In this document: positions 1 to 64,000 of the stretch, piece after piece
Position numbering within the stretch: position 1 is the first letter of the stretch
Layout: each line of letters begins with the position of its first letter
DNA from: Mycoplana dimorpha
GTDB lineage: Bacteria > Pseudomonadota > Alphaproteobacteria > Rhizobiales > Rhizobiaceae
Assembly (NCBI RefSeq): GCF_003046475.1
Contig: NZ_PZZZ01000002.1
Location: forward strand, 186,001 to 250,000
DNA: 64,000 bases
Direction of reading: 5' to 3'
Program-made: the position numbers and the translations under genes
The notes under the pieces: model-generated
Told to the model about the DNA's origin: nothing
Databases searched by the model: none
Seen by the model: only the letters and a program-made list of their open reading frames with translations

Positions 1-64
1 GACCTTCCTGAAAGGCCTCAAGTCCTATCAGGTCGACGGCAATCGGATGCGGCTCATGCGCTGA
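1..64 (+). CDS. C-terminal end of an unidentified protein (cut by window edge)
   Basis: Reading frame 2 is open from the window edge for 20 codons and ends in a TGA at 62-64; the last residues read YQVDGNRMRLMR. It converges on deoA and overlaps its last codons by about 11 bp. Too little is present to assign a family, and whether the frame is really coded is an inference from its open frame and its tail-to-tail position. Confidence 0.35.
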   Translation, partial: TFLKGLKSYQVDGNRMRLMR

Positions 65-1373
65 TTCTGTCGATGATCGGACTTTCCGGTACCGGTGCAG
101 TATTGGCGATCGTATAAAGGCTGCGCAGGCGCAGGACGCCCGCCTGGGCCTCGTCCAGCGTCCGAGCGTGGACCCGGCCGATCTCGTCGCCCCTTTCGAC
201 CCAGGTGCCGAGGGGGCGAAGCCGGTCGAAGCCGACGCGATGGTCAATGGGCTGGTCCGGTGTTGTCCGGCCGCCGCCGAGCTCGATCATTGCCATGCCG
301 ATACCGCGCGTATCGCAGGCGACGAGATAGCCCGTGTGGTCCAGCGTGACCGGCAAGATGACCGGCGCCCTGACGAGCGTCGAACCGGGATCGTCGAGCA
401 GGTTGCCCGGACCGCCGAGCAGAAGGACCATGCGCGAGAATGCCTCCGCGGCGCTGCCGTTCGAAAGCGCGCGCTCCGCCCTGGCATGCCCGGCGGCGGC
501 ATCCGGCTCGATTCCCGCGGCGACCAGCATCTCCGCAGCCAGCGCCAGCACGACTCGTTCGAGCCGCGTGCCCGCCTTCTCGCCCTTCAGGAACGCGATG
601 CAGTTCTCGACCTCCACGACATTGCCGACCGCGTCAGCGAGCGGCTGGTTCATGTCGGTGATCAGTGCGGTGGTGGGCAGCCCTGCGCCATTGGCGACCT
701 CAACGAGGGCGCGGGCAAGACGTTCGGCGTCGGGGCGGCTCGTCATGAACGCGCCATTGCCGAGCTTGACGTCCAGCACCAGCGACTGCAGCCCGGCCGC
801 CAGCTTCTTCGACAGGATCGACGCGGTGATCAGTGGCGCCGAGTCGACGGTCGCGGTGACGTCGCGGATTGCATAGAGCCGCCGGTCTGCCGGCGCCAGA
901 TCGGCGCTCTGGCCGACGATCGCACAGCCGGCTTCCTTGACGGCGCGCCGGAACAGCGAGGCAGGCGGGTTGATCGTATAGCCGGGGATGGATTCCAGCT
1001 TGTCGAGCGTGCCCCCGGTGTGCCCGAGACCGCGGCCCGAGATCATCGGCACCGCCAGTCCGCACGCCGCGGCGAGCGGTGCCAGCATCAGCGAGACGTT
1101 GTCGCCGACGCCGCCCGTCGAATGCTTGTCGGCGACGGGGCGATCAAGGTCACGCCAGTCCAGTACCTCGCCGGAATCGCGCATCGCCTGCGTCAGCGCC
1201 ACGGTCTCGCGCGCGTCCATGCCGCGAAACCAGACGGCCATGGCGAAGGCTGCGACCTGTCCCTCGCTGGCGCTGCCGTCGGTCAGCGCCGCGATGAAAG
1301 CCGAAATCTCATTCGACGTTAGCTCCTCACCATCGCGTTTGCGCCGGATGATTTCCTGCGGCAGCATCGTCAA
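54..1373 (-). CDS. deoA: Thymidine phosphorylase
   Basis: Converts thymidine and phosphate to thymine and 2-deoxyribose-1-phosphate in pyrimidine salvage; cytoplasmic. The 439-residue length fits the bacterial enzyme. The family signature is visible around residues 84-130: KHSTGGVGDN, then SGRGLGHTGGTLDKLE, the phosphate- and substrate-binding segment. The C-terminal pyrimidine phosphorylase domain is complete and ends IIDRISA. It is the last gene of the minus-strand nucleoside operon; its start overlaps the deoC stop by 4 bp, so translation is probably coupled. Its product feeds deoC only after a phosphopentomutase step, and no such gene lies in the window. Confidence 0.95.
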   Translation of the reverse strand: MTMLPQEIIRRKRDGEELTSNEISAFIAALTDGSASEGQVAAFAMAVWFRGMDARETVALTQAMRDSGEVLDWRDLDRPVADKHSTGGVGDNVSLMLAPLAAACGLAVPMISGRGLGHTGGTLDKLESIPGYTINPPASLFRRAVKEAGCAIVGQSADLAPADRRLYAIRDVTATVDSAPLITASILSKKLAAGLQSLVLDVKLGNGAFMTSRPDAERLARALVEVANGAGLPTTALITDMNQPLADAVGNVVEVENCIAFLKGEKAGTRLERVVLALAAEMLVAAGIEPDAAAGHARAERALSNGSAAEAFSRMVLLLGGPGNLLDDPGSTLVRAPVILPVTLDHTGYLVACDTRGIGMAMIELGGGRTTPDQPIDHRVGFDRLRPLGTWVERGDEIGRVHARTLDEAQAGVLRLRSLYTIANTAPVPESPIIDRISA

Positions 1374-2143
1374 TAGGCCGCGCTCGAGCCGCCGGAGCCG
1401 CGGCCGTCGAGCACCGCGAGAATGTCGCCCAGAAGACCGGAGGCGCCGAATCGGAAGGTGGAGGGAATCGCCCAGTCCGGCCCGTGGATGGTCGCGGCAA
1501 GCCTGAGGTGGAGGGCGGCGTCTCCGACCGTGCGCACGCCGCCGGCCGGCTTGAAGCCGACCTTGCGCCCGCTCTCGCGGATGGCATTCAGCATGATGTC
1601 GGCGGCTTCCAGCGTGGCGTTGACCGCGACCTTGCCGGTCGAGGTCTTGATGAAATCGGCGCCGGAGGCGATCGCCAGGTGCGAGGCGTTGCGGACCAGG
1701 TCGGGGTTCTTCAGTTCGCCGGTTTCGAGGATCGTCTTCAGCAGCACCGGCGGTGCGCAGACCTCGCGTACGGCGCGGATCATCTGCCGCACCGCCGCCT
1801 CGTCGCCTGCCATCAGCGCCCGGTATGGGATGACCAGGTCGATCTCGTCGGCGCCATCGGCGATGGCCTGCCGGGTTTCGGCAACGACGTCGTCGACCGG
1901 CAGGTCGCCGGACGGAAAATTGACGACGGTCGCGATCCGGATCGGGCTGTTCTCACCCAGCAACGCACGCGCCTGCTTTACGAAGCGTGGCCAGATGCAG
2001 ATCGCGGCGGTGTGCCCATGCCGCGTGGCCGCCTGCCGGCACAGCCGCTCGATGGCGGCCTCGTCGCAATTCTCGGTCAGGTCGGTCAGGTCGAGGAGCG
2101 ACAGGGCCTTCGCGGCGGTCTGCCGGGGCGTCGTTTCATTCAT
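1370..2143 (-). CDS. deoC: Deoxyribose-phosphate aldolase
   Basis: Class I aldolase splitting 2-deoxyribose-5-phosphate into acetaldehyde and glyceraldehyde-3-phosphate. The Schiff-base lysine lies in GADFIKTSTGK, and the second conserved lysine region is VGFKPAGGVRT near residue 200. At 257 residues it matches the longer E. coli-type family. It sits between the purine nucleoside phosphorylase, overlapped by 8 bp at its start, and deoA, overlapped by 4 bp at its end. It completes the route from imported deoxynucleosides to central metabolism. Confidence 0.95.
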   Translation of the reverse strand: MNETTPRQTAAKALSLLDLTDLTENCDEAAIERLCRQAATRHGHTAAICIWPRFVKQARALLGENSPIRIATVVNFPSGDLPVDDVVAETRQAIADGADEIDLVIPYRALMAGDEAAVRQMIRAVREVCAPPVLLKTILETGELKNPDLVRNASHLAIASGADFIKTSTGKVAVNATLEAADIMLNAIRESGRKVGFKPAGGVRTVGDAALHLRLAATIHGPDWAIPSTFRFGASGLLGDILAVLDGRGSGGSSAAY

Positions 2144-2945
2144 CGTCCGTGCCTCCGGCCGCTATCATCTCGGCGATGATGGCGGCGAGCCGCGCCCCGC
2201 CGATCGGCGCCATGTCCTTGGTTTCGTGATGGCTGAGTTCGGCGCCGGTCATGCCCGCCCCGTAATTGGTAATGACGGAAGCGGCCGCCACCTTCAGCCC
2301 GAGGTAGCGGGCGATCAGCACCTCCGGCACGGTCGACATGCCGACCGCGTCGGCACCCAGGATGCGTGCCATCCGGATCTCGGCTGGTGTCTCGAAGCTC
2401 GGCCCCGAGAACCACATGTAGACGCCCTGGTGCAGCGGCGTTGCCGTCTTCTGCGCCGCCGCCTCCATCCGGTCCGCCAGGCCGGCATCATAGGCATTCG
2501 TCATGCCGACGAAGCGATCGTCGCCCTCGATGCCGATCAGCGGATTGGCGCCGGAAAAATTGATGTGGTCCGAAATCCGCATCACCGATCCCGGCGGCAT
2601 GTCCTCGCGCAGCGAGCCCGCCGAGTTCGTCAGGATCAGCGAGCGCACGCCGAGGCCCTTGAGCACCTCGATCGGTCCGCGCATGGCATTGGCGTCGCCC
2701 TGCTCGTAGTAGTGGACGCGACCCGAAAGCAGAATGACCGGGACGCCGTTCAAAAGGCCGATGACCAGTTCGCCGGCATGGCCGGAGACGGAGCTTGCGG
2801 GGAAGCTCGGCAGTTCCGAATAGGGGATGCGCACGGCGCCTTCGACCGCCTCGACCAGCGAGCCAAGCCCGGAGCCGAGCACGATGCCGTATCGCGGCGA
2901 AAGCCCCCCGAGCCTCGGGGCGAGATGGTCGACGGCGGCCTTCAT
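2136..2945 (-). CDS. punA: Purine nucleoside phosphorylase (trimeric, PunA/XapA type)
   Basis: Phosphorolysis of purine nucleosides to base and (deoxy)ribose-1-phosphate. Trimeric-class motifs are visible: GIVLGSGLG near the N-terminus for phosphate binding, GRVHYYEQGD, ILTNSAGSL and VGMSTVPEV, with an asparagine in VITNYGAGM. The reading frame extends 26 codons further upstream, but those residues are low quality and overlap cdd. The ATG giving MKAAVDHLAP is preferred because it overlaps the cdd stop as ATGA and gives 269 residues, the usual length. Substrate preference cannot be read from the sequence. Confidence 0.92.
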   Translation of the reverse strand: MKAAVDHLAPRLGGLSPRYGIVLGSGLGSLVEAVEGAVRIPYSELPSFPASSVSGHAGELVIGLLNGVPVILLSGRVHYYEQGDANAMRGPIEVLKGLGVRSLILTNSAGSLREDMPPGSVMRISDHINFSGANPLIGIEGDDRFVGMTNAYDAGLADRMEAAAQKTATPLHQGVYMWFSGPSFETPAEIRMARILGADAVGMSTVPEVLIARYLGLKVAAASVITNYGAGMTGAELSHHETKDMAPIGGARLAAIIAEMIAAGGTDDE

Positions 2946-3334
2946 CCGATCACCTCCGTGGCGAAGCTGTGGGGCAAAAGCTCGTCCATCGTCATGGTCT
3001 TCTTCACGCCGGTCTCGTCGCACAGATAGATGCGCGTCGAAGGCGATGCGAACTCGGCGATCTTCTGCCGGCAGCCGCCGCAGGGCGAGCAGAGCGGCAG
3101 CTTCTCGGCGATGACAGCCATTTCGACGATCTTCTTAGCGCCGGCCATGATCATGTGGCTGATCGCGGTCGGCTCGGCGCACCACCCTTGCGGGAACGAG
3201 ATGTTCTCGATGTTGGCGCCGGAATAGATCCTGCCGTCCTCGGCGCGGATGGCCGCGCCGACCGGGAACTTCGAGTAGGGCGCATAGGCAAATCCCATGG
3301 CACCGCGCGCCGCTTCGAACAGGTCATGCGACAT
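2942..3334 (-). CDS. cdd: Cytidine deaminase
   Basis: Deaminates cytidine and deoxycytidine to uridine and deoxyuridine. The zinc site is complete: CAEPTAI carries the first cysteine and the catalytic glutamate, and PCGGCRQ carries the other two cysteines. With 130 residues it is the small tetrameric type. The ATG at 3334 is chosen over an in-frame TTG six bases upstream, because AAGGAG lies 8 bases before the ATG. It follows the permease gene by two bases and overlaps the phosphorylase by 4 bp. Confidence 0.94.
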   Translation of the reverse strand: MSHDLFEAARGAMGFAYAPYSKFPVGAAIRAEDGRIYSGANIENISFPQGWCAEPTAISHMIMAGAKKIVEMAVIAEKLPLCSPCGGCRQKIAEFASPSTRIYLCDETGVKKTMTMDELLPHSFATEVIG

Positions 3335-3336
3335 TC

Positions 3337-4308
3337 TCAACGCTCCTTCACATAGGGCACGCCACCGGCCTTGGGCGGGATCGCCTTGCCGATGAAGCCG
3401 GCGAGCAGGATGACGGTGAGGATATAGGGCAGGGCCTGCATCAATTGTACGGGCACCTTGCCGACGAGCGGCAGCGGCGTTCCCTGGTAGCGTATCGCGA
3501 AGGCGTCAAGGAAGCCGAACAGCAGGCAGGCGAACATCACCGGGACCGGACGCCACTTGGCGAAGATCAGCGCCGCAAGCGCGATATACCCCTTGCCGGC
3601 CGTCATGCCCTTGGTCCAGCCGGCATTGGCGGCGAGCGACAGGTAGGCGCCGGCGACGCCGCAGAGAATGCCGCAGCAGATCACGCCGCGATAGCGCATC
3701 CACACGACGGAAATGCCGGCGGTGTCGACGGCGCCGGGGTTCTCGCCGACCGCGCGCAGGCGCAGGCCGAAGCGGGTGCGATAGAGGATCCACCAGGTGA
3801 CCGGCACCATGAGAAACGCGAAATAGGTCAGCGCCGCATGGCCGGAGATCAGGTCGGCATAGATCGGGCCGATGAGCGGCACGCCGCGGAGCGCCTCGGC
3901 GAAGGGCAGGTCGATCTCCTGGAAACGGGCCGCTTCGGCCAGCGCCGGCGTGCGGCCGCCTTGCCTGAACCAGGCTTCGCCGAGGATGACGGTGGAGCCG
4001 GCCACGATGAAATTGATGGCAACGCCCGAGACGATCTGATTGCCGCGCTGGGTGATTGAGGCGTAGCCATGAACGAGCGAAAGCAGGATCGACACGACCA
4101 CGGCCGCCAGCAGCCCGGCCATTGCCGATTGCGCGATGAAGGCGACGGTGCCGGCGGCAAAGGCACCGCCGAGCATCTTGCCCTCGAGACCGATGTCGAA
4201 AACGCCGGCGCGCTCAGTGAAGAGGCCGGCGAGGGCGGCAAGTATCAGCGGCGTCGAGAGGCGGATGGTCGACTGGGCAAGTTCAAGGAAGAGCTGGAGG
4301 AAATCCAT
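3337..4308 (-). CDS. Nucleoside ABC transporter permease (BMP-type, second permease)
   Basis: Integral membrane permease of 323 residues with repeated hydrophobic segments throughout and the BPD_transp_2-type segment GLRLRAVGENPGAVDTAGIS near residues 195-215. It pairs with the permease encoded just upstream and with the ATPase to form the inner-membrane channel of a BMP-family system. Neighbouring cdd, punA, deoC and deoA make nucleosides the likely substrate. The stop lies 2 bp before the cdd start and the gene begins 3 bp after the preceding permease. Confidence 0.9.
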   Translation of the reverse strand: MDFLQLFLELAQSTIRLSTPLILAALAGLFTERAGVFDIGLEGKMLGGAFAAGTVAFIAQSAMAGLLAAVVVSILLSLVHGYASITQRGNQIVSGVAINFIVAGSTVILGEAWFRQGGRTPALAEAARFQEIDLPFAEALRGVPLIGPIYADLISGHAALTYFAFLMVPVTWWILYRTRFGLRLRAVGENPGAVDTAGISVVWMRYRGVICCGILCGVAGAYLSLAANAGWTKGMTAGKGYIALAALIFAKWRPVPVMFACLLFGFLDAFAIRYQGTPLPLVGKVPVQLMQALPYILTVILLAGFIGKAIPPKAGGVPYVKER

Positions 4309-4311
4309 CGG

Positions 4312-5445
4312 TCAGGCTCCCTTGACGGCCGCTTCCGTGCGCTCGCGCCCGGAGAAGGCCAGGACGGCGGCGGTGATCGCCGGGCGGAACATGTGCTCAA
4401 GCGCGCCGGCAAAGAGGATCACCAAACCCTGGATGATGACGATCATGTCGCGCGAGATGGAGGGCATCTCGAAGGAGATTTCCGCCCCGCCCTGGTAGAG
4501 AACGCCGAACAGGATCGCGGCGGGAATGATGCCGGCCGGGTGCGACCGGCCCATCAGCGCCACCGCGATACCGACGAAGCCGGCCCCTTGCACGAAGTCG
4601 AGCTGCATGCGGTAGGTCTCGCCCATGATCGGGTTCAGCGCCATCATGCCGGCGAGCGCGCCCGAGATCATCATGGTGATGACGATGATCCGCGCCTCCT
4701 TGATGCCGGCATAGCGCGCCGCCGCCGGGCTGTGGCCCATGGTGCGCATCTCGTAGCCGAGGCGGGTTCGCCAGATCAGCACCCAGACACCGAAGGCTGC
4801 TGCGAGCGCCAGGAGAAAGGTGACGTTGAACGGCGAGGTTCCGACGCTGAGGCCGAAGATCTTCATCAGCCAGTCGAGCTTCGGCAATTGCCCGCCGGTG
4901 TCGAAGGTGCGGGTCTCCAGCGACATCGAGCCGAGCGGCTTCATCACCCGGTTGAGCATGTAGTTCATCAGGCTCGCGGCGATGAAGTTGAACATGATGG
5001 TGGTGATGACGATGTGGCTGCCGCGCTTGGCCTGGAACCAGCCGGGAAGGAACGCCCAGGCGGCGCCGAACAGCGCAGCACCGAGGATCGCCACCGGAAA
5101 GACGACGTACCAGGGCATGATCCGGTCCAGCCACAGGCAGGCCAGCGCCACGCCGATGCCGGCGACATAGGCCTGTCCCTCGCCGCCGATATTGAAGAGC
5201 CCGGCATGGAAGGCGACGGCGACCGCAAGCCCGGTGAAGATGAAGGTCGTGGCGTAGTAGAGCGTGAAGCCGATGTACTCGCCGCGCCCGAAGGCGCCGT
5301 TGACCATGTGGTAGGCCGCTTCCAGCGGGCTTTCGCCCACCACCAGCACGACCAGCCCGGCGACCATGAAGGCCACGATCAGGTTGACGAGGGGGATCAG
5401 CCCGTATTCGACCCAGCCCGGCAGCTTTGCATAGGGTACGCTCAT
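4312..5445 (-). CDS. Nucleoside ABC transporter permease (BMP-type, first permease)
   Basis: A 377-residue polytopic membrane protein. The EAA-like cytoplasmic segment GYEMRTMGHSPAAARYAGI is seen near residues 240-258 and a glycine-rich stretch NIGGEGQAYVAGIG near residues 125-140, both typical of BPD_transp_2 permeases working with BMP binding proteins. Its ATG overlaps the ATPase stop by 4 bp. Longer than its partner permease, as usual for the YufP-like member of such pairs. Confidence 0.9.
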   Translation of the reverse strand: MSVPYAKLPGWVEYGLIPLVNLIVAFMVAGLVVLVVGESPLEAAYHMVNGAFGRGEYIGFTLYYATTFIFTGLAVAVAFHAGLFNIGGEGQAYVAGIGVALACLWLDRIMPWYVVFPVAILGAALFGAAWAFLPGWFQAKRGSHIVITTIMFNFIAASLMNYMLNRVMKPLGSMSLETRTFDTGGQLPKLDWLMKIFGLSVGTSPFNVTFLLALAAAFGVWVLIWRTRLGYEMRTMGHSPAAARYAGIKEARIIVITMMISGALAGMMALNPIMGETYRMQLDFVQGAGFVGIAVALMGRSHPAGIIPAAILFGVLYQGGAEISFEMPSISRDMIVIIQGLVILFAGALEHMFRPAITAAVLAFSGRERTEAAVKGA

Positions 5446-6977
5446 TCCGCGGCCTCCTTCCGGCCTTCCACGCCGGCCATCAACAGGCCGAGCTCGCCTT
5501 CAGTGGCATCGGGGCCGCGCTCGCCGACGATGCGGCCGGCAAACATGACGAGGATGCGATCCGACAGCGCGCGGATCTCGTCCAGCTCGACGGACACCAG
5601 AAGCACCGCCTTGCCCTGGTCGCGCATCTCGATGATGCGCTTGTGGATGAACTCGATCGCGCCGACGTCGACGCCGCGGGTCGGCTGCCCGATGATGAGC
5701 ACATCCGGGTCGCGTTCCATTTCGCGCGCCAGCACGATCTTCTGCTGGTTGCCGCCGGAGAAGTTGGCGGTCTTCAAACGGGTATTCGGCGGGCGGATGT
5801 CGTATTTTTCGATCTTCTCCTCGGCATCGGCGCGGATCGCGTCAATGTCGAGCAGCAGTCCGCGGCGGTATTTCGGATCGTCGTGATAGCCGAGGATGGC
5901 GTTCTCGCTCTCCTCGAATTTCAGCACCAGGCCGACGTGATGGCGATCCTCGGGCACGTGCGCGAGACCGCGCCGGCGCAGCTCGGCCGGGTCGGCGTGG
6001 CCGGTCACGTCGATCGCCTCGCCGTTCAGCGCTACCGATCCCGAAACGGCCCGCCGGATGCCGGCGATCGCCTCCAGCAGTTCCGACTGGCCGTTGCCGG
6101 CAACGCCGGCGATGCCGACGATCTCGCCGGCACGCAGATCGAACGAGACGTTGTCGACCATCGTCACGCCGCGGCTGTCGCGTACCGTGAGATTGCTGAC
6201 CGAGAGCTTGACGTCGCCCGGCTGTGCCTCGCCCTTCTGCACCCGCAGCAGCACGCGGCGGCCGACCATCAGTTCGGCCAGTTCCTCCACCGAGGTCTTA
6301 TCGGTCTCGCGCGTCGCCACCATCTCGCCGCGGCGCATAACGGAGACCTCGTCGGTGATCGCCATGATCTCGCGCAGCTTGTGGGTGATGAGAATGATCG
6401 TCTTTCCCTGCGCCTTCAGCTGTTCGAGGATGCGGAACAGGTGGTCGGCCTCCGCCGGCGTCAGGACGCCGGTCGGCTCGTCGAGGATCAGGATGTCCGC
6501 CTTGCGGTAGAGCGCCTTCAGGATCTCGACGCGTTGCTGGAGGCCCACCGGCAGCTCCTCGATCACCGCGTCCGGATTGACCTCGAGTGCATATTCCTTT
6601 TCGAGCCGCTTCAGTTCGGCCCGCGCCTTGGCAATGCCGGCGTTGAGAATCCGGCTTTCCTCGGCGCCGAGCATGACGTTTTCCAGCACGGTGAAATTCT
6701 CCACCAGCATGAAGTGCTGGTGGACCATGCCGATTCCGGCGGCGATGGCTGCGTTCGGATCGCGAATCTGCACCGGGCGGCCGTCCACCAGGATCTCGCC
6801 GCTGTCGGCTTGATAGAAGCCGTAGAGGATCGACATCAGCGTCGACTTTCCCGCGCCGTTCTCGCCGATGATGCCGTGGATGGTGCCCTTGCGCACCTGC
6901 AGATTGATGTCCCGGTTGGCGTGGACGAGTCCGAAGCTCTTGTCTATGCCCTTCAGTTCTATTGCCAATTCGCCCAT
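5442..6977 (-). CDS. Nucleoside ABC transporter ATP-binding protein (two fused ATPase domains)
   Basis: A 511-residue protein with two ABC domains in tandem. The first has Walker A GENGAGKST near residues 38-46, a long region before LILDEPT (Walker B) and the partner-facing loops. The second has IAGVAGNGQSE, a degenerate Walker A lacking the GKS/T core, followed by the signature SGGNQQK and Walker B LIIGQPTRG. This asymmetric arrangement is known for sugar- and BMP-type importers, where one site hydrolyses poorly. It sits first in the block of transporter membrane genes and overlaps the following permease by 4 bp. Confidence 0.93.
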   Translation of the reverse strand: MGELAIELKGIDKSFGLVHANRDINLQVRKGTIHGIIGENGAGKSTLMSILYGFYQADSGEILVDGRPVQIRDPNAAIAAGIGMVHQHFMLVENFTVLENVMLGAEESRILNAGIAKARAELKRLEKEYALEVNPDAVIEELPVGLQQRVEILKALYRKADILILDEPTGVLTPAEADHLFRILEQLKAQGKTIILITHKLREIMAITDEVSVMRRGEMVATRETDKTSVEELAELMVGRRVLLRVQKGEAQPGDVKLSVSNLTVRDSRGVTMVDNVSFDLRAGEIVGIAGVAGNGQSELLEAIAGIRRAVSGSVALNGEAIDVTGHADPAELRRRGLAHVPEDRHHVGLVLKFEESENAILGYHDDPKYRRGLLLDIDAIRADAEEKIEKYDIRPPNTRLKTANFSGGNQQKIVLAREMERDPDVLIIGQPTRGVDVGAIEFIHKRIIEMRDQGKAVLLVSVELDEIRALSDRILVMFAGRIVGERGPDATEGELGLLMAGVEGRKEAAE

Positions 6978-7129
6978 GAGGATCCAATTTTCACGAGATT
7001 GGAAGGCCGCGCGCCGACGGCGGATCGCTTTTGCGCAGTCTTGTTGCTTCGGCCCCGCTTGTCCAGCACCATTGCGGTCGGTTCCGCCGTTCGATAAACC
7101 CGCCGCAGGAGGCGAAAAGACGCCGTCCG

Positions 7130-7378
7130 ATGGAGCCTGATCGAACCATGACCGATACTTCGACCCGGGATGACGACAGTGCCGGCCGCATCGCCGCGCT
7201 GGAGGAACATGTCGCCCATCAGGCCCGCACCATCGAGGAACTTTCCGACCAGCTGGCCGAGCAATGGAAGGTCGTCGAGCAGATGCGGGCGAAGCTCAAC
7301 CAATTGGCGGAGCGCTTCCTTATCCTCGAGGAGAATTCGCTCGAGGCGCCGCCGATCACCCGTCCGCCGCATTACTGA
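7130..7378 (+). CDS. slyX: SlyX family protein
   Basis: A small soluble protein of 82 residues. The central region, about residues 20-65, is a heptad-patterned coiled coil (RIAALEEHVAHQARTIEELS and the following stretch), and the end PPITRPPHY matches the SlyX family tail PPHY. Its molecular role is unknown in any organism. The ATG at 7130 is 17 bp from AGGAGG at 7107-7112; another ATG at 7148 is possible. It lies on the opposite strand in the gap between the nucleoside-binding protein gene and the ATPase gene. Confidence 0.8.
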   Translation: MEPDRTMTDTSTRDDDSAGRIAALEEHVAHQARTIEELSDQLAEQWKVVEQMRAKLNQLAERFLILEENSLEAPPITRPPHY

Positions 7379-7397
7379 CTGCGCGCAGCATCAAACG

Positions 7398-7425
7398 GAA
7401 AGCCCGCCCGCTCGTGCGGACGGGC
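7398..7425 (-). terminator. Hairpin terminator after the BMP binding protein gene
   Basis: Stem arms 7402-7411 and 7416-7425 pair with one mismatch around a 4-base loop, followed on the minus strand by TTTCCGTTT. It lies 20 bp past the binding-protein stop and also past slyX. It may give partial termination so that binding protein is made in excess over the transporter genes; that role is inferred. Confidence 0.5.
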
Positions 7426-7445
7426 AGGCTCTCCTCGCATTATCG

Positions 7446-8438
7446 TCAGTAGGGGCAGTTCTCGTCCGACATGTAGTCATGGACGGTCACGGTGCCGGCG
7501 ATGATGTCGGCCTTTGCCTTCTCGATGGCTGCCTTCATCTCATCGGTGATCAGAGAAGCATTGTTCTCATCAATCGCCACGCCGACACCGTCCTCCTTGA
7601 GGCCGAGCACGTTGATGCCGGGCTCGAAGGTGCCGTCGTTGGCGGTCTTGAATGCGTCGTAGACGGCGACGTCGACGCGCTTGAGCATCGAGGTCAGAAC
7701 CTTGCCCGGGTGCAGACCATTCTGGTTGGAGTCGACGCCGATGCCGAGCTTGCCGGCATCCGCTGCCGCCTGCAGGACGCCGACGCCGGTGCCGCCGGCG
7801 GCGTGGTAGACCACGTCAGAGCCCTGGTCGAACTGCGACTTGGCGATCTCGGCGCCCTTGACCGGATCGTTCCAGGCGTCGGGGGTCGTGCCGGTATAGG
7901 CCTCCAGCACCTTCACCTCCGGGCCGGTCGACTTGGCACCGCCGATATAGCCGCAGGCGAACTTGTGGATGAGCGGAATGTCCATGCCGCCGACAAACGA
8001 GACGGTCTTCGTCTTGGACGCCATGCCCGCGAGGATGCCGGCGAGCCAGCCGCCTTCCTCTTCCTTGAAGACGACCGAGCGCACGTTCGGCTTGTCGACG
8101 ACCATGTCGATGATCGCGAATTTCGTGTCCGGATATTCGGTGGCGATCTTTTCGAGCGTGGCGGCCCAGGAGAAGCCGGCCATGACGATCGGGTTGTTGC
8201 CGTCGCCGGCAAAGCGGCGCAGCGCCTGTTCGCGCTGGGCGTCGTTGGCGATCTCGAAGTCGCGATAGCCGATGCCGGTCTCGGCCTTGAACTTCTCCGC
8301 GCCGTTATAGGCTGCTTCATTGAAGGATTTGTCAAATTTGCCGCCGAGATCGTAGATGATCGCCGGCTTGATGTCGGCCGCAAGCGCCGTCGCCGACATG
8401 GCCGCAGTGGCAAGAAAAGTCAGTAAGGTTTTTTTCAT
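7446..8438 (-). CDS. BMP family ABC transporter substrate-binding lipoprotein/periplasmic protein
   Basis: Periplasmic binding protein of 330 residues. Residues 1-21 form a signal peptide (two lysines, a hydrophobic core, ATALAA) without a clear lipobox cysteine. The mature part starts with DIKPAIIYDLGGKFDKSFN, the typical BMP/PnrA opening, and contains YHAAGGTGVGVLQAA, a ligand-loop segment, and VDSNQ. It is the first gene of the nucleoside uptake and salvage unit, separated from the ATPase by slyX on the other strand. Nucleoside binding is inferred from the downstream cdd, punA, deoC and deoA. Confidence 0.92.
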   Translation of the reverse strand: MKKTLLTFLATAAMSATALAADIKPAIIYDLGGKFDKSFNEAAYNGAEKFKAETGIGYRDFEIANDAQREQALRRFAGDGNNPIVMAGFSWAATLEKIATEYPDTKFAIIDMVVDKPNVRSVVFKEEEGGWLAGILAGMASKTKTVSFVGGMDIPLIHKFACGYIGGAKSTGPEVKVLEAYTGTTPDAWNDPVKGAEIAKSQFDQGSDVVYHAAGGTGVGVLQAAADAGKLGIGVDSNQNGLHPGKVLTSMLKRVDVAVYDAFKTANDGTFEPGINVLGLKEDGVGVAIDENNASLITDEMKAAIEKAKADIIAGTVTVHDYMSDENCPY

Positions 8439-8650
8439 CGTGCAGCCCTGTTGCTTTGATTATGTCGGGTCCTCCCGCACGTCCCCGAAACAACGGGTTT
8501 TTTGCGGAGCTGCCGACCCGGTTCCCCCCGGGTCAGGCGGCCGCGATCCTTGCACGGTTGCAGGAAAAATTCACCAGAAATTATTCAGGTGGTAAAGAAA
8601 CGCTGGTTGCCCGCCTAGGCTGGCCTCTTCGGACGGCTTCGTCGTATCCG

Positions 8651-9301
8651 TCACCCGGCCGCGCAGGTGACGCCGGTGCCGCGCAGACCGCAGTAACCGC
8701 CGGGATTCTTGGCGAGATATTGCTGGTGATAGGCTTCCGCGAAATAGAAGGGGCCGGCCGCCGCGATCTCGGTGGTGATGCGATTGCCGTGCCCGGCCGC
8801 GTCGAGCGCCGCCTGGTACTGGTCGCGCATCCGCAAGGCCGTCTCAAGCTGATCCTCGTCGGTCGTGTAGATTGCCGAGCGATAGGTCGTGCCGATGTCG
8901 TTGCCCTGGCGCATGCCCTGCGTCGGATCGTGCTCTTCGAAGAAGACTTTCAGCAGTTCCTCCAGCGACACGATCTGCGGGTCATAGACGACCAGCACCA
9001 CCTCCGCATGTCCTGTCAGTCCGGTGGTCGTCTCCTGATAGGTCGGGTTGGGGGTGTGGCCGCCGGCGTAGCCGACCGCCGTGACATAGACGCCGGGAAT
9101 CTGCCAGTAGAGCCGCTCGGCCCCCCAGAAGCAGCCGAGCCCGAGCAATATCGTGCGGGTGCCATCGGGATAGGGACCCTTGAGCGGCCGACCATTGACG
9201 AAGTGGGCCTCGGCCGTCGGGATCGGCTCGGGACGGCCCGGAAGTGCGTTCTCCGGCGTGGGCATCGCGGTCTTCTTGTTGAACATGTCGAGCAAGAACA
9301 T
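8651..9301 (-). CDS. msrA: Peptide methionine sulfoxide reductase MsrA
   Basis: Reduces the S-epimer of methionine sulfoxide in proteins using thioredoxin. The catalytic cysteine is Cys57 in [13 protein letters not shown], followed by the family motif [11 protein letters not shown]. The resolving cysteine is probably in the tail [15 protein letters not shown]. At 216 residues it is the longer MsrA form with an N-terminal extension. It stands alone; the next gene downstream in the same direction is about 200 bp away, beyond the BMP promoter region. Confidence 0.94.
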
Positions 9302-9337
9302 GTGAAACTCCTCTTGAGCTTGGCCGAGGCTGCCGCC

Positions 9338-9658
9338 TCAGGCGGTGAAGCGGCCGGCGGGGCGATGCCGGCGGTAGCCCGCCATCCACAACAGCAGCGA
9401 GACGCCGAGAAGAACGACCGAAGCCGGCTGCGACAGGAGCCACAAGGCCACCGGGTCCCACAGCTTCGGATGCAGCCGGTTCATGATCGTGTCGGCCACG
9501 AATGCGAGGCTCTCCGGGCTTGCTGCGCTCCAGGTGACGGCGAGCGGTGTGAACACCGGCTCCGAGGAGGCGACCGACTGGATGACATCCAGTGTCGCCG
9601 CCATGACGGCCATCGTCAGGACGGCCAGGCTCAACAGCCGCAGAAAGAAGCGCAACAT
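9338..9658 (-). CDS. Small membrane protein of unknown function
   Basis: The frame extends to 9703, but the ATG at 9658 gives MLRFFLRLLSLAVL, a clean membrane-targeting start, leaving 106 residues. There is one hydrophobic segment at the N-terminus and a second near residues 75-95 (ASVVLLGVSLLLWMAGY), with a periplasmic-like region between, so it probably spans the membrane twice. It lies 36 bp upstream of msrA on the same strand, so the two may be co-transcribed. No family was recognised. Confidence 0.65.
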   Translation of the reverse strand: MLRFFLRLLSLAVLTMAVMAATLDVIQSVASSEPVFTPLAVTWSAASPESLAFVADTIMNRLHPKLWDPVALWLLSQPASVVLLGVSLLLWMAGYRRHRPAGRFTA

Positions 9659-9883
9659 CGACGCCTTGCCTCCAGGCCCAACAACACGGGCCAATCCACC
9701 CATATCTAGGATCGTCGGCGGTTCCTTGCAATCCGGCAGCCCCTGGCCAGTACGGGAGGACGTAGAAATTCTGTCAGAAAGCGGTTGATCCGGCCGCGAT
9801 CATCGGTATATATCGCGCCGTCCGCTGACTGGAACCAGCACGGCGGACCGCACCGGATTGACCACCGGTCGTGTTTTGCGGAC

Positions 9884-9973
9884 GGACAGGTGGCCGAGTG
9901 GTTGAAGGCGCACGCCTGGAACGCGTGTATAGGGGCAACTCTATCGAGGGTTCGAATCCCTCTCTGTCCGCCA
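9884..9973 (+). tRNA. tRNA-Ser(GGA)
   Basis: Acceptor arms GGACAGG (9884-9890) and CTCTGTCC pair, and the CCA end is encoded at 9971-9973. The anticodon stem CACGC/GCGTG encloses the loop CTGGAAC with anticodon GGA. A long variable arm and the T arm GAGGGTTCGAATCCCTC follow, as expected for a class II serine tRNA of 90 nt. Its last 15 bases form part of the integration site of the adjacent element, which keeps the tRNA intact. Confidence 0.95.
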
Positions 9974-9976
9974 TTC
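9959..9976 (+). repeat. Left attachment site of the tRNA-Ser element
   Basis: CCTCTCTGTCCGCCATTC: the last 15 tRNA bases including CCA plus three more. It is identical to 13823-13840 and the flanking bases differ at once on both sides, so the identity block is exactly 18 bp. Confidence 0.9.
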
Positions 9977-10014
9977 ATCATTAATTTATAACCATAATTT
10001 TCCAATCGGATCGT

Positions 10015-10036
10015 TTGGGCACTAATTGGGCACTAA
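10015..10036 (+). repeat. Tandem 11-bp repeat at the left end (probable integrase arm site)
   Basis: Two head-to-tail copies of TTGGGCACTAA, overlapping the stop of the primase gene. The 8-bp core GGGCACTA recurs twice with the same 11-bp spacing at 13674-13692 near the other end. Paired short repeats near both ends are typical arm-type binding sites of tyrosine integrases; no binding data can be inferred directly. Confidence 0.65.
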
Positions 10037-11004
10037 GTCGTCGTGTGGTGGGCCATGGTTTCGCCGGTCGGCAGCGCCACGCTGGGCGCGGCTTGGTCCG
10101 CAGCTGCGCGCCCCTTACCGGGAAGCCCCAGCTGCCCCGCGATGCCGTCCAGCGCCGCGCACACGTCCGCCGCGGTGCGCAGTTCCCCCTGCCGGGCGTT
10201 GCGCTTGAGCTGCCACTCCGGCTCGGGCGCGGCCATCCGCAGAACCGCGCCCCGCTCCCGCTTCGTTGCGTTCGGCACGTTCACGGTGAAGGGCAGGCGG
10301 GCGATCCGCGCCGGGTCCGCCATGTTGTCGGCACCCAGCCGCGACATGGACGCGCCCAGAGGACCGGCAGAGGAAAGCACGTCGGCGGCGGACAGGTCTT
10401 GAATGGGCAGCCAAACATGGTAGCCGTTGCCGCTGTCAACGATGAGCATCGGGTCCAACCCCACCGACAGCGCGCTCACTGTCCGCGTCCAGTCCGTGTC
10501 CGTGGGCGGCGCGTCCTTCCGGTCCAGGTCAATTACCACGGCACGGCGCGCCACCACGTCCGCAGCCTTCCCTGGCCGGGACGATCCGGCCAAATCGGCA
10601 CGACGTGGGTTGATGCCCGCATAGAGGTTCCGCTTTCCGTTATGCTCACGGATGAAAGCCTCCAAGGCTGCGCGCTGGGTGGGATTGTCCAGCGCGCCAG
10701 ACAGGGACACGCCCCGCCCCCCTGCCGGGTCCAACGCGCGCAACTCGATCACATCGCCGGGTTTGAACGCTATGGAGATAGCGTCAAGCGCCATCGAGGG
10801 CGCGGGGCCATCGGCCAGCAGTGCGTTGAGTTTGTCCCGCAGCCCTGCGTCGGAGACCAAGCCGACGCGGTATTCCATACACGCTATCTCCGCCCGCTCC
10901 GGTGTGATTAGTTTGCGCGAGGCGCTGTCTTGCGCCAGGGCAAGCAGCTCGTTGCCAAGGCAGGCAGATTGCACCGCCGGGGCGGCTGGGGTAGTGATAT
11001 TCAT
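10033..11004 (-). CDS. Stand-alone archaeo-eukaryotic-type primase (RepB-primase-like)
   Basis: A 323-residue protein probably making primers for element replication. The AEP catalytic motifs are visible: VVIDLD with Asp159 and Asp161, SGNGYHVWL with His196, and DPARIARLPFTVN starting at Asp230, the pattern of RepB/pRN1-like primases. The roughly 130 N-terminal residues resemble the accessory part of phage and plasmid primases. There is no fused or adjacent helicase. The ATG has AAAGGAA at good spacing. It is the last gene of the element and its stop overlaps the left tandem repeat. Assignment is by motif; a replication role is inferred. Confidence 0.75.
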   Translation of the reverse strand: MNITTPAAPAVQSACLGNELLALAQDSASRKLITPERAEIACMEYRVGLVSDAGLRDKLNALLADGPAPSMALDAISIAFKPGDVIELRALDPAGGRGVSLSGALDNPTQRAALEAFIREHNGKRNLYAGINPRRADLAGSSRPGKAADVVARRAVVIDLDRKDAPPTDTDWTRTVSALSVGLDPMLIVDSGNGYHVWLPIQDLSAADVLSSAGPLGASMSRLGADNMADPARIARLPFTVNVPNATKRERGAVLRMAAPEPEWQLKRNARQGELRTAADVCAALDGIAGQLGLPGKGRAAADQAAPSVALPTGETMAHHTTT

Positions 11005-11058
11005 GTTGGTAATTCCTTTTCAGGGGCCGTTTCGCGTCGGGTGCGGAGCGGCACTTTG

Positions 11059-11316
11059 CTATGAGGGCATCCAGGCGGAGAGCCGGCGTTCCGCCTGCCG
11101 GTCAAACCACTCCTGAACTTCATCCGCCCGCCAGAAAGTCGCGCGACCAATCTTGAACGGTGCGGGGAGGCGGCGCGTCGTGTCCGGGTGGCGCAGCAGG
11201 TGGTAGACATAGCGCCGCGTCACCCCCAACCGGTCCGCCAAGTCTTGCGGGCGAATGGCGATTGGGTGCGGGTGTGGGTGCTTCTTTTCGCGATTGCGCA
11301 TGTTGTCATTGGACAT
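11059..11316 (-). CDS. AlpA-like helix-turn-helix regulator or excisionase
   Basis: An 85-residue MerR/AlpA-type winged helix: IRPQDLADRLGVTRRYVYHLL is the helix-turn-helix near residues 20-40, then RLPAPFKIGRATFWRADEVQEWF, the standard AlpA wing and terminal helix. In P4-like islands such proteins act as excisionases or activate the integrase gene. It lies 54 bp upstream of the primase and downstream of an intergenic stretch holding two palindromes, which may be its operators. Confidence 0.85.
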   Translation of the reverse strand: MSNDNMRNREKKHPHPHPIAIRPQDLADRLGVTRRYVYHLLRHPDTTRRLPAPFKIGRATFWRADEVQEWFDRQAERRLSAWMPS

Positions 11317-11333
11317 TTGTTGCCCCTTTCGTG

Positions 11334-11411
11334 TCTCGACTGTTCACGTCGAGAACATCGCAGGGGCGCGCGCATTCCACGGTATCAGAAACTGCCCGAC
11401 TTTCTGATACC
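11334..11411. promoter_or_regulatory. Two palindromes upstream of the alpA-like gene
   Basis: Inverted repeat 1: TCTCGAC (11334-11340) and GTCGAGA (11348-11354), 7-bp spacer. Inverted repeat 2: GGTATCAGAAA (11381-11391) and TTTCTGATACC (11401-11411), perfect over 11 bp with a 9-bp spacer. Both lie in the 108-bp gap between the unknown gene and the alpA-like gene. There is no T-run, so a simple terminator is unlikely; operators or a replication-origin structure are possible. Confidence 0.55.
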
Positions 11412-11424
11412 GCCAAAAGCCGTT

Positions 11425-12156
11425 CTAGTCGCGGTTGCGGCTACCGGGCCGGCCAAGCGCCAGCGCGATAATGTGCACCAATTCCTCGTTGGACTTGGCC
11501 CAAGGGATATCCATGACCCCAGCTTGCCCCGCCGCGAATGCCTCCGTGTAAAGCTCCCCGCCAGTGCCCCCAGCCTCCTTCTGCCAGCGGTTCAAGGACG
11601 CGATTTCCCGGCGTGTGCCCATGAGGTCGTGCCAAACCGCGTTGCGGGTCGCACCCGTTCGGCCCATGCGCCAGCGGATCACGCCAACCAGCTGCCGGCA
11701 GGCAGCCCCACGCAGGGCGGCGTTGCCATCCCTGGCGCTGAAGAGAATTTGCGGGTGACCTGCTCCCATGCCGTCGGACCCGCCAAGCATCACCCGGAGG
11801 TCATGTACAATAGCGGCCTGCCGGAAATTCCCCGGCAGCAACGACCCCAACTCCGACGGCATCAATCCTTGCCCCTCCGAGCGGCCCATGCTCAGCAGAA
11901 GCGCGTCCAGCAAGCCCAAGTGATACGCTCGGCGCTGCCGGTCGTTGAAGGTGTTGCGTGGACTGTCCGGTACGGCCCGAACGGCTTTCAGCCCGGCGTC
12001 GTGCAAGCCTTCGGTGATGCCCCGGCCAGCCGCCAGCATCCCGGCGAAATCCCAAAAGGCGTCCGGGTTCAGTCGCCCGTTGTCCTCCTCCCCGGTGTCC
12101 AGAAGCTTGTCCAGCGCATGGTGTAGCGCGGCCCGGCCAAACAATGACGCTGTCAT
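11425..12156 (-). CDS. Unknown element-encoded protein coupled to the integrase
   Basis: A 243-residue, probably soluble protein of no family I recognise. It is rich in short helical stretches and glycine, with no signal peptide or membrane segment; the terminal region contains WAKSNEELVHIIALALGRPG. Its ATG overlaps the integrase stop as ATGA, so it is translated from the same message and probably at a linked level. Possible roles include excision control, replication help or an anti-phage or superinfection function; none is supported by a motif. Confidence 0.75.
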   Translation of the reverse strand: MTASLFGRAALHHALDKLLDTGEEDNGRLNPDAFWDFAGMLAAGRGITEGLHDAGLKAVRAVPDSPRNTFNDRQRRAYHLGLLDALLLSMGRSEGQGLMPSELGSLLPGNFRQAAIVHDLRVMLGGSDGMGAGHPQILFSARDGNAALRGAACRQLVGVIRWRMGRTGATRNAVWHDLMGTRREIASLNRWQKEAGGTGGELYTEAFAAGQAGVMDIPWAKSNEELVHIIALALGRPGSRNRD

Positions 12157-13475
12157 GCCGTCCCCTCATCGCCATCGGTTACGAGGTCATCCCCCATGTC
12201 CCCTGCCCGGGTGGCCCCGGCACAGAGAGCGGCCCACGCCTCCATCATTGGCCTGCGCCGCTCATAGGCGGATTGGCGCATGTACGCACGTTCGACCGCG
12301 CCTAGTTGGTGCGCCAGTTGTTCCTCGATCAGTTCGCGCGGGAAGTCGGTGGCGGTGGCGGCCCAGCCCTTGAACGTCGCCCGCAGCCCGTGTGCGGTGT
12401 AGTCCTTGTAAGGCTCCATGCGCCGCATCAACATCAGCGCCGCCATTTCCGTGAGGGGCTTACCTTTGGGGGATGAAAACACATAGTCAGTGGGCTTCAC
12501 ATCGTGGCGGCGGATCTTGGCTTCGGCAAGGATTTCTGCCATGCGCGCCGTGATCGGCACTACATGGTCACGCCGCATTTTCATGCGCCCTGCCGGGACC
12601 GCCCATACGCGCCGCTCAAGGTCGATTTCATCCCATGTCGCAAAGCGGGCCTCACCTGTCCGGCAGGCGGCGAGGGTGATCCACTCCAGCATGAGCGCCG
12701 CCATGCTGTCGGCCTGCTTTGCGCGGACCGCCGCAACGAAGTCGGCAAGTTTGTCGTGGGGCACAGCTGGGTGGTGCCGGACCAATGTTTTGGGCGAGGG
12801 GAGGGTGGCGTCGAATTGCCGCCATGAGGCGGGATTGTCCCCCCGGTAGCGCCCGTTCTGGATTGCATGGGCGAAAAGGCGTTCGATCCGCTGGCGGCTG
12901 CGGCTGGCCGTCACCCCCTTTGTCGTCCATATCGGGTGCAGCACCGCCAGAATGTCCTCGCGAGTTATCTCCGCCAGCGGCTTCTCCCGCAAGGTTGCGG
13001 CGTGTGTGGCGAAGGTCGCCTGCCATTGCTGGATGTGGGCGGCGTTTGAAAAACCCGTCAGTGCGTAGGGCAAGAAGTGCTCGTCCGCGTACCGCCCGAA
13101 TGTCATTGCCTGGTCGGACGCGGCGCGGGCGAGTTCGGCCCCCCGCTGCCGGGCCGACGCTTGCGCACGGCGGTCTGCTTCAATGGGGTCCACGCCCTTC
13201 GCCAGCAGGCCACGCGCTGCCGCAGCCTTGTCCCGTGCAGCTGCCAACGTGATGCTGGGGAATGCCCCCAGGCCCATCGCCCGCTGGAAGGAATTGCTGC
13301 CCTTCGCGGCCTGTTCGGCCCGGTAGTCCAGGTCAGGGCTCACGAACTTGAAGGACCATTTCCCGGCACCTCTGGCCGTGGATCGGTAGAGAAGGCCGCC
13401 CCCATCAGCGAGGGCGCTGCCGGGGGTGGTGGCCTCAATCTGCTTGACGGTCAGGCGGTGCAGGGACTTCGACAT
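12153..13475 (-). CDS. int: Tyrosine-type site-specific integrase (DUF4102/P4 family)
   Basis: A 440-residue integrase. Residues 1-100 form the DUF4102 arm-binding domain (LTVKQIEATTPGSALADGGG, later GLGAFPSITLAAARD). Residues 125-220 are the core-binding SAM-like domain. The catalytic domain shows Arg272 in CRTGEARFATW, His362 and Arg365 in HGLRATFKG, His389, and the nucleophile Tyr398 in AYMR. Family members usually target tRNA 3' ends, matching the tRNA-Ser location. It transcribes towards the tRNA and its stop overlaps the next gene by 4 bp. Confidence 0.95.
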   Translation of the reverse strand: MSKSLHRLTVKQIEATTPGSALADGGGLLYRSTARGAGKWSFKFVSPDLDYRAEQAAKGSNSFQRAMGLGAFPSITLAAARDKAAAARGLLAKGVDPIEADRRAQASARQRGAELARAASDQAMTFGRYADEHFLPYALTGFSNAAHIQQWQATFATHAATLREKPLAEITREDILAVLHPIWTTKGVTASRSRQRIERLFAHAIQNGRYRGDNPASWRQFDATLPSPKTLVRHHPAVPHDKLADFVAAVRAKQADSMAALMLEWITLAACRTGEARFATWDEIDLERRVWAVPAGRMKMRRDHVVPITARMAEILAEAKIRRHDVKPTDYVFSSPKGKPLTEMAALMLMRRMEPYKDYTAHGLRATFKGWAATATDFPRELIEEQLAHQLGAVERAYMRQSAYERRRPMMEAWAALCAGATRAGDMGDDLVTDGDEGTA

Positions 13476-13650
13476 TACATTCCTCCATTAGTTCAGGCGG
13501 TGCGGATCGACCGGAGCGCGGCCCGGCAGGCGGCTGCATCAAGTCGTATGGCCGCAATCGCGCAGCCTCGGGGCAATGCAGGTCATGCCCGAAAGTTGGT
13601 CGGGGTCAGCGGCGGTAAGGCTGGTCGTTGTGGTGTGTGGGGCCGTCATC

Positions 13651-13692
13651 CATTTTAGTGCCTTGCCTTTCCAGGGCACTACATGGGCACTA
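13651..13692. repeat. Right-end repeat cluster (probable integrase arm sites)
   Basis: GGGCACTA occurs at 13674-13681 and 13685-13692, the same 11-bp spacing as at the left end. An inverted copy, ATTTTAGTGCC, lies at 13652-13662 and mirrors GGCACTAAAAT at 13686-13696. The cluster is within the integrase upstream region, so integrase binding could also repress its own promoter. Confidence 0.6.
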
Positions 13693-13822
13693 AAATTGGG
13701 GTAGCTGTCAATGCCCAATTGTTCCCGCTAGATCCGTGCGCGTTAGATAATTTGTTGAAAAACAAATAGAAATTAGGATGCTAGTTCCGCGGGGTTCATG
13801 CCTGTTCCTATGAGTTAGGCGG

Positions 13823-13840
13823 CCTCTCTGTCCGCCATTC
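13823..13840 (+). repeat. Right attachment site of the tRNA-Ser element
   Basis: Exact 18-bp copy of 9959-9976. It carries only the last 15 tRNA bases, so it is a remnant and not a second tRNA. Host sequence resumes immediately after it; no gene is seen between here and the response regulator stop. Confidence 0.9.
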
Positions 13841-13931
13841 CTTTACCGCCATAGTTTATCAGCCATAAGCCGCCGACCGGATGCTCGACCACATAGTCAG
13901 GCTCTTCGCCAGGAACGGCTGAAGCGCGAGC

Positions 13932-14288
13932 TTATGGATGGCTGTTCAATTGGTGCAGGATCTCGATCAGCTTGGCGGGATCGAAGGGCTTGCTGAGGAC
14001 CGGGGCAGCGTGGTGCTTCCCAATCGCCGCCTGGCCATAGCCGCTCATGACGATGAACGGAATAGCCTTTTCGGCAGCCGCATCGGCGATCGGCATGGCG
14101 TTTCTGCCATTAAGATTCATGTCGAGAACGATCGAATCCACGGGCTCGTTCTCAAGGATCGTCAATGCCGCCTCGACGGCTGCGACCGGGCCGACCACCT
14201 CCATGCCGGCATCGGTCAGCGCGTCCTCGATCAACATGGCGATCAGCATCTCGTCTTCGACCACGAGAACTCGGCGTCCTGTTGCCAT
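13932..14288 (-). CDS. Single-domain response regulator (CheY-like receiver)
   Basis: A 118-residue receiver domain without an output domain. The acidic pair is in VLVVEDEML, the phosphoacceptor aspartate in SIVLDMNLNG, the conserved Ser in FIVMSGYG, and the lysine in PVLSKPFDP. It begins 18 bp after the HWE kinase gene, so the pair is an operon and the kinase is its likely phosphodonor. It probably acts as a phosphate shuttle or sink, or by protein contact. In Rhizobiales such pairs often feed stress or light/redox signalling. Confidence 0.9.
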   Translation of the reverse strand: MATGRRVLVVEDEMLIAMLIEDALTDAGMEVVGPVAAVEAALTILENEPVDSIVLDMNLNGRNAMPIADAAAEKAIPFIVMSGYGQAAIGKHHAAPVLSKPFDPAKLIEILHQLNSHP

Positions 14289-14306
14289 GGTAGAGCGTGT
14301 CCCTTG

Positions 14307-15863
14307 CTATGATATTGTAAGGCCTGCACCTTGGCCGACAAAATCCATGCGGAGCGTGCATGTGACGCCGGCCGGCTGGAACTGCAGATCCACCGGGTAC
14401 CCCAGCTCATTCGCCAGCGCCCGGTTCAGCACGCGGACACCGAAGCCCTGCCGGTGAGGGGAGGCGACTGGAGGACCGCCACGCTCTTCCCACCGGATCA
14501 AGCAGCCGTCGTCACACTCCCACGAAATGACGACCCGCCCTGCGGGAGATGAAAGCGCCCCGTATTTGATGGCGTTGGTCAACAACTCATTCAACGCCAT
14601 GGCGAACGCCAGAGCCTGCTTGGGACTGACCAGCACATCGGGGCCCGTCAACGTCATTCGGCCGTATTCCACCCATGCTCCCAGGACCGAGTCGGCAACA
14701 TCGGCCAGATGAACCGGTTCCCATGCAACGCGGGTCAGCAGATCGTGCGCCTCGGCCAGTGCGAGCAGTCTGCCGGTGAATGCGTTCGCAAAGGCTTTGG
14801 GAGACTCGGCGGTCTTCAGGGTTTGCTCTGCAAGCGACTGCACGGTTGCGAGCGTGTTCTTCACCCGGTGGTTCAGTTCGCCGATGAGCAGCTTCTGGCG
14901 TTGCTCGGCTTTGCGTTCCTCGGTGCGGTCCCGGAAAATTTTCAGATATCTGTCCGGGCCGCCTCCGTCCTTTACCGGAAGCATGACGCCCGACCCCCAG
15001 AAGCGCGAGCCATCCTTGCGATAGTGCCAACGCTCATTGTCCGCTCGGCCATCCTCTCGGGCCGCCCGCATTTCCTTTTCAGGCACGCCTTCGGCCCGGT
15101 CGTCCGGGCTGAAGAAAATCTCGCCGGACTGGCCGATAACTTCAGCTTCACTGTAGCCGAGAAGACGCTCCGCACCGTTGTTCCAGCTTGCAATGCAGCC
15201 ATTGTCGTCAAGTGTGATGATGGCGTGTTCGTCGGCGCTGTCGAGGATGGCCCGCAGCCGCTCTTCACTCCGGCGGAGCCGTCCTTCGGCATGCTGATGC
15301 GCCTCGTTGATCCGGTTCCGCTCTATGCTGAAGCCCAACTGGCGAGCGATCGTAAGCGAAAGGGTCGCCTCCTCGTCTGTAAAACGGTGGGGCGCTTCAT
15401 GATAGGTCATGAACTTCCCGATGACGACGCCAAAGGACGTGAGCGGAATAAATGCAAGCGCGCTGATTCCCTCGGCCTTGATGACTTGCTTGAGAGCCTC
15501 CGGTTGATCGGAATTGTCGATGTCTTCTATGAAGATCGGGACAGCATTCCGATCGCCCGGTTTCCACGGTGAGTGCCCGTCGACGGCGCTACAATAGGTT
15601 TCCGATAAGCCGCGCGAGGCCACAAACCGCATTACGCCCGCTTTGTCGAACAACAAGATTGACGCCCGCTCACATCTCAATGCAGTTCGGATCGCCTCGA
15701 ACGTGGCGTCATACACGTCCGTTGTGGAGTTCGCGCGATACAATGCATCTGTGAACTGGAACAGGGCTGCCAGTTCATCGGCTTTGGTTATCGACGATTT
15801 GCCATGGCCGGCTGGGTTTCTGGTCACCTTCACCTCACATCCAGCGGAAACGAAGCCTATCAC
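14307..15863 (-). CDS. GAF-PAS sensor histidine kinase, HWE family
   Basis: A soluble kinase of up to 518 residues. A GAF domain spans about residues 35-180, a PAS/PAC domain about 200-318, and the kinase core follows. The H-box is IGELNHRVKNTLA with His332, and the ATP site has ALNELLTNAIKYGAL near residue 420, both of the HWE/HisKA_2 type. It has no membrane segment, so the ligand or cofactor is cytoplasmic. The first start in frame is a GTG at 15863; the true start could be slightly downstream, since no strong ribosome site is seen. Confidence 0.9.
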   Translation of the reverse strand: MIGFVSAGCEVKVTRNPAGHGKSSITKADELAALFQFTDALYRANSTTDVYDATFEAIRTALRCERASILLFDKAGVMRFVASRGLSETYCSAVDGHSPWKPGDRNAVPIFIEDIDNSDQPEALKQVIKAEGISALAFIPLTSFGVVIGKFMTYHEAPHRFTDEEATLSLTIARQLGFSIERNRINEAHQHAEGRLRRSEERLRAILDSADEHAIITLDDNGCIASWNNGAERLLGYSEAEVIGQSGEIFFSPDDRAEGVPEKEMRAAREDGRADNERWHYRKDGSRFWGSGVMLPVKDGGGPDRYLKIFRDRTEERKAEQRQKLLIGELNHRVKNTLATVQSLAEQTLKTAESPKAFANAFTGRLLALAEAHDLLTRVAWEPVHLADVADSVLGAWVEYGRMTLTGPDVLVSPKQALAFAMALNELLTNAIKYGALSSPAGRVVISWECDDGCLIRWEERGGPPVASPHRQGFGVRVLNRALANELGYPVDLQFQPAGVTCTLRMDFVGQGAGLTIS

Positions 15864-16060
15864 AAAGCGGGCGGCCGACGAAAGCGGGATGCAGTTGAGG
15901 CGTAGCAGCCTCCATTCCGACCGGCCGTGAGCGCCGGAATGCCGAGTTGCTGGGCAGCGGCTGACGTTCGCACAAAATTTTCCGAAGCGCCGCCTATGCG
16001 CGGAACCTCGAGGCTTTTGACCCGTTCCCCGCCTGTTGACCCTACGTGAGGAGAAGTGTG

Positions 16061-16315
16061 GTGACGGCGGCTTCCGAATGGGCTTTGGCAGTCCCGATCG
16101 ACCTCAAGGGTGGGGGCGGCTTCTCCGTGATCCGAACGACGTTCGAGGCGGCGTTGGTCCTGACGAACTGTTGGCCCGTCAGCAAAGGGCCTGCATTCGC
16201 GCAGGCCTTGACGCTGGTGCCCTTCGCATTTCGAGGAGAGATCGGGGACGAAGCGATGCGGGTGGCCTTCACAGCGGCGGCCAAAGAAGCGGAGGTGCTG
16301 GTTCAGTTGCACTAG
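16061..16315 (+). CDS. DUF982 domain protein
   Basis: About 84 residues. The pattern PIDLKGGGGFSVIRTTFEAA, then TNCWPVSKGPAFAQAL and FTAAAKEAEVLV, matches the DUF982 proteins that are abundant in Rhizobiales and have no known function. A GTG at 16061 is taken as start because GAGGAG lies 8 bases upstream; a GTG at 16058 is equally in frame. The flanking stretch upstream to the kinase gene, about 200 bp, holds no gene I can support. Confidence 0.65.
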   Translation: MTAASEWALAVPIDLKGGGGFSVIRTTFEAALVLTNCWPVSKGPAFAQALTLVPFAFRGEIGDEAMRVAFTAAAKEAEVLVQLH

Positions 16316-16387
16316 GAACAACGAGCCCGCTGTCGGAGCTTGGTCCCTTTGACAGCGCCGTGACCAGCACCTGCCGCCATTTCACCG

Positions 16388-17284
16388 CTAGAGATCGCAA
16401 CGCGCAATGCCATAGCGCCAGCGGTGGCTCGTCGCTTCGATGCGACTTTGGTACAGAAGGACCAATTCGTTGCCCTGTATTATCACCGTCGAATGCCCGT
16501 TCTCTCCGCGCTGGGAAGGGTCAAGCACCGGGCCGACGGTCGTATAGGGCCCTTCCACGTTATCCGCCACGGCAAAGAACACCCGCTGACGCGTGCCGCG
16601 CTCTCCCGTCGGTAGGAAACACGTGGCGTTCAGAAGAACGCGTCCGTCAGGAAGTTCCACAAGCTGGCCGCCTTCGATGCCCCATTCGTAATTCGGGTCG
16701 TCGCGGTGGTTGTGGTGGGGAACGTCCGTGTGATCAAGGATCTTCCCGACGCGCTCCCACGGTCCGAACCACGTGTTGGAGACGCTGCGCGCCAGGTAGA
16801 TATCCGGTTGCGGCACCCGGTCGAATTTCGGCATCGCCGAATAGACCAGATACTTGTGCCCCCTGATCTCTGCGGGGTGCGGGTCGTAGATACCATGTTC
16901 AGCGCTATCCTCGATTGCCAGAATGGCAGGCTCCAGGACCACCCAGGTGAACCCGTCGTTCGACACCGCGTGCTCGACCCGGCCGCCGGCTCGCATGAAC
17001 TCGGTCTGAACGAACATATGGAAAACGCCGTCTGCGAAGATCACGCCAGGCGCTGCGATCCCTGATCCGTTGATCGGAAGTTCGATCGGCCTCTGTTCTG
17101 TCCAGGGCCCATCCAACTGTTCCGCGGTGGCGTGAAACAGCGTCCAGGTTTCTGTCGTCACCGTGCCGGCCGAGCCATACAGGTGCCAGGTTTTACCGTC
17201 GAACACCGCACAGGGATCTTTCAGGTCGTCCGTCTCCTGGGGATGGAACAGCGGAAACACGTTACTTTGGAATGCGATTTTCAT
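16388..17284 (-). CDS. Five-bladed beta-propeller glycosidase-like protein (GH43/GH130-like fold)
   Basis: A 298-residue protein without a signal peptide. The repeated blade pattern is visible: LKDPCAVFDGKTWHLYGS near residue 22, APGVIFADGVFHMFVQ near 80, HGIYDPHPAEIRGHKYLVYS near 130, and the histidine- and aspartate-rich DHTDVPHHNHRDD near 185. The aspartates in DPC and YDPHP are candidate catalytic acids of arabinanase or invertase-like enzymes. The cytoplasmic location and the divergent neighbouring sugar genes suggest oligosaccharide or glycoconjugate processing. The exact family and substrate are uncertain. Confidence 0.7.
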   Translation of the reverse strand: MKIAFQSNVFPLFHPQETDDLKDPCAVFDGKTWHLYGSAGTVTTETWTLFHATAEQLDGPWTEQRPIELPINGSGIAAPGVIFADGVFHMFVQTEFMRAGGRVEHAVSNDGFTWVVLEPAILAIEDSAEHGIYDPHPAEIRGHKYLVYSAMPKFDRVPQPDIYLARSVSNTWFGPWERVGKILDHTDVPHHNHRDDPNYEWGIEGGQLVELPDGRVLLNATCFLPTGERGTRQRVFFAVADNVEGPYTTVGPVLDPSQRGENGHSTVIIQGNELVLLYQSRIEATSHRWRYGIARCDL

Positions 17285-17512
17285 TTTCCCTCTTTCGTTG
17301 GAGAGTTCTAGCTGAGAGGGCCCCCCGGGTTATCCCGGGGTTGCGCGTGCCATGCGCGCTTTCTGGGGCGGCCGGACGAATAACAAGTTGAGCCATAATC
17401 GCAATCCCTAAATTAGAATTTTACGCTTTAGAGCGGGCGATAGGGGAACTTTCCTCTTCACAATGCCGTTCGGCGGCTGAGAACGCGGACTTTTCCGCGC
17501 TGGAGAGGTTCG

Positions 17513-18715
17513 ATGCTCTATATCGGCGATGGCACCAGCAGACGCATCCCGGGATCCGACAGAGACTGTCTACTTTGCTTTTCGCACCTGCGCTGGAGGT
17601 TCGTGTTCCAACGGCCGCAGCACTTGATGACCCTGGCGGCGAGACAGTACCGGGTGCTGTACATCGAGGAACCGATCTACGAGCCGAACGCCGAAGCCGG
17701 TCTGCGTGCGGAGCTTGATACCAGTGGTGTGGAGATACTGACGCCGGTCTTGCCCCTCGGCCTTTCAGAAGACGAAGCGGTGCGGGAGCAGGCCAAACTG
17801 ACACGCCGGCTGTTGGGAGCGCTTGGTGGCCGGGTACGCGTATGCTGGTACTACACCCCCATGGCGTACGAGTTCAGCGATATGGTCGTCGCCGATATCC
17901 GTGTGTATGACTGCATGGACGAACTGTCAGCCTTCAAGGGCGCACCTCGCCGGCTTTCCGACAACGAACGCAGGCTGCTTGCCGCCGCCGATCTCGTCTT
18001 CACAGGTGGACAGAGCCTGTTTCAGGCCAAGCGACGGTTGCACCCTGCGGTCCACGCTTTCCCGAGTAGCGTCGACCAGCGCCACTTCCGCAAGGCCCGG
18101 CGCACCGACCTTTCTGATCCCAGCCCTCAGGCTTGTCTGGAAAGGCCTCGGGTCGGCTTCTTCGGCGTTATCGACGAGCGGATGGATCTCGAGCTCGTCG
18201 AGGCGGCCGCAAGGCTGCGCCCGGACTTCGAGTTCGTCCTGGTCGGGCCGGTGACCAAGATTTCCGAGGCCTCCCTTCCGCGGCTTGCAAACCTTCATTG
18301 GCTGGGGCGGCAGGAATACCGCGACCTGCCCGACTTCGTGTCAGGCTGGGACGTCGCATTCATGCCCTTCGCGTTGAACCGGTCCACGCGCTTCATCAGC
18401 CCGACGAAGACGCCGGAGTTCCTGGCTGCCGGCGTTCCCGTGGTCTCGACACCCGTGCCCGATGTTGTGCGGCCATACGGAGAGCTCGGACTGGTTAGGA
18501 TCGCCCATTCGCCGGAAAGTCTGGTGACCGCGGTCGAGGCCTGCCTGAATGAGCCACGGCAGGCCTGGCTGAGAAAGGTCGATGATTTTCTTGCCGGCAT
18601 GTCCTGGGAAAAGACCTGGGCCCAGATGCACAAGCTCGTGCTCTCAGCCCCGTCGGCGCTTGAAGAGGATCGCAGCAGCGCGATAGCCGCCTCGGGTCGA
18701 GCCGGCCATGCTTGA
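17513..18715 (+). CDS. Glycosyltransferase (GT-B fold, TuaH-like)
   Basis: A 400-residue glycosyltransferase. The N-terminal motif FSHLRWRFVFQRPQHLM near residues 23-40 is typical of glycosyltransferases next to UDP-galactopyranose mutases, and the C-terminal nucleotide-binding part contains FISPTKTPEFLAAGVPVVST. There is no membrane segment. The ATG has GGAGAGG six bases upstream. Its stop overlaps the glf start by 8 bp, so the two are coupled; transfer of galactofuranose or another hexose to a surface glycan is inferred. Confidence 0.85.
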   Translation: MLYIGDGTSRRIPGSDRDCLLCFSHLRWRFVFQRPQHLMTLAARQYRVLYIEEPIYEPNAEAGLRAELDTSGVEILTPVLPLGLSEDEAVREQAKLTRRLLGALGGRVRVCWYYTPMAYEFSDMVVADIRVYDCMDELSAFKGAPRRLSDNERRLLAAADLVFTGGQSLFQAKRRLHPAVHAFPSSVDQRHFRKARRTDLSDPSPQACLERPRVGFFGVIDERMDLELVEAAARLRPDFEFVLVGPVTKISEASLPRLANLHWLGRQEYRDLPDFVSGWDVAFMPFALNRSTRFISPTKTPEFLAAGVPVVSTPVPDVVRPYGELGLVRIAHSPESLVTAVEACLNEPRQAWLRKVDDFLAGMSWEKTWAQMHKLVLSAPSALEEDRSSAIAASGRAGHA

Positions 18716-19850
18716 TTGGTTCGTCGTTGGGGCTGGCTTCGCCGGCAGCGTCATCGCCGAGCGCCTCGCCAGTCAGCGGGGCGACAGCGTGCTGGTTATC
18801 GACAGACGCAGTCATCTCGGTGGTAATGCGTATGATCGCCTGGACGCCAGTGGGATACTCATCCACCAGTATGGGCCTCACATTTTCCACACCAACTCGG
18901 ATGCGATCGTCCAGTACCTTTCCAATTTCACCGAGTGGCGGCCCTATGAACATCGGGTGCTTGCGTCGGTAGACGGTCAGCTCCTGCCGATTCCGATCAA
19001 TCGCACCACCATCAACCGCCTCTACGGGCTTTCGTTGACGACCGAAGAGGATGTCGAGGCCTTTTATGCAGCCCAGGCCGAACAGGTCGCCGACATCGCA
19101 ACATCCGAGGACGTGGTGGTCTCGCGTGTCGGCCGCGACCTCTACGAGAAATTCTTCAGAGGTTATACTCGGAAGCAGTGGGGACTGGATCCGTCGGAAC
19201 TGGATAGGTCGGTGACCGCAAGGGTGCCCGCAAGGACCAACGACGACGACCGCTACTTCCTCGACAAGTTTCAGGCCATGCCACTGCACGGCTATTCCCG
19301 CATGTTCGATCGGATGCTGAACCACCCGAACATCGCGGTGATGCTTGAAACCGATTACGAGGAAATACGGCGCTCCATCCCCGCAAGAAACGTGATCTAT
19401 ACCGGCGCGATAGACGAATATTTCGGATATTGCTTCGGAAGATTGCCCTACCGTTCACTGAGATTCGAGCATCTTACGTGTGATTGCGAGTGGTACCAGC
19501 CCGTGGCAGTGGTGAACTATCCGCAGGACAAGCCCTTCACCCGTATCACCGAGTACAAACATCTGACCGGGCAGAATCATCCGCGGACAAGCCTGACATT
19601 CGAATATCCGTGCGACAGCGGTGACCCTTACTATCCCATCCCACGGCAGGATAATCAGGAGCTATACAACCGCTACAGACAACTCGCCGAGCAGACTGAA
19701 AACGTCCGCTTTGTCGGGCGGCTGGCGACATATCGCTATTACAACATGGATCAGATCGTAGGGCAGGCGCTGGCAGAGTTTCGACGCATCCAGGGAGAGT
19801 TTCCCCCATGCGCAGAACCGATCCTTCAGACGGGCACGAGCAGCCCGTAA
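18708..19850 (+). CDS. glf: UDP-galactopyranose mutase
   Basis: Flavoenzyme converting UDP-galactopyranose to UDP-galactofuranose. It has FAD motif VGAGFAGSVIAERLA at the N-terminus, YGPHIFHTNSDAIVQYL near residue 55, the active-site segment GYTRKQWGLDPSELD near 145, and NYPQDKPFTRITEYKH near 265. The 380-residue length is normal. It lies between the overlapping glycosyltransferase gene and the GH1-like gene, whose start is 43 bp inside its end. A galactofuranose-containing surface polymer is the likely product of the pathway. Confidence 0.93.
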   Translation: MLDWFVVGAGFAGSVIAERLASQRGDSVLVIDRRSHLGGNAYDRLDASGILIHQYGPHIFHTNSDAIVQYLSNFTEWRPYEHRVLASVDGQLLPIPINRTTINRLYGLSLTTEEDVEAFYAAQAEQVADIATSEDVVVSRVGRDLYEKFFRGYTRKQWGLDPSELDRSVTARVPARTNDDDRYFLDKFQAMPLHGYSRMFDRMLNHPNIAVMLETDYEEIRRSIPARNVIYTGAIDEYFGYCFGRLPYRSLRFEHLTCDCEWYQPVAVVNYPQDKPFTRITEYKHLTGQNHPRTSLTFEYPCDSGDPYYPIPRQDNQELYNRYRQLAEQTENVRFVGRLATYRYYNMDQIVGQALAEFRRIQGEFPPCAEPILQTGTSSP

Positions 19851-21232
19851 ACCGCGACGCTTATTCTGGCGCACCGAAACCCGGCAGATTGCGACCCGAA
19901 TTGTGGGGAGGCATCGAGTGCTCGGTCGTGCGGGTAGGCGGCACGATCCGCAATCAGGTGGTAGAAACCGGCCATCATCTCCGCGACGATGATCTGTCGC
20001 GGATCGCCGAACTCGGGATAAGGACGCTCCGCTATCCTGTCGTCTGGGAGACCGTCTCGCCGAGGCACGCCGAGGAGGACGGCTGGGCATGGCACGACGA
20101 ACGGCTTTTGCGAATGCGTCAGCTGTCGTTGGAGCCGATCCTTGGTCTGGTGCATCACGGCAGCGGCCCCGGTTACGGGCAGCTGCTGGGCGGCAACTTT
20201 GCCGAAGGGCTTGCGCTACATGCAAGAAGAGTGGCCGAGAGATACCCTTGGGTGAGGTGCTACACACCAGTCAACGAGCCGCTGACCACCGCCCGGTTTT
20301 CGGCGCTTTACGGGTTCTGGCACCCACATCTGCGCGATCACGACGCATTCTTGCGGGCTGTATTCGAGCAATGCATGGCGACAGTTCTGGCCATGTCCGC
20401 CATCAAGACCATCAACAGCGATGCCACTCTGGTGACGACCGAGGACATGGGCAGGTGCTTCAGCACGCCGCGCTTGAGCTACCAGGCAGACTACGAGAAC
20501 GAACGGCGATGGCTGAGCCTTGATCTTCTATGCGGGCGTGTAGACCCGCATCATCCTTTTCATCAACCGCTGATAAGGGCCGGCATCACGGCAAGCGAGC
20601 TTGCGTACATGCGCGACCGGGAGCCGGTTGTCGACGTCATCGGGATCAACCACTATCTTACCAGCGACCGCTATTTGGACGAACGTCTGTCCCTGTTCCC
20701 GCCGGCAAGTCACGGGGGCAACGGCAGGGAGAGCTATGCCGACTTCGAGGCGTTTCGGTCGATTCTTAACGACGAGGATCTCGGTCCGTCCGCCCGCCTT
20801 GCCGAGGTGTGGCAGCGCTATCGGCTTCCGATCGCCGTCACCGAGGTTCACAACGGCGCGCCGCCGGAAGAGCAGGTGAGATGGCTGATGGAGGTCTGGG
20901 AGGCGGCCGGCGAACTGCTGTCGCGGGGAGCAGACGTTCGGGCCGTCACGGTGTGGTCGATCTTTGGGGCCGTGGACTGGAACAGCCTGCTCACCAAAGC
21001 GGAGGGTTCATATGAAAACGGTGTCTTTGACGTTCGCGGCGATAACGTAGAGCCCACCCTTCTAACGGACGCGGTAACCGCATTGGCCTCCACCGGACAT
21101 TGGGACCATCCGGTCCTTCGTGAGCCGGGATGGTGGAGGCGTCCGCAGCGCATCTGCCCGTCGCTTCACCAGCAAGCTTCCTATTTCCGGCCAGTAAGCG
21201 CGGGAGCCGGCGTCAATATGCGCTCAGGTTGA
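19808..21232 (+). CDS. Glycoside hydrolase family 1-like protein
   Basis: A 474-residue TIM-barrel glycosidase-like protein. The acid/base region is YTPVNEP near residue 150 and the nucleophile region is PIAVTEVHNG near residue 345, a variant of the TENG motif of GH1. LWGGIECSVVRVG at the start and GINHYL near 280 also fit the fold. There is no signal peptide. It is translationally coupled to glf. The chain ends soon after HWDHPVLREPGWWRRP; I recall longer homologues that carry a sugar-nucleotide reductase domain after this point, so it may be a shortened form. The substrate is unknown. Confidence 0.75.
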   Translation: MRRTDPSDGHEQPVNRDAYSGAPKPGRLRPELWGGIECSVVRVGGTIRNQVVETGHHLRDDDLSRIAELGIRTLRYPVVWETVSPRHAEEDGWAWHDERLLRMRQLSLEPILGLVHHGSGPGYGQLLGGNFAEGLALHARRVAERYPWVRCYTPVNEPLTTARFSALYGFWHPHLRDHDAFLRAVFEQCMATVLAMSAIKTINSDATLVTTEDMGRCFSTPRLSYQADYENERRWLSLDLLCGRVDPHHPFHQPLIRAGITASELAYMRDREPVVDVIGINHYLTSDRYLDERLSLFPPASHGGNGRESYADFEAFRSILNDEDLGPSARLAEVWQRYRLPIAVTEVHNGAPPEEQVRWLMEVWEAAGELLSRGADVRAVTVWSIFGAVDWNSLLTKAEGSYENGVFDVRGDNVEPTLLTDAVTALASTGHWDHPVLREPGWWRRPQRICPSLHQQASYFRPVSAGAGVNMRSG

Positions 21233-21281
21233 GGCGGTCGGGGGCACCGTTGAGACAAGCGGCGCCTTTATGATTCCAATA

Positions 21282-21371
21282 TCACTCCAGTGCGATCTGG
21301 AGGGCGGTGACAGCCACCAAGATCAAGATCCAGATTACGAACAGGGCATTGATTGCCGTTTCTTCAGTCAT
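21282..21371 (-). CDS. Candidate 29-residue single-pass membrane protein
   Basis: A frame too short for normal gene calling encodes MTEETAINALFVIWILILVA followed by nine more residues, ending ALE. Charged residues flank one hydrophobic helix of about 20 residues, the architecture of bacterial small membrane proteins. No strong ribosome-binding site precedes the ATG. It lies in the 406-bp gap between the GH1-like gene and the glycine-rich protein gene; the rest of that gap holds no gene I can support. Confidence 0.35.
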   Translation of the reverse strand: MTEETAINALFVIWILILVAVTALQIALE

Positions 21372-21638
21372 CGTAGCACACTTCAAAGCAAGCCGAATTC
21401 GCCCCAACAGCGTAGCAATTGTTTGGTTCCGACGAGCGGCTTGGAGGCAAGTGCTTCTTCAGAAAATCGCGTCAGCACGCTTGTGAGTGGCAATGGATCG
21501 GCCGCAGTTGCCAACTGCGTGCATTGAGCAGCGCTGCGAGAGAATTGCGCCAAGAAACGTATCGGCTCCGTGGAACCCGTCGAGCCGCGACAGGTTCGGA
21601 ACCTGCCGTACAACTGCGGCCTATCCAAGGAGAAGACG

Positions 21639-22220
21639 ATGAAGAAGATTATTGCAATCACGGCGCTTGCCGTATGTCTCGGCACGGCGGCGTTCGCGCA
21701 GAGCGGCGGCGGCGGCTCTGGAGGCTCTGGTGGGGGAGCCGGCGGTTCAGCCGGCGGCGGTGCAGCCAGCGGCGGAGGCGGCACTGGGGGAATGAGCGGC
21801 GGCAGCGCCGGCGCCAGCGGCGGGGGCGGCACTGGAGGAATGAGCGGCGGCAGCGCTGGCAGCATGGGCAGCGGTTCGGCCGGCATGTCCGGGTCTGGCG
21901 GGGGGGGCGCGGGCGCGCAGATGCCGAATGGCTGGTCCGGTAACATCGGGAGCGCCTTCTTCAAAGATCAAAACGGCTCCACTGCCCGCTCGGCCCGTGA
22001 CATCAGGAAGAATTGGAACTCGTTGAGCCAGCAGGAGCAGGCTCAAGTGAGGTCCGACTGCCAGAGAATTGGCTCAGCCGGCTCGGGCAGCACCACTGGC
22101 ACGGGCAGTAGTGCCGGAGGTGCCGTCAGCAACGAGACCACGTCCAGCACAACTCCGGGCACCGCACGCGGAAGCGGCGCGTCCATGAGGAAGGTCTGCG
22201 GCGTCGTCAACGGCATGTAA
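21639..22220 (+). CDS. Secreted glycine/serine-rich protein
   Basis: 193 residues. A signal peptide, MKKIIAITALAVCLGTAAFA, is followed by about 70 residues of Gly, Ser and Ala with repeated GGGTGGMSGGSAG units, then a more ordered C-terminal part. There FFKDQNGSTARSARDIRKNW and a pair of cysteines (SDCQ and RKVCGVV) suggest a small folded, perhaps disulfide-bonded domain. The ATG has AAGGAG seven bases upstream, which decides the start. It is probably periplasmic or exported. No known function. Confidence 0.8.
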   Translation: MKKIIAITALAVCLGTAAFAQSGGGGSGGSGGGAGGSAGGGAASGGGGTGGMSGGSAGASGGGGTGGMSGGSAGSMGSGSAGMSGSGGGGAGAQMPNGWSGNIGSAFFKDQNGSTARSARDIRKNWNSLSQQEQAQVRSDCQRIGSAGSGSTTGTGSSAGGAVSNETTSSTTPGTARGSGASMRKVCGVVNGM

Positions 22221-22261
22221 GTCGATGCGGACAGGCGGGTACGCAACTCTCGTTCCCGCCA

Positions 22262-22320
22262 GAGTCGGGCTGTCTTTCGTCGGCTTCTAACCATCACGTC
22301 GACGGAGCGCAGCCCGACTC
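22262..22320. repeat. 11-bp inverted repeat downstream of the glycine-rich gene
   Basis: GAGTCGGGCTG (22262-22272) and CAGCCCGACTC (22310-22320) are perfect complements separated by 37 bases. There is no T-run after it. It may form an mRNA-stabilising or terminating hairpin for the gene that ends 42 bp upstream. Confidence 0.5.
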
Positions 22321-22424
22321 AGCGTCAGCTGGTGCACCGGGGTGACAGTGGCTGACAGGAAAGTTTTTAGCGCGCTTTCGGGGGGGCAGCGCACCCCCTG
22401 GCACACAGCGTCTGGTTTAAAAAG

Positions 22425-22805
22425 CTACTGCTGGCCGGGCAGGGCACCTTTGTCGGCAGGGCCGGCCGGTTGCGTGTTTCGGTCTTCCTTACCCTCGACC
22501 GAAGGTGAGGGGACGGTGGACCGCGTAGCCACATAGTAGCCGATGGTGCAGCCGATCACTACGAACACGAGCGCAAAGACGAGCGGGCCGATCTTCGACC
22601 GGCGCCGATCGGCCGCTGCCGGGGATCGAACGCCGGCGGATCGGCTCTCGTTGCCATAGAGGCTTCGGACCCCTCTGTCTTGCCGGTCCCGTTCTGATGC
22701 CGAGAGCGGCTTTTGGCGCAGGATTCCGTAGGCGAGTGCTATCCCAAGAATGAGCACCCCACCCGCGATAGCAAACAACCAGAAATAATCGGCCATCGAT
22801 CCCAT
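22425..22805 (-). CDS. Small two-helix membrane protein of unknown function
   Basis: 126 residues. The helix WLFAIAGGVLILGIALAYGI near residues 7-27 is followed by a basic linker, a second helix IGPLVFALVFVVIGCTIGYY near residues 72-92, and a polar tail. The longer upstream frame is rejected because GGAGGAAGG lies just before the ATG at 22805. It is divergent from the DUF892 gene, with 161 bp between them that must hold both promoters. No family recognised. Confidence 0.65.
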   Translation of the reverse strand: MGSMADYFWLFAIAGGVLILGIALAYGILRQKPLSASERDRQDRGVRSLYGNESRSAGVRSPAAADRRRSKIGPLVFALVFVVIGCTIGYYVATRSTVPSPSVEGKEDRNTQPAGPADKGALPGQQ

Positions 22806-22966
22806 CAGCCTTCCTCCAGCAATCTGAGCCTTCGAACAGGCCGAATGCGGCAAACGTTCCGAACCTGGTTGGCATCGGCGAAACAGGAGTGCCGGGTACC
22901 AAGAGGAGGGAACCTCACAGCCTCTCGAAGGTTCGCAACGCCGGAGCCCAACCGAAAGGAAGTCCA

Positions 22967-23479
22967 ATGGCAGAAGAGATCGTTCGCGAGGTATTCGTAA
23001 CCGGGTTGCGCAATGCCCATGCAATGGAAAGTCAGGCACTCTCGATCATGAAGCCGCAACTGGAGCGCATCGAGAACTATCCGGAACTTGCGGCCAAGCT
23101 GAACCAGCACATCCGCGAAACCGAGGGTCAGATCGCCCGCATCGAAGACGTTCTGGGCGGTCTGGACGAGGATCATTCCACTCTGAAGGATGTGGCCCTG
23201 TCGTTCACGGGGGCGATGGCAGCCATGGGCCATACGATGGCAGGCGACGAGGTTCTGAAGAACTCGTTCGCCAACTTCGCCTTCGAGAACTTCGAGATGG
23301 CGGCCTACCGATCGCTGATCACGGTGGCCGATGCCGGCGGCTTCACACAGGAGGTGGATGCATTGCGGGCCAACCTGGCGGAAGAGCAAGGGATGGCCGC
23401 CTGGCTCGAGGACAACCTTGCTGCTGTCACAAAAAAATTCCTGGCGTTGAAGACGACGGGGCAGTCCGCGAAGGTCTGA
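22967..23479 (+). CDS. DUF892 (YciE/YciF) ferritin-like protein
   Basis: A 170-residue four-helix-bundle protein. Helix-borne carboxylate and histidine residues follow the DUF892 pattern: LRNAHAMESQALSIM, then HIRETEGQIARIE, later FENFEMAAYRSLI and LAEEQGMAAWLEDNL. Such proteins bind a dimetal centre and are induced by stress. The ATG at 22967 has AAAGGA upstream; the 26 codons before it in frame are not supported. It is followed after 98 bp by a small membrane-anchored protein gene. Confidence 0.85.
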   Translation: MAEEIVREVFVTGLRNAHAMESQALSIMKPQLERIENYPELAAKLNQHIRETEGQIARIEDVLGGLDEDHSTLKDVALSFTGAMAAMGHTMAGDEVLKNSFANFAFENFEMAAYRSLITVADAGGFTQEVDALRANLAEEQGMAAWLEDNLAAVTKKFLALKTTGQSAKV

Positions 23480-23577
23480 CCGAGCACACCTATGCGGCAC
23501 CTCTCGCGCAGCAGCGGGATTGGGGCAGAGGTGCCGCGGCGAAACAAGCGAGACCCGGGTCTGGAACGGGAGAGTCG

Positions 23578-23931
23578 ATGAAGAAGACAGTCGCTTCAGG
23601 TCGGTCCAATCCCACCCAGGTCCGCGGCGATATCCAGGCAGGTCTGACGGGCGACAAGCGACCGGGCTTCGACCCGGCCCTTGCGCCTCTTGAAACGGAT
23701 GCGGAAGCCGCCGGCACTCCCATGACCGCCGAGCAGGTCGAAACCGCTCGCCGCACCCAGCGCGCCGGCCGGCACCCAGAGGTTTCCGGGGATGAGGGCT
23801 CGGCGATGCGGCCGGTCTTTCCGGCCAATCACCCGCTCCAGGCGCGCATTCCGGTCCTTGCCATCGTGCTGGGCCTCTGCGCGATTGCATTCTTGCTCGT
23901 GGCCGTCCTGGGTGGTTTGGGGATGTTGTAA
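23578..23931 (+). CDS. Small protein with C-terminal membrane anchor
   Basis: 117 residues. A polar, probably disordered N-terminal 85 residues is followed by the helix IPVLAIVLGLCAIAFLLVAV near the C-terminus, the layout of a tail-anchored protein. It contains the stretch LAPLETDAEAAGTPMTAEQV. A GGAGAG ribosome site precedes the ATG. It lies between the DUF892 gene and the di-haem cytochrome gene, in the same direction. Unknown family. Confidence 0.6.
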   Translation: MKKTVASGRSNPTQVRGDIQAGLTGDKRPGFDPALAPLETDAEAAGTPMTAEQVETARRTQRAGRHPEVSGDEGSAMRPVFPANHPLQARIPVLAIVLGLCAIAFLLVAVLGGLGML

Positions 23932-24058
23932 AAACCTCGCGGATGCAGCCTCGTTTCCTCCGGTCGCGTATGCCCTCCCTGGCATGGTTACGCGCCCTAT
24001 CTATGCAAGCATAGGACCCGTTTCAGGCGAAGCGGCAAGGAGAGGCAAGCATCCCACC

Positions 24059-25018
24059 ATGTCCACCATCACGTTCAAGCGGGTCAATCGCTCAGGCGTA
24101 TTTTGGTCGCGGGCGCTCTGGTTGCTGTTCGGCGGGTTGCTCGTCGCAGCATTGTTGGGTCTGGGCCTTTGGAAGGTCACGCAGGCCGTCCCGCGCTTCA
24201 TGCCGGGTGACGCGCGCCTGAACGGCGGTGATCCGGCCAAGGGCGCACTGGTTTTCGCCGCCGGAGATTGCGCCTCCTGTCATGCCACCCCGGGGCAACC
24301 GGATCGCCTGAAGCTCGGCGGCGGCCAGGCGCTGGCGTCGCCATTCGGCACGTTCAGGGTGCCGAACATTTCCCCCGACCCGGTCGACGGCATCGGCTCC
24401 TGGTCGCCATCCGACCTGGCCAATGCGCTGATCGCCGGCGTCTCCCCCGATCGCCAGCACTATTATCCGGTCTTTCCCTATACCAACTATACCGGCATGA
24501 CGCTCGCCGACGTGCGGGACGTCTACGCCTATCTGCGGACATTGCAGCCCGTGCCGGGGCGCCCGCCGCCGCACGATTTGCCGCTCCTGTTTCGCTTCCG
24601 GCGCGGTCTGGCATTCTGGAAGCTGCTGTTCTTCAAGGAAGGGCAGTCGGAAGCTGTAGTCACCGGCGAGCCTGTCCATGACCGCGGCGGCTATCTCGTG
24701 GAAACGCTCGCACACTGCGCCGAGTGCCATTCGACGCGCAATCTGCTCGGCGCGATCAAGCCCTCCACCCGTTTCGCAGGCGGACCCGATCCGGAGGGCA
24801 CCGGCTTCATTCCCAACATCACGCCAAGCCGGATCGGCGGCTGGTCGGAGGGCGATATCGTCAGGTTGCTCGAGACCGGGCAGACCCCGAACCACGGCCG
24901 GGTCGGCTCGTCGATGTCGGATGTCGTGACGAACACGGCCAAGTTGCCGCGCAGCGACCGGGAGGCGATTGCCCGCTACATCAAGTCGCTGCCGCCGCGG
25001 CCGACCCCGCACCCTTGA
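24059..25018 (+). CDS. Membrane-anchored di-haem cytochrome c
   Basis: 319 residues. An N-terminal anchor helix spans about residues 18-40, followed by two haem-c sites: CASCH at 71-75 and CAECH at 220-224. The domain pairing and motifs such as GTFRVPNISPDP and GFIPNITPSRIGGWSEGDI are those of cytochrome c subunits of alcohol, aldehyde or gluconate dehydrogenases. No dehydrogenase subunit is encoded nearby. It may deliver electrons to the caa3 oxidase encoded on the opposite strand. The ATG at 24059 is chosen because it gives the anchor directly. Confidence 0.85.
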   Translation: MSTITFKRVNRSGVFWSRALWLLFGGLLVAALLGLGLWKVTQAVPRFMPGDARLNGGDPAKGALVFAAGDCASCHATPGQPDRLKLGGGQALASPFGTFRVPNISPDPVDGIGSWSPSDLANALIAGVSPDRQHYYPVFPYTNYTGMTLADVRDVYAYLRTLQPVPGRPPPHDLPLLFRFRRGLAFWKLLFFKEGQSEAVVTGEPVHDRGGYLVETLAHCAECHSTRNLLGAIKPSTRFAGGPDPEGTGFIPNITPSRIGGWSEGDIVRLLETGQTPNHGRVGSSMSDVVTNTAKLPRSDREAIARYIKSLPPRPTPHP

Positions 25019-25429
25019 TCAGTGGGCGTAAAGGTAGGCCGCCAGATGTCGCGCCTCGGCTGCGCTGACGCCCGTCGCCGGCATTGCGCAATTCGGAGAG
25101 AATTGTTGCGGCATGACGATCCAGGCAACCAGGTTTTCGGCCGAATTGTTCGCCACGCCCCCGATATAAACGCGTTGCGAAAGCCCTTGCAGCGGCGGGC
25201 CAACTTTGCCGTCGGCTCCCGGTATGCCGGGGATGGTGTGGCAGCCGCCGCAGCCATAGCGGCGAAAGATGGGTGGGGCCAGCGCGGGATCGCCACCCGT
25301 CATCGCCATGGCCATCGCCTGGTGTTTCGACCGCTCCTTGGCCGAATAGACGATAACGGCGACGAGCATCGAGGCCACCCCGATCAGCACAACGCCCGCA
25401 ATTCTATACCAGGCGGAAACGGTGGGCAT
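25019..25429 (-). CDS. Membrane-anchored mono-haem cytochrome c of the caa3 operon
   Basis: 136 residues. A membrane helix near residues 8-30 is followed by a class I cytochrome c domain with CGGCH and the distal methionine region CAMPATGVS. It is the last gene of the oxidase operon and its start overlaps ctaG by 26 bp. Its stop codon abuts that of the di-haem cytochrome on the other strand. It is probably a periplasm-facing electron carrier to subunit II. The longer upstream frame lacks a plausible start. Confidence 0.85.
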   Translation of the reverse strand: MPTVSAWYRIAGVVLIGVASMLVAVIVYSAKERSKHQAMAMAMTGGDPALAPPIFRRYGCGGCHTIPGIPGADGKVGPPLQGLSQRVYIGGVANNSAENLVAWIVMPQQFSPNCAMPATGVSAAEARHLAAYLYAH

Positions 25430-26297
25430 CCTCGCCTCCCTTGCTTGCGCCTTGAATCCAGGTGGCGAGGAACCACAGCGTCGCACCCGCATAAACGATG
25501 CCGCCCGGGACCCACATGATGACCCCGGCGAGCTGCTGGTCCTCCAGCGCGGTCAGGCCCCATTCGCCGGCGTATCGGGTCTGGGCGAGGTATAGCACGC
25601 TCGGCGCAACCGCGATCAGCGCGCCAAGGATGCTCGTATGCAGCATCGTGACGAACAGGAGCCAGGCGGAGGCGCCACGGCTGCAGCGCCAGATCACCGC
25701 CCACCAGAACAGAAGTCCGGTCAGGAAAAAGCTCAGGTGCTGCAGGCGGTGCAGCAGGACATCGCTGACCGTCGCATCGAACAGCGCCGGCGCATGCCAG
25801 ACCCAGATCGCCAGGCCATGCAGCACTGCCGCGACGACCGGGATCGTCAAGGTCTGCCACGCCAGCCGGACGCCGCGGCTGGCAAGCCCGCTTCCGACGC
25901 GCCGGCGAACTGCCCCAGGCAGGCCCCACAGCAAAAGGGCGACCGGCCTCGCCAGCACCAGAAGCGGCGCGGCCAGCGCCATGATCAATTCGTGCTCGAC
26001 CATGTGGACGCTGAACAGGTGCTCGCCAAGATCATGCAGAGGCGAGACGAGCGCGACCGCAAGCGTTGCAAGGCCGGCCCAGAACAGGACGGCCGACCGG
26101 ATCGTCCAGGGCGGGAAACCATGACGCCGACGCGATAGCCGGATCGAGCCCAGCGCATGGAAAACGGCGATCGTGACGAGCGGAGCGAGGATCCAGGGAT
26201 CGAATGTCCATCGAAGGGCATCGTGGCCTTCGTTGCCGTGCGCTGCCGCAGCGGGCGCCTCAAGGATCAGCAGGCAGATGGCGATCAATACAGGCAT
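25404..26297 (-). CDS. ctaG: Cytochrome c oxidase assembly factor CtaG (caa3_CtaG type)
   Basis: 297 residues. A signal-like N-terminus is followed by about seven membrane helices. Family features are HMVEHELIMALAAPLLVLARP near residues 97-117, the LHRLQHLSFFLTGLLFWW stretch near 175, and DQQLAGVIMWVPGG near 255. It belongs to the Bacillus-like caa3 CtaG group and not to the Cox11-type copper chaperones. The ATG at 26297 is used and the upstream frame discarded as shadow. It overlaps the small membrane subunit gene by 13 bp. Confidence 0.9.
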   Translation of the reverse strand: MPVLIAICLLILEAPAAAAHGNEGHDALRWTFDPWILAPLVTIAVFHALGSIRLSRRRHGFPPWTIRSAVLFWAGLATLAVALVSPLHDLGEHLFSVHMVEHELIMALAAPLLVLARPVALLLWGLPGAVRRRVGSGLASRGVRLAWQTLTIPVVAAVLHGLAIWVWHAPALFDATVSDVLLHRLQHLSFFLTGLLFWWAVIWRCSRGASAWLLFVTMLHTSILGALIAVAPSVLYLAQTRYAGEWGLTALEDQQLAGVIMWVPGGIVYAGATLWFLATWIQGASKGGEDAHRFRLV

Positions 26298-26596
26298 GGA
26301 CTTATCAGCACGGTGGCTGCCCCCTGCATGAGGAGTGCGAACGCGAAGCACAGGCCGAGCAGGAAAGACATCCGGCTCAGGAACAACGCGGTGCGTGACG
26401 CGGTCACCACAGCACCCCGTCGCGACAACAATGCGCCGGCCGCCGCGAACGCTGCCGCAGTGAAAGCTGCAACCGCGGTCCAGCCTGCTCCCGCGCTGCA
26501 ATCGCCATATGGCAGGATCTGGCCGAGCTGCGTGTTGATCGCCCAGGCTGCCGGGGGCACATACAGCCCCGCATATCGTGCAAGCGCAAAGTTCAT
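26285..26596 (-). CDS. Small membrane protein of the caa3 oxidase operon
   Basis: 103 residues with hydrophobic segments near residues 38-55 (GWTAVAAFTAAAFAAAGALL) and 75-97 (FLLGLCFAFALLMQGAATVL). Its ATG overlaps the subunit III stop as ATGA and its end overlaps ctaG, so it is translated with the oxidase. It may be a subunit IV-like or assembly component. No family is recognised beyond similar proteins expected in caa3 operons. Confidence 0.75.
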   Translation of the reverse strand: MNFALARYAGLYVPPAAWAINTQLGQILPYGDCSAGAGWTAVAAFTAAAFAAAGALLSRRGAVVTASRTALFLSRMSFLLGLCFAFALLMQGAATVLISPCLY

Positions 26597-27195
26597 AGGC
26601 GCGGGACCCAGTAGATGCAGGCGTAGAGCGGCAACCAGGTGACGACGACGAAATTCCAGTACATCGCATTGTCCTGCACGTCGCCGTAGCGGCGGGTATT
26701 GTCCGCATGGCGTGAGAACATCAGTACCGCCAGGACGATCGTATCGACGACGTCGGTCAGGATGTGGGTCGTATGCAGGCCGAGCATGGTCCAAACGATC
26801 GATCCGTAGCCGTTGTGGTCCCAGGTCAGGTGAAGCGCCGGGAACTCGAAGATGCGGAAGACCAGCGGCGCGATCCCGAAGAGCGTCATCACGATCAGGC
26901 CGACCTGCACGCGCCGCAACTGCCTCCGCTCGGCCCACCGCGAGATGAGGATATTCGGGACGACGCTGGCGAGGAGGATGGCCGTTACCCACGTTCCCGC
27001 CCACAGATCGGGCGGCGGCGCGTCGATGGGCCAGTGCGGCGCCAGACTCATCAGATAAAAGTACACCGCGATCACCAGCGCGAAGCCGGTGCCCTCGATC
27101 AGCATGAACGCGCATGTCCCCCACCATGTGGGACTCACCATGCCCATGCCGTGGAGCGGCAGCTTGGAGACGTCCAGTATGACGTTATCCCTCAC
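26593..27195 (-). CDS. coxC: Cytochrome c oxidase subunit III
   Basis: 200 residues, the short five-helix form common in caa3 oxidases. Subunit III motifs are visible: WWGTCAFMLIEGTGFALV near residue 23, and GLHTTHILTDVVDTIVLA and YWNFVVVTWLPLYACIYW near the end. The GTG at 27195 is taken as start because it overlaps the subunit I stop as GTGA; extra upstream residues in the frame are shadow. Confidence 0.92.
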   Translation of the reverse strand: MRDNVILDVSKLPLHGMGMVSPTWWGTCAFMLIEGTGFALVIAVYFYLMSLAPHWPIDAPPPDLWAGTWVTAILLASVVPNILISRWAERRQLRRVQVGLIVMTLFGIAPLVFRIFEFPALHLTWDHNGYGSIVWTMLGLHTTHILTDVVDTIVLAVLMFSRHADNTRRYGDVQDNAMYWNFVVVTWLPLYACIYWVPRL

Positions 27196-29105
27196 GACTC
27201 GTCCTCCGGTGTTCCCTTCGGCCAGAACCAGCCGATCAGGGCGACGGCAATGGGGATGGATCCCCATACGACCGCCCAGGGCGAGAAGATCGACCAGATC
27301 AGCATGATCGCGGTGGCGATCGCCGTCCAGAACGGCCAGACGGAATCGCTCGGCGACGACTCTCTCGCCTGTGGCAAGGCTTCAACCATGCTGGTGACCA
27401 GAAGTTCGCGACGATGGGTTCGCATCCCCGCCGCGACCGGCAGGTCAGCGGCCTCCGACCAAAGAGGGTCCCGGCTGCCGACAACGGGGATGCGGCGGAA
27501 GTTGTAGGCGGGCGGAGGCGAGGAGGTCGCCCATTCGAGCGTCGATGCCTTCCACGGATTGGGGCCGGCCGGCAGTCCGTTTTTCCAGCTGCGCAGCGCG
27601 TCGATGAAGAACACCAGGAACCCGGCCGCCAGAATAACGGAGCTCAGGCTGATGAACAGGTTGAGACCGGCCCAGGGCAGCTCCGGCTGATAGGTATAGA
27701 CGCGCCGCGGCATGCCCCAGAGCCCGAGGATGTGCATCGGAAAGAAGGTGAGGTGAAAGCCGGTGAAGATGAGCCCGAACGCCCAACGTCCAAGCCGTTC
27801 GCTCATCATCCGCCCGGTCATCTTCGGGAACCAGAAGTACACCGCGCCGATCAGCGGGAACACGGCGCCCCCAATCAGGACATAGTGGAAGTGGGCGACG
27901 ACGAAATAGGTGTCGTGCACCTGGCTGTCGAGGGGAACCGAGGCCACCATGACGCCGGTCAGGCCGCCGATGACGAAGGTGACGATGAAACCCAGCACGA
28001 ACAGGAGCGGCGTGCGGAAGACCGGCCGCCCGGCCCAAAGGGTTGCCAGCCAGCAGAAGATCTGCACGCCTGCCGGCACCGCAATGGCCATGCTCGACGC
28101 GGTGAAAAAGCTTTCGCCGACGCGCGGAAGCCCGACCACGAACATGTGGTGCACCCACAGCCCGAAGGAGAGCACGCCGGTGGCGATCAGCGCCATCACC
28201 AGCAGCAGATAACCGAAGAGTGGCCGCCCGACGAAGCTCGGCAGGATGGTCGACACCATCCCGACGGCGGGAAGGAAGATGATGTAGACCTCGGGGTGCC
28301 CGAAGAACCAGAACAGATGCTGCCAGAGCAGCGCGTCCCCGCCGAGCGCCGGGTTGTAGAACTGGGTTCCGACCAGCCGGTCGAGGATCAGCGTCGAACT
28401 TGCGACCATGATCGCCGGCATTGCCATGATGACGAGAAAGGACATCACCAGCATTGCCCAGACCAGTACCGGAATGCGATCGAGCGACATGCCCGGCGCC
28501 CGCTGCTTGAACACCGTGACCACGATTTCCACCGCCACGGCGAGTGCCGCGAGCTCGGTGAAGGTGATCATCTGCGCCCAGAGATCGGCGCGCTTGCCGG
28601 GCGCATACTGCGGGCCGGACAGCGGAACGTAGGCGAACCAGCCGACGTCCGGGCCCGTGTCGAGCGCGAAGGACAGCCAGAGCAGGAGGCCGCCGAACAG
28701 GAATATCCAGTAGGAGAAGGCGTTGAGCCGCGGAAAGGCGATGTTGCGGGTGCCGACCATCAGCGGCACGAGATAGACCGCCATGGCCTCCATGACCGGC
28801 ACCGCGAACAAAAACATCATGTTCGAGCCGTGCATGGTGAAGATCTGGTTGTAGCGGTCCGGGCCGATGAAGCACGCCTCGGGGCGGGAGAGCTGCAGGC
28901 GCATCGCCATCGCCAGCAGGCCGCCGAGAATCAGGAAGACGAAGGCCGTGACAACGTAGCGACGCGCGATGACCTTGTGATCGACGGTGGCGATCGCCCC
29001 CCAGAAGCCGGGGCGGGAAGCCCAGGTCTTTTCGAGTTTCGCCGCCAGTTCGGCATCGTCGAGATCGACGTCAAGCGGCTCCTGTGTGTCGCGATCCCGC
29101 ATCAT
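27192..29105 (-). CDS. coxA: Cytochrome c oxidase subunit I (caa3 type)
   Basis: 637 residues with the 12-helix haem-copper core and a C-terminal extension of about 100 residues with extra helices, as in caa3 oxidases. FTMHGSNMMFLF carries a haem a ligand. FWFFGHPEVYIIFLPAVGM carries a CuB histidine, the A1-type glutamate and the cross-linked tyrosine. VHHMFVVG and VAHFHYVLIGG carry the other CuB and haem ligands. Proton pumping is therefore expected. Start and stop both overlap neighbours by 4 bp. Confidence 0.97.
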   Translation of the reverse strand: MMRDRDTQEPLDVDLDDAELAAKLEKTWASRPGFWGAIATVDHKVIARRYVVTAFVFLILGGLLAMAMRLQLSRPEACFIGPDRYNQIFTMHGSNMMFLFAVPVMEAMAVYLVPLMVGTRNIAFPRLNAFSYWIFLFGGLLLWLSFALDTGPDVGWFAYVPLSGPQYAPGKRADLWAQMITFTELAALAVAVEIVVTVFKQRAPGMSLDRIPVLVWAMLVMSFLVIMAMPAIMVASSTLILDRLVGTQFYNPALGGDALLWQHLFWFFGHPEVYIIFLPAVGMVSTILPSFVGRPLFGYLLLVMALIATGVLSFGLWVHHMFVVGLPRVGESFFTASSMAIAVPAGVQIFCWLATLWAGRPVFRTPLLFVLGFIVTFVIGGLTGVMVASVPLDSQVHDTYFVVAHFHYVLIGGAVFPLIGAVYFWFPKMTGRMMSERLGRWAFGLIFTGFHLTFFPMHILGLWGMPRRVYTYQPELPWAGLNLFISLSSVILAAGFLVFFIDALRSWKNGLPAGPNPWKASTLEWATSSPPPAYNFRRIPVVGSRDPLWSEAADLPVAAGMRTHRRELLVTSMVEALPQARESSPSDSVWPFWTAIATAIMLIWSIFSPWAVVWGSIPIAVALIGWFWPKGTPEDES

Positions 29106-30091
29106 CGCAAGCCTTCCATGTAAGCGGAAAGCTGCCGCAACTCCTCGCCGGTCAGCGGCACGAGCGGCATGTTGTTACCCGGCTTCAACGTCTGGGGATC
29201 GGCGATCCAGGCGGCAAGCGAGCCCCGCGTCGTCTCAAGCAGGCCGGCGCCGATGGTCTGTCGTCCGCCGACATGCGTCAGGTCCGGGCCCGACGAGCCG
29301 GTGGCCGGCGTTCCACGAACGGTGTGGCAGGCTGCGCAAGGCTTGCTCATGAACACCGCCTTGCCGGCCGCGGCTTCCGCGTCGGACGGCTCTGCGGCCG
29401 GCGCGGCCTGCGCCGCCACCCACTGCCGGTAACTGCTGTCGTCCTGCGCGATCACCAGGAGGGCCATGTGGCCATGCTGCAATCCGCAGAATTCGGCGCA
29501 TTGGCCGCGATAGGTTCCCGGCCGATCGGCCCGCAGCGTCAGGACGTTCTTGCGGCCGGGGATCAGGTCCAGCTTGCCGGCGAGGCTGGGGATCCACAGC
29601 GAGTGGATGACGTCGATCGATTCCAGTTCGAGGCGGACGTCCTTGCCAACCGGAATGTGGATCTCGTTGGCGGTCTGGAACAGCGGCGCCTGGTTTCCGT
29701 CCCTGTAGGTGAACTGCCACCACCACTGCTGTCCCTTGACGCTGACGAACACGGGCGCGTCCGCGCCGCTGTGCAGGCTCTGGGTCGTATGGAAGCTTGC
29801 CACCGTCAGCCCGGCGACGATGACCACGGTGGCTGTCATCGATGCCCTGACCGCCACAGTCATCCTTCGCTCCGCCGCCGGGTCGCGGCGCGCCTCCGCC
29901 CGGCGGCGCATCACCGCCCAGAGGAGAAAGCCGGTGACGAGCAGCCAGATGACGGAACAGATGAGCGCGAAGAGGACGATCAGGTCCTTCAGCGCCACAG
30001 ACGATGCGCCGTGCGGATCGAGCGCGGACTGGTTGCCGCCGCATCCGGCAAGCAAGGCGGCGATGATGATGACGACCGCGGCCTTCATCAA
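29102..30091 (-). CDS. coxB: Cytochrome c oxidase subunit II with fused cytochrome c domain
   Basis: 329 residues. A lipoprotein-type signal ends in LLAGC, followed by two membrane helices near residues 35-60 and 85-100. The CuA cupredoxin domain contains KGQQWWWQFTY and CAEFCGLQHGHM, the complete CuA ligand set. A class I cytochrome c domain at about residues 240-329 carries CAACH and a PLVPLT methionine region. The fusion defines a caa3-type enzyme able to accept electrons through its own haem c. Confidence 0.96.
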   Translation of the reverse strand: MMKAAVVIIIAALLAGCGGNQSALDPHGASSVALKDLIVLFALICSVIWLLVTGFLLWAVMRRRAEARRDPAAERRMTVAVRASMTATVVIVAGLTVASFHTTQSLHSGADAPVFVSVKGQQWWWQFTYRDGNQAPLFQTANEIHIPVGKDVRLELESIDVIHSLWIPSLAGKLDLIPGRKNVLTLRADRPGTYRGQCAEFCGLQHGHMALLVIAQDDSSYRQWVAAQAAPAAEPSDAEAAAGKAVFMSKPCAACHTVRGTPATGSSGPDLTHVGGRQTIGAGLLETTRGSLAAWIADPQTLKPGNNMPLVPLTGEELRQLSAYMEGLR

Positions 30092-30681
30092 GGTGACGGC
30101 CCCTGCTTAGGATGGACCGGGATCGGCCCTTCATCGAACAATATGGCGGCCGGCGCACGATTTTCCGCCGGCCGGCTGGTCTTGTCATCGTTGCGGCTCG
30201 GCGCCACCACGCTGGCGGAATAGGCGCCCATCGACCTGACGTATCCGGCCAGCTGCCAGATCTGGTCGCTCGTCATCTTGTCCTTGAAGGCAGGCATGCC
30301 GTGCGGCCGCCCGTTGCGGATCGAGGCAACGATTGACACCATGGAAGGGCCATAGAGCCACCAGCCGTCGATGAAGGACGGACCTTTGCCGCCCCGCCCG
30401 TCCCCATGACATTGCGAGCAGCCGAACCACGAATAGAGCCGCTTGCCCTGGCTGAGGTCGAACCCCGTGCTCTCGTAGGGCTTTCCCATTGCGAAGTAGA
30501 CCTCGGGCGACGTGCCGCCGATACCGTCCGGCATGAGCCGCAACTGGTCGAGTGCAGCAGAGACCGGGGGATCGGCGCGGTATTGCCGGGGCTCTCTTGC
30601 CCAGCCGATAACCGCGGCGATAGCGACGAGGCAGATCGCACCGAGCACGGTCAGCATCTTCACCGGCGCAACGCTGTCCAT
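30088..30681 (-). CDS. Membrane-anchored cytochrome c preceding subunit II
   Basis: 197 residues. An N-terminal anchor (LTVLGAICLVAIAAVIGW near residues 10-27) is followed by a mono-haem domain with CSQCHGDGRGGKGPS and a methionine region GMPAFKDKM. Its stop overlaps the subunit II start as ATGA. It starts 27 bp after the molybdopterin oxidoreductase gene, so it could link that enzyme to the oxidase; this link is inferred only from gene order. Confidence 0.87.
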   Translation of the reverse strand: MDSVAPVKMLTVLGAICLVAIAAVIGWAREPRQYRADPPVSAALDQLRLMPDGIGGTSPEVYFAMGKPYESTGFDLSQGKRLYSWFGCSQCHGDGRGGKGPSFIDGWWLYGPSMVSIVASIRNGRPHGMPAFKDKMTSDQIWQLAGYVRSMGAYSASVVAPSRNDDKTSRPAENRAPAAILFDEGPIPVHPKQGPSP

Positions 30682-30708
30682 GGCCTACCCGCCATTCTGA
30701 TGCGACGC

Positions 30709-33108
30709 CTATTGGATGGGTACAGTATGCGAGCGACTGAAGCGGATCGGCAAGAGCTTGTATGACGGCGTCTTGGCCTTCGGGTCATGATGAGAGAGCG
30801 GAAACAGTGGATTGGCCTCCGGGTAATAGGCCGCGCAACAGCCTTCGGGGATGTCGTAGGCGACGAGGCGGAAGCCGCGCACCTGGCGCTCCGTCTGCGG
30901 ATCGATCGCCGTCGTCAGGTCGACGAGATCGCCGGGTGCAAAACCGAGCCGCGCAATATCTGCTTCATTGACGAAGACCACCTGGCGCGTTCCGTCGACG
31001 CCGCGGTAGCGGTCGGTGTAACCATAGATCGTCGTGTTGAACTGGTCGTTCGAACGCAGCGTCGCGAGGTTGAGCACACCATCCGCGACTGCTCCTTCGC
31101 CGAAGTCCGGAAACAGCCGCGGCGGCGTGATGAAATTGGCCTTCTTGTTGGAGGTGACCCACTTCCGCTCCCGCGCCGGCACAGGCCGCGGGATACCACC
31201 CGGCTGGAAAAGCCGTTCGTTGAACGCCTTCAAGGTTTCCGGATAGGTACGCTCGATGGCATCCCTTATCCGAGAGTAATCGGCCACCCACTGGTCCCAT
31301 GGCACGGCGCCACGGGTCAGCGTGGCCTTTGCCATTCCGGCGATGATCGCCGGCTCGGAGAGAAGATGAGGGCTGGCGGGGGCGGCACGGCCCCGCGATC
31401 CGTGGAAATGCGCCACCGAACTCTCGATGGAAACCGCTTGCGGTCCGGTCGCCTGCTGGTCGATTTCCAGCCGGCCAAGGCAGGGGAGCAGGTAGGCTAC
31501 CTCGCCATGGATCAGGTGGCTGCGGTTGAGCTTCGTTGCGATCTGCACGGTCAGGCGAAGTGTCTGCCAGGCAGCCTCCATCGCCTCCGTGTCGGGGATT
31601 GCCCGCACGAAATTGCCGCCGAGGCTGACGAAGCCGCGTGTTTCGCCCTTCAGGATCGCCTCGCACGCATCGACCGTCGAATGGCCCTCCCAGCGGGGCG
31701 GTTCGAATTGATAGAGCTCGGCCAGCTTGTCGAGCGGCACGAGGGACGCCTTTTCGGTGATGCCGACCGTTCTCTGGCCCTGCACGTTGGAGTGGCCGCG
31801 GACGGCGCAGATGTTGGCGCCCGGCTTGCCGATATTGCCACGCAGCAGCGCCAGGTTGGCCACCATCTGGACATTCTGGACGCCCATGACGTGCTGCGTC
31901 AGTCCCATGCCGTAGATCAGCAGCACCGCGTCCGACGCCGCATAGGTGCGGGCGGCCTGCGTCATCTGCCGCCGCGTCAGGCCAGAAACCCGCTCCAGCT
32001 CGTCCCAGGTATGAGCCCGCGCTGCAGCGGCGAACTCTTCGAAGCCCGCCGTGTGCTCGGCAATGAAATCGTGGTCGAGGACGTGTTTCTTGTCGGCTGC
32101 GGCCATGGAGGCCGCGAAGGCGACGGCAGCGGCACTTTCGTCCTTCGGCTCCGCGTCGGAGCCCGACACGTTTGTAGCGTGAACTGCACTCTTCGCGTCG
32201 TCGGCCTCGATCAGGGCCTTGCAGACGCCGAACAGCGCGGCCACGTCTCCGCCGTTCCTGACCTGGTAGTATTCGCTGGAGATCGGCGTCTCCTTGCCGG
32301 TCAGCATCTGGCCCGGCGCCTGCGGATTGACGAAACGCTCCAGCCCCGGCTCGCGCAGCAGATTGAAGGTAACGATCTTCACGCCCCGATCGACTGCGTC
32401 CTGTAGATCATGCAGCATCCTCGGCGAGGATGTCGCGACGTTCTGGGCGATATAGAAGATGCAATCGCAGTTTTCGAAGTCGGAGAGGACTGCGGTGCCG
32501 ACCGTCGCACCGATGCTCTCCGGCAGGCCGACGGACGAGCTTTCGTGGCACATGTTGGAAGAATCCGGCAGGTTGTTGCTGCCGTAAATGCGCGCGAACA
32601 GCTGGTACATGTAGGCGGCCTCGAGGGAGGCGCGGCCGGATGTGTAGAATTCGACGGTCGCGGGATCCAGCTGCCGCAGCTCTCGGCCGATCTCTTCGAA
32701 GGCCGTTTCCCAGGTGACCGGCACGTACTTGTCGGAAGCGGGATCCCAGCGCATCGGCCGGGTCAGGCGGCCCTGTTCCTCAAGATTGTGATCCAGCCAT
32801 CCCTCCAGTTCGCGCAACGTGTGTGCGGCAAAGAAGGCCTCGTCCGTGCGACGGTTGGTGATCTCCCAGGCCGTCGCCTTGGCGCCGCTCTCGCAGAATT
32901 CCAGGGGATGGGTTTTGGCGGGCTTCGCCCAGGCACAGCTCACACACATGTAGCCGTCGGGCTTGTTCTGCTGGAGCAGCAGCGAGGGACCGGATAGCGG
33001 TATATGTTCGCGAAGGACAATCCCGGTGACCGACTTCGCCGACCCCCACCCTCCGGCGGGGCCACTATCGAAGCCGATCCTCGGCTCAGCGCGCGGCTTC
33101 TCGGTCAT
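30709..33108 (-). CDS. FdhF/YdeP family molybdopterin oxidoreductase
   Basis: A 799-residue enzyme of the bis-MGD superfamily in the YdeP branch. The N-terminal CVSCAWAKP near residue 55 is the group's cysteine motif. A domain with SNNLPDSSNMCHESSSVGL near residue 177 follows, then the molybdopterin-binding region ALLRGNIGKPGANICAVRGHSNVQG near 425, and the C-terminal MopB_CT domain (NDQFNTTIYGYTDRYRGV near 690). There is no Tat signal, so it is cytoplasmic. Substrate is unknown; YdeP is linked to acid resistance in E. coli, while formate is only a family-level guess. GGAGGAGG precedes the ATG. Confidence 0.88.
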   Translation of the reverse strand: MTEKPRAEPRIGFDSGPAGGWGSAKSVTGIVLREHIPLSGPSLLLQQNKPDGYMCVSCAWAKPAKTHPLEFCESGAKATAWEITNRRTDEAFFAAHTLRELEGWLDHNLEEQGRLTRPMRWDPASDKYVPVTWETAFEEIGRELRQLDPATVEFYTSGRASLEAAYMYQLFARIYGSNNLPDSSNMCHESSSVGLPESIGATVGTAVLSDFENCDCIFYIAQNVATSSPRMLHDLQDAVDRGVKIVTFNLLREPGLERFVNPQAPGQMLTGKETPISSEYYQVRNGGDVAALFGVCKALIEADDAKSAVHATNVSGSDAEPKDESAAAVAFAASMAAADKKHVLDHDFIAEHTAGFEEFAAAARAHTWDELERVSGLTRRQMTQAARTYAASDAVLLIYGMGLTQHVMGVQNVQMVANLALLRGNIGKPGANICAVRGHSNVQGQRTVGITEKASLVPLDKLAELYQFEPPRWEGHSTVDACEAILKGETRGFVSLGGNFVRAIPDTEAMEAAWQTLRLTVQIATKLNRSHLIHGEVAYLLPCLGRLEIDQQATGPQAVSIESSVAHFHGSRGRAAPASPHLLSEPAIIAGMAKATLTRGAVPWDQWVADYSRIRDAIERTYPETLKAFNERLFQPGGIPRPVPARERKWVTSNKKANFITPPRLFPDFGEGAVADGVLNLATLRSNDQFNTTIYGYTDRYRGVDGTRQVVFVNEADIARLGFAPGDLVDLTTAIDPQTERQVRGFRLVAYDIPEGCCAAYYPEANPLFPLSHHDPKAKTPSYKLLPIRFSRSHTVPIQ

Positions 33109-33318
33109 GCCCTCCTCCTGCGACGGCGGGATGAACAGCTACATTAACATTGTTGCGCAGATTAAGTTCCGAGACCGCAGAGTTACATCAGCGTCCGGAG
33201 GCATGTCGTTCTTCCCGATCATGCCCCCGAAGCGGACCGGCCCAACCGGCTTGCCTTCGAGCGCGGCGGGAACAAGCTCTGGGCTCCTTTGTTCGACGGG
33301 TTTTCAAAGGAGAGAGCG

Positions 33319-33846
33319 ATGCGACAGATAGGTTTGGCGGTCGCCGTCATGATGGCGGCAACATCCGCATTGGCGCAATCTGCCACCGAGAAAACCGGTG
33401 TGAACTCTTTGCTGGGAGTGGCGCCAAGCACGCAAGACTTCGTGAACGAGGCTTCCATGAGCGATATGTTCGAGATCGCATCGAGCAATCTCGCGCTGGA
33501 GCGAGCCGATGGCGCAACCAAGGATTTCGCACAGGAAATGGTGCAGGACCATCAGAAAACCACGACGGAACTGCAGCAACTCATCAAAGACGGCAAAGTT
33601 AAGGCTACCCCCGCGTCGGCCATGTCCGACGATCAGAAGAGCAAGCTGGACAACCTGAAGCAACTCCAAAGGTCGGATTTCGTGAAGCGATATCAGGACG
33701 ACCAGGTCAAGGCACACAAGGATGCCGTCGATCTCTTCAAGCGCTATGCCGACGGCGGCGACAATCAGGATCTGAAAGCTTGGGCTGCAAACACGCTCCC
33801 GACCCTGCAGCACCACCTCGCGATGGCTCAAGACCTGGAGAAATGA
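33319..33846 (+). CDS. DUF4142 domain exported protein
   Basis: 175 residues. The signal peptide MRQIGLAVAVMMAATSALAQ is followed by a ferritin-like helical DUF4142 domain. Characteristic stretches are QDFVNEASMSDMFEIASSNL near residue 37, VQDHQKTTTELQQL near 77 and a C-terminal LPTLQHHLAMAQDL. It is probably periplasmic; family members are stress-associated and of unknown activity. AAAGGAGAG before the ATG fixes the start. It is divergent from the molybdopterin oxidoreductase gene across 210 bp of non-coding sequence. Confidence 0.85.
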   Translation: MRQIGLAVAVMMAATSALAQSATEKTGVNSLLGVAPSTQDFVNEASMSDMFEIASSNLALERADGATKDFAQEMVQDHQKTTTELQQLIKDGKVKATPASAMSDDQKSKLDNLKQLQRSDFVKRYQDDQVKAHKDAVDLFKRYADGGDNQDLKAWAANTLPTLQHHLAMAQDLEK

Positions 33847-34207
33847 ACGTAAGTGAAGTACTTGGAGATGTCACCCTGAACCTGCCCACGCCCGGCCCGG
33901 TCGCATTCATTCGACCGGCTCGGGTGAAGGGGCTGCCGCCCGGCGATGGCGACACCCTCCGGGCGAGGATCAAGGCAGAAAGGTTTTTCCGATCGCCATC
34001 CGGGACCTTGGTCGGTCTTGCTCACCAGTTGCTCAGTTTCAATGTTTGACAACGAGCATCCGGGCGGACTGCGCGGCCGTTTTCCGGGCCGGTGCAGATT
34101 GCCGGTTTGACGTAAGGCAGAGGTCAAGCCACACTTGAGCTACGGTCGGTCTTCATCCGGCAAGAATGATCTTCGCCGGTGGCGCCGGGGCTGCAAGGTG
34201 AGAAGCA

Positions 34208-35332
34208 ATGGAATGGTCCGTCAAGCTTGGAACCGTCGCCGGAACCGCCATCCGTTTACATATGACGTTCGTGCTGCTGCTGATCTGGATCTGGTTCATG
34301 CATTATCGGATCGGCGGGGCGCCGGCCGCCTGGGAGGGCATCGCCTTTATCATCTGCGTGTTCGGATGTGTCGTTCTGCATGAGTTCGGGCACATTGCCG
34401 CCGCGCGCCGATTTGGTATCAGGACGCCCGATATCATCCTCCTGCCGATTGGCGGCGTGGCGCGGCTGGAGCGCAACCCGAGCAAACCGCTCGAGGAGTT
34501 GCTGATCGCGGTTGCCGGCCCGCTCGTCAATGTGGTGATCGCGGCTCTGCTCGTCACAGCTATCGGCGGCGTCGTCGGCTGGGAGCAGCTGACGACGCCG
34601 CAGGACCCCGGCCTCGACTTCATGGTCCGACTGGCCGGCGTGAACATTTTTCTCGTCCTGTTCAACCTGATACCGGCTTTCCCGATGGATGGCGGCCGTG
34701 TGCTGCGGGCGTTGCTGGCCATGCACTGGTCCTGGGCGCATGCCACGAAGGTTGCGGCAAGGATCGGGCAGGGGGTCGCCTTGGCGATGGGCATCGCCGG
34801 CCTGTTCTACAATCCGCTCCTCATCCTGATCGCGGTTTTCGTCTTCCTCGCGGCACAGGCAGAGGCGCAAGGCAGCGATTTGCAGGCAATCTCCAAACAG
34901 GTGGCAGTTGGCGACGTCATGTTGACCGAATTCTCCGTGCTCGGCGGTTCGGCGAGCATCGACGAGGCGGTCGCACTCCTGCTCGCGACCAGCCAAAACG
35001 AGTTTCCGGTTGTCGGCCCGGATGGGGTAATCGAGGGCCTGCTGACCCGCGACGGCATCATCGGCGCGATGAAGGAGAGCGGGCCGCAAACGTCCGTCCG
35101 TGGCGTGATGCGGACTGACATTCCCCTCATTGCGGGAGATACGCCGATCGACGAAAGTCTCCGCATCATGCAAGCCGCAGGCGCGCCGGCCGCAGCCGTG
35201 GTCGACCGCAACAAGCGGCTGGTCGGCCTGATGAATCGGGAGACGATAGGCGAATTGCTGATGCTACGCGCGGCCGTCGAGGACTTCCGCTTCGATTCCC
35301 TCCGTCGCCACAAAAAAGGTTGGCGCGGTTGA
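34208..35332 (+). CDS. Site-2 protease-like M50 metalloprotease with CBS pair
   Basis: 374 residues. The zinc site HEFGH is at residues 58-62 in a membrane helix, and the second ligand lies in NLIPAFPMDGGRVLRAL with Asp161. A cytoplasmic pair of CBS domains follows at about residues 230-350 (NEFPVVGPDGVIEGLLTRDG, then APAAAVVDRNKRLVGLMN). Such proteins cleave membrane substrates and may sense adenine nucleotides through the CBS domains. It sits in the stress gene block; substrate unknown. Confidence 0.92.
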   Translation: MEWSVKLGTVAGTAIRLHMTFVLLLIWIWFMHYRIGGAPAAWEGIAFIICVFGCVVLHEFGHIAAARRFGIRTPDIILLPIGGVARLERNPSKPLEELLIAVAGPLVNVVIAALLVTAIGGVVGWEQLTTPQDPGLDFMVRLAGVNIFLVLFNLIPAFPMDGGRVLRALLAMHWSWAHATKVAARIGQGVALAMGIAGLFYNPLLILIAVFVFLAAQAEAQGSDLQAISKQVAVGDVMLTEFSVLGGSASIDEAVALLLATSQNEFPVVGPDGVIEGLLTRDGIIGAMKESGPQTSVRGVMRTDIPLIAGDTPIDESLRIMQAAGAPAAAVVDRNKRLVGLMNRETIGELLMLRAAVEDFRFDSLRRHKKGWRG

Positions 35333-35427
35333 TGAGCGATCGGAACCGCGCCTGCTTCAAAGCTTCTGTGCAGCCGGGGGCGAGTACTACTTGATCGCCG
35401 CATTCGCGCCTTTGCCGGACGACCCGT

Positions 35428-36258
35428 TCAATGGGCCATCAGAACCGGGACCTTGGTTTCGTCCAGCATCGTGCGCGTGGCGCCGCCAAAGACGAATTCT
35501 CGCAGTCTCGAATGCCCGTAAGCACCCATGACGATCAGGTCGGCGCCGATTTCCAGGGCGTGTTTCTGGAGCACCGCGGCGACAGGTCGGCCGGTACTCG
35601 GCAGAACGTCAAGCGTAACCTCGATACCGTGGCGTGCCAGGTAGACGGCAACATCTGCGCCCGGCTCTTCCCCGCTGGCTCTCGGCGTGGAGACGGGGTC
35701 GATCATGGTGACATGAACAGCGCTCGCTCCTTTCATGATCTCCAACGCGTCGCGGACGGCAGCGGCCGCCTGCGGTCGAGAATCCCAGGCAAGCAGAACG
35801 GTCTTCGGTTTCAAGGTCGCTGCCCTGCCCGGCGCACAGAGGAGGAGCGGCCGCCTGGATTGGAACAGCCCCCCGAGAACGATCTGACGCTTCAGGTCGT
35901 CATCCTCGTATGTAGCCGGACCGATCAGCACCAGGTCGGCGTAAAGGGCGCGCTCGCCGATATCGTAGGCCACCCCCGCCAGCTCCGAAAAGATACTCTC
36001 AACGTCAAAGGATAGTCCGGTAGAAGCGAGCTGGGTCGCGACCTGTGCGACTAGTGTGGCGAGATCCTCGATGCACCGGTCCCGATGCTCAAGCCAGGCC
36101 GGTGCCAAGGTCTCGTAGCGCCCGGTGGGGGTGGGTGCCATCGCAACGATGAAGATGCTGAGATGAGCGCCGACCTCGCTGCACATCTCCGTGGCAGTCC
36201 TCAGATCCCGATCGCTTTGCGAGGCGCCCATGACGGTGAGAATGGTCTTGAACGACAT
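35428..36258 (-). CDS. Tandem universal stress protein
   Basis: 276 residues, two Usp domains. The first starts MSFKTILTVMGAS; the second contains LLAWDSRPQAAAAVRDAL and the nucleotide-binding loop MGAYGHSRLREFVFGGATRTML close to the C-terminus, matching G-x2-G-x9-G-S/T. It is paralogous to the protein encoded at 36842. The two diverge from a shared 583-bp region that holds an FNR-type palindrome, so oxygen control is likely. Confidence 0.92.
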   Translation of the reverse strand: MSFKTILTVMGASQSDRDLRTATEMCSEVGAHLSIFIVAMAPTPTGRYETLAPAWLEHRDRCIEDLATLVAQVATQLASTGLSFDVESIFSELAGVAYDIGERALYADLVLIGPATYEDDDLKRQIVLGGLFQSRRPLLLCAPGRAATLKPKTVLLAWDSRPQAAAAVRDALEIMKGASAVHVTMIDPVSTPRASGEEPGADVAVYLARHGIEVTLDVLPSTGRPVAAVLQKHALEIGADLIVMGAYGHSRLREFVFGGATRTMLDETKVPVLMAH

Positions 36259-36841
36259 TGCTTCCTCCATTTTTCGCGGATTCGATGCGGCAAACGCGAT
36301 CTGCAAATGTCAGACGGCTCGGCGGACCGTTTCATGCGGCGCCTCGGATGAAGCATCCGTCCCCCGGTCGCCGATGCGCCAGCTATGGCGCGCCTGAGCT
36401 GAACCTGGCCGGCGGGCACGCGGGGGGATTATCTTTGTCAAACGGGGCCGCGGTGCTTGCTTTTGCCCGCTGCAGGTCGCCTCGGCCAAGTTCCGGTTGG
36501 CGTTGCTCAGGGTCGCAGATCGGAAGGCCGCGGATGCGATGAATGGTGGCGTAAGCCGGGCGCGGCGGCATTGATGCGCATCAAGGATGGGATGCCCACA
36601 TGGGCTAGAATACACCAATCTTTTTCCAAGCATGGTGCGCAGGATATACTGTGAGAACTGGCGCGGCTCCGAGATCGGTGGGGCTCCGGATTGTCAAAGA
36701 TCCGCGTTCGATGGTCGACCGGCTTTTGAGGAACTGATCCAGGAGGATGTCGAGATCAGCGCTGAACGCCGCAGTTGAGACATGTTTCAGGGACACGCCG
36801 CCTCCCGCAGATGAAGGCGGCACAATGGAGGGAACATCGCG
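36259..36841. other. Intergenic control region between two universal stress protein genes
   Basis: 583 bp with no frame I can support as a gene. It contains the FNR-type palindrome at 36571-36584 and a possible -10 hexamer TAGAAT at 36605-36610. That spacing would place transcription start near 36617 and leave a leader of about 225 bases before the rightward stress gene. A small RNA in the leader cannot be excluded. Confidence 0.5.
36571..36584. promoter_or_regulatory. FNR/FixK-type binding site
   Basis: TTGATGCGCATCAA is a perfect 14-bp palindrome and an exact match to TTGAT-N4-ATCAA. Its centre is about 40 bp before the start site inferred from TAGAAT at 36605-36610, the position of a class II activator site directed at the rightward universal stress gene. 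Confidence 0.7.
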
Positions 36842-37681
36842 ATGAGCTGGAAGACCGTTCTGTATGTGACTGCGCCGGGTGAAGGCGACGCGGACCTGAA
36901 GGCTGCCATCGCCCTCTGCAATTCCACCGGGGCCCATCTGTCGGTGCTGGTGATGGCCACCGCAGCGCCGCCTCCGATCGGCGAATACGCTGCCGTGGTG
37001 TCCGAAGCATGGAACGAGGAGCGCCAGCTCGACATGAAGGCCCTGTCGGAGAGAGTGGCGCACGTATCATCCGTCCTCGGCGCATCCGAGGTTTCCCATG
37101 ACGTGACCTCGACATATTGCGAGCTCGCATTGGCCGACGGCGAGGTCGGCGCTCATGCGCAATATGCCGACCTTCTGCTTGTCGGCGCCGGCCTGCCGGA
37201 CGAGCGCAGGGTGCGGACCAGCGTGCTGGAGGGTGGTCTATTCCGCTCGCCGGCGCCGGTTCTTCTCGCTCCGTCCGACATGCCGGTCCGTGTCGATCCC
37301 GAGGTGATCGTCCTGGCATGGAACTCCAGCCTGGAAGCCTCGCGCGCCGCCAGACACGCGATCGATCTGATGAAGGCCGCCAGAGAAGTGCGTGTCACCC
37401 TCGTCGATCCCGATGCATCAGAAGGTGCCAATGGAGAAGAACCCGGCGCGGACATTGCCAGCTTTCTTGCCAGGCACGGTATCAACGTCACCGTGGACCT
37501 GCTGTCCAGCGGCCAGCGGCCGGTTGCCGCGGTATTGAAGCAGCACGCCATGGATGTTGCGGCCGGCATGATCGTCATGGGCGCCTATGGCCATTCGCGG
37601 CTGCGTGAATGGATCTTTGGCGGCGTGACCAGGGAGATGCTGAAACAACCGCCATCCGTTCCGATGCTTGTCTGCCATTGA
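36842..37681 (+). CDS. Tandem universal stress protein
   Basis: 279 residues with two Usp domains: MSWKTVLYVTAPGEGDADLK at the start, VIVLAWNSSLEASRAARHA at the second domain, and the ATP-loop motif MGAYGHSRLREWIFGGVTREML near the end. It is closely similar to the divergent paralogue ending at 36258. GGAGGGAAC precedes the ATG. It is followed after 45 bp by the alcohol dehydrogenase, probably in one transcript under the FNR-type site. Confidence 0.92.
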   Translation: MSWKTVLYVTAPGEGDADLKAAIALCNSTGAHLSVLVMATAAPPPIGEYAAVVSEAWNEERQLDMKALSERVAHVSSVLGASEVSHDVTSTYCELALADGEVGAHAQYADLLLVGAGLPDERRVRTSVLEGGLFRSPAPVLLAPSDMPVRVDPEVIVLAWNSSLEASRAARHAIDLMKAAREVRVTLVDPDASEGANGEEPGADIASFLARHGINVTVDLLSSGQRPVAAVLKQHAMDVAAGMIVMGAYGHSRLREWIFGGVTREMLKQPPSVPMLVCH

Positions 37682-37726
37682 TCCTGCAGTGAGTGTTGCG
37701 TCGGCGGGATTTGAATCGAGGCTACA

Positions 37727-38710
37727 ATGAGGGCGATGGTTCTTCGAAAGGTCCGAACGCCCCTGGTAGAAGAGGAGCGGCCGGACCCGCAGCCCGCGGC
37801 GGGCGAGATGCGGATGCGCGTCGAAGCCTGTGCGGTCTGCCGCACGGACCTGCACGTGGTGGACGGCGACCTCGACCAGCCCAAGCTGCCCCTGGTGCCG
37901 GGCCATGAGATCGTCGGCATCGTCGATGGCGTCGGAGCGGGGGTGGGCGTGGCGCGGCTTGGCTGTCGCGTCGGCGTGCCGTGGTTGGGGCATACCTGCG
38001 GGCGCTGCGCCTACTGCCGTTCCGGCGCCGAGAACCTTTGCGATGCACCACTGTTTACGGGCTACACCCGGGATGGCGGGTTCGCGACGCACGTGGTGGC
38101 GGATGCCGGCTTTGCCTTTGATCTCGACCCGCGGGCCGATCCGGTCGCGTTGGCGCCGCTGCTCTGCGCCGGCCTGATAGGCTGGCGTTCGCTGAAGAGG
38201 GCCGGGGAGGCGCGGCGCATCGGCATCTACGGCTTTGGCGCTGCCGCCCACATCATCGCCCAGGTCTGCAGCTCGCAGGGCCGGGAGACTTTTGCCTTTA
38301 CGCGGCCAGGCGATGTGGACGCGCAACGCTTCGCCAAGGAACTGGGGGCGGTCTGGGCGGGCGGATCGGACGAAACGCCGCCGCAACCCCTCGACGCGGC
38401 GATCATCTTCGCGCCGGTGGGCGGCCTTGTGCCGGTTGCGCTGCGTGTCGTTCGCAAGGGCGGGCGCGTGGTATGCGGCGGCATTCACATGAGCGACATC
38501 CCGGCCATGCCCTATTCGATCCTCTGGGAAGAGCGGGAGCTCGTCTCGGTCGCCAACCTGACCCGCAAGGATGCCGAGGAGTTCTTTCCGGTCGCGCGGC
38601 GGGCGGGCGTCCGGACACGGACGACGACATTTCCGCTCGATCAGGCCAACGAGGCGCTCGCGGAACTGAGGGCAGGCCGGATCAGCGGCGCGGCGGTACT
38701 GGTGCCCTGA
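37727..38710 (+). CDS. Zinc-dependent alcohol dehydrogenase (MDR family)
   Basis: 327 residues. The catalytic zinc ligands are in CAVCRTDLH and GHEIVG near residues 37-62, and the structural zinc cysteines in CGRCAYCRSGAENLC near 91-105. The cofactor site reads GIYGFGAAAH, a variation on GxGxxG. It probably oxidises or reduces small alcohols with NAD(P). It follows the FNR-linked stress gene; similar pairs occur in low-oxygen regulons. An ATG is used; no strong ribosome site is obvious. Confidence 0.9.
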   Translation: MRAMVLRKVRTPLVEEERPDPQPAAGEMRMRVEACAVCRTDLHVVDGDLDQPKLPLVPGHEIVGIVDGVGAGVGVARLGCRVGVPWLGHTCGRCAYCRSGAENLCDAPLFTGYTRDGGFATHVVADAGFAFDLDPRADPVALAPLLCAGLIGWRSLKRAGEARRIGIYGFGAAAHIIAQVCSSQGRETFAFTRPGDVDAQRFAKELGAVWAGGSDETPPQPLDAAIIFAPVGGLVPVALRVVRKGGRVVCGGIHMSDIPAMPYSILWEERELVSVANLTRKDAEEFFPVARRAGVRTRTTTFPLDQANEALAELRAGRISGAAVLVP

Positions 38711-38770
38711 CCCCAATTAACGCTTTTCATTGGCGCCCGTTGCGACACCGGTCCTGTCAGACTGGCCATG

Positions 38771-39244
38771 TCACTTCCCCGCCTTGCGATACGTACCAAC
38801 GAGCTCCGTATTGGCGATGATATGGTTGTGCATCGTCGCTACGATCTGGTCCTTGCCGGCCGCCGGCGACACCTTGAGCCGTTCATTCAGCGCATAGAGC
38901 TTGAAGAAGTAGCGATGCGTCCCGATCGGAGGACAAGGACCGCCGTACGCCTTGCGATCCCACCCGTTCCTGCCTGCCTCGGCCCCTGATGGCAGGTGAG
39001 TGGTTGCCTCCGGCAGGCCTGGCAGGTCGGCGGGCAGGTTGAAGACGACCCAGTGCACCCATGTCGTCTTCGGATGCGCCGGATCAGGCGCATCCGGGTC
39101 ATCGACGATCAGGGCAAGGCTCTTTGTTCCCGCCGGGACATCCGCCCACGCAAGGGGCGGAGAAATATCCTGGCCTTCGCACGTGTAGAGCCTGGGAATG
39201 GTTCCGCCGTTTTCAAAGGCGGGCGAGGTGATGGTGAAAGGCAT
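38771..39244 (-). CDS. YbhB/YbcL family Raf-kinase-inhibitor-like protein
   Basis: 157 residues of the PEBP fold. Motifs: IPRLYTCEGQDISPPLAW at the start, LIVDDPDAPDPAHPKTTWVHWVV around residues 45-67 with the ligand-pocket aspartates and histidine, and GPCPPIGTHRYFFKLYAL near 102. It is cytoplasmic, as no signal peptide is seen. It lies 16 bp downstream of the phosphoribosyltransferase gene, probably as one operon. Function in bacteria is unknown. Confidence 0.92.
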   Translation of the reverse strand: MPFTITSPAFENGGTIPRLYTCEGQDISPPLAWADVPAGTKSLALIVDDPDAPDPAHPKTTWVHWVVFNLPADLPGLPEATTHLPSGAEAGRNGWDRKAYGGPCPPIGTHRYFFKLYALNERLKVSPAAGKDQIVATMHNHIIANTELVGTYRKAGK

Positions 39245-39260
39245 GGGCGCCTCCGCAGGT

Positions 39261-39938
39261 TCAGTCTCGTTGCGGTGCTTCAGGACCTGGGCCGTTCAGG
39301 GCCTTCACCTCTTCAAGGGCATCCAGCACATTCTCGTCGGAAAGCTGAGGGAATTGCCGATAATACTGTCCGACGGCACGGAAGTCCGCAGGCACCTCGA
39401 GGCAAACGACAGCGTCGGCCTCCTTGCGCAATGTGTCCAGCGCTTCGACGCTTGCAACCGGGACCGCGAGCACGATCTTCCGGGGATGCCGCTTGCGCAG
39501 GCCGGCGACTGCGGCGCGGGCAGTCGCGCCGGTCGCCAGGCCGTCATCGACAATGATGACCGTCTTTCCGGCGAGATCCCGGTCAGCCCGGTCTCCGAGA
39601 TAGAGGCGCCGGCGCCGGCGGATTTCCTCCAGCTCGCGCTGGCAGCATTTCTGAAACAGGGGCTCGGTGATTCCAGTGGCGCGGATCACCTCCTCATTGC
39701 GGACGATGGCCGGCGTCTGTCCATCGATGACCGCGCCCATCGCCAATTCGGGATAGGAGGGAATGCCGACCTTGCGCACAAGTGCAAGGTCGAGAGGCGC
39801 CTGCAGCGCCTTCGCGATCTCTACTGCAACCGGCAGCCCCCCTCGCGGCAGAGCATATACGATAACCGCGGCACCGGAGTATTCCTGAAGCGCTTGGCCG
39901 AGCATCCTGCCGGCCTCGGTGCGATCCTGGAAGGACAT
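39261..39938 (-). CDS. Phosphoribosyltransferase-like protein
   Basis: 225 residues. The PRPP-binding motif is VIIVDDGLATGATARAAV near residues 120-137, and ALPRGGLPVAVEIAKAL near residue 30 is the pyrophosphate loop region. The substrate is unknown; members of this group lie in stress and low-oxygen gene clusters. The ATG at 39938 (MSFQDRTEAG) is preceded by GGAGGTG, so the longer frame is discarded. Confidence 0.85.
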   Translation of the reverse strand: MSFQDRTEAGRMLGQALQEYSGAAVIVYALPRGGLPVAVEIAKALQAPLDLALVRKVGIPSYPELAMGAVIDGQTPAIVRNEEVIRATGITEPLFQKCCQRELEEIRRRRRLYLGDRADRDLAGKTVIIVDDGLATGATARAAVAGLRKRHPRKIVLAVPVASVEALDTLRKEADAVVCLEVPADFRAVGQYYRQFPQLSDENVLDALEEVKALNGPGPEAPQRD

Positions 39939-40415
39939 GGCACACCTCCAGATCGGTTTCGATCGTCTGAGGAGCAAACGCCAATGCGGTGCATCGATGC
40001 GCCTTGATAATGCCACGCCTGCAGGGTCGCTTTCAATAAATCAGCAGTACCGGGGACTAGTGCGCATCAAGATTTTTCTCCGGACGGGATTTTCGTCTGC
40101 TGCATGCGCCACACTGAAACGTGATCTGCCACGCTGAAATGCCGTGCGGATGATGGACGGCGAGGGTGCGGGAAAGTGCAGCTCAACGCCACATGACTTC
40201 CCGGCAATCCCTTGCGCCTGCAAGGTCTTACGCGTTCGGCAGTGGCGTCGATCATTCTGGTTTGCCCCTGCTTCGCCGGCAACGCGGGCGATCGGCCACG
40301 CAGCCGCCAATGCGGAAACAGCCTTTCCGCGTAGCATCCGGTAAGTTACGTCCGCCAGGGCCAAAGGCGTTGCAAAGTGGTGATTGGATGGGACACAGGC
40401 TCGATCGGAACGCCA
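39939..40415. other. Intergenic region upstream of the arginine deiminase operon
   Basis: 477 bp between two divergent genes, with no supportable frame. It holds a degenerate FNR-like site at 40057-40070 (CTAGTGCGCATCAA: one perfect half, one poor half) and two imperfect copies of CACNCTGAAA near 40110-40140. No clear promoter hexamers were identified. Confidence 0.4.
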
Positions 40416-41891
40416 ATGGCTATCGCACAAGAGCATGTCTTTGTGGCGGAGGAACCCTCCGACAAGCTCAGCTTGTTGCCGCTGACGGCCCTCGTTGTCG
40501 GCTCGATGATCGGTGGCGGCGTCTTCAACCTGCCGTCTGACATGTCGCGCGCTGCCTCTGCGGGCGCCATCCTTATCGGCTGGACGATCACCGGCCTCGG
40601 CATGCTGATGCTGGCCCTGGTGTACCAGTCGCTGGCCAACCGCAAGCCCGACCTGAACGCCGGCCCCTATGCCTATGCCAAGGCGGGCTTCGGTCCCTTC
40701 ATCGGCTTCAACAGCGCCTGGGGTTACTGGTTGAGCGCCTTTCTCGGCAATGTCGCCTACGCCGTCGCCATCTTCTCTGCGCTTTCTTTCTTCGTGCCTG
40801 CCTTCGGTGACGGGAACAACCTCCCCTCGATCGTGGGTGCCTCGCTCTGTCTGTGGCTGATTCACGCCCTTGTCCTGAAGGGAATCAAGCAGGCCGCGTT
40901 CGTCAACATCGTCACCACCATCGCCAAGCTGGTTCCGCTGTTCCTGTTCATCGTGATTGCGATCATCGCCTTCAATTGGAACAGGTTCACCTTCGATTGG
41001 GGACGTAGTGCGACGGGTGAAGGAGGCCCCGGGCTCGGCAGCATCCTCGATCAAGTCAAGAGCACCATGCTGGTCACGCTGTGGGTGTTCATCGGCATCG
41101 AGGGGGCGAGCGTCTACTCGGCCCGTGCGGCGCGGCGGTCGGATGTGGGCCGCGCCACCGTCATCGGCTTCCTCGGCGCGCTCGGCATCTATGTCCTGGT
41201 GTCGCTCCTGTCGACCGGCATCCTCAGCCAGCCGGAACTCGCCGGGCTGAAGGTGCCTTCGATGGCGGGCGTGCTGGAACCCCTGGTCGGACGGTGGGGC
41301 GCCTCGCTGGTTAACCTGGGACTGATGATCTCGGTCGGCGGCGCGTTCTTGTCCTGGACCCTGCTTTGCGCGGAGATCCCGTTCACTTGCGGGCGGGACG
41401 GGACCTTTCCCAAGTGGTTCGCGGCGGAGAACCCGAATGGCTCGCCGGTCAACGCGCTCTGGGCGACGAACATCCTCATTCAGGTGTTCCTGGTGCTCAG
41501 CTTCTTCTCAAAGAGCGCCTACCAGTTCTTCTATTTCATCGCGTCGGTCGCGATCCTGCCGCCTTACGTGTTCTCCGGGGCCTACGCGTTCAAGCTGGCG
41601 CTTTCCGGCGAAACCTACGGCGGCGCAGACGACCGGGTGCGTCGGCGTGATCTCTGGATCGGCCTGATCGCCACCCTCTACGGCCTCTGGCTGGTCTATG
41701 CCGCGGGGCTCAGCTACCTGCTGATGTGCTCGGTGCTCTTTGCCCCCGGCATCCTGGTCTACGCGTGGGCTCGGAGGGAACACGGCGAGCCGGCCTTCGT
41801 CGGCAAGGAACTTTTCATTGCGGCGGGTATCGGCCTGCTGGCCGTGCTCGCCGTCTATCTCATGTGGACGGGGACGATCACTCCGCTTTAG
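40416..41891 (+). CDS. arcD: Arginine:ornithine antiporter (APC superfamily)
   Basis: 491 residues with about 12-13 membrane helices. The opening LTALVVGSMIGGGVFNLPSD is the substrate-binding first helix of the basic amino acid/polyamine antiporter family, and GPYAYAKAGFGPFIGFNSAWGY follows. Placement directly before arcA supports exchange of arginine for ornithine. The ATG at 40416 gives the best family start; an earlier GTG at 40377 is in frame. Confidence 0.9.
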   Translation: MAIAQEHVFVAEEPSDKLSLLPLTALVVGSMIGGGVFNLPSDMSRAASAGAILIGWTITGLGMLMLALVYQSLANRKPDLNAGPYAYAKAGFGPFIGFNSAWGYWLSAFLGNVAYAVAIFSALSFFVPAFGDGNNLPSIVGASLCLWLIHALVLKGIKQAAFVNIVTTIAKLVPLFLFIVIAIIAFNWNRFTFDWGRSATGEGGPGLGSILDQVKSTMLVTLWVFIGIEGASVYSARAARRSDVGRATVIGFLGALGIYVLVSLLSTGILSQPELAGLKVPSMAGVLEPLVGRWGASLVNLGLMISVGGAFLSWTLLCAEIPFTCGRDGTFPKWFAAENPNGSPVNALWATNILIQVFLVLSFFSKSAYQFFYFIASVAILPPYVFSGAYAFKLALSGETYGGADDRVRRRDLWIGLIATLYGLWLVYAAGLSYLLMCSVLFAPGILVYAWARREHGEPAFVGKELFIAAGIGLLAVLAVYLMWTGTITPL

Positions 41892-41936
41892 GCGCCACCG
41901 CCCGATTTGCATGTTTGCTGCCGTGGAGGTTCGACA

Positions 41937-43163
41937 ATGCGCAGTTTCGGGGTCCATTCGGAAGTCGGCAAACTGAGAACGGTGATGGTCTGCAGGCCGT
42001 CCCTGGCCCATCAGAGGTTGACGCCGGGCAATTGCCACGACCTTCTGTTCGACGACGTGATCTGGGTTCACGAGGCTCAGAAGGATCACTACGATTTCGT
42101 GCTGAAGATGCAGGAGCGCGGCGTCGAGGTGCTCGAGCTCCATGATCTGCTTGCCGAGACGCTGGCCGACGCCGAGGCGCGCCGCTTTGTCCTCGACCGC
42201 CGTATCGTGCCCAATGTCCTCGGCATCCAGATCGCCGAGGCAATGCGGCCATGGCTGGACGAAATGCCGGCCCAGAACCTCGCCGCCTTCCTGATCGGCG
42301 GGATTGCGGTTTCCGATCTGCCGGAAATGCGTGGCAAGGGATTGATGCTGGAGGCGCTCGGCGCGCCCGAGTTCGTCATTCCGCCGATTCCCAACACGCT
42401 GTTCCAGCGTGACCCTTCCTGCTGGATCTACGGCGGCGTGACCTGCAATCCGATGTTCTGGCCGGCGCGCCGCGCCGAAACCCTCGTCCAGCGGGCGGTC
42501 TACAAGTTCCACCCGGACTTCAAGGGTGGCGATTTCCGCATATGGTGGGGCGATTCCGACGAACAGTTCGCCAATGCGACGATGGAAGGCGGTGACGTCA
42601 TGCCGATCGGCAACGGCGTCGTGCTGGTCGGGATGGGCGAACGCACCACCTATCAGGCGGTCGGCCAGGTGGCGCAGGCGCTTTTCAAGGCCAAGGCGGC
42701 CACGCGCGTGATTGCCTGCCTGATGCCGAAGAGCCGCGCAGCAATGCATCTCGATACGGTGTTCAGTTTCTGCGACCGCGATGTTGTCACCCTGTTCGCC
42801 GACGTCGTCGACCAGATCCGCTGCTACAGCGTCCATCCGGTGTCGGATGACGGCGCGTTCGAGGTCCGCCCCGAATCAAAGCACATGCTGGAGGTCGTTG
42901 CCGAAGCGCTCGGCGTTCAGAAGCTGCGGACCGTCGCCACCGGCGGCAACGCCTACGAGGCGGAGCGCGAGCAATGGGACGACGGCAACAATGTCGTGGC
43001 GATCGAGCCTGGCGTGGTCGTCGCCTACGACCGCAACACCTACACCAACACGCTTCTTCGCAAGGCGGGCGTCGAGGTGATCACCATCCGCGGCTCCGAA
43101 CTCGGCCGCGGCCGCGGCGGCGGGCACTGCATGACCTGCCCGATCTGGCGCGAACCCGCCTGA
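41937..43163 (+). CDS. arcA: Arginine deiminase
   Basis: Hydrolyses arginine to citrulline and ammonia, the first step of the deiminase pathway. 408 residues. The guanidine-modifying fold has [12 protein letters not shown] near residue 156, [10 protein letters not shown] near 215, HLDTVFSF near 270, and the catalytic cysteine near the C-terminus in [13 protein letters not shown]. The start is the ATG giving [14 protein letters not shown], with GGAGGT seven bases before it. arcB follows after 39 bp. Confidence 0.97.
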
Positions 43164-43202
43164 AGACGGCGACCCCAACGTTCAAAGGTTTGGAGCAGCA
43201 TC

Positions 43203-44207
43203 ATGAGCCTCAATCTTCGCAACCGCTCGCTTCTCACGGTGCAGGACTACACGCCGCGCGAGTTCCGCTTCCTTCTCGATCTCGCCCGCGACCTGAAGCG
43301 GGCCAAGTATGCGCGCACGGAACAGAAGCATCTGGAGGGCAAGGAGATCTGCCTGATCTTCGAAAAGACCTCGACCCGCACGCGCTGCGCCTTCGAGGTC
43401 GCCTGCTCCGACCAGGGCGCCAACGTGACCTACCTGGATCCGGCGGGCTCGCAGATCGGCCACAAGGAATCCTTCAAGGACACCGCCCGGGTGCTTGGTC
43501 GCATGTATGACGCCATCGAGTATCGCGGTTCGGCACAGGCAGGCGTCGAGACGCTCGCCAAGTACGCCGGCGTTCCCGTCTACAACGGCCTGACCGACGA
43601 ATACCATCCCACGCAGATGCTGGCCGACGTGATGACGATGCGCGAGTTCAGCGACAAGCCGATCGCCGACATCAAGTACGCCTATGTCGGCGACACCCGT
43701 TCCAACATGGGGCACTCGCTGCTGATCGTCGGCTGCCTGATGGGCATGGATGTCCGGATCTGCGGGCCGAAGTCGCTCTGGCCGGCCGACGAATATCGCA
43801 AGATTGCCGAGGGCCTGGCTGAAAAGTCCGGCGCCCGCGTGATGGTCACCGAGGACCCGGCCGAGGCCGTCAAGGGCGTCGATTTCATCCACACCGATGT
43901 CTGGGTTTCGATGGGCGAGCCTAAGGAGGTCTGGAAGGAGCGCATCAATCTGTTGACGCCCTACCAGGTCAACGCGGCGCTGATGAAGGCGAGCGGCAAC
44001 GCCCAAGTGAAATTCATGCATTGCCTGCCCGCATTCCACGACACCGAAACCGTGGTCGGCAAGCAGATCGCTGCGGACTACGGCATGTCGGACGGGCTGG
44101 AGGTCACGAACGAGGTGTTCGAGTCGGAGGCCAATATTGCCTTCGAGCAGGCCGAAAACCGCCTGCACACGATCAAGGCGCTGCTCGTCGCGACACTGGG
44201 AGACTGA
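43203..44207 (+). CDS. arcB: Ornithine carbamoyltransferase (catabolic context)
   Basis: 334 residues. The carbamoyl phosphate site is [12 protein letters not shown] near residue 55, with [12 protein letters not shown] near 135 and the ornithine loop [10 protein letters not shown] near 273. In this operon it should run as citrulline phosphorolysis to ornithine and carbamoyl phosphate. arcC starts 2 bp after its stop. The sequence cannot by itself exclude an anabolic role. Confidence 0.96.
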
Positions 44208-44209
44208 CC

Positions 44210-45145
44210 ATGCGCATTGTGATTGCTTTGGGCGGGAATGCGCTCCTGAAGCGCGGCGAACCGATGACCGCAGAGACGCAGCGCCGCAATATCCGCGATG
44301 CCGCCATGGCGATCGCTCCCATCACCAAGGAACATCAGGTGGTGATCACCCATGGCAACGGGCCCCAGGTCGGCCTGCTGGCGCTGCAGGGCGCCGCCTA
44401 CAAGCCGGACGAAGCCTACCCGCTCGACGTGCTCGGCGCCGAGACGGAGGGAATGATCGGCTACATGCTCGAGCAGGAACTCGGCAACCTCCTGCCCTTC
44501 GAAGTACCCTTCGCCACGCTGCTGACCATGGTCGAAGTCGACGGCGACGATCCCGGCTTCGCCAATCCGACCAAGTTCGTCGGCCCCGTCTACGCCAAAC
44601 CCGACGCCGACCGGCTGGCGGCCGAGAAGCAGTGGATTTTCAAGCAGGACGGAGACAAGTGGCGCCGCGTCGTGCCATCGCCGATGCCGAAGCGGATCTT
44701 CGAGATCCGGCCGGTGAAGTGGCTGCTCGAGAAGGGGACGATCGTGATCTGTGCCGGCGGCGGGGGTATCCCGACCCTGTACGAGAAAGGCAAGGAGCGC
44801 TTGCTCGTGGGCGTCGAGGCGGTGATCGACAAGGACTTCTGCTCGGAACTGCTGGCGCGGGAGCTCGATGCGGACCTGTTCATCATGGCGACCGACGCCC
44901 AGGCCGTCTTCACCGACTGGGGCAAGCCGGAGCAGAAGGCCATCCATCGCGCCAACCCGGCATCGATCGGCGGTCACAGCTTTCCGGCCGGATCCATGGG
45001 GCCGAAGGTCGAGGCGGCGTGCCGCTTCGCCAGCAAGACCGGCAAGTCGGCGGCGATCGGCGCCCTGGCCGATATAGCCGCAATTGTCCAGGGGGACCGC
45101 GGAACGATCGTCAATGCGGCCTTCGAAGAGATGACGTGGCACTGA
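44210..45145 (+). CDS. arcC: Carbamate kinase
   Basis: Makes ATP from carbamoyl phosphate and ADP, the energy-yielding step of arginine fermentation. 311 residues of the amino acid kinase fold: [15 protein letters not shown] at the start, [13 protein letters not shown] near 46, and [12 protein letters not shown] and [11 protein letters not shown] in the C-terminal half. The start is fixed by the 2-bp gap after arcB. A strong hairpin lies 10 bp after its stop. Confidence 0.96.
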
Positions 45146-45154
45146 AATATGGGT

Positions 45155-45185
45155 CCGGGTCTGCCGAAACGTTCGGCAGATCCGG
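45155..45185. repeat. Strong hairpin between arcC and the NhaC-family gene
   Basis: Arms 45155-45168 and 45172-45185 pair over 14 bases (one G-U on the plus strand) around a 3-base loop; the core is TCTGCCGAA/TTCGGCAGA. No T-run follows, so full termination is doubtful. It may stabilise the arc mRNA or attenuate expression of the downstream antiporter. Confidence 0.65.
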
Positions 45186-45288
45186 AATAGGACATGCGCA
45201 CATCTAAGGGCCTGACTCGGGATCGCGTGAAGCACGTGACCCGCTTCGATGCCTGAGCGTGTGGCAGTTGCGGTTGTGGGGAGCCGTC

Positions 45289-46794
45289 ATGGTCGATAGC
45301 GGTGAACTCAGGGCGTCCGGCAGCGTCAAGACGCCGTCGGTGCTGGATGCGGCCGTTCCCTGTTTCGCGCTGATCGTTCTTCTGGCGCTTTCGTACCTGC
45401 TGTTCGGCGACACGGCGGCGCAGGGGCCGAACCAGGTGGCGCTTGCCTTCTCGGCGCTGATCGCCGCAGGCATCGCCTACAAGAACGGCATGCCGTGGTC
45501 CGGCATCCGTGATGCGGTCGTGCAAGGGATCGCAACCGGCCTGCCGGCGATCATGATCCTGCTAGCGGTCGGGGCGCTGATCGGCACCTGGGCCTTGAGC
45601 GGGACGATCATGGCGATGGTCTACTACGGCCTGAAGCTGCTGAGCCCGACCTACTTTTACGCCACTACGGCCCTCGTCTGCGCGGTGGTCGCCTTCGGCA
45701 TCGGCAGTTCGTGGACGGTTGCCGGAACGATCGGCATCGGCCTGATGGGGGTAGCCGCGCAGATGGGTCTGTCGCCCGCGATCGCAGCCGGCGCGGTCAT
45801 CTCGGGAGCGTATTTCGGCGACAAGGCATCGCCGCTGTCCGATACCGTCAATCTCGCCGCCGCCACGGCCGGATCGGACGTCTACGCGCATATCCGGGAG
45901 TCCCTGTGGACCTCGGTTCCGGCGCTTGCCCTTGCGGTGGCGCTCTTCGCCTTGCTCGGCAGGCCCGGCAATTTTGATGCCACCTCCATTCTCTGGGCGA
46001 TCGAGGCCAAGGTCAGGATTTCGCTTTGGGCCTTCCTGCCGCTGATCCTCGTCTTCCTGTTGTCGGTGCTGCGCGTCGCGCCGTTCGTCGCGATCTTTTC
46101 CGGAGCCCTGGCCGGAGCCGTTCTGGCGGTCATCCTGGATCCGGCGCGGGTGGTTGCCTTCGCCAATGCGCCGCAGCTTCCCACGGCGCTGGCGCTGCTG
46201 AAGGGCTGCTGGGCCGCTCTTGCCACGGGCCATACCGGGGCGACCGGTGAAAAGGCCATCGACGCGATCCTCAGCCGCGGCGGAATGGCGAGCATGATGA
46301 ACACTGTCTGGCTCATCATAACCGCGCTGGCGTTTGGGGCAGTCGTCGAGCATGCGGGGTTGCTTGACCGGCTGATCGGCCCGCTCGTGGCACGGACACG
46401 TTCAAACACCGGCCTCGTAGCAGCGGTGGCGGGCACGGCCGTGCTTTCGAACGTGGTCACATCGGATCAGTACATCTCGATCGCGCTCCCAGGGCGCCTG
46501 TTCCAGAGCGCCTTCGCAGAGCGCGGACTGGCCCCCGCGATGCTGTCGCGGGTCATCGGCGACACGGCGACGGTGACGTCGCCGCTGGTGCCCTGGAACA
46601 GTTGCGGGGCCTACATGTCCTCCGCCCTGGGCGTCGGCACGCTGGCCTATGCCGGCTTCTGCTTCTTCAATCTGCTCAATCCACTGGTGACGATCGCCTT
46701 CACCCTGCTGGGCTGGCGGGTGATTACCCTGCCGCGGGCCGAGAGCGTCGATACGAACGAACCGCCAAAGCCCCGCCTGCGGGTGGTACGATGA
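45289..46794 (+). CDS. NhaC-family Na+/H+ or amino acid antiporter
   Basis: 501 residues with about 11-12 membrane helices. Family stretches include GIGSSWTVAGTIGIGLMGVA near residue 140, SGAYFGDKASPLSDTVNLAA near 178, and DTATVTSPLVPWNSCGAYMS near 430. NhaC-family members exchange Na+ and H+, and some beside arginine-catabolism genes exchange amino acids. Being last in the arc operon, it may help pH balance or act as a second arginine/ornithine exchanger. The ATG after GGGGAG is preferred over the earlier GTG. Confidence 0.88.
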   Translation: MVDSGELRASGSVKTPSVLDAAVPCFALIVLLALSYLLFGDTAAQGPNQVALAFSALIAAGIAYKNGMPWSGIRDAVVQGIATGLPAIMILLAVGALIGTWALSGTIMAMVYYGLKLLSPTYFYATTALVCAVVAFGIGSSWTVAGTIGIGLMGVAAQMGLSPAIAAGAVISGAYFGDKASPLSDTVNLAAATAGSDVYAHIRESLWTSVPALALAVALFALLGRPGNFDATSILWAIEAKVRISLWAFLPLILVFLLSVLRVAPFVAIFSGALAGAVLAVILDPARVVAFANAPQLPTALALLKGCWAALATGHTGATGEKAIDAILSRGGMASMMNTVWLIITALAFGAVVEHAGLLDRLIGPLVARTRSNTGLVAAVAGTAVLSNVVTSDQYISIALPGRLFQSAFAERGLAPAMLSRVIGDTATVTSPLVPWNSCGAYMSSALGVGTLAYAGFCFFNLLNPLVTIAFTLLGWRVITLPRAESVDTNEPPKPRLRVVR

Positions 46795-46915
46795 TCCGGC
46801 GCCGGCCGGCCGGCGGGTTATAAGGTTGCGCTTGGGTGCGGTCGATCTCGCCTGAATTCTCCGCCGCGAGGTCGACAGAAAGACCGCCCGGAACGTGGCT
46901 TGGCCGGCTCAGTCG

Positions 46916-47260
46916 TCAGCTTGCCCGAAACATCGCCTCGGATGCGTCCAGTGGATCGCGGGCGGAAAACCAGCGAGCAGCCGTCGTGGCGAGCTTCGAC
47001 CCACCACTTTCGCCCCGGATCCGGTCGGCATAGACCACGCAGGCCCTTTGCCCCGAACCGTCGAAGGCGACCTCGAACCAGCCGTTCGGCTCGATCGGCG
47101 GATCATCGACGACCGTTGCGAACGCCTGATAGCCGGGCCCCTCGCAGTTCGAGAGCTCGCCTTGCAGGGCCTCGCTCAGTTCCGAGAAGGCAACCGGCAC
47201 CGCCGGCGACCAGAAGCTCTGGCCGTGGGTCTGTGCCGCTCGTCCACGCTTGTTCGACAT
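46916..47260 (-). CDS. Conserved-looking small protein of unknown function
   Basis: 114 residues, soluble. The segment PNGWFEVAFDGSGQRACVVYADRIRGE near residues 58-84 and TTAARWFSARDPLD look like a compact beta domain. It lies 34 bp downstream of the next small gene on the same strand, so the two are probably one operon. No family recognised. Convergent with the antiporter gene. Confidence 0.6.
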   Translation of the reverse strand: MSNKRGRAAQTHGQSFWSPAVPVAFSELSEALQGELSNCEGPGYQAFATVVDDPPIEPNGWFEVAFDGSGQRACVVYADRIRGESGGSKLATTAARWFSARDPLDASEAMFRAS

Positions 47261-47294
47261 GGAATACTGCCTGTCGTCTGGGACTGGTCCAGGT

Positions 47295-47591
47295 TTAATG
47301 CCGCCTCCAAAGCGACACGACTTTGATCTGGCTCAAGGCGTGCTCGAGTTCGCCTGCCAGACTGTCCACGAGGTTCTCGAACTCGATGCGGCGGGACTCG
47401 CGAACCGCATCGGGCAACTGATCGACGGAAAGAAGGGCCTGCTCGGCGGCCGCAAGATCGTCGCACAGGCCGCGGAACGTCTCGTTTCGGCCGATCAGGT
47501 TTTGGATCTCAGCCGATTGCGTCGGAAAGCGCCGGAGCGCCGACGCCAACCCTGCAGACCCACCCGGGTCGAAACCAGAGCTCTTCTTCAT
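47295..47591 (-). CDS. Small helical protein of unknown function
   Basis: 98 residues, largely helical and charged (EIQNLIGRNETFRGLCDDLA and RRIEFENLVDSLAGELEHAL), suggesting a coiled-coil or helical bundle. GGAGGT lies six bases before the ATG, which supports a real gene. It is divergent from the TPR protein gene across about 130 bp. Unknown function. Confidence 0.65.
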   Translation of the reverse strand: MKKSSGFDPGGSAGLASALRRFPTQSAEIQNLIGRNETFRGLCDDLAAAEQALLSVDQLPDAVRESRRIEFENLVDSLAGELEHALSQIKVVSLWRRH

Positions 47592-47720
47592 GGTTCACCT
47601 CCGGGATCGTACCGAAAATACCTCGGTCTCATAGTATTGTGCAGCACGGGCGCGCTGACGTAAGATACCGAAACATACGGGCGTGTGAGACGATCGGTCC
47701 TGCCCGGAGGAGAGTGGACA

Positions 47721-49469
47721 TTGACTCTTCCGGACTCTGCTCCGGCGGATGTCTCGGCACCGCCGACAAACAACGAAATCAGAGAGCAACTTGCCAGAAT
47801 CCGGTCGAGCCCGTCGTTCGACGCACCGGACCGGGCGCAGCGATTCCTCACCTATGTGATCGAGGAGGCGTTGCAGGGGCGGGCGGATCGCATCAAGGCC
47901 TATTCGATCGCGATCGAGGTTTTTGGCCGCGACGCGACGTTCGACGCGCAAAACGATCCCGTCGTGCGGATCGAAGCGGGTCGCGTCCGTCGGGCCCTCG
48001 AGCGCTACTATCTTCTTGCCGGACAGAAAGACCCGATTCTTATCACCATGCCCAAGGGCGGCTATGTGCCGGTCTTCACGCGCTTCAACGAGGTCGTGGC
48101 CGGCACGGGACGACCGCCGACGGCGCCGCTTCGTTTGCGAGAGCGTGGGGCCCAGTGGCTGGCCGGAGGAGTGCTGGTTCTGGCGATCGGCGTTGTCGTG
48201 CTTGCCACTCTGCCGGGGCGCGGGCGGGAGGTCGGAAGTGGCGGGCATATTTCCGCATTGAGCCCGGACATGCCATCGGTCGTCGTGATGCCTTTCGAGG
48301 ACATCACCGGCAGCCACAATACAGCCCTGTTCGCCAGGGGACTGACCGATGAGGTCATCGGTCAAATGGCACGCTTCAAGGAAATAGCGGTCATTGCCGG
48401 GCGGTCCACCGATGGTGCCGGAGCGGTGCAGACGGACCCGCCCAAGGCCGGCTTGCCGGTCTATGCCCTGGAGGGCCGGGTGCGGTCGGAGGACGACAAG
48501 CTGCGGCTTACCGCCCGCCTGGTCAGCCTGTCGGATGGAACGGTGATCTGGGCGAACAGCTACGATGCCCAACTCAACGTCCGCGAATTGCTGGATATCG
48601 AGGCCGATCTGGCCCGCGCGGTGGCGACGACGCTGGCGCAGCCCTACGGGGTGATCTTCCAGGCGGACGCGGCGCAGATGCTCCAGTCCCCGCCGGAGGA
48701 TTGGAAGGCCTACGCCTGCACCCTGTCGTACTACGGCTATCGCGCCGCCCTGAGCCCGTCGACGCATGCATCCGTGCAGACCTGCCTGAAGGATGTGGTC
48801 GAGCGCTTCCCGAATTATGCGACAGCCTGGGCGTTGCTGTCGCTCACCTATATCGACGAGTTGCGGTTCCGCTATCGTCTGGAGGCGCCGTTCTCGCCGC
48901 CGATCGATCTCGCTGTTGAAGCAGCAGATCGCGCAGTCGAACTCGATCCCCAGAACGTCCGCGCGCTCCAGGCGCAGATGCTGGCCTATTTCTTCCGCGG
49001 CGATGTGCCCTCGGCGCTCGCTATCGGCGAGCGTGCCGTGGGGATCAATCCGAACGACACCGAACTCAGTGGCGAATATGGTTTTCGCCTGGCCCTGTCC
49101 GGGCAATGGCAGAAGGGATGCGACATGGTGGCCGATGCGGTCCGCAGCAATCCCGGGCCCATGGGGTACTATCAGGCGGCGCTGGCGATCTGCGCCTACA
49201 TTGACGGTGATTACGAGCGAGCCGAAAGCTGGGCCCGCTCGACCGATTTTCACGACAATCCCCTCTACCATCTGGTTCTGATCGCAATCCTCGGACAGCG
49301 CGGCAATCTTGTTGACGCGGCGGCGGAACGGTCCTGGGTTGAGGAACATGCACCGGAGTTCCTGCACGATATCCGCAAGGAGATCAGCCTGCGGATTCAC
49401 CGGAAGGAAGATCAGGACCGGTTCTTCGACGGGCTGCGCAAGGCCGGTCTGCAGCTTCCTCCGGCCTGA
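47721..49469 (+). CDS. Membrane TPR protein with N-terminal regulator-like and TolB-like domains
   Basis: About 583 residues. The N-terminal domain contains NNEIREQLARIRSSPSF and DPVVRIEAGRVRRALERYYL, found in rhizobial proteins often named adenylate-cyclase-like TPR proteins. One membrane helix follows (WLAGGVLVLAIGVVVLATL), then a periplasmic FlgO/TolB-N-like region (SVVVMPFEDITGSHNTALFA) and TPR repeats to the end. A TTG at 47721 is preferred because GGAGGAG lies about seven bases upstream; a GTG at 47685 is the outermost alternative. It probably senses envelope state; no catalytic domain is present. Confidence 0.75.
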   Translation: MTLPDSAPADVSAPPTNNEIREQLARIRSSPSFDAPDRAQRFLTYVIEEALQGRADRIKAYSIAIEVFGRDATFDAQNDPVVRIEAGRVRRALERYYLLAGQKDPILITMPKGGYVPVFTRFNEVVAGTGRPPTAPLRLRERGAQWLAGGVLVLAIGVVVLATLPGRGREVGSGGHISALSPDMPSVVVMPFEDITGSHNTALFARGLTDEVIGQMARFKEIAVIAGRSTDGAGAVQTDPPKAGLPVYALEGRVRSEDDKLRLTARLVSLSDGTVIWANSYDAQLNVRELLDIEADLARAVATTLAQPYGVIFQADAAQMLQSPPEDWKAYACTLSYYGYRAALSPSTHASVQTCLKDVVERFPNYATAWALLSLTYIDELRFRYRLEAPFSPPIDLAVEAADRAVELDPQNVRALQAQMLAYFFRGDVPSALAIGERAVGINPNDTELSGEYGFRLALSGQWQKGCDMVADAVRSNPGPMGYYQAALAICAYIDGDYERAESWARSTDFHDNPLYHLVLIAILGQRGNLVDAAAERSWVEEHAPEFLHDIRKEISLRIHRKEDQDRFFDGLRKAGLQLPPA

Positions 49470-49616
49470 CCCTCTGCGCCGGTACGTTCGTCGGCCCGAA
49501 TCCGATGGAATTTACATGATGTTACGAGCCCGCGGGCCTCATGCGGGCTAGGATTGGGGTTAGCGGCCGCCGATCCGTCCCCGAACGGCGGGTCGCGTTG
49601 TGGCGGAGGTCTGGCA

Positions 49617-49964
49617 GTGTTCCTGGATTACTTTGCGCTTGGCGTCCTGCTTTTCATGGTGCTCACTATCTTCTACGGGATCATCGCGATCCATGACATT
49701 CCTCACCTGATTGCAAAGGCGCGCAACCATCCCCATCAGGACGCGATCCATATCGCCGGATGGGTGAGCCTCTTCACCCTCCATGCGATCTGGCCGTTCC
49801 TGTTCATCTGGGCGACGCTCTATCGGGAAGACCGCGGCTGGGGCATCCGGCCCGACGGCAAGCTGCAGGCCGAAAAAGAAGCAAATGCGGAAGTGGCGAT
49901 TCTTCAGGCTCGCGTTCAGGAACTTGAGGAGCAATTGAAGCTGAAGACGAGGGAGCCTGCCTGA
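49617..49964 (+). CDS. DUF3302 inner-membrane protein (YiaW-like)
   Basis: 115 residues. Two membrane helices (FLDYFALGVLLFMVLTIFYGI and GWVSLFTLHAIWPFLFIWAT) are followed by a C-terminal coiled coil. It matches the DUF3302 family, which is paired with HlyD-like adaptors such as E. coli YiaV. The GTG at 49617 is the start because GGAGGT lies six bases upstream. Its TGA overlaps the next ATG by one base. Confidence 0.85.
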   Translation: MFLDYFALGVLLFMVLTIFYGIIAIHDIPHLIAKARNHPHQDAIHIAGWVSLFTLHAIWPFLFIWATLYREDRGWGIRPDGKLQAEKEANAEVAILQARVQELEEQLKLKTREPA

Positions 49965-51121
49965 TGGACCTGCTGCTCATCCTCACCTATGCAGCGATCT
50001 GCATCGCCGTTTTTAAGATCTTCCGCATTCCGATTACCCAGTGGACCGTGTCCACCGCCGTGCTCGGCGGGATTTTCCTGATATCCGCCTTGATTTTGTT
50101 GATGAGCTACAATCATCCCTATTCGAGTGACGGGCGGATCTACTTCACCTCGGCGCCGGTCATTCCGGCGGTTGGCGGTCTCGTCGTCGACGTGCCGGTC
50201 GCAACGAACACGCCGCTGAAGAAGGGCGACGTGCTCTTCCGCATCGACCCGCGGCCTTACCAGTTTGCTGTCGATCAGAAGAAGGCGGCGCTCGCGGAAG
50301 CCCAGCAGGCGGTCCTGCAATTGAAGGCCGCCCTGGATGCCGCCACTTCCGCCGTGGAGGGCGCGAAGGCGAATAGCGATCGGGCGCAGAAGAGCTACGA
50401 AAGCTATCTGCAGATTTTTGAGAATTCCAGGGCACGCACCGGCGAGACGGCGGTGTCCGAATTGGAGGTCGAAAACCGCCGCGGCCTCTACCTGGCGGCA
50501 ATTGCAGCGGAGGGCACGGCCGAGGCGCAAGCCATGCAGGCGCGCCTTGCCTACGAATCCGATATCAATGGCACCAATCCGGCCGTCGCCCGTCTGACGG
50601 CGGATTTGCGCAACGCGGAATTCGAGCTCGACCAGACGACCGTGCGGGCTCCCAGTGACGGCTACGTCACCCAGGTTTTTCTCCGCCCGGGCATGATGGC
50701 CAATCCATTGCCGCTGCGGCCGGTCATGGTCTTCATCGACAGCGAGGACAGGATGCTCGCGGCCGCCTTCATCCAGAACTCCCTGCAGCGGGTCAGCGTC
50801 GGCGACGAGGCTGAGGTCTCCTTCAAGGCGGTGCCCGGCAAGATCTTCAAGGCCAAGGTGAGCGGCATTATCGATGTAATGGCGCAGGGCCAATTGCAGC
50901 CGACGGGCGCCCTGATCGACCCGCAGGCGCCCGAACGTGTCCAGCCCGGCCAGATGCTGGCAAAGATCGACATTCTCGAAGATACCAGCGCGTACCAGTT
51001 GCCAGGCGGCGTCGTCGCCGATGTGGCGGTCTACACGGAGCACTGGCATCACGTTTCGATCCTGCGCAAGGTTCTGCTGCGCATGAGCGCTTGGATGAAC
51101 TACGTCTTCCTGGAGCATTGA
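49964..51121 (+). CDS. HlyD/EmrA-family membrane fusion protein (YiaV-like)
   Basis: 385 residues. Two N-terminal hydrophobic segments are followed by a lipoyl/barrel-sandwich half (GGLVVDVPVATNTPLKKGDVLF near residue 68), a long coiled-coil hairpin to about residue 200, the second half (TVRAPSDGYVTQVFLRPGMM near 227) and a beta-barrel. It is a periplasmic adaptor anchored in the inner membrane. No efflux pump is encoded nearby, only the DUF3302 partner. Substrate unknown. Confidence 0.88.
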   Translation: MDLLLILTYAAICIAVFKIFRIPITQWTVSTAVLGGIFLISALILLMSYNHPYSSDGRIYFTSAPVIPAVGGLVVDVPVATNTPLKKGDVLFRIDPRPYQFAVDQKKAALAEAQQAVLQLKAALDAATSAVEGAKANSDRAQKSYESYLQIFENSRARTGETAVSELEVENRRGLYLAAIAAEGTAEAQAMQARLAYESDINGTNPAVARLTADLRNAEFELDQTTVRAPSDGYVTQVFLRPGMMANPLPLRPVMVFIDSEDRMLAAAFIQNSLQRVSVGDEAEVSFKAVPGKIFKAKVSGIIDVMAQGQLQPTGALIDPQAPERVQPGQMLAKIDILEDTSAYQLPGGVVADVAVYTEHWHHVSILRKVLLRMSAWMNYVFLEH

Positions 51122-51238
51122 GATGCCTCGAGACGGACGCCAGGATGAGCCTGGACGCAGGTGCCGGGTGAACGGAGGAAGGCGGGTTCCGGCGCATGCG
51201 CCGGTTGCTCACGTGCTTCCCCGCCGACGGGTGGCGAC

Positions 51239-52951
51239 ATGAGTTCCGGCTTCGAGCTGCCGATCTTCGCCGGTTTATCCGGTTATCGCTGGACCTGGCT
51301 GCGCAACGACGTCTCGGCGGGCCTTTCGATCGCCGCCGTCGGCCTGCCGAGCGCCATCGCCTACCCGGCGATCGCCGGGCTTCCGCCGCAGACCGGCATC
51401 TATGCCAGCATCGTCGCTCCGATCGCCTATGCCGTGTTTGGCAGATCACGGCGGTTGATCGTCGGGCCGGATGCGGGCACGATGACTGTCTTGGCCGCAG
51501 CCATGGCCGCGGTCATCACCGCCATGCCTTCGGGGGCGAAGCCGGATCCGGTCACAGTTGCCGCGATGCTTGCGATCGCCGTCGGCATCGCCTGCCTTCT
51601 TGCCCGTCTGTTACGGCTGGGCGTGCTGGCGAACTTCCTGTCCAGGCCGATTCTCGTCGGCTTCTTCGCCGGCATTTCGGTGTCGATACTGGTCGGCCAG
51701 CTTGGCCGCTTGACGGGCGTGAAGATAGAATCGGACGGTCTTGTCCCGCCACTCGTCGAACTGGCGGGTAAGGCGGCGATGATCAGTTGGCTCACCGTCG
51801 CCTTGGCGGTTTCGATGTTTCTGCTGCTGCAAGTAGCGACGCTGCTCAGGTCCCCGGTTCCGGGGCCGGTCCTGGTGGTCGTTGTCGCCGGCACGCTCTC
51901 GGCGCTGTTCGACTTCTCTTCCCACGGCATTGCCGTTGTCGGCGACGTGCCTCGCAGCCTTCCGTCCTTCTCGCTGCCCACCGTCACCGGGCTGCCGCTC
52001 GACAAGATTATCCTGGGTGCCGCGGCAATCTTCCTGGTCAGCTTCGGCTCCGGGATCGTCACGGCGCGCAGCTTCGGTGCGCGTACGGGCGAGCCTGTGG
52101 ATGCCAATAAGGAGCTTGTCGGTCTCGGCAGTGCCCAGGTGGCGGCGGGGCTGTTCGGATCGTTCCCGATCAGCTTTTCCGACTCGCGCACGGCGATCAA
52201 CCTGTCGGTCGGCGGGTTTTCGCAGCTTGCCGGGCTGGTGTCCGCGGCGGCGCTGATCGGAACCCTGGTGTTCTTCAACGACGCGCTGCGCATCATGCCA
52301 GTTGCCGCGCTGGCCGCGATCCTCGTCTCGGCCGCGCTCAGCCTGATCGACCTAGGCGAGTTGCGCCAGATCTGGCGCATCAGCCGCATGGAGTTCGCCT
52401 TCGCGATGATCGCGATGGGAGGAGCGATAAGCTTCGGGGTTCTGACCGGTGTGATCATCGCCATCGCCGCCACGCTCGTCTACCTGCTGCGCAACATGAT
52501 GTTCCCTCGGGACGCCTTCCTCGGCCGCATTCCCGGCCGGGACGGCTTCTACAAGCTCCATCGTATAGCGGACGCCGCCGCGGTGCCCGGCTTCGTGGTC
52601 TGGATCTTGCAGGGCAACCTGCTGTTCTTCAACACGGATTACGTGCGGGCCCGGCTGCGCGAGGTCGTCGACCGCCTGCCAGAGGAGACGCGCTGGTTCG
52701 TGCTCGACGCCGGCGCGATCGCGCAGATGGACAGCACCGCCGCGGCGATGCTGGAAGAGGTGCGCGCCGATCTGCGGAAACGCGGCGTTTCGCTGTGCCT
52801 GGCCGAACTCCACGCCGAGGCCAAGGCCCTGCTGGGAAGGGCCGGCCTGGTCGATCGCATCGGCGCCGACCTTCTGTTCGAGGATCTCGATGACGCGCTC
52901 CATGCATATCAGGCCGCTGAGACGGAGAGCCGGGCCTCTCGCGCGCAATGA
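51239..52951 (+). CDS. SulP family anion transporter with STAS domain
   Basis: 570 residues. The SLC26/SulP membrane domain (LRNDVSAGLSIAAVGLPSAIAYPAIAG near residues 18-45 and further helices to about 430) is followed by a cytoplasmic STAS domain with FVLDAGAIAQMDSTAAAMLEEV. Likely substrates are sulfate, bicarbonate or other small anions; the sequence does not decide. It ends 31 bp before ppk2 in the same direction, so co-transcription is likely. Confidence 0.9.
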   Translation: MSSGFELPIFAGLSGYRWTWLRNDVSAGLSIAAVGLPSAIAYPAIAGLPPQTGIYASIVAPIAYAVFGRSRRLIVGPDAGTMTVLAAAMAAVITAMPSGAKPDPVTVAAMLAIAVGIACLLARLLRLGVLANFLSRPILVGFFAGISVSILVGQLGRLTGVKIESDGLVPPLVELAGKAAMISWLTVALAVSMFLLLQVATLLRSPVPGPVLVVVVAGTLSALFDFSSHGIAVVGDVPRSLPSFSLPTVTGLPLDKIILGAAAIFLVSFGSGIVTARSFGARTGEPVDANKELVGLGSAQVAAGLFGSFPISFSDSRTAINLSVGGFSQLAGLVSAAALIGTLVFFNDALRIMPVAALAAILVSAALSLIDLGELRQIWRISRMEFAFAMIAMGGAISFGVLTGVIIAIAATLVYLLRNMMFPRDAFLGRIPGRDGFYKLHRIADAAAVPGFVVWILQGNLLFFNTDYVRARLREVVDRLPEETRWFVLDAGAIAQMDSTAAAMLEEVRADLRKRGVSLCLAELHAEAKALLGRAGLVDRIGADLLFEDLDDALHAYQAAETESRASRAQ

Positions 52952-52982
52952 CGAGCAGTTCACGTTTGCGGAGGAACGAGAG

Positions 52983-53813
52983 ATGAACAAGAAGAATGAC
53001 AACGACGCCGCACCTTCGTCCGTGCCGGACGAGAAGGAGAGCGGCAAGGTCAGGAACTACGAGAAGCAGATGGCGAAGCTCCAGGTTGAACTCGCCTACC
53101 TGCAGGCCTGGATCAAGAAATCGGGAGCGCGGGTCGTGATCATCTTCGAGGGGCGCGATGCGGCGGGAAAGGGCGGGATCATCAAGCGCATGACCGAACG
53201 CGTCAGCCCGCGCGTGTTCCGGGTCGCCGCGCTTCCGGCCCCCAGCGACCGCGAAAAGACCCAGATGTACATGCAGCGCTACATCGCCCATCTGCCTGCC
53301 GGCGGGGAAATCGTCATCTTCGACCGGAGCTGGTACAATCGCGCCGGCGTGGACCGCGTCATGGGCTTCTGCAGCGACAAGCAGGCGCGGCGCTTTCTCG
53401 AACTCGCGCCCCGCTTCGAGGCGGCGATCGTCGAAAGCGGAACCATCCTGCTGAAATACTTCCTCACGGTCAGTGAAAAAGAGCAGGAGCGCCGTTTCCG
53501 CAAGCGGATCGATGATCCCGTCAGGCAGTGGAAGCTCAGTCCCATGGACCTGGAATCCTATCGGAAATGGTGGGATTACAGCCGCGCTTACGATGAGATG
53601 CTGCGGGCGACCGATACCGACATCGTGCCTTGGTGGATCGTACCGTCCGGCGACAAGGAGCGGGCGCGCATTAATTGCATCTCGCACATCCTCAAGTCGA
53701 TCCCCTATGAAAGGGTCAAGTTCGACGGGCCGGAACTCGGCAAGCGGCAGAAGCGGCCCGACGACTATGAGGAGGACAGGACCCCGCACAGGACGGTGCC
53801 GGACGTGGCCTGA
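52983..53813 (+). CDS. ppk2: Polyphosphate kinase 2
   Basis: 276 residues. Walker A GRDAAGKGG is at residues 57-65, the lid and Walker B region DRSWYNRAGVDRVMGF near residue 118, and YRKWWDYSRAYDEML near 195. It is a class I PPK2, which phosphorylates nucleoside diphosphates (or runs the reverse reaction) with polyphosphate. Its location among stress genes fits energy storage under limitation. The ATG at 52983 is used; GAGGAACGAGAG lies before it. Confidence 0.94.
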   Translation: MNKKNDNDAAPSSVPDEKESGKVRNYEKQMAKLQVELAYLQAWIKKSGARVVIIFEGRDAAGKGGIIKRMTERVSPRVFRVAALPAPSDREKTQMYMQRYIAHLPAGGEIVIFDRSWYNRAGVDRVMGFCSDKQARRFLELAPRFEAAIVESGTILLKYFLTVSEKEQERRFRKRIDDPVRQWKLSPMDLESYRKWWDYSRAYDEMLRATDTDIVPWWIVPSGDKERARINCISHILKSIPYERVKFDGPELGKRQKRPDDYEEDRTPHRTVPDVA

Positions 53814-53843
53814 GCCGAGCGACTTTCCGTCCCGCCTGGTCGG

Positions 53844-54956
53844 TCAGCGCGGGCGATCGGCCATGTCCCTGGTCTTGGCGCCGGGTATGTGCGCCCAGGC
53901 GACGAGCAGGTCGTAGAAGACGCTGAGTACGATCGGCCCGAGAAATAGGCCGATCAGCCCGTAGGATAGCGTGCCGCCGATGACGCCCATGAAGATTACC
54001 AGCATCGGCGTCTTCAGCCCCCGTGCCACCAGGATCGGCTTCATCACGTTGTCGATGATCGCGATCGGAATGAGCAGCAATGTCATGGAGATCGCATAGC
54101 CATAGTCCTTGGTCAGCCATGCCCAGATCAGGATCGGCAACAGCACGAGCGACGGTCCGAGCTGGATGATGCACAGGATCAGGATGACAAAGGTCCAGCC
54201 GCCGGCTGCCGGCACGTCGAAGATATACAGGACCAGGCCGATGAGCAGGGTTTGAACGACCGCGACGCCGATCACGCCCGTGGCGACGTTGCGGATCGTC
54301 GCCTGGGCCAAGCGCACGAACCCGACGCCTCTCAAGCCGGCCACCCGCTCGGCCAAGCGGTCGACGCCGGCGGCCAGTTGCGGTGCGGGTCCGAAGAGGA
54401 AACCGGCGATGATCACCGATGCCATGAAGCCGAGGAGGTCCAGACCGATTTTCGCGGCCTTGCCGAGAATGACGCCACCGGCTTGCAGCAGCGCCGGCTG
54501 CAGGCGCTCCATCGTCGGCGCAAGATTGCTGGAGAGTTCGGTCAGCGCGACATAGGCCCGCTCGCCGATCAGCGGCCATTTCCGCACGCTTTGCGGCGAT
54601 ATCGGCAGGGAAAGGGTTCCGGCCTCGATGTTCGTCAGCAGCCGGTGCACCGCCTCGATGAAGTTGAGCGCAATGGCAGCCAGGGGGCCGATGATGATGC
54701 AGAGCATCAGCAGCGTGATTACCACTGCCGCAAGGCGCTTGCTGCCGCCGAACGCCACGCGCAGGGCACGATAAAACGGATAAAGAGCCACGGCGAGAAT
54801 GGCTGCCCAGATCACGATTACCGCAAACGGGGCGACCAGGGTGAGGGACCAATAGGCGAACAGGGCGACAATACCGATCTTCGCGAGATCGGTAATGCGG
54901 GTCTCGACCGAGGAGCGATCCTCGGGTTCGATTGACGGAGGCGACCTGTCGTTCAT
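53844..54956 (-). CDS. AI-2E (PerM/TqsA) family transporter
   Basis: 370 residues with about 7-8 membrane helices. Family stretches are the long N-terminal helices after a 30-residue polar start, a soluble middle part, then GVIGVAVVQTLLIGLVLYIF, GPSLVLLPILIWAWLTKDYG and FMGVIGGTLSYGLIGLFLGP. Members export varied small molecules or Na+ for H+; the substrate here is unknown. It converges on ppk2. Confidence 0.9.
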   Translation of the reverse strand: MNDRSPPSIEPEDRSSVETRITDLAKIGIVALFAYWSLTLVAPFAVIVIWAAILAVALYPFYRALRVAFGGSKRLAAVVITLLMLCIIIGPLAAIALNFIEAVHRLLTNIEAGTLSLPISPQSVRKWPLIGERAYVALTELSSNLAPTMERLQPALLQAGGVILGKAAKIGLDLLGFMASVIIAGFLFGPAPQLAAGVDRLAERVAGLRGVGFVRLAQATIRNVATGVIGVAVVQTLLIGLVLYIFDVPAAGGWTFVILILCIIQLGPSLVLLPILIWAWLTKDYGYAISMTLLLIPIAIIDNVMKPILVARGLKTPMLVIFMGVIGGTLSYGLIGLFLGPIVLSVFYDLLVAWAHIPGAKTRDMADRPR

Positions 54957-55122
54957 CGTGGTCCCACGAAGGCGAAGAAAAGCCGTGCTCGCCCGCCTGC
55001 CGCCGGTATGCGCATGCGAGCCTTCGCGCCGAACGCACCCAAAACTGTCCTGAGTGGGCGTTGCACTCCCACGCCACGCCCGATCGGCAAACCGGAAAAC
55101 TGTGAGCCGGGCTGACCGGTTT

Positions 55123-55593
55123 CTAGCTTACGGGCGGCTCCCAGTTCAGATAGAAGCCGATGTCCCCCGGAACCCCACCCGGAAAGCTCACGACCATCGC
55201 CTTCAGCCGGTAGCCCTGGGGCTGGGCCAGCTCCTTGAAGCGGTCGTAGAGTTCCTTCGCCTTTCCCTGCAGCGTCTGCGGCCAGTCGGGATCGGCATTG
55301 TTGATCGCCCGCCCGCTGTCGGTGCAGAAGTCCGACGGGAACGTGTAGACGAGCGCCTCCATCTTGCCTTCCTTGACGGCTCTGGCGACGATGTTGCGGA
55401 TCATCGACTGCTCCTGCGCGCCGACGTGCTTGTGGAAGAAGTCGTCGGTGAACTTGGACAGTTCCTGCAGTTTCCGCTCGCGGAGCTTGTCTTCCCGATC
55501 CATTTCGGCGAGCTGGGCCTCCAGCATTTGCCTGCGCAACTGGTCGGCGCTGAGGACAGGCTCATTGGGGTCAGGCTTTTGAGTCTCGCTCAT
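55123..55593 (-). CDS. Conserved hypothetical protein
   Basis: 156 residues, soluble. A charged helical N-terminal third (QLRRQMLEAQLAEMDREDKL) is followed by a mixed domain with VYTFPSDFCTDSGRAINNADPDWP near residue 83 and a C-terminal strand region GDIGFYLNWEPP. I do not recognise a named family, though it looks like proteins common in Rhizobiales. It stands alone between two minus-strand genes. Confidence 0.7.
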   Translation of the reverse strand: MSETQKPDPNEPVLSADQLRRQMLEAQLAEMDREDKLRERKLQELSKFTDDFFHKHVGAQEQSMIRNIVARAVKEGKMEALVYTFPSDFCTDSGRAINNADPDWPQTLQGKAKELYDRFKELAQPQGYRLKAMVVSFPGGVPGDIGFYLNWEPPVS

Positions 55594-55728
55594 ATCAGAA
55601 CTCCCGACATATCTATGGTCATGATATGCCCGGTGGGCGATGCCACAAGGTAAAATACAAGAGCGCGTTCGTAAGATACTCCCGGTCAGCCGGCGAGCTT
55701 TGCGCGGGGTGCTTGCGCCCTTTCGGCG

Positions 55729-56382
55729 TCACGGACACCAGGACTGGCGCTCGCCCGTCCATGGGCGTGCCAGCCCCTTGGCGACCAGGGCATCACCGAT
55801 CGACCGACCGTTGCGGCGCACGATCCGCAGCTTGCGGCCATGCTGGTCTTCGTCGATCGGCTTCCACGCCGCGAGTTCGAATTCGCCCGCGTTCAGCAGG
55901 ATGCGCAAAGCTTCCTTGGCGTCGCCACCGAGGTTGCGCTCACGGTCGCATTTCGCCTCCTTCGTGGCCGGCACATAGATGTCGGCCACCCGTATTTGCT
56001 CGCCGCGGTAGATGAAATTGCCACCGTCGATGATGCAATTGTCCTGCCGGATCCCGCAGTAGAAGAAGGTGGCGCCGCCGGCGCCAGGGTTTGCCGAGGC
56101 GGGGGGCCCGGGCTTGGCGGCGGCCGTCTCCGACGGCCTGCTATCCGGCGTGGGGGCAGCGATCCGTTGCGGTGTGGTCACGGGCGTGCGCACGGGAGTC
56201 TTCGTCTCGGTCCCGCGGCGCCAGAGCGCCTGCCAATCATGCATGGCGGGCAGGTGTTCGCGGCCCAGCATTGCTGCGATCAGCGCAGAGCCGAGCAGGT
56301 ACCAGGGCAACATGCGGCCACGTCGGGAGGCGGGCTTGCGTGTTCTGCTCGACGGTCGTCTCTTGGTCTTGCGGGGGGCCAT
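55729..56382 (-). CDS. Membrane-anchored thermonuclease-like protein
   Basis: 217 residues. A basic N-terminus and one helix (LPWYLLGSALIAAML) are followed by a proline- and alanine-rich linker and a C-terminal SNase-like fold. The domain retains GNFIYRGEQIRVADIYVP, AKEALRILLNAGEFEL and GDALVAKGLARPW. The usual catalytic Arg/Glu pattern of staphylococcal nuclease around RLIGIDTPE is not preserved (RVADIYVPA), so nuclease activity is doubtful. The start at 56382 discards an upstream extension without a membrane-compatible sequence. Confidence 0.75.
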   Translation of the reverse strand: MAPRKTKRRPSSRTRKPASRRGRMLPWYLLGSALIAAMLGREHLPAMHDWQALWRRGTETKTPVRTPVTTPQRIAAPTPDSRPSETAAAKPGPPASANPGAGGATFFYCGIRQDNCIIDGGNFIYRGEQIRVADIYVPATKEAKCDRERNLGGDAKEALRILLNAGEFELAAWKPIDEDQHGRKLRIVRRNGRSIGDALVAKGLARPWTGERQSWCP

Positions 56383-56598
56383 TTCGAATCCTTGGCTCTC
56401 CTGGCCGTAGTAGCCCCGGTTCGGTCGAGCTGTCAAAGCGCCGCGTAGCGCCGTCACCCGCCGGCCGGAACGGCGTCAGTGACAGGCGTAAAGATTTCTT
56501 TACTTCCAACGGTCACGGTTTTTTGTTCATCTGCCGTTCAGAAATCCCGCTTTCGTGCTGCGCCGTGGTGTAGCCTGACGCGGCAAAGGAGAGACGAG

Positions 56599-56724
56599 AT
56601 GATTCGCACCACCCTGTCCGTGACGGTGTTTGTCACGTTCGTCGCCATCATGTTCGGCCTTGCGTTGCTGCCGGACCTGGTCGACGCGATGAACGATCCC
56701 GAACAGGTCGCCGTAGTCCAATAG
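56599..56724 (+). CDS. 41-residue single-pass membrane protein
   Basis: The ATG has AAAGGAGAG six to eight bases upstream. The product is one hydrophobic helix (TLSVTVFVTFVAIMFGLALL) with a short acidic tail ending EQVAVVQ. It lies in the gap between the nuclease-like and DUF883-like genes, in its own direction. Unknown function; small stress membrane proteins have this form. Confidence 0.55.
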   Translation: MIRTTLSVTVFVTFVAIMFGLALLPDLVDAMNDPEQVAVVQ

Positions 56725-56962
56725 GCGGCTGCGCCCGGCGGGTCGTCGGGCAGGACCTCGCGGTGCAAAGCATGATGGTGACGCGGGCGAAGTGTCCAGC
56801 GGCCAGCATCTACTTGAGCACTCGGCGGCCGTTCTAACCGTGCCGTGGCAGGAACCTCATTGGCGCTTCCTCGTTTCAGAGGACGAAGCTTGGGCCACTG
56901 ATTGGCGATGCGGCGCCTGGAGCTTTCACGGCTTTTATAACCTGCTGAAAATGGAGGTTGTC

Positions 56963-57283
56963 ATGGCAGAGTCCGATCCTCAGAAACAGGTCACGGCGCT
57001 TCGCGAAGAAATCGACAAGCTCCGCGCCGAACTTGCAGCGCGGACCGCGGAGACCTACGAGGGTATGCGCGAGCGCGCCGGAAAGACGGGGCAGTCCGTC
57101 CGGGCAGCGGCGAGGGAGGGTGCCGACTACGTCCGCTCCGAAGGGGCCGCTGTGGCAGATACCGCGCGAGCGCATCCGGCTGCCACGTCCGCCTTGGTTC
57201 TGACGGTCGGGTTCGCCGGACTGATCCTCGGCTATCTCCTCGCCAGTGCGACGGAGCCTGCGCCTCGCCGCTACTGGCGCTGA
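56963..57283 (+). CDS. DUF883 (ElaB/YqjD) family membrane protein
   Basis: 106 residues. An amphipathic coiled coil (VTALREEIDKLRAELAARTA) is followed by a polar region and a C-terminal helix (TSALVLTVGFAGLILGYLLA), the ElaB/YqjD layout; such proteins tether ribosomes to the membrane in stationary phase in E. coli. GGAGG lies five bases before the ATG at 56963, which decides the start. Followed on the opposite strand by a protein of similar design. Confidence 0.75.
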   Translation: MAESDPQKQVTALREEIDKLRAELAARTAETYEGMRERAGKTGQSVRAAAREGADYVRSEGAAVADTARAHPAATSALVLTVGFAGLILGYLLASATEPAPRRYWR

Positions 57284-57322
57284 GTTGGCCTGCGGCCTGC
57301 GAGAGCGGGCCGCGTCAGGGTG

Positions 57323-57679
57323 TCAGCGGCCGCGCAGCCCGCACACGTAACCAACAAGTGCTGCACCGATCAGGGCGGTGAACGGATTGGCAACCACGGT
57401 GGCCCGTACGTCCTCACGCAGTGAATTCACCTGCGAGACGGCATACTGGCTGCTGCTCTCGGCGAGCAGCCCGAGCGTGGCGCGAAGCTGCGCCACCTCA
57501 TCCTTCAGCGCAGCAACCTGTTCGGCGATCGCTTCCTTGGCGGCCTCTGCGTCCGGTGCCTCCATTTCCGCTCCGGTTGCAGCGGTCTCGCTGATCATGT
57601 CCTTGCCGGATTTCGCAGGCTTCCCATCGCCAACGACGCCGAGCGGCGTACGCAGGCTGCTTTCTTTCTCGTCTGCCAT
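57323..57679 (-). CDS. DUF883-like small membrane protein
   Basis: 118 residues. An acidic N-terminal 55 residues is followed by a coiled coil (AIAEQVAALKDEVAQLRATL) and a C-terminal segment (VVANPFTALIGAALVGYVCG), again ElaB/YqjD-like. GGAGAAATCACA precedes the ATG at 57679. The frame upstream to 57832 is rejected because it lacks a ribosome site and family features. It converges with the DUF883 gene at 57283. Confidence 0.7.
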   Translation of the reverse strand: MADEKESSLRTPLGVVGDGKPAKSGKDMISETAATGAEMEAPDAEAAKEAIAEQVAALKDEVAQLRATLGLLAESSSQYAVSQVNSLREDVRATVVANPFTALIGAALVGYVCGLRGR

Positions 57680-57884
57680 TGTGATTTCTCCCTGGAATGA
57701 TGCCTCTGCGCCGTAGGAACTGGAAAGGCAGCCGTCCGGTTCCCGATAGAAACAGGCCGGTCGGAGGGAGCGCAAATCGGTGCGGCGGCATGTTTTCTTT
57801 TTGTTAACCATTCGCGCCGATGCTTGCGGCAACCGAACCTTCCTGGATCATGTCACACGGCTGTTACCCGGGCAATCTAGGAAG

Positions 57885-58022
57885 AGGGTGCAAGGCAGTT
57901 CGCTGCACTTGGCGAGTTCAGGATTGTCCTGCTGATGCTGACCACGGATGTACTGGCAGCGCAGGGGGCATCGCCCCGGTTTGCACCGGGCATGGGAAGC
58001 GGGGTCAAAGCCCCGCTTTTTC
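57885..58022 (+). ncRNA. Candidate small RNA ending in a terminator
   Basis: No frame in this stretch is convincing, yet it holds a series of short hairpins: GTGCA..TGCAC, CAGGATTGTCCTG, GGGGGCATCGCCCC, then an intrinsic terminator at 57998-58022. The pattern is that of an independent small RNA, or of the 3' part of a structured leader. The promoter is not identified; the 5' end given is a guess. The rest of 57680-58144 holds no gene I can support. Confidence 0.35.
57998..58022 (+). terminator. Intrinsic terminator (plus strand)
   Basis: AGCGGGG (57998-58004) pairs with CCCCGCT (58011-58017) around a 6-base loop, followed by TTTT. No protein gene ends nearby on this strand, which is the main reason to suspect a small RNA before it. 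Confidence 0.7.
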
Positions 58023-58090
58023 CATTTCCCCCAGTTCCCGTTCCGGACATTCGCCGGTCGCGGTCATTTCGCACAAACATCGGGTATGAA

Positions 58091-58119
58091 ACAAAAAACC
58101 CGGCCGCGAGGCCGGGTTT
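58091..58119 (-). terminator. Intrinsic terminator after cycM
   Basis: A perfect 10-bp stem (AAACCCGGCC at 58096-58105, GGCCGGGTTT at 58110-58119) with a 4-base loop. On the minus strand it is followed by a T-run, 26 bp past the cycM stop. Confidence 0.85.
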
Positions 58120-58144
58120 GCGCTAGGCTGTGTGGTGAAAAGGC

Positions 58145-58915
58145 TTACTGCGCTGCCGGTGCCGCCGGAGCGGTCTCCGTAGCTGCGGGTGCCTGGCCTG
58201 CAGTACCTTCCGCCGGGGCCGGAGCAGCACCTTCGGCCGGCGCCGGAGCGGCACCTTCTGCCGGGGCCGGGGCAGCGCCCTCTGCCGGGGCCTGCGCAGC
58301 ATTATCCGCGGCCGAGGGTGCGGGAGCTTCGCCGCCGGTGGCTGCTGCGCCGTCTGCCGAGGCTTCCGGCAGCGGAGCCGGGTTGTCGGAAAGCGTGCGC
58401 AGATAGGCGAGCAGGTTGGCGCGCTCGTCGTCCTTCTTCAGGCCGGCAAAGCCCATTGCGGTGCCCGCGATGTACTTCTTCGGTGCAGTGAGGAAATGGT
58501 TCAGGTGGTCAAAGTCCCAGACCTGCTTGCCGCCTTCGGAAAACGCCGTCATGGCAGCCGAGTAGCTGAAGCCCTGATGCGAAGCGATCGGGCGATTGAC
58601 GATGTCCCACAGATCCGGGCCTACCTTGTTCGGGCCGCCCTTTTCTCCGCTGTGACATGCGGCGCACTTCTTGAAGACCGCCTCGCCGGCGGTTGCATCG
58701 GCACTGGCGAGCAGCGTCGCCACGGGCACGGCCGCCGTTTCGGCGCCGCCGCCCTGGCCGCCGGCTTCGGCGCCACCTTCTTCGGCCACGATCGCAAAGC
58801 CTTCCTTCTCCGGAGCCCCGGAGTGGAAGATGCCTTCCGATGCGATCGACACCGACATCAGCACGAACACGGTACCGAGAAGGGCGCCCATGCCCATGTT
58901 CACATAAGAGTTCAT
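58145..58915 (-). CDS. cycM: Membrane-anchored cytochrome c (CycM type) with repeated Ala/Pro tail
   Basis: 256 residues. An N-terminal anchor ([20 protein letters not shown]) is followed by a linker rich in Gly, Ala and Glu, a class I cytochrome c domain with [19 protein letters not shown] and [15 protein letters not shown] (Met ligand), and a tail of about 75 residues. The tail repeats an 8-residue APAPAEGA unit three to four times. CycM-type cytochromes carry electrons between bc1 and aa3 oxidase. GGGGAG precedes the ATG at 58915. Confidence 0.92.
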
Positions 58916-59063
58916 CCGCAGCTCCCCTGGAGCCGGCACATCTCAGCCGGCCAGTCTTGAAATCGCGCGGAACCTATGTCTTTTGCTGCTTCGTTGCAAC
59001 AGTGATTGTGCACGTTGTGCTGAGACGTTTTGACACTTTTCGCGCGGTCCCGAAGGGTTGGCC

Positions 59064-59819
59064 ATGAAACTTCCGAAGTTCGAAGAAACGCTGGTGCTGA
59101 TCCCCGCCCGCATGGCCTCCACGCGCCTGCCGGGCAAGCCACTGGCCGACATTGCCGGAGTGCCGATGATCGTGCAGGTGGCACGGCGCGCAGCTGAATC
59201 CGGCGCCGGGCGCGTCGTCGTCGCCGTCGACCATCCGCAGACCTTCGATGCCGTCGCGGCCGCCGGTTTCGAGGTCGTCAAGACCCGCGAGGATCATCAA
59301 TCCGGTTCCGACCGGATCTACGAGGCGCTGCTGAAATGCGATCCTGATCGCCGCGTCCAAGTGGTGATAAACGTGCAGGGCGACCTGCCTACCATCGATC
59401 CCGCAACGATCCGCGCCGCGCTCAACCCGCTCACCGATCCCGCGACCGACATTGCCACCCTGACGACGGAAATCACCGACCCGGATGAAAAGACCAATCC
59501 GAACGTCGTCAAGGTGGTCGGTGCACCGATTGGTGAGAACCGGCTCCGCGCTCTCTACTTCACGCGTGCGACCGCTCCGTACGGCGAGGGGCCGCTCTAC
59601 CATCACATTGGGCTCTACGCCTATCGCCGCCAGGCGCTCGAAACCTTCGTCTCGCTGCCGCCATCGACCCTGGAGCGGCGCGAGTCGCTTGAGCAGTTGC
59701 GCGCGCTCGAGGCCGGTCTTCGCATCGACGTGGAGATCGTTGACACCGTTCCGCTGGGTGTCGATACTCCGGCCGACCTTGAGAAGGCTCGCCGGCTGCT
59801 TTCGGCCGTGCCCCGTTGA
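59064..59819 (+). CDS. kdsB: 3-deoxy-manno-octulosonate cytidylyltransferase
   Basis: Activates KDO to CMP-KDO for lipid A core synthesis. 251 residues. Motifs: [18 protein letters not shown] with the nucleotide-binding arginine and lysine, DHQSGSDRI near residue 82, VINVQGDLP near 97, and HIGLYAYRR near 180. The ATG at 59064 is preferred over a TTG two codons before it. Its stop overlaps the pheA start. Confidence 0.95.
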
Positions 59820-60685
59820 TGGATCGGCCCATGATGCAGAAAAACAACAAGATCGCCTTTCAGGGCGACTTCGGCGCCAATTCGGACATGGCCTGCCGCG
59901 ACATGTTCCCGCAGATGGAGCCGCTGCCGTGCCAGACGTTCGAGGAAGCCTTCCTCGCCGTGGAAAACGGCGAGGCCGATCTGGCGATGATCCCGATCGA
60001 GAACACGCTCGCCGGCCGTGTCGCCGACATCCATCATCTGCTGCCGGAGTCGCGCCTGCACATCGTCGGCGAATATTTCATGCCGATCCGGTTCCAGTTG
60101 ATGGTCCTGCCGGGCGTGACGAAGGACGAGATCCGCACCGTCCACAGCCATGTCCATGCGCTCGGCCAATGCCGCCGGATCGTGCGGATGAACGGATGGA
60201 AGCCGGTCATCGCCGGCGATACCGCCGGCGCTGCCAAGCTCGTCGCCGAAACCAGGGACCGCAGCATGGCGGCGCTCGCGCCGCGCCTGGCCTCCGAACT
60301 GTACGGGCTGGAGATCATCGCGGAGAACGTCGAGGATTCGGAGAGCAACGTCACCCGGTTCGTGGTGCTTGCGCGCGAGCCGGTCCTCCCCGCACGCACC
60401 CGGCCGGACGAGGTCATCGTCACCACCTTCGTCTTCAATGTCCGCAACATCCCGGCGGCGCTCTACAAGGCGCTTGGCGGCTTCGCCACCAACAGCATCA
60501 ACATGACGAAGCTGGAAAGCTACCAGATCGGCGGCCGGTTCTACGCAACCCAGTTCTATGCCGACATCGAGGGGCATCCGGACGATGCCAACGTGCGCCG
60601 CGCCCTCGAGGAACTCCGGTTCTTCTCGGAGAAGGTTCGCGTCCTCGGCTCCTATAGGGCCCACCCTATGCGGCTGAGCCTCTGA
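59819..60685 (+). CDS. pheA: Prephenate dehydratase
   Basis: Monofunctional enzyme converting prephenate to phenylpyruvate in phenylalanine synthesis. 288 residues. The catalytic domain has IAFQGDFGANSDMA at the start, MIPIENTLAGRVADIH near residue 58 and the conserved T-R-F in NVTRFVVL near 180. An ACT regulatory domain covers the last 85 residues (SINMTKLESYQIGGRF). The start overlaps kdsB; ATGs at 59831 or 59834 are alternatives. Confidence 0.94.
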   Translation: MDRPMMQKNNKIAFQGDFGANSDMACRDMFPQMEPLPCQTFEEAFLAVENGEADLAMIPIENTLAGRVADIHHLLPESRLHIVGEYFMPIRFQLMVLPGVTKDEIRTVHSHVHALGQCRRIVRMNGWKPVIAGDTAGAAKLVAETRDRSMAALAPRLASELYGLEIIAENVEDSESNVTRFVVLAREPVLPARTRPDEVIVTTFVFNVRNIPAALYKALGGFATNSINMTKLESYQIGGRFYATQFYADIEGHPDDANVRRALEELRFFSEKVRVLGSYRAHPMRLSL

Positions 60686-60736
60686 CCTGCCGCCGGGCCG
60701 CAGAGCCGCAACTGAGCGGTTGCCTTTCGGACAGGA

Positions 60737-61711
60737 TCAGGCGGGCCAGTCGAGCCAGTCGCGCATCAGGCGATGGGCGATTGCCCCCTTCGGCGGCGTC
60801 GTGGTCGCGCCGGTGGCGGGATCGACGATCGCGGTGCGGGCGAGCATCTCCAGCGTCTCCGCCCGCGTGAACCAGCGACAATCCTCGAGTTCCTGCTCGT
60901 CGCGGTGGATCTCGAAGGATTTAGCCTCCGCGTAGCAGCCGATCATCAGCGAATGCGGCATCGGCCAGGGCTGGGACGCGTGATAGCGCACCCGCCCGAT
61001 GCGGATGCCGGACTCTTCCAGCGTCTCCCGCCGCACCGCGTGCTCGATCGTCTCGCCGGGTTCGACGAAACCGGCCAGGCACGAATACATGCCCTCGGGA
61101 AAGTGATGGGAGCGGCCGAGCAGGCAGCGATCACGCTGGAGATCGAGCGTCAGCATGATGGCGACCGGATCGGTGCGGGGAAACGTCTGATGGCCGCAGG
61201 CCGTGCACAGCCGCCGATAGCCGCCGAGCTCCATGCGGGTGGGCGCGCCGCAGCGCCCACAGAAGCGGTTGTTGGCGTTCCAGGTCAGCAGGCTGGAGGC
61301 CTGCGCGAACTGGCCAAGCAGGTCGTCGTCGAGCATCTGCTGGCGATAGAGCGTGCGGCCGTCGGCGGCCCTCAGTGGCTCGTGCAGTGCGTCCGGGTCG
61401 GCCCGGACCGGGATCGCCAGGCGTGGCTCGCCGTTCTTCAGATAGCCGAGCAGGACCGCCTCGTCGGCGATCGGGTCCAGCCCGGCAAGTTCGTACGGAG
61501 CAAAGAGCGGATCGATGATCTTCTCGTCGTGCTTGACCACCAGCTTGCCGCCGGCAAAGGCAAGAGCATGCACGCCATCCGTATCGAAAGCGCGGTCAAC
61601 GCAGTCCTCGGCCCGATATTCCGAGCGCCGGTCCAGGCTGTTCTCGGCAAAGGCGACCATGGTGCTGGGTTCGGCGTGCGGCAGGTGCAGGTCGAAGATC
61701 GATGAGGTCAT
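60737..61711 (-). CDS. nudC: NAD(+) diphosphatase (NADH pyrophosphatase)
   Basis: 324 residues. The zinc ribbon is CGRCGAPT...CTACGHQ near residues 145-165. The Nudix box starts GFVEPGETIEHAVRRETLEE and continues SGI near 213. The downstream SQPWPMPHSLMIG is the SQPWPFPxS signature of NudC. It hydrolyses NAD(H) and probably removes NAD caps from RNA. The start overlaps the HIT gene as ATGA, so it is translated with it. Confidence 0.95.
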   Translation of the reverse strand: MTSSIFDLHLPHAEPSTMVAFAENSLDRRSEYRAEDCVDRAFDTDGVHALAFAGGKLVVKHDEKIIDPLFAPYELAGLDPIADEAVLLGYLKNGEPRLAIPVRADPDALHEPLRAADGRTLYRQQMLDDDLLGQFAQASSLLTWNANNRFCGRCGAPTRMELGGYRRLCTACGHQTFPRTDPVAIMLTLDLQRDRCLLGRSHHFPEGMYSCLAGFVEPGETIEHAVRRETLEESGIRIGRVRYHASQPWPMPHSLMIGCYAEAKSFEIHRDEQELEDCRWFTRAETLEMLARTAIVDPATGATTTPPKGAIAHRLMRDWLDWPA

Positions 61712-62118
61712 GAGCTCAGCTTTTCCAGGAGCTTGGCGGTGAAGGCCGCCTTGCTGTCCTCGTCCCAGGCTTCGGCTGCTCCGAAGCCCCAGACGGGACC
61801 CGGCCAGTTGGGATCGCCTTCGCTGCGAGCGATGACATGAATATGGAGTTGGCGCACGATATTGCCGAGTGCGCCGACATTGATCTTGGTGGCGTCGGTG
61901 GTGCGTTTCAGCGCTTCGGCGACCAGATTGATCTCGAAGGTCAGCATCGTCTGGTCGAGTGGGGTCAGGTCGAAGATCTCGCAGGCGTCGGCCCGCTGCG
62001 GCACCAGCACCAGCCAGGGCCAGCGCGCGTCGTTCATCAGCCGCAATTCGCAAAGTCCGATCTTCGTGAGCAATTCGCTGTCGCGTGCCAGCCGCTCGTC
62101 CGCCTCAAATCCACTCAA
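61708..62118 (-). CDS. HIT-family nucleotide hydrolase-like protein
   Basis: 136 residues. The histidine triad segment is QLHIHVIARSEGDPNWPGP near residues 90-109; the third position is weakened, as in many rhizobial members. It probably hydrolyses dinucleotides or adenylated compounds. Upstream of and coupled to nudC, both acting on nucleotide derivatives. The ATG gives MSGFEADERL. Confidence 0.9.
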   Translation of the reverse strand: MSGFEADERLARDSELLTKIGLCELRLMNDARWPWLVLVPQRADACEIFDLTPLDQTMLTFEINLVAEALKRTTDATKINVGALGNIVRQLHIHVIARSEGDPNWPGPVWGFGAAEAWDEDSKAAFTAKLLEKLSS

Positions 62119-62238
62119 GTCCTGCCGCTCCTTCGTCGCGCCGCCCCATTGTGAGTCATGCCACGGCTACGCCGCCCGCTCCAACAGTTTTTTGGCGCTC
62201 CGGCTTGCATTCTGGCGCAATATTGCCGATATGGAAGC

Positions 62239-62336
62239 CGGGAGGTTGGTGGTGGACGAGCCACTCGCCAACCGGGTCAGGTCCGGAAGGAAGCAGCCCT
62301 AACGAGCCCGGCACGGGTCATCGTGCCAGCCTCCCA
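62239..62336 (+). ncRNA. ffs: Signal recognition particle RNA (4.5S type)
   Basis: The terminal stem GGGAGGTTGG (62240-62249) pairs with CCAGCCTCCC (62326-62335). The conserved apical domain reads GTCAGGTCCGGAAGGAAGCA (62276-62295), the Ffh-binding asymmetric loop and tetraloop region. Size near 98 nt and position just upstream of dnaX are typical for alphaproteobacteria. Confidence 0.93.
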
Positions 62337-62383
62337 CCCAACGTCCTGTCGGGACGCGATTTTCAGGCGATACGGCAGGGGCG

Positions 62384-64000
62384 ATGAGCGACGACACTCC
62401 ACTTCCGTCAGGCGAAAAGCCCGCCGCATACCGGGTCCTGGCGCGAAAATACCGCCCCAAGGATTTCACGGACCTCATGGTCGGCCAGGAGCCGATGGTC
62501 CGCACGCTGACCAACGCGTTCGAGACGGGCCGCATAGCGCAGGCCTACATGCTGACCGGCGTGCGCGGCGTCGGCAAGACGACGACCGCACGCATTCTCG
62601 CCCGCGCCCTCAATTGCAAGACCGCCGACGTCGACCGTCCGACGATCGATCTCAAGATCCCCGGCGAGCATTGCCAGGCGATCATGGAAGGCCGCCATGT
62701 CGACGTGATCGAGATGGACGCCGCCTCCCACACCGGCATCGACGACATCCGCGAGATCATCGAGCAGGTGCGCTACCGCCCGGTTTCGGCCCGCTACAAG
62801 GTCTACATCATCGACGAGGTGCACATGCTCTCGACGCAGGCCTTCAACGGCCTGCTGAAGACGCTCGAGGAGCCGCCCGAGCATGTGAAGTTCATCTTCG
62901 CCACCACCGAAATCCGTAAAGTGCCGATCACCGTGCTGTCGCGCTGCCAGCGCTTCGACCTGCGCCGGATTGCCGCCACGGATCTCGTCGGGCTGTTCAC
63001 GACGATCCTTCAGAAGGAAGGCGTGCAGGCGGAGCCCGATGCGCTCGCGATGATCGCCCGCGCCGCCGAGGGTTCGGCCCGCGACGGGCTGTCGCTGCTC
63101 GACCAGGCGATCGCCCATGGCGGCGGCGTGGTCGAGGCCGCCGCGGTCCGCTCCATGCTCGGCCTTGCCGACCGCGCCCGGATCGTCGATCTCTTCAGCC
63201 ATATCGTCCGCGGCGACGTCGCCGCAGCGCTTGCCGAGTTCGCGGCGCAGTACGAGGCCGGCGCGAGCCCCCCCGTGGTGCTCACCGACCTTGCCGATTT
63301 CACCCATCTGGTCACGCGCATGAAATATGTGCCGGATGCCGCCAACGACCAGTCGCTGAGCGAGATCGAGCGCATCCGCGGCGCCGAGCTGGCGCAGAGC
63401 GTCGCGGTTACGGCGCTGTCGCGCATCTGGCAGATGCTCCTGAAGGGCATTCCGGAGACGGAAGCCTCGAGCCGCCCGGCGGGTGCTGCCGAAATGGTTC
63501 TGATCCGCCTCGCCCATGCCGCCCATCTGCCTTCGCCGGAGGATGCGGCGCGCCGGCTGGCCGAGCTTGCCAACGGCGGTGGTGGCGGCGGCAACGGCCA
63601 GCGTCCGCCCCAGGGCAGCGACTATGCCGGCGGCGGCCAGGCCTCTGCGCCGGGTCCGGTTTCCGCGGTCGGGCGGGCTCCCGACCAGCCGACGATGCGT
63701 ACCGCCGGCAATGCCGCCACCATGCTGCGCCCGTTGCCGGCGAGTGACGCACAGACGCAGCCCGCGCCCGTGGCCCAAGGGCGGGCGGAGCCGGCCGAGG
63801 CCGCGCCGCAGCCAAGGGTGCCGGTGAATTCCCTGGAAGATATCGCCGACCTCTGCACGAAGAACCGCGACATCCGCCTGCGGGCGCTGCTCCGCAACTT
63901 CGTCCGCCCGGTGAAGTTCGAGGCGGGACGCGCGGAAATCGGCCTTGCGGACGATGCGCCGAAGGCGCTCGTCGGCGATCTCCAGCGTCGCCTCGAGGAA
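62384..64000 (+). CDS. dnaX: DNA polymerase III subunit gamma/tau (5' part)
   Basis: Clamp-loader ATPase; 539 codons are present before the window ends. Walker A is GVRGVGKTTT near residue 60, Walker B VYIIDEVHMLS near 140, and sensor region FIFATTEIRKVPITVLSRCQRF near 175. Domain III follows, then a glycine- and proline-rich linker from about residue 395 and the start of the tau C-terminal part. Only NCK and EHC remain where the usual four-cysteine zinc module lies (residues 78-100), so the module is lost or altered. The ATG follows ffs by 48 bp. Confidence 0.95.
   Translation, partial: MSDDTPLPSGEKPAAYRVLARKYRPKDFTDLMVGQEPMVRTLTNAFETGRIAQAYMLTGVRGVGKTTTARILARALNCKTADVDRPTIDLKIPGEHCQAIMEGRHVDVIEMDAASHTGIDDIREIIEQVRYRPVSARYKVYIIDEVHMLSTQAFNGLLKTLEEPPEHVKFIFATTEIRKVPITVLSRCQRFDLRRIAATDLVGLFTTILQKEGVQAEPDALAMIARAAEGSARDGLSLLDQAIAHGGGVVEAAAVRSMLGLADRARIVDLFSHIVRGDVAAALAEFAAQYEAGASPPVVLTDLADFTHLVTRMKYVPDAANDQSLSEIERIRGAELAQSVAVTALSRIWQMLLKGIPETEASSRPAGAAEMVLIRLAHAAHLPSPEDAARRLAELANGGGGGGNGQRPPQGSDYAGGGQASAPGPVSAVGRAPDQPTMRTAGNAATMLRPLPASDAQTQPAPVAQGRAEPAEAAPQPRVPVNSLEDIADLCTKNRDIRLRALLRNFVRPVKFEAGRAEIGLADDAPKALVGDLQRRLEE

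What the first reader, a model, noticed from the sequence alone, without database searches (positions are those of the whole stretch)
9959..13840. Minimal 3.9-kb tRNA-Ser element with integrase, unknown gene, AlpA and AEP primase
An exact 18-bp direct repeat starting in the tRNA 3' end bounds only four genes. It has a complete integrase (Arg272, His362, Arg365, Tyr398) and a primase but no helicase, capsid, packaging, relaxase or known cargo gene. That is smaller than described P4-like or PICI-like satellites I know of. It may be a new minimal satellite, or a trimmed remnant.
Basis: partly seen in the sequence, partly recalled or inferred. Interest (0 to 1): 0.7.

Follow-up and report, generated by a model that had tools for sequence, protein, structure and literature searches.

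The report
Stripped-down satellite-like element at tRNA-Ser
A 3.9-kb DNA element sits beside a serine tRNA gene and keeps the genes for moving in and out of the chromosome, but its relatives carry a longer copying gene, so it looks like a cut-down member of a known kind of phage-dependent element.

Summary
An exact 18-bp repeat (9959-9976, 13823-13840) bounds a 3,864-bp insert behind an intact tRNA-Ser(GGA). It holds four co-directional genes: integrase, unknown gene, AlpA-like protein, AEP primase.
The layout is that of the published PICMI satellites (PMC10803314): int, a gene overlapping int by ATGA, alpA, prim, with the target gene on the prim side. Of 35 relative loci from sampled related genomes, 20 have int>alpA>prim.
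Two features set this copy apart. Its primase stops after the AEP domain: 72 residues follow the aligned AEP block, against 514 or more in the 35 relatives. Its stop codon touches the attachment arm site, leaving no room for the iteron arrays that follow prim in 18 of 34 tested relatives. The best sister found (tRNA-Arg, 9.7 kb) has paired arm sites at the same offsets, plus a helicase-type domain, ten iterons and further ORFs.
I read it as a deletion derivative that kept integration/excision and lost replication. A working helicase-free minimal satellite is not excluded. It fails the PICMI definition (no DUF3987/DUF5906 primase, no fis site). It is smaller than PICMI115 (6.1 kb), called in 2024 the smallest characterised satellite: a new variant of a known kind.

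The parts
9884..9973 (+). tRNA-Ser(GGA), intact integration target
9959..9976 (+). attL: 18-bp repeat, 15 nt of tRNA 3' end plus TTC
10017..10036 (+). doubled arm-type site GGGCACTAATTGGGCACTAA, 59 bp (midpoints) from the attL repeat; overlaps the primase stop codon
10033..11004 (-). AEP primase (RepB'-like), 323 aa, no helicase part; residues 298-323 predicted with very low confidence (probably disordered)
11059..11316 (-). AlpA-like HTH_17 protein, presumed excisionase/regulator
11380..11412 (.). perfect inverted repeat (12-bp arms, 9-bp spacer) in the 108-bp region upstream of alpA; candidate operator or hairpin
11425..12156 (-). gene of unknown function; overlaps int by ATGA; positional counterpart of PICMI iolg
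12153..13475 (-). tyrosine integrase, catalytic residues complete
13674..13693 (+). second doubled arm-type site GGGCACTACATGGGCACTAA, 148 bp (midpoints) from the attR repeat
13823..13840 (+). attR: 18-bp repeat identical to attL

Best explanation
It is an integrated element of the int - iolg - alpA - prim type (PICMI-like) that has lost its replication half. Shown: both att repeats, a complete integrase gene, an AlpA-like gene, doubled arm-type sites at both ends, an AEP-only primase, no iteron array, and no room for one behind the primase. Inferred: an ancestor resembled the tRNA-Arg sister (about 9.7 kb: AEP fused to a helicase, iteron origin behind it, then further genes up to the target tRNA). 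One internal deletion (or a recombination) joined the AEP linker to the arm site, removing helicase, origin and the gene-bearing zone. Integrase plus AlpA, perhaps with the unknown gene, would still excise and insert the element at tRNA-Ser. It should not replicate alone and would depend on a helper or full-length relative, or move only rarely.
For: Relatives: two searches with the primase (17 of 396 other genomes; 18 of 393 others) gave 37 places; a profile confirmed an AEP primase in 35, of which 20 carry int>alpA>prim co-directionally. All 35 have 514-688 residues after the column of window residue 252, the window 72. Of the 36 proteins scanned (window included), AAA_25 is found in 14, VapE-like in 13 and DUF5906 in 13; the window's protein has no Pfam hit. 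Iterons at the prim 3' end: 18 of 34 exceed all 100 shuffles, the window none; with 60 shuffles 19 of 34 at the 3' end against 0 of 34 at the 5' end, 1 of 35 mid-gene and 0 of 32 further away. Sister L097: 14-bp repeat at tRNA-Arg, integrase paired with the window's at 100/100, AEP clade of window, L097 and L021 97/88. In both elements the best 20-mer pair between the two ends, of 24,100 pairs each, falls at nearly the same offsets: 59/148 and 60/147 bp.
Against: No close relative or intermediate shows the deletion. Iterons are not detected in 16 of 34 relatives, L021 included, so lack of iterons alone does not prove loss of an origin; the iteron test was set up after the array in L097 had been seen. 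The shortened primase is an uninterrupted ORF with GC3 0.81, like the other genes, and a confident fold, so it is not visibly decaying. Free-standing RepB' primases of plasmids work with a separate helicase (recalled). The arm-site match is modest on its own (1 of 60 shuffles reach it in the window, 2 of 60 in L097). The integrase tree pairs L021 with the phage-record copy and not with the window; all four together have only 69/30. The AEP tree carries a warning that a long branch (L172) meets this group. No activity was tested.
Confidence: 0.62

Rival explanations
1. A complete, working minimal satellite: the AEP primase acts alone, as RepB' does, borrowing the DnaB or helper-phage helicase, with an origin of another type, for example the structured 108-bp region in front of alpA.
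For: Intact ORF with coding-like GC3; AEP model pLDDT 81 with RepB' as best PDB match; both ends and arm sites intact; the 108-nt region folds much better than its shuffles (z -5.4, 0 of 200) and holds a perfect 12-bp inverted repeat.
Against: No second AEP-only copy among 35 relatives; collection scans found no relative or only the two full-length ones; the structured region also fits a promoter/operator.
Confidence: 0.2
2. A dead remnant: deletion happened in place and the element no longer moves.
For: Helicase and iterons missing; own genome has a single primase and integrase match of this kind and no match to the HK97-type capsid family PF05065, so no resident helper of that kind was found.
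Against: All four ORFs open, integrase catalytic set complete, att repeats identical and arm sites kept at both ends, the left one directly at the deletion edge.
Confidence: 0.16
3. An integrative element spread by conjugation (IME-like) rather than by phages.
For: Small integrase-bearing elements of this sort exist (recalled).
Against: No relaxase match among the four proteins; gene order matches phage satellites. oriT was not searched for.
Confidence: 0.03

Closest known systems
PICMI (phage-inducible chromosomal minimalist islands), Vibrionaceae; PMC10803314
   Same: int, gene overlapping int by ATGA (in 14 of 35 PICMI subfamilies), alpA, prim; direct repeat upstream of int; target gene on the prim side; no capsid genes; very small.
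   Different: 3.9 instead of 6.1 kb (PICMI115; mean 6.7 kb in Vibrionaceae); tRNA-Ser instead of fis; primase lacks DUF3987/DUF5906; not in Vibrionaceae; no helper known.
Gram-negative PICIs including HE-PICIs; PMC10111431, PMC6092414
   Same: int, alpA, pri; HE-PICIs have co-oriented doubled motifs flanking the attP centre (81 and 132 bp there, sum 213; here 59 and 148, sum 207).
   Different: Those are 10-20 kb with iteron origin and late-gene zone; motif sequence differs, and that paper did not find the doubled motif in other PICIs, fis PICIs included.
Element at tRNA-Arg in L097 (same contig as JAIUPA010000024.1 by length and match; metagenome-assembled genome)
   Same: integrase 46%, AlpA 41% (46 residues matched), AEP 36% identical; same orientation; nearly the same arm-site offsets.
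   Different: 9.7 kb, primase-helicase of 859 aa (AAA_25), ten iterons, further ORFs, no ORF of 90 aa or more found between int and alpA.
Element in L021 (same contig as JALHQA010000002.1 by length and match; Hyphomicrobiales metagenome-assembled genome)
   Same: all four genes in the same order, unknown gene included (remote, z 5.3).
   Different: primase 806 aa with PriCT-2, VapE-like and DUF5906 domains; element boundaries not found.
RepB' primase (PDB 3h20, 3h25; that it comes from plasmid RSF1010 is recalled)
   Same: free-standing AEP primase of similar size; best structural match (Foldseek 6.3e-6).
   Different: TM-scores only 0.36-0.38 by query length, 18% identity; the plasmid has its own helicase and origin (recalled).

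Membership tests
PICMI | tyrosine or serine integrase (PF00589 among the listed models) | tested here: met
   PF00589 1.6e-15; definition
PICMI | AlpA (PF05930 or PF12728) | tested here: met
   PF12728 29 bits over cut-off 27; PF05930 below cut-off
PICMI | primase with DUF3987 or DUF5906 | tested here: not met
   no Pfam family on the 323-aa primase
PICMI | integration at fis | tested here: not met
   repeat starts in the 3' end of tRNA-Ser(GGA)
PICMI | gene overlapping int (frequent, not mandatory) | tested here: met
   4-nt ATGA overlap at 12153-12156
PICMI | helper-phage-induced excision and concatemer packaging | not testable with these tools
   needs infection experiments
Gram-negative PICI | int, alpA and pri in one direction | tested here: met
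Gram-negative PICI | iteron replication origin | tested here: not met
   no 8-mer with 4 or more copies in 400 bp; best 500-bp window has 3 copies
Gram-negative PICI | size 10-20 kb with further zones | tested here: not met
   3,864 bp, four genes
P4-like satellite | alpha-type primase-helicase and capsid-control genes (recalled) | tested here: not met
   no helicase domain in the primase; no room for further genes beside the four
Integrative mobilisable element | relaxase or oriT | tested here: inconclusive
   no relaxase match among four proteins; oriT not searched

The most novel reading that the evidence does not exclude
A functional satellite reduced to integrase, excision factors and a free-standing AEP primase: no helicase and no iteron origin of its own, spreading by borrowing helicase and origin recognition from a helper, or parasitising full-length satellites as a satellite of a satellite.
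Probability: 0.2. Interest if true: 0.65.

Novelty: new variant of a known kind. Interest (0 to 1): 0.42.

Why it matters
It shows the PICMI-like layout at tRNA sites in what appears to be Hyphomicrobiales (order inferred from the title of a same-order relative). The PICMI authors' relaxed model found 135 elements, 67 of them in Vibrionaceae, and they report complete PICMIs only in Vibrio, so the layout elsewhere is partly known but little described. The element shows how far such DNA can be cut down while keeping both ends intact. The comparison also places a candidate iteron origin behind the primase-helicase gene in about half of the relatives tested, and shows one AEP clade joined to two different helicase types. 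That gives a direct test of the minimal gene set for excision as against replication.

Tried and rejected
Chance repeat: rejected, exact 18 bp starting in the tRNA 3' end, no third copy. Close relatives or empty sites in the genus: 0 of 6 other genomes have the primase. All 6 have the tRNA-Ser and no second 13-mer of the tRNA end in about 18 kb behind it. The first 6 kb behind the tRNA match neither the element nor the window's right flank in any of the 6, while 5 of the 15 congener pairs share DNA there. The right flank gave only matches of 34-75 bp, on other contigs, in those genomes. So no clean empty site could be shown. Collection scans: searches found no relative; one search found only the two known as L021 and L097. 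Integrase: 0 of 396 other genomes at E 1e-80 (a strict threshold that hides L021-like matches). 57 IMG/VR loci carry integrase relatives, but the primase is found in none of the stretches held. No plasmid match to the integrase at 1e-60. Plasmid hits to the primase were short pieces of Clostridioides RepA. Unknown gene: no family, structure model unusable (pLDDT 40). One weak hit with stops inside (28%, E 6.3e-4, G287); the stretch around it has no match to the other three proteins. Promoter and terminator scans gave no more than shuffles. Direct repeats were sought in the 20 module loci: L097 gave one at a tRNA, three others gave 13-16 bp repeats not checked further, 16 none. Loci without a confirmed AEP (L037, L098) were dropped from the 37 before counting; L175 was too short for the iteron test. 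ORF starts between int and alpA were chosen by script, so the overlaps counted are approximate.
Full report
What is there. The window holds tRNA-Ser(GGA) at 9884-9973. An exact 18-bp repeat at 9959-9976 and 13823-13840 covers the last 15 nt of the tRNA plus TTC. Between them lie four minus-strand genes: integrase 12153-13475, unknown 11425-12156, AlpA-like 11059-11316, primase 10033-11004. The integrase stop and the start of the unknown gene overlap by ATGA (12153-12156). GC3 is 0.78-0.81 in all four, so all look like normal coding genes.

Proteins. The integrase has the arm, middle and catalytic Pfam domains and the invariant residues R272, K299, H362, R365, H389, Y398 in a three-way alignment. 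The AlpA-like protein passes HTH_17 only and matches phrog_66, excisionase and transcriptional regulator, at 2.4e-8. The primase has no Pfam match but matches phrog_2478. A 12-sequence alignment gave a model with mean pLDDT 81, whose best PDB matches are RepB' primase at 6.3e-6 and 6.9e-5, with modest TM-scores of 0.36-0.38 by query length. The D159/D161 pair is kept in at least 90% of 36 aligned proteins; that these are the AEP metal-binding residues is recalled. The last 26 residues have pLDDT under 50. The unknown protein has no family match below 0.01.

Relatives. The primase was searched in samples of the order (18 of 397 genomes, own included) and of the family (19 of 394, own included); the two samples may share genomes. 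The closest hits were 45% (order) and 36% (family) identical. I fetched all 37 non-own places. A profile search confirmed an AEP primase in 35, not in L037 and L098. In 20 of these 35 an integrase, an AlpA and the primase follow one another in the same direction. A candidate ORF between int and alpA was found in 11 of 20, and in 9 its chosen start overlaps int. Only the one in L021 clearly resembles the window's unknown protein (z 5.3, 1 of 300 shuffles as good; the next, L023, has z 2.9; BLASTP E 0.041 for L021). So L021 keeps all four genes in the window's order.

What is missing. After the column of window residue 252, the 35 relatives have 514 to 688 further residues and the window 72 (L032 is the longer piece of a split gene, L178 lies at a contig end). 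Pfam finds AAA_25 in 14 of the 36 scanned proteins, VapE-like in 13 and DUF5906 in 13 (overlaps between these counts were not resolved, and not every protein was shown to have a helicase: L023 gave no ATPase match). The two nearest relatives differ in kind: L021 has PriCT-2, DUF5906 and VapE-like, L097 has AAA_25. The window's AEP groups with them (97/88; 100/99 with a phage-record fragment whose own 3' part is cut off), among proteins that otherwise have the long C-terminal part. Loss on the window's branch is therefore the shorter account. The tree tool warns of a long branch, L172, meeting this group.

Origin. In L097 ten copies of ACTGGAGC lie within 250 bp, about 0.1-0.35 kb behind the primase stop. 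Testing 500 bp at the primase 3' end, 18 of 34 loci exceed all of 100 dinucleotide shuffles, 11 of them among the 20 module loci. With 60 shuffles, 19 of 34 do so at the 3' end, 0 of 34 at the 5' end, 1 of 35 mid-gene and 0 of 32 about 2 kb further on. The test was framed after the first arrays had been seen. I take these as iteron origins (inference). The window has no such array anywhere in the element, and only 56 bp lie between the repeat and the primase stop codon. Sixteen relatives, L021 included, also show no array by this test.

Ends. The window has GGGCACTAATTGGGCACTAA at 10017-10036 and GGGCACTACATGGGCACTAA at 13674-13693, midpoints 59 and 148 bp from the repeats. L097 has a different doubled motif at 60 and 147 bp. 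In each element this is the best of 24,100 20-mer pairs compared between the two ends. Taken alone the match is modest (1 of 60 and 2 of 60 shuffles reach it). HE-PICIs have co-oriented doubled motifs at 81 and 132 bp of the attP centre, possibly bound by the integrase arm domains; that paper did not find the motif in other PICIs (PMC10111431, section 19 read; passages). The left site touches the window's primase stop codon, so the presumed deletion stopped where the attachment site begins.

Integrases. The window's integrase pairs with that of L097 at 100/100. L021's pairs with the copy in the phage record at 100/99, and the four together have only 69/30, so integrase and primase histories are not shown to be the same for L021.

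Known counterpart. PICMI115 of Vibrio chagasii is 6,110 bp with six genes (int, iolg with ATGA overlap, alpA, prim, up1, up2), 17-bp repeats, next to fis (PMC10803314, sections 6 and 10 read; passages). There int, alpA and iolg are needed for excision, prim raises copy number, and alpA expression activates the element without phage. A relaxed model found 135 elements, 67 in Vibrionaceae; incomplete PICMI-like variants were seen in other species but complete ones only in Vibrio. By their model the window element lacks the required primase domain and the fis site, so it is not a PICMI, though excision probably works in the same way (inference). PMC6092414 (passages) describes E. coli PICI origins as two iteron sets flanking an AT-rich region.

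Genome context. The own genome has one match each to this primase and integrase and no match to the HK97-type capsid family PF05065 (4 of 14 control genomes ring), so no resident full-length relative and no prophage of that capsid kind were seen. Other helpers were not searched. In the genus, 0 of 6 other genomes have the primase, and none has the window's right flank within 6 kb behind the tRNA, so an empty site was not shown.

Literature limits. Searches returned no paper on a helicase-free satellite of this layout in Alphaproteobacteria among the listings I saw (6 to 20 papers each); the library lacks most subscription papers.

Verdict. A real, complete-ended, PICMI-like element, most likely a deletion derivative without replication functions; new variant of a known kind.

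Noticed in passing
window 11317-11424 (inverted repeat 11380-11412): The 108-bp region in front of alpA folds (minus strand, as DNA) as two hairpins, z -5.4 against shuffles, one with a perfect 12-bp stem; operator, attenuator or initiation site unknown.
   Followed up: partly
L097 6962-7212 and loci L167, L168, L173, L176, L178, L031: Iteron-like arrays behind AEP primase-helicase genes, mostly with a different repeat unit in each; 18 of 34 loci by shuffle test.
   Followed up: partly
L163 (MZ436628.1) 1-2538: The record of Microcystis phage Mwe-Yong1, Mu-like by its annotation, begins inside an AEP primase followed by AlpA and an integrase of this same group; it may be a satellite-like element or host DNA at the phage end, and the host label may be doubtful.
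   Followed up: partly
L021 8240-10660; L097 7305-9884: Members of one AEP clade are fused to different ATPases (DUF5906/VapE-like and AAA_25), suggesting helicase swapping at the linker behind the AEP domain.
   Followed up: partly
L032 7824-10121: The AEP primase-helicase frame is interrupted (pieces of 163 and 597 aa).
   Followed up: no
window 40416-46736 and 55729-64000; L071: In congener G002 the DNA behind the same tRNA-Ser matches window 40.4-46.7 kb (inverted) and then 55.7-64 kb (direct), so the window carries about 30 kb of other DNA, element included, between the tRNA and these blocks.
   Followed up: partly
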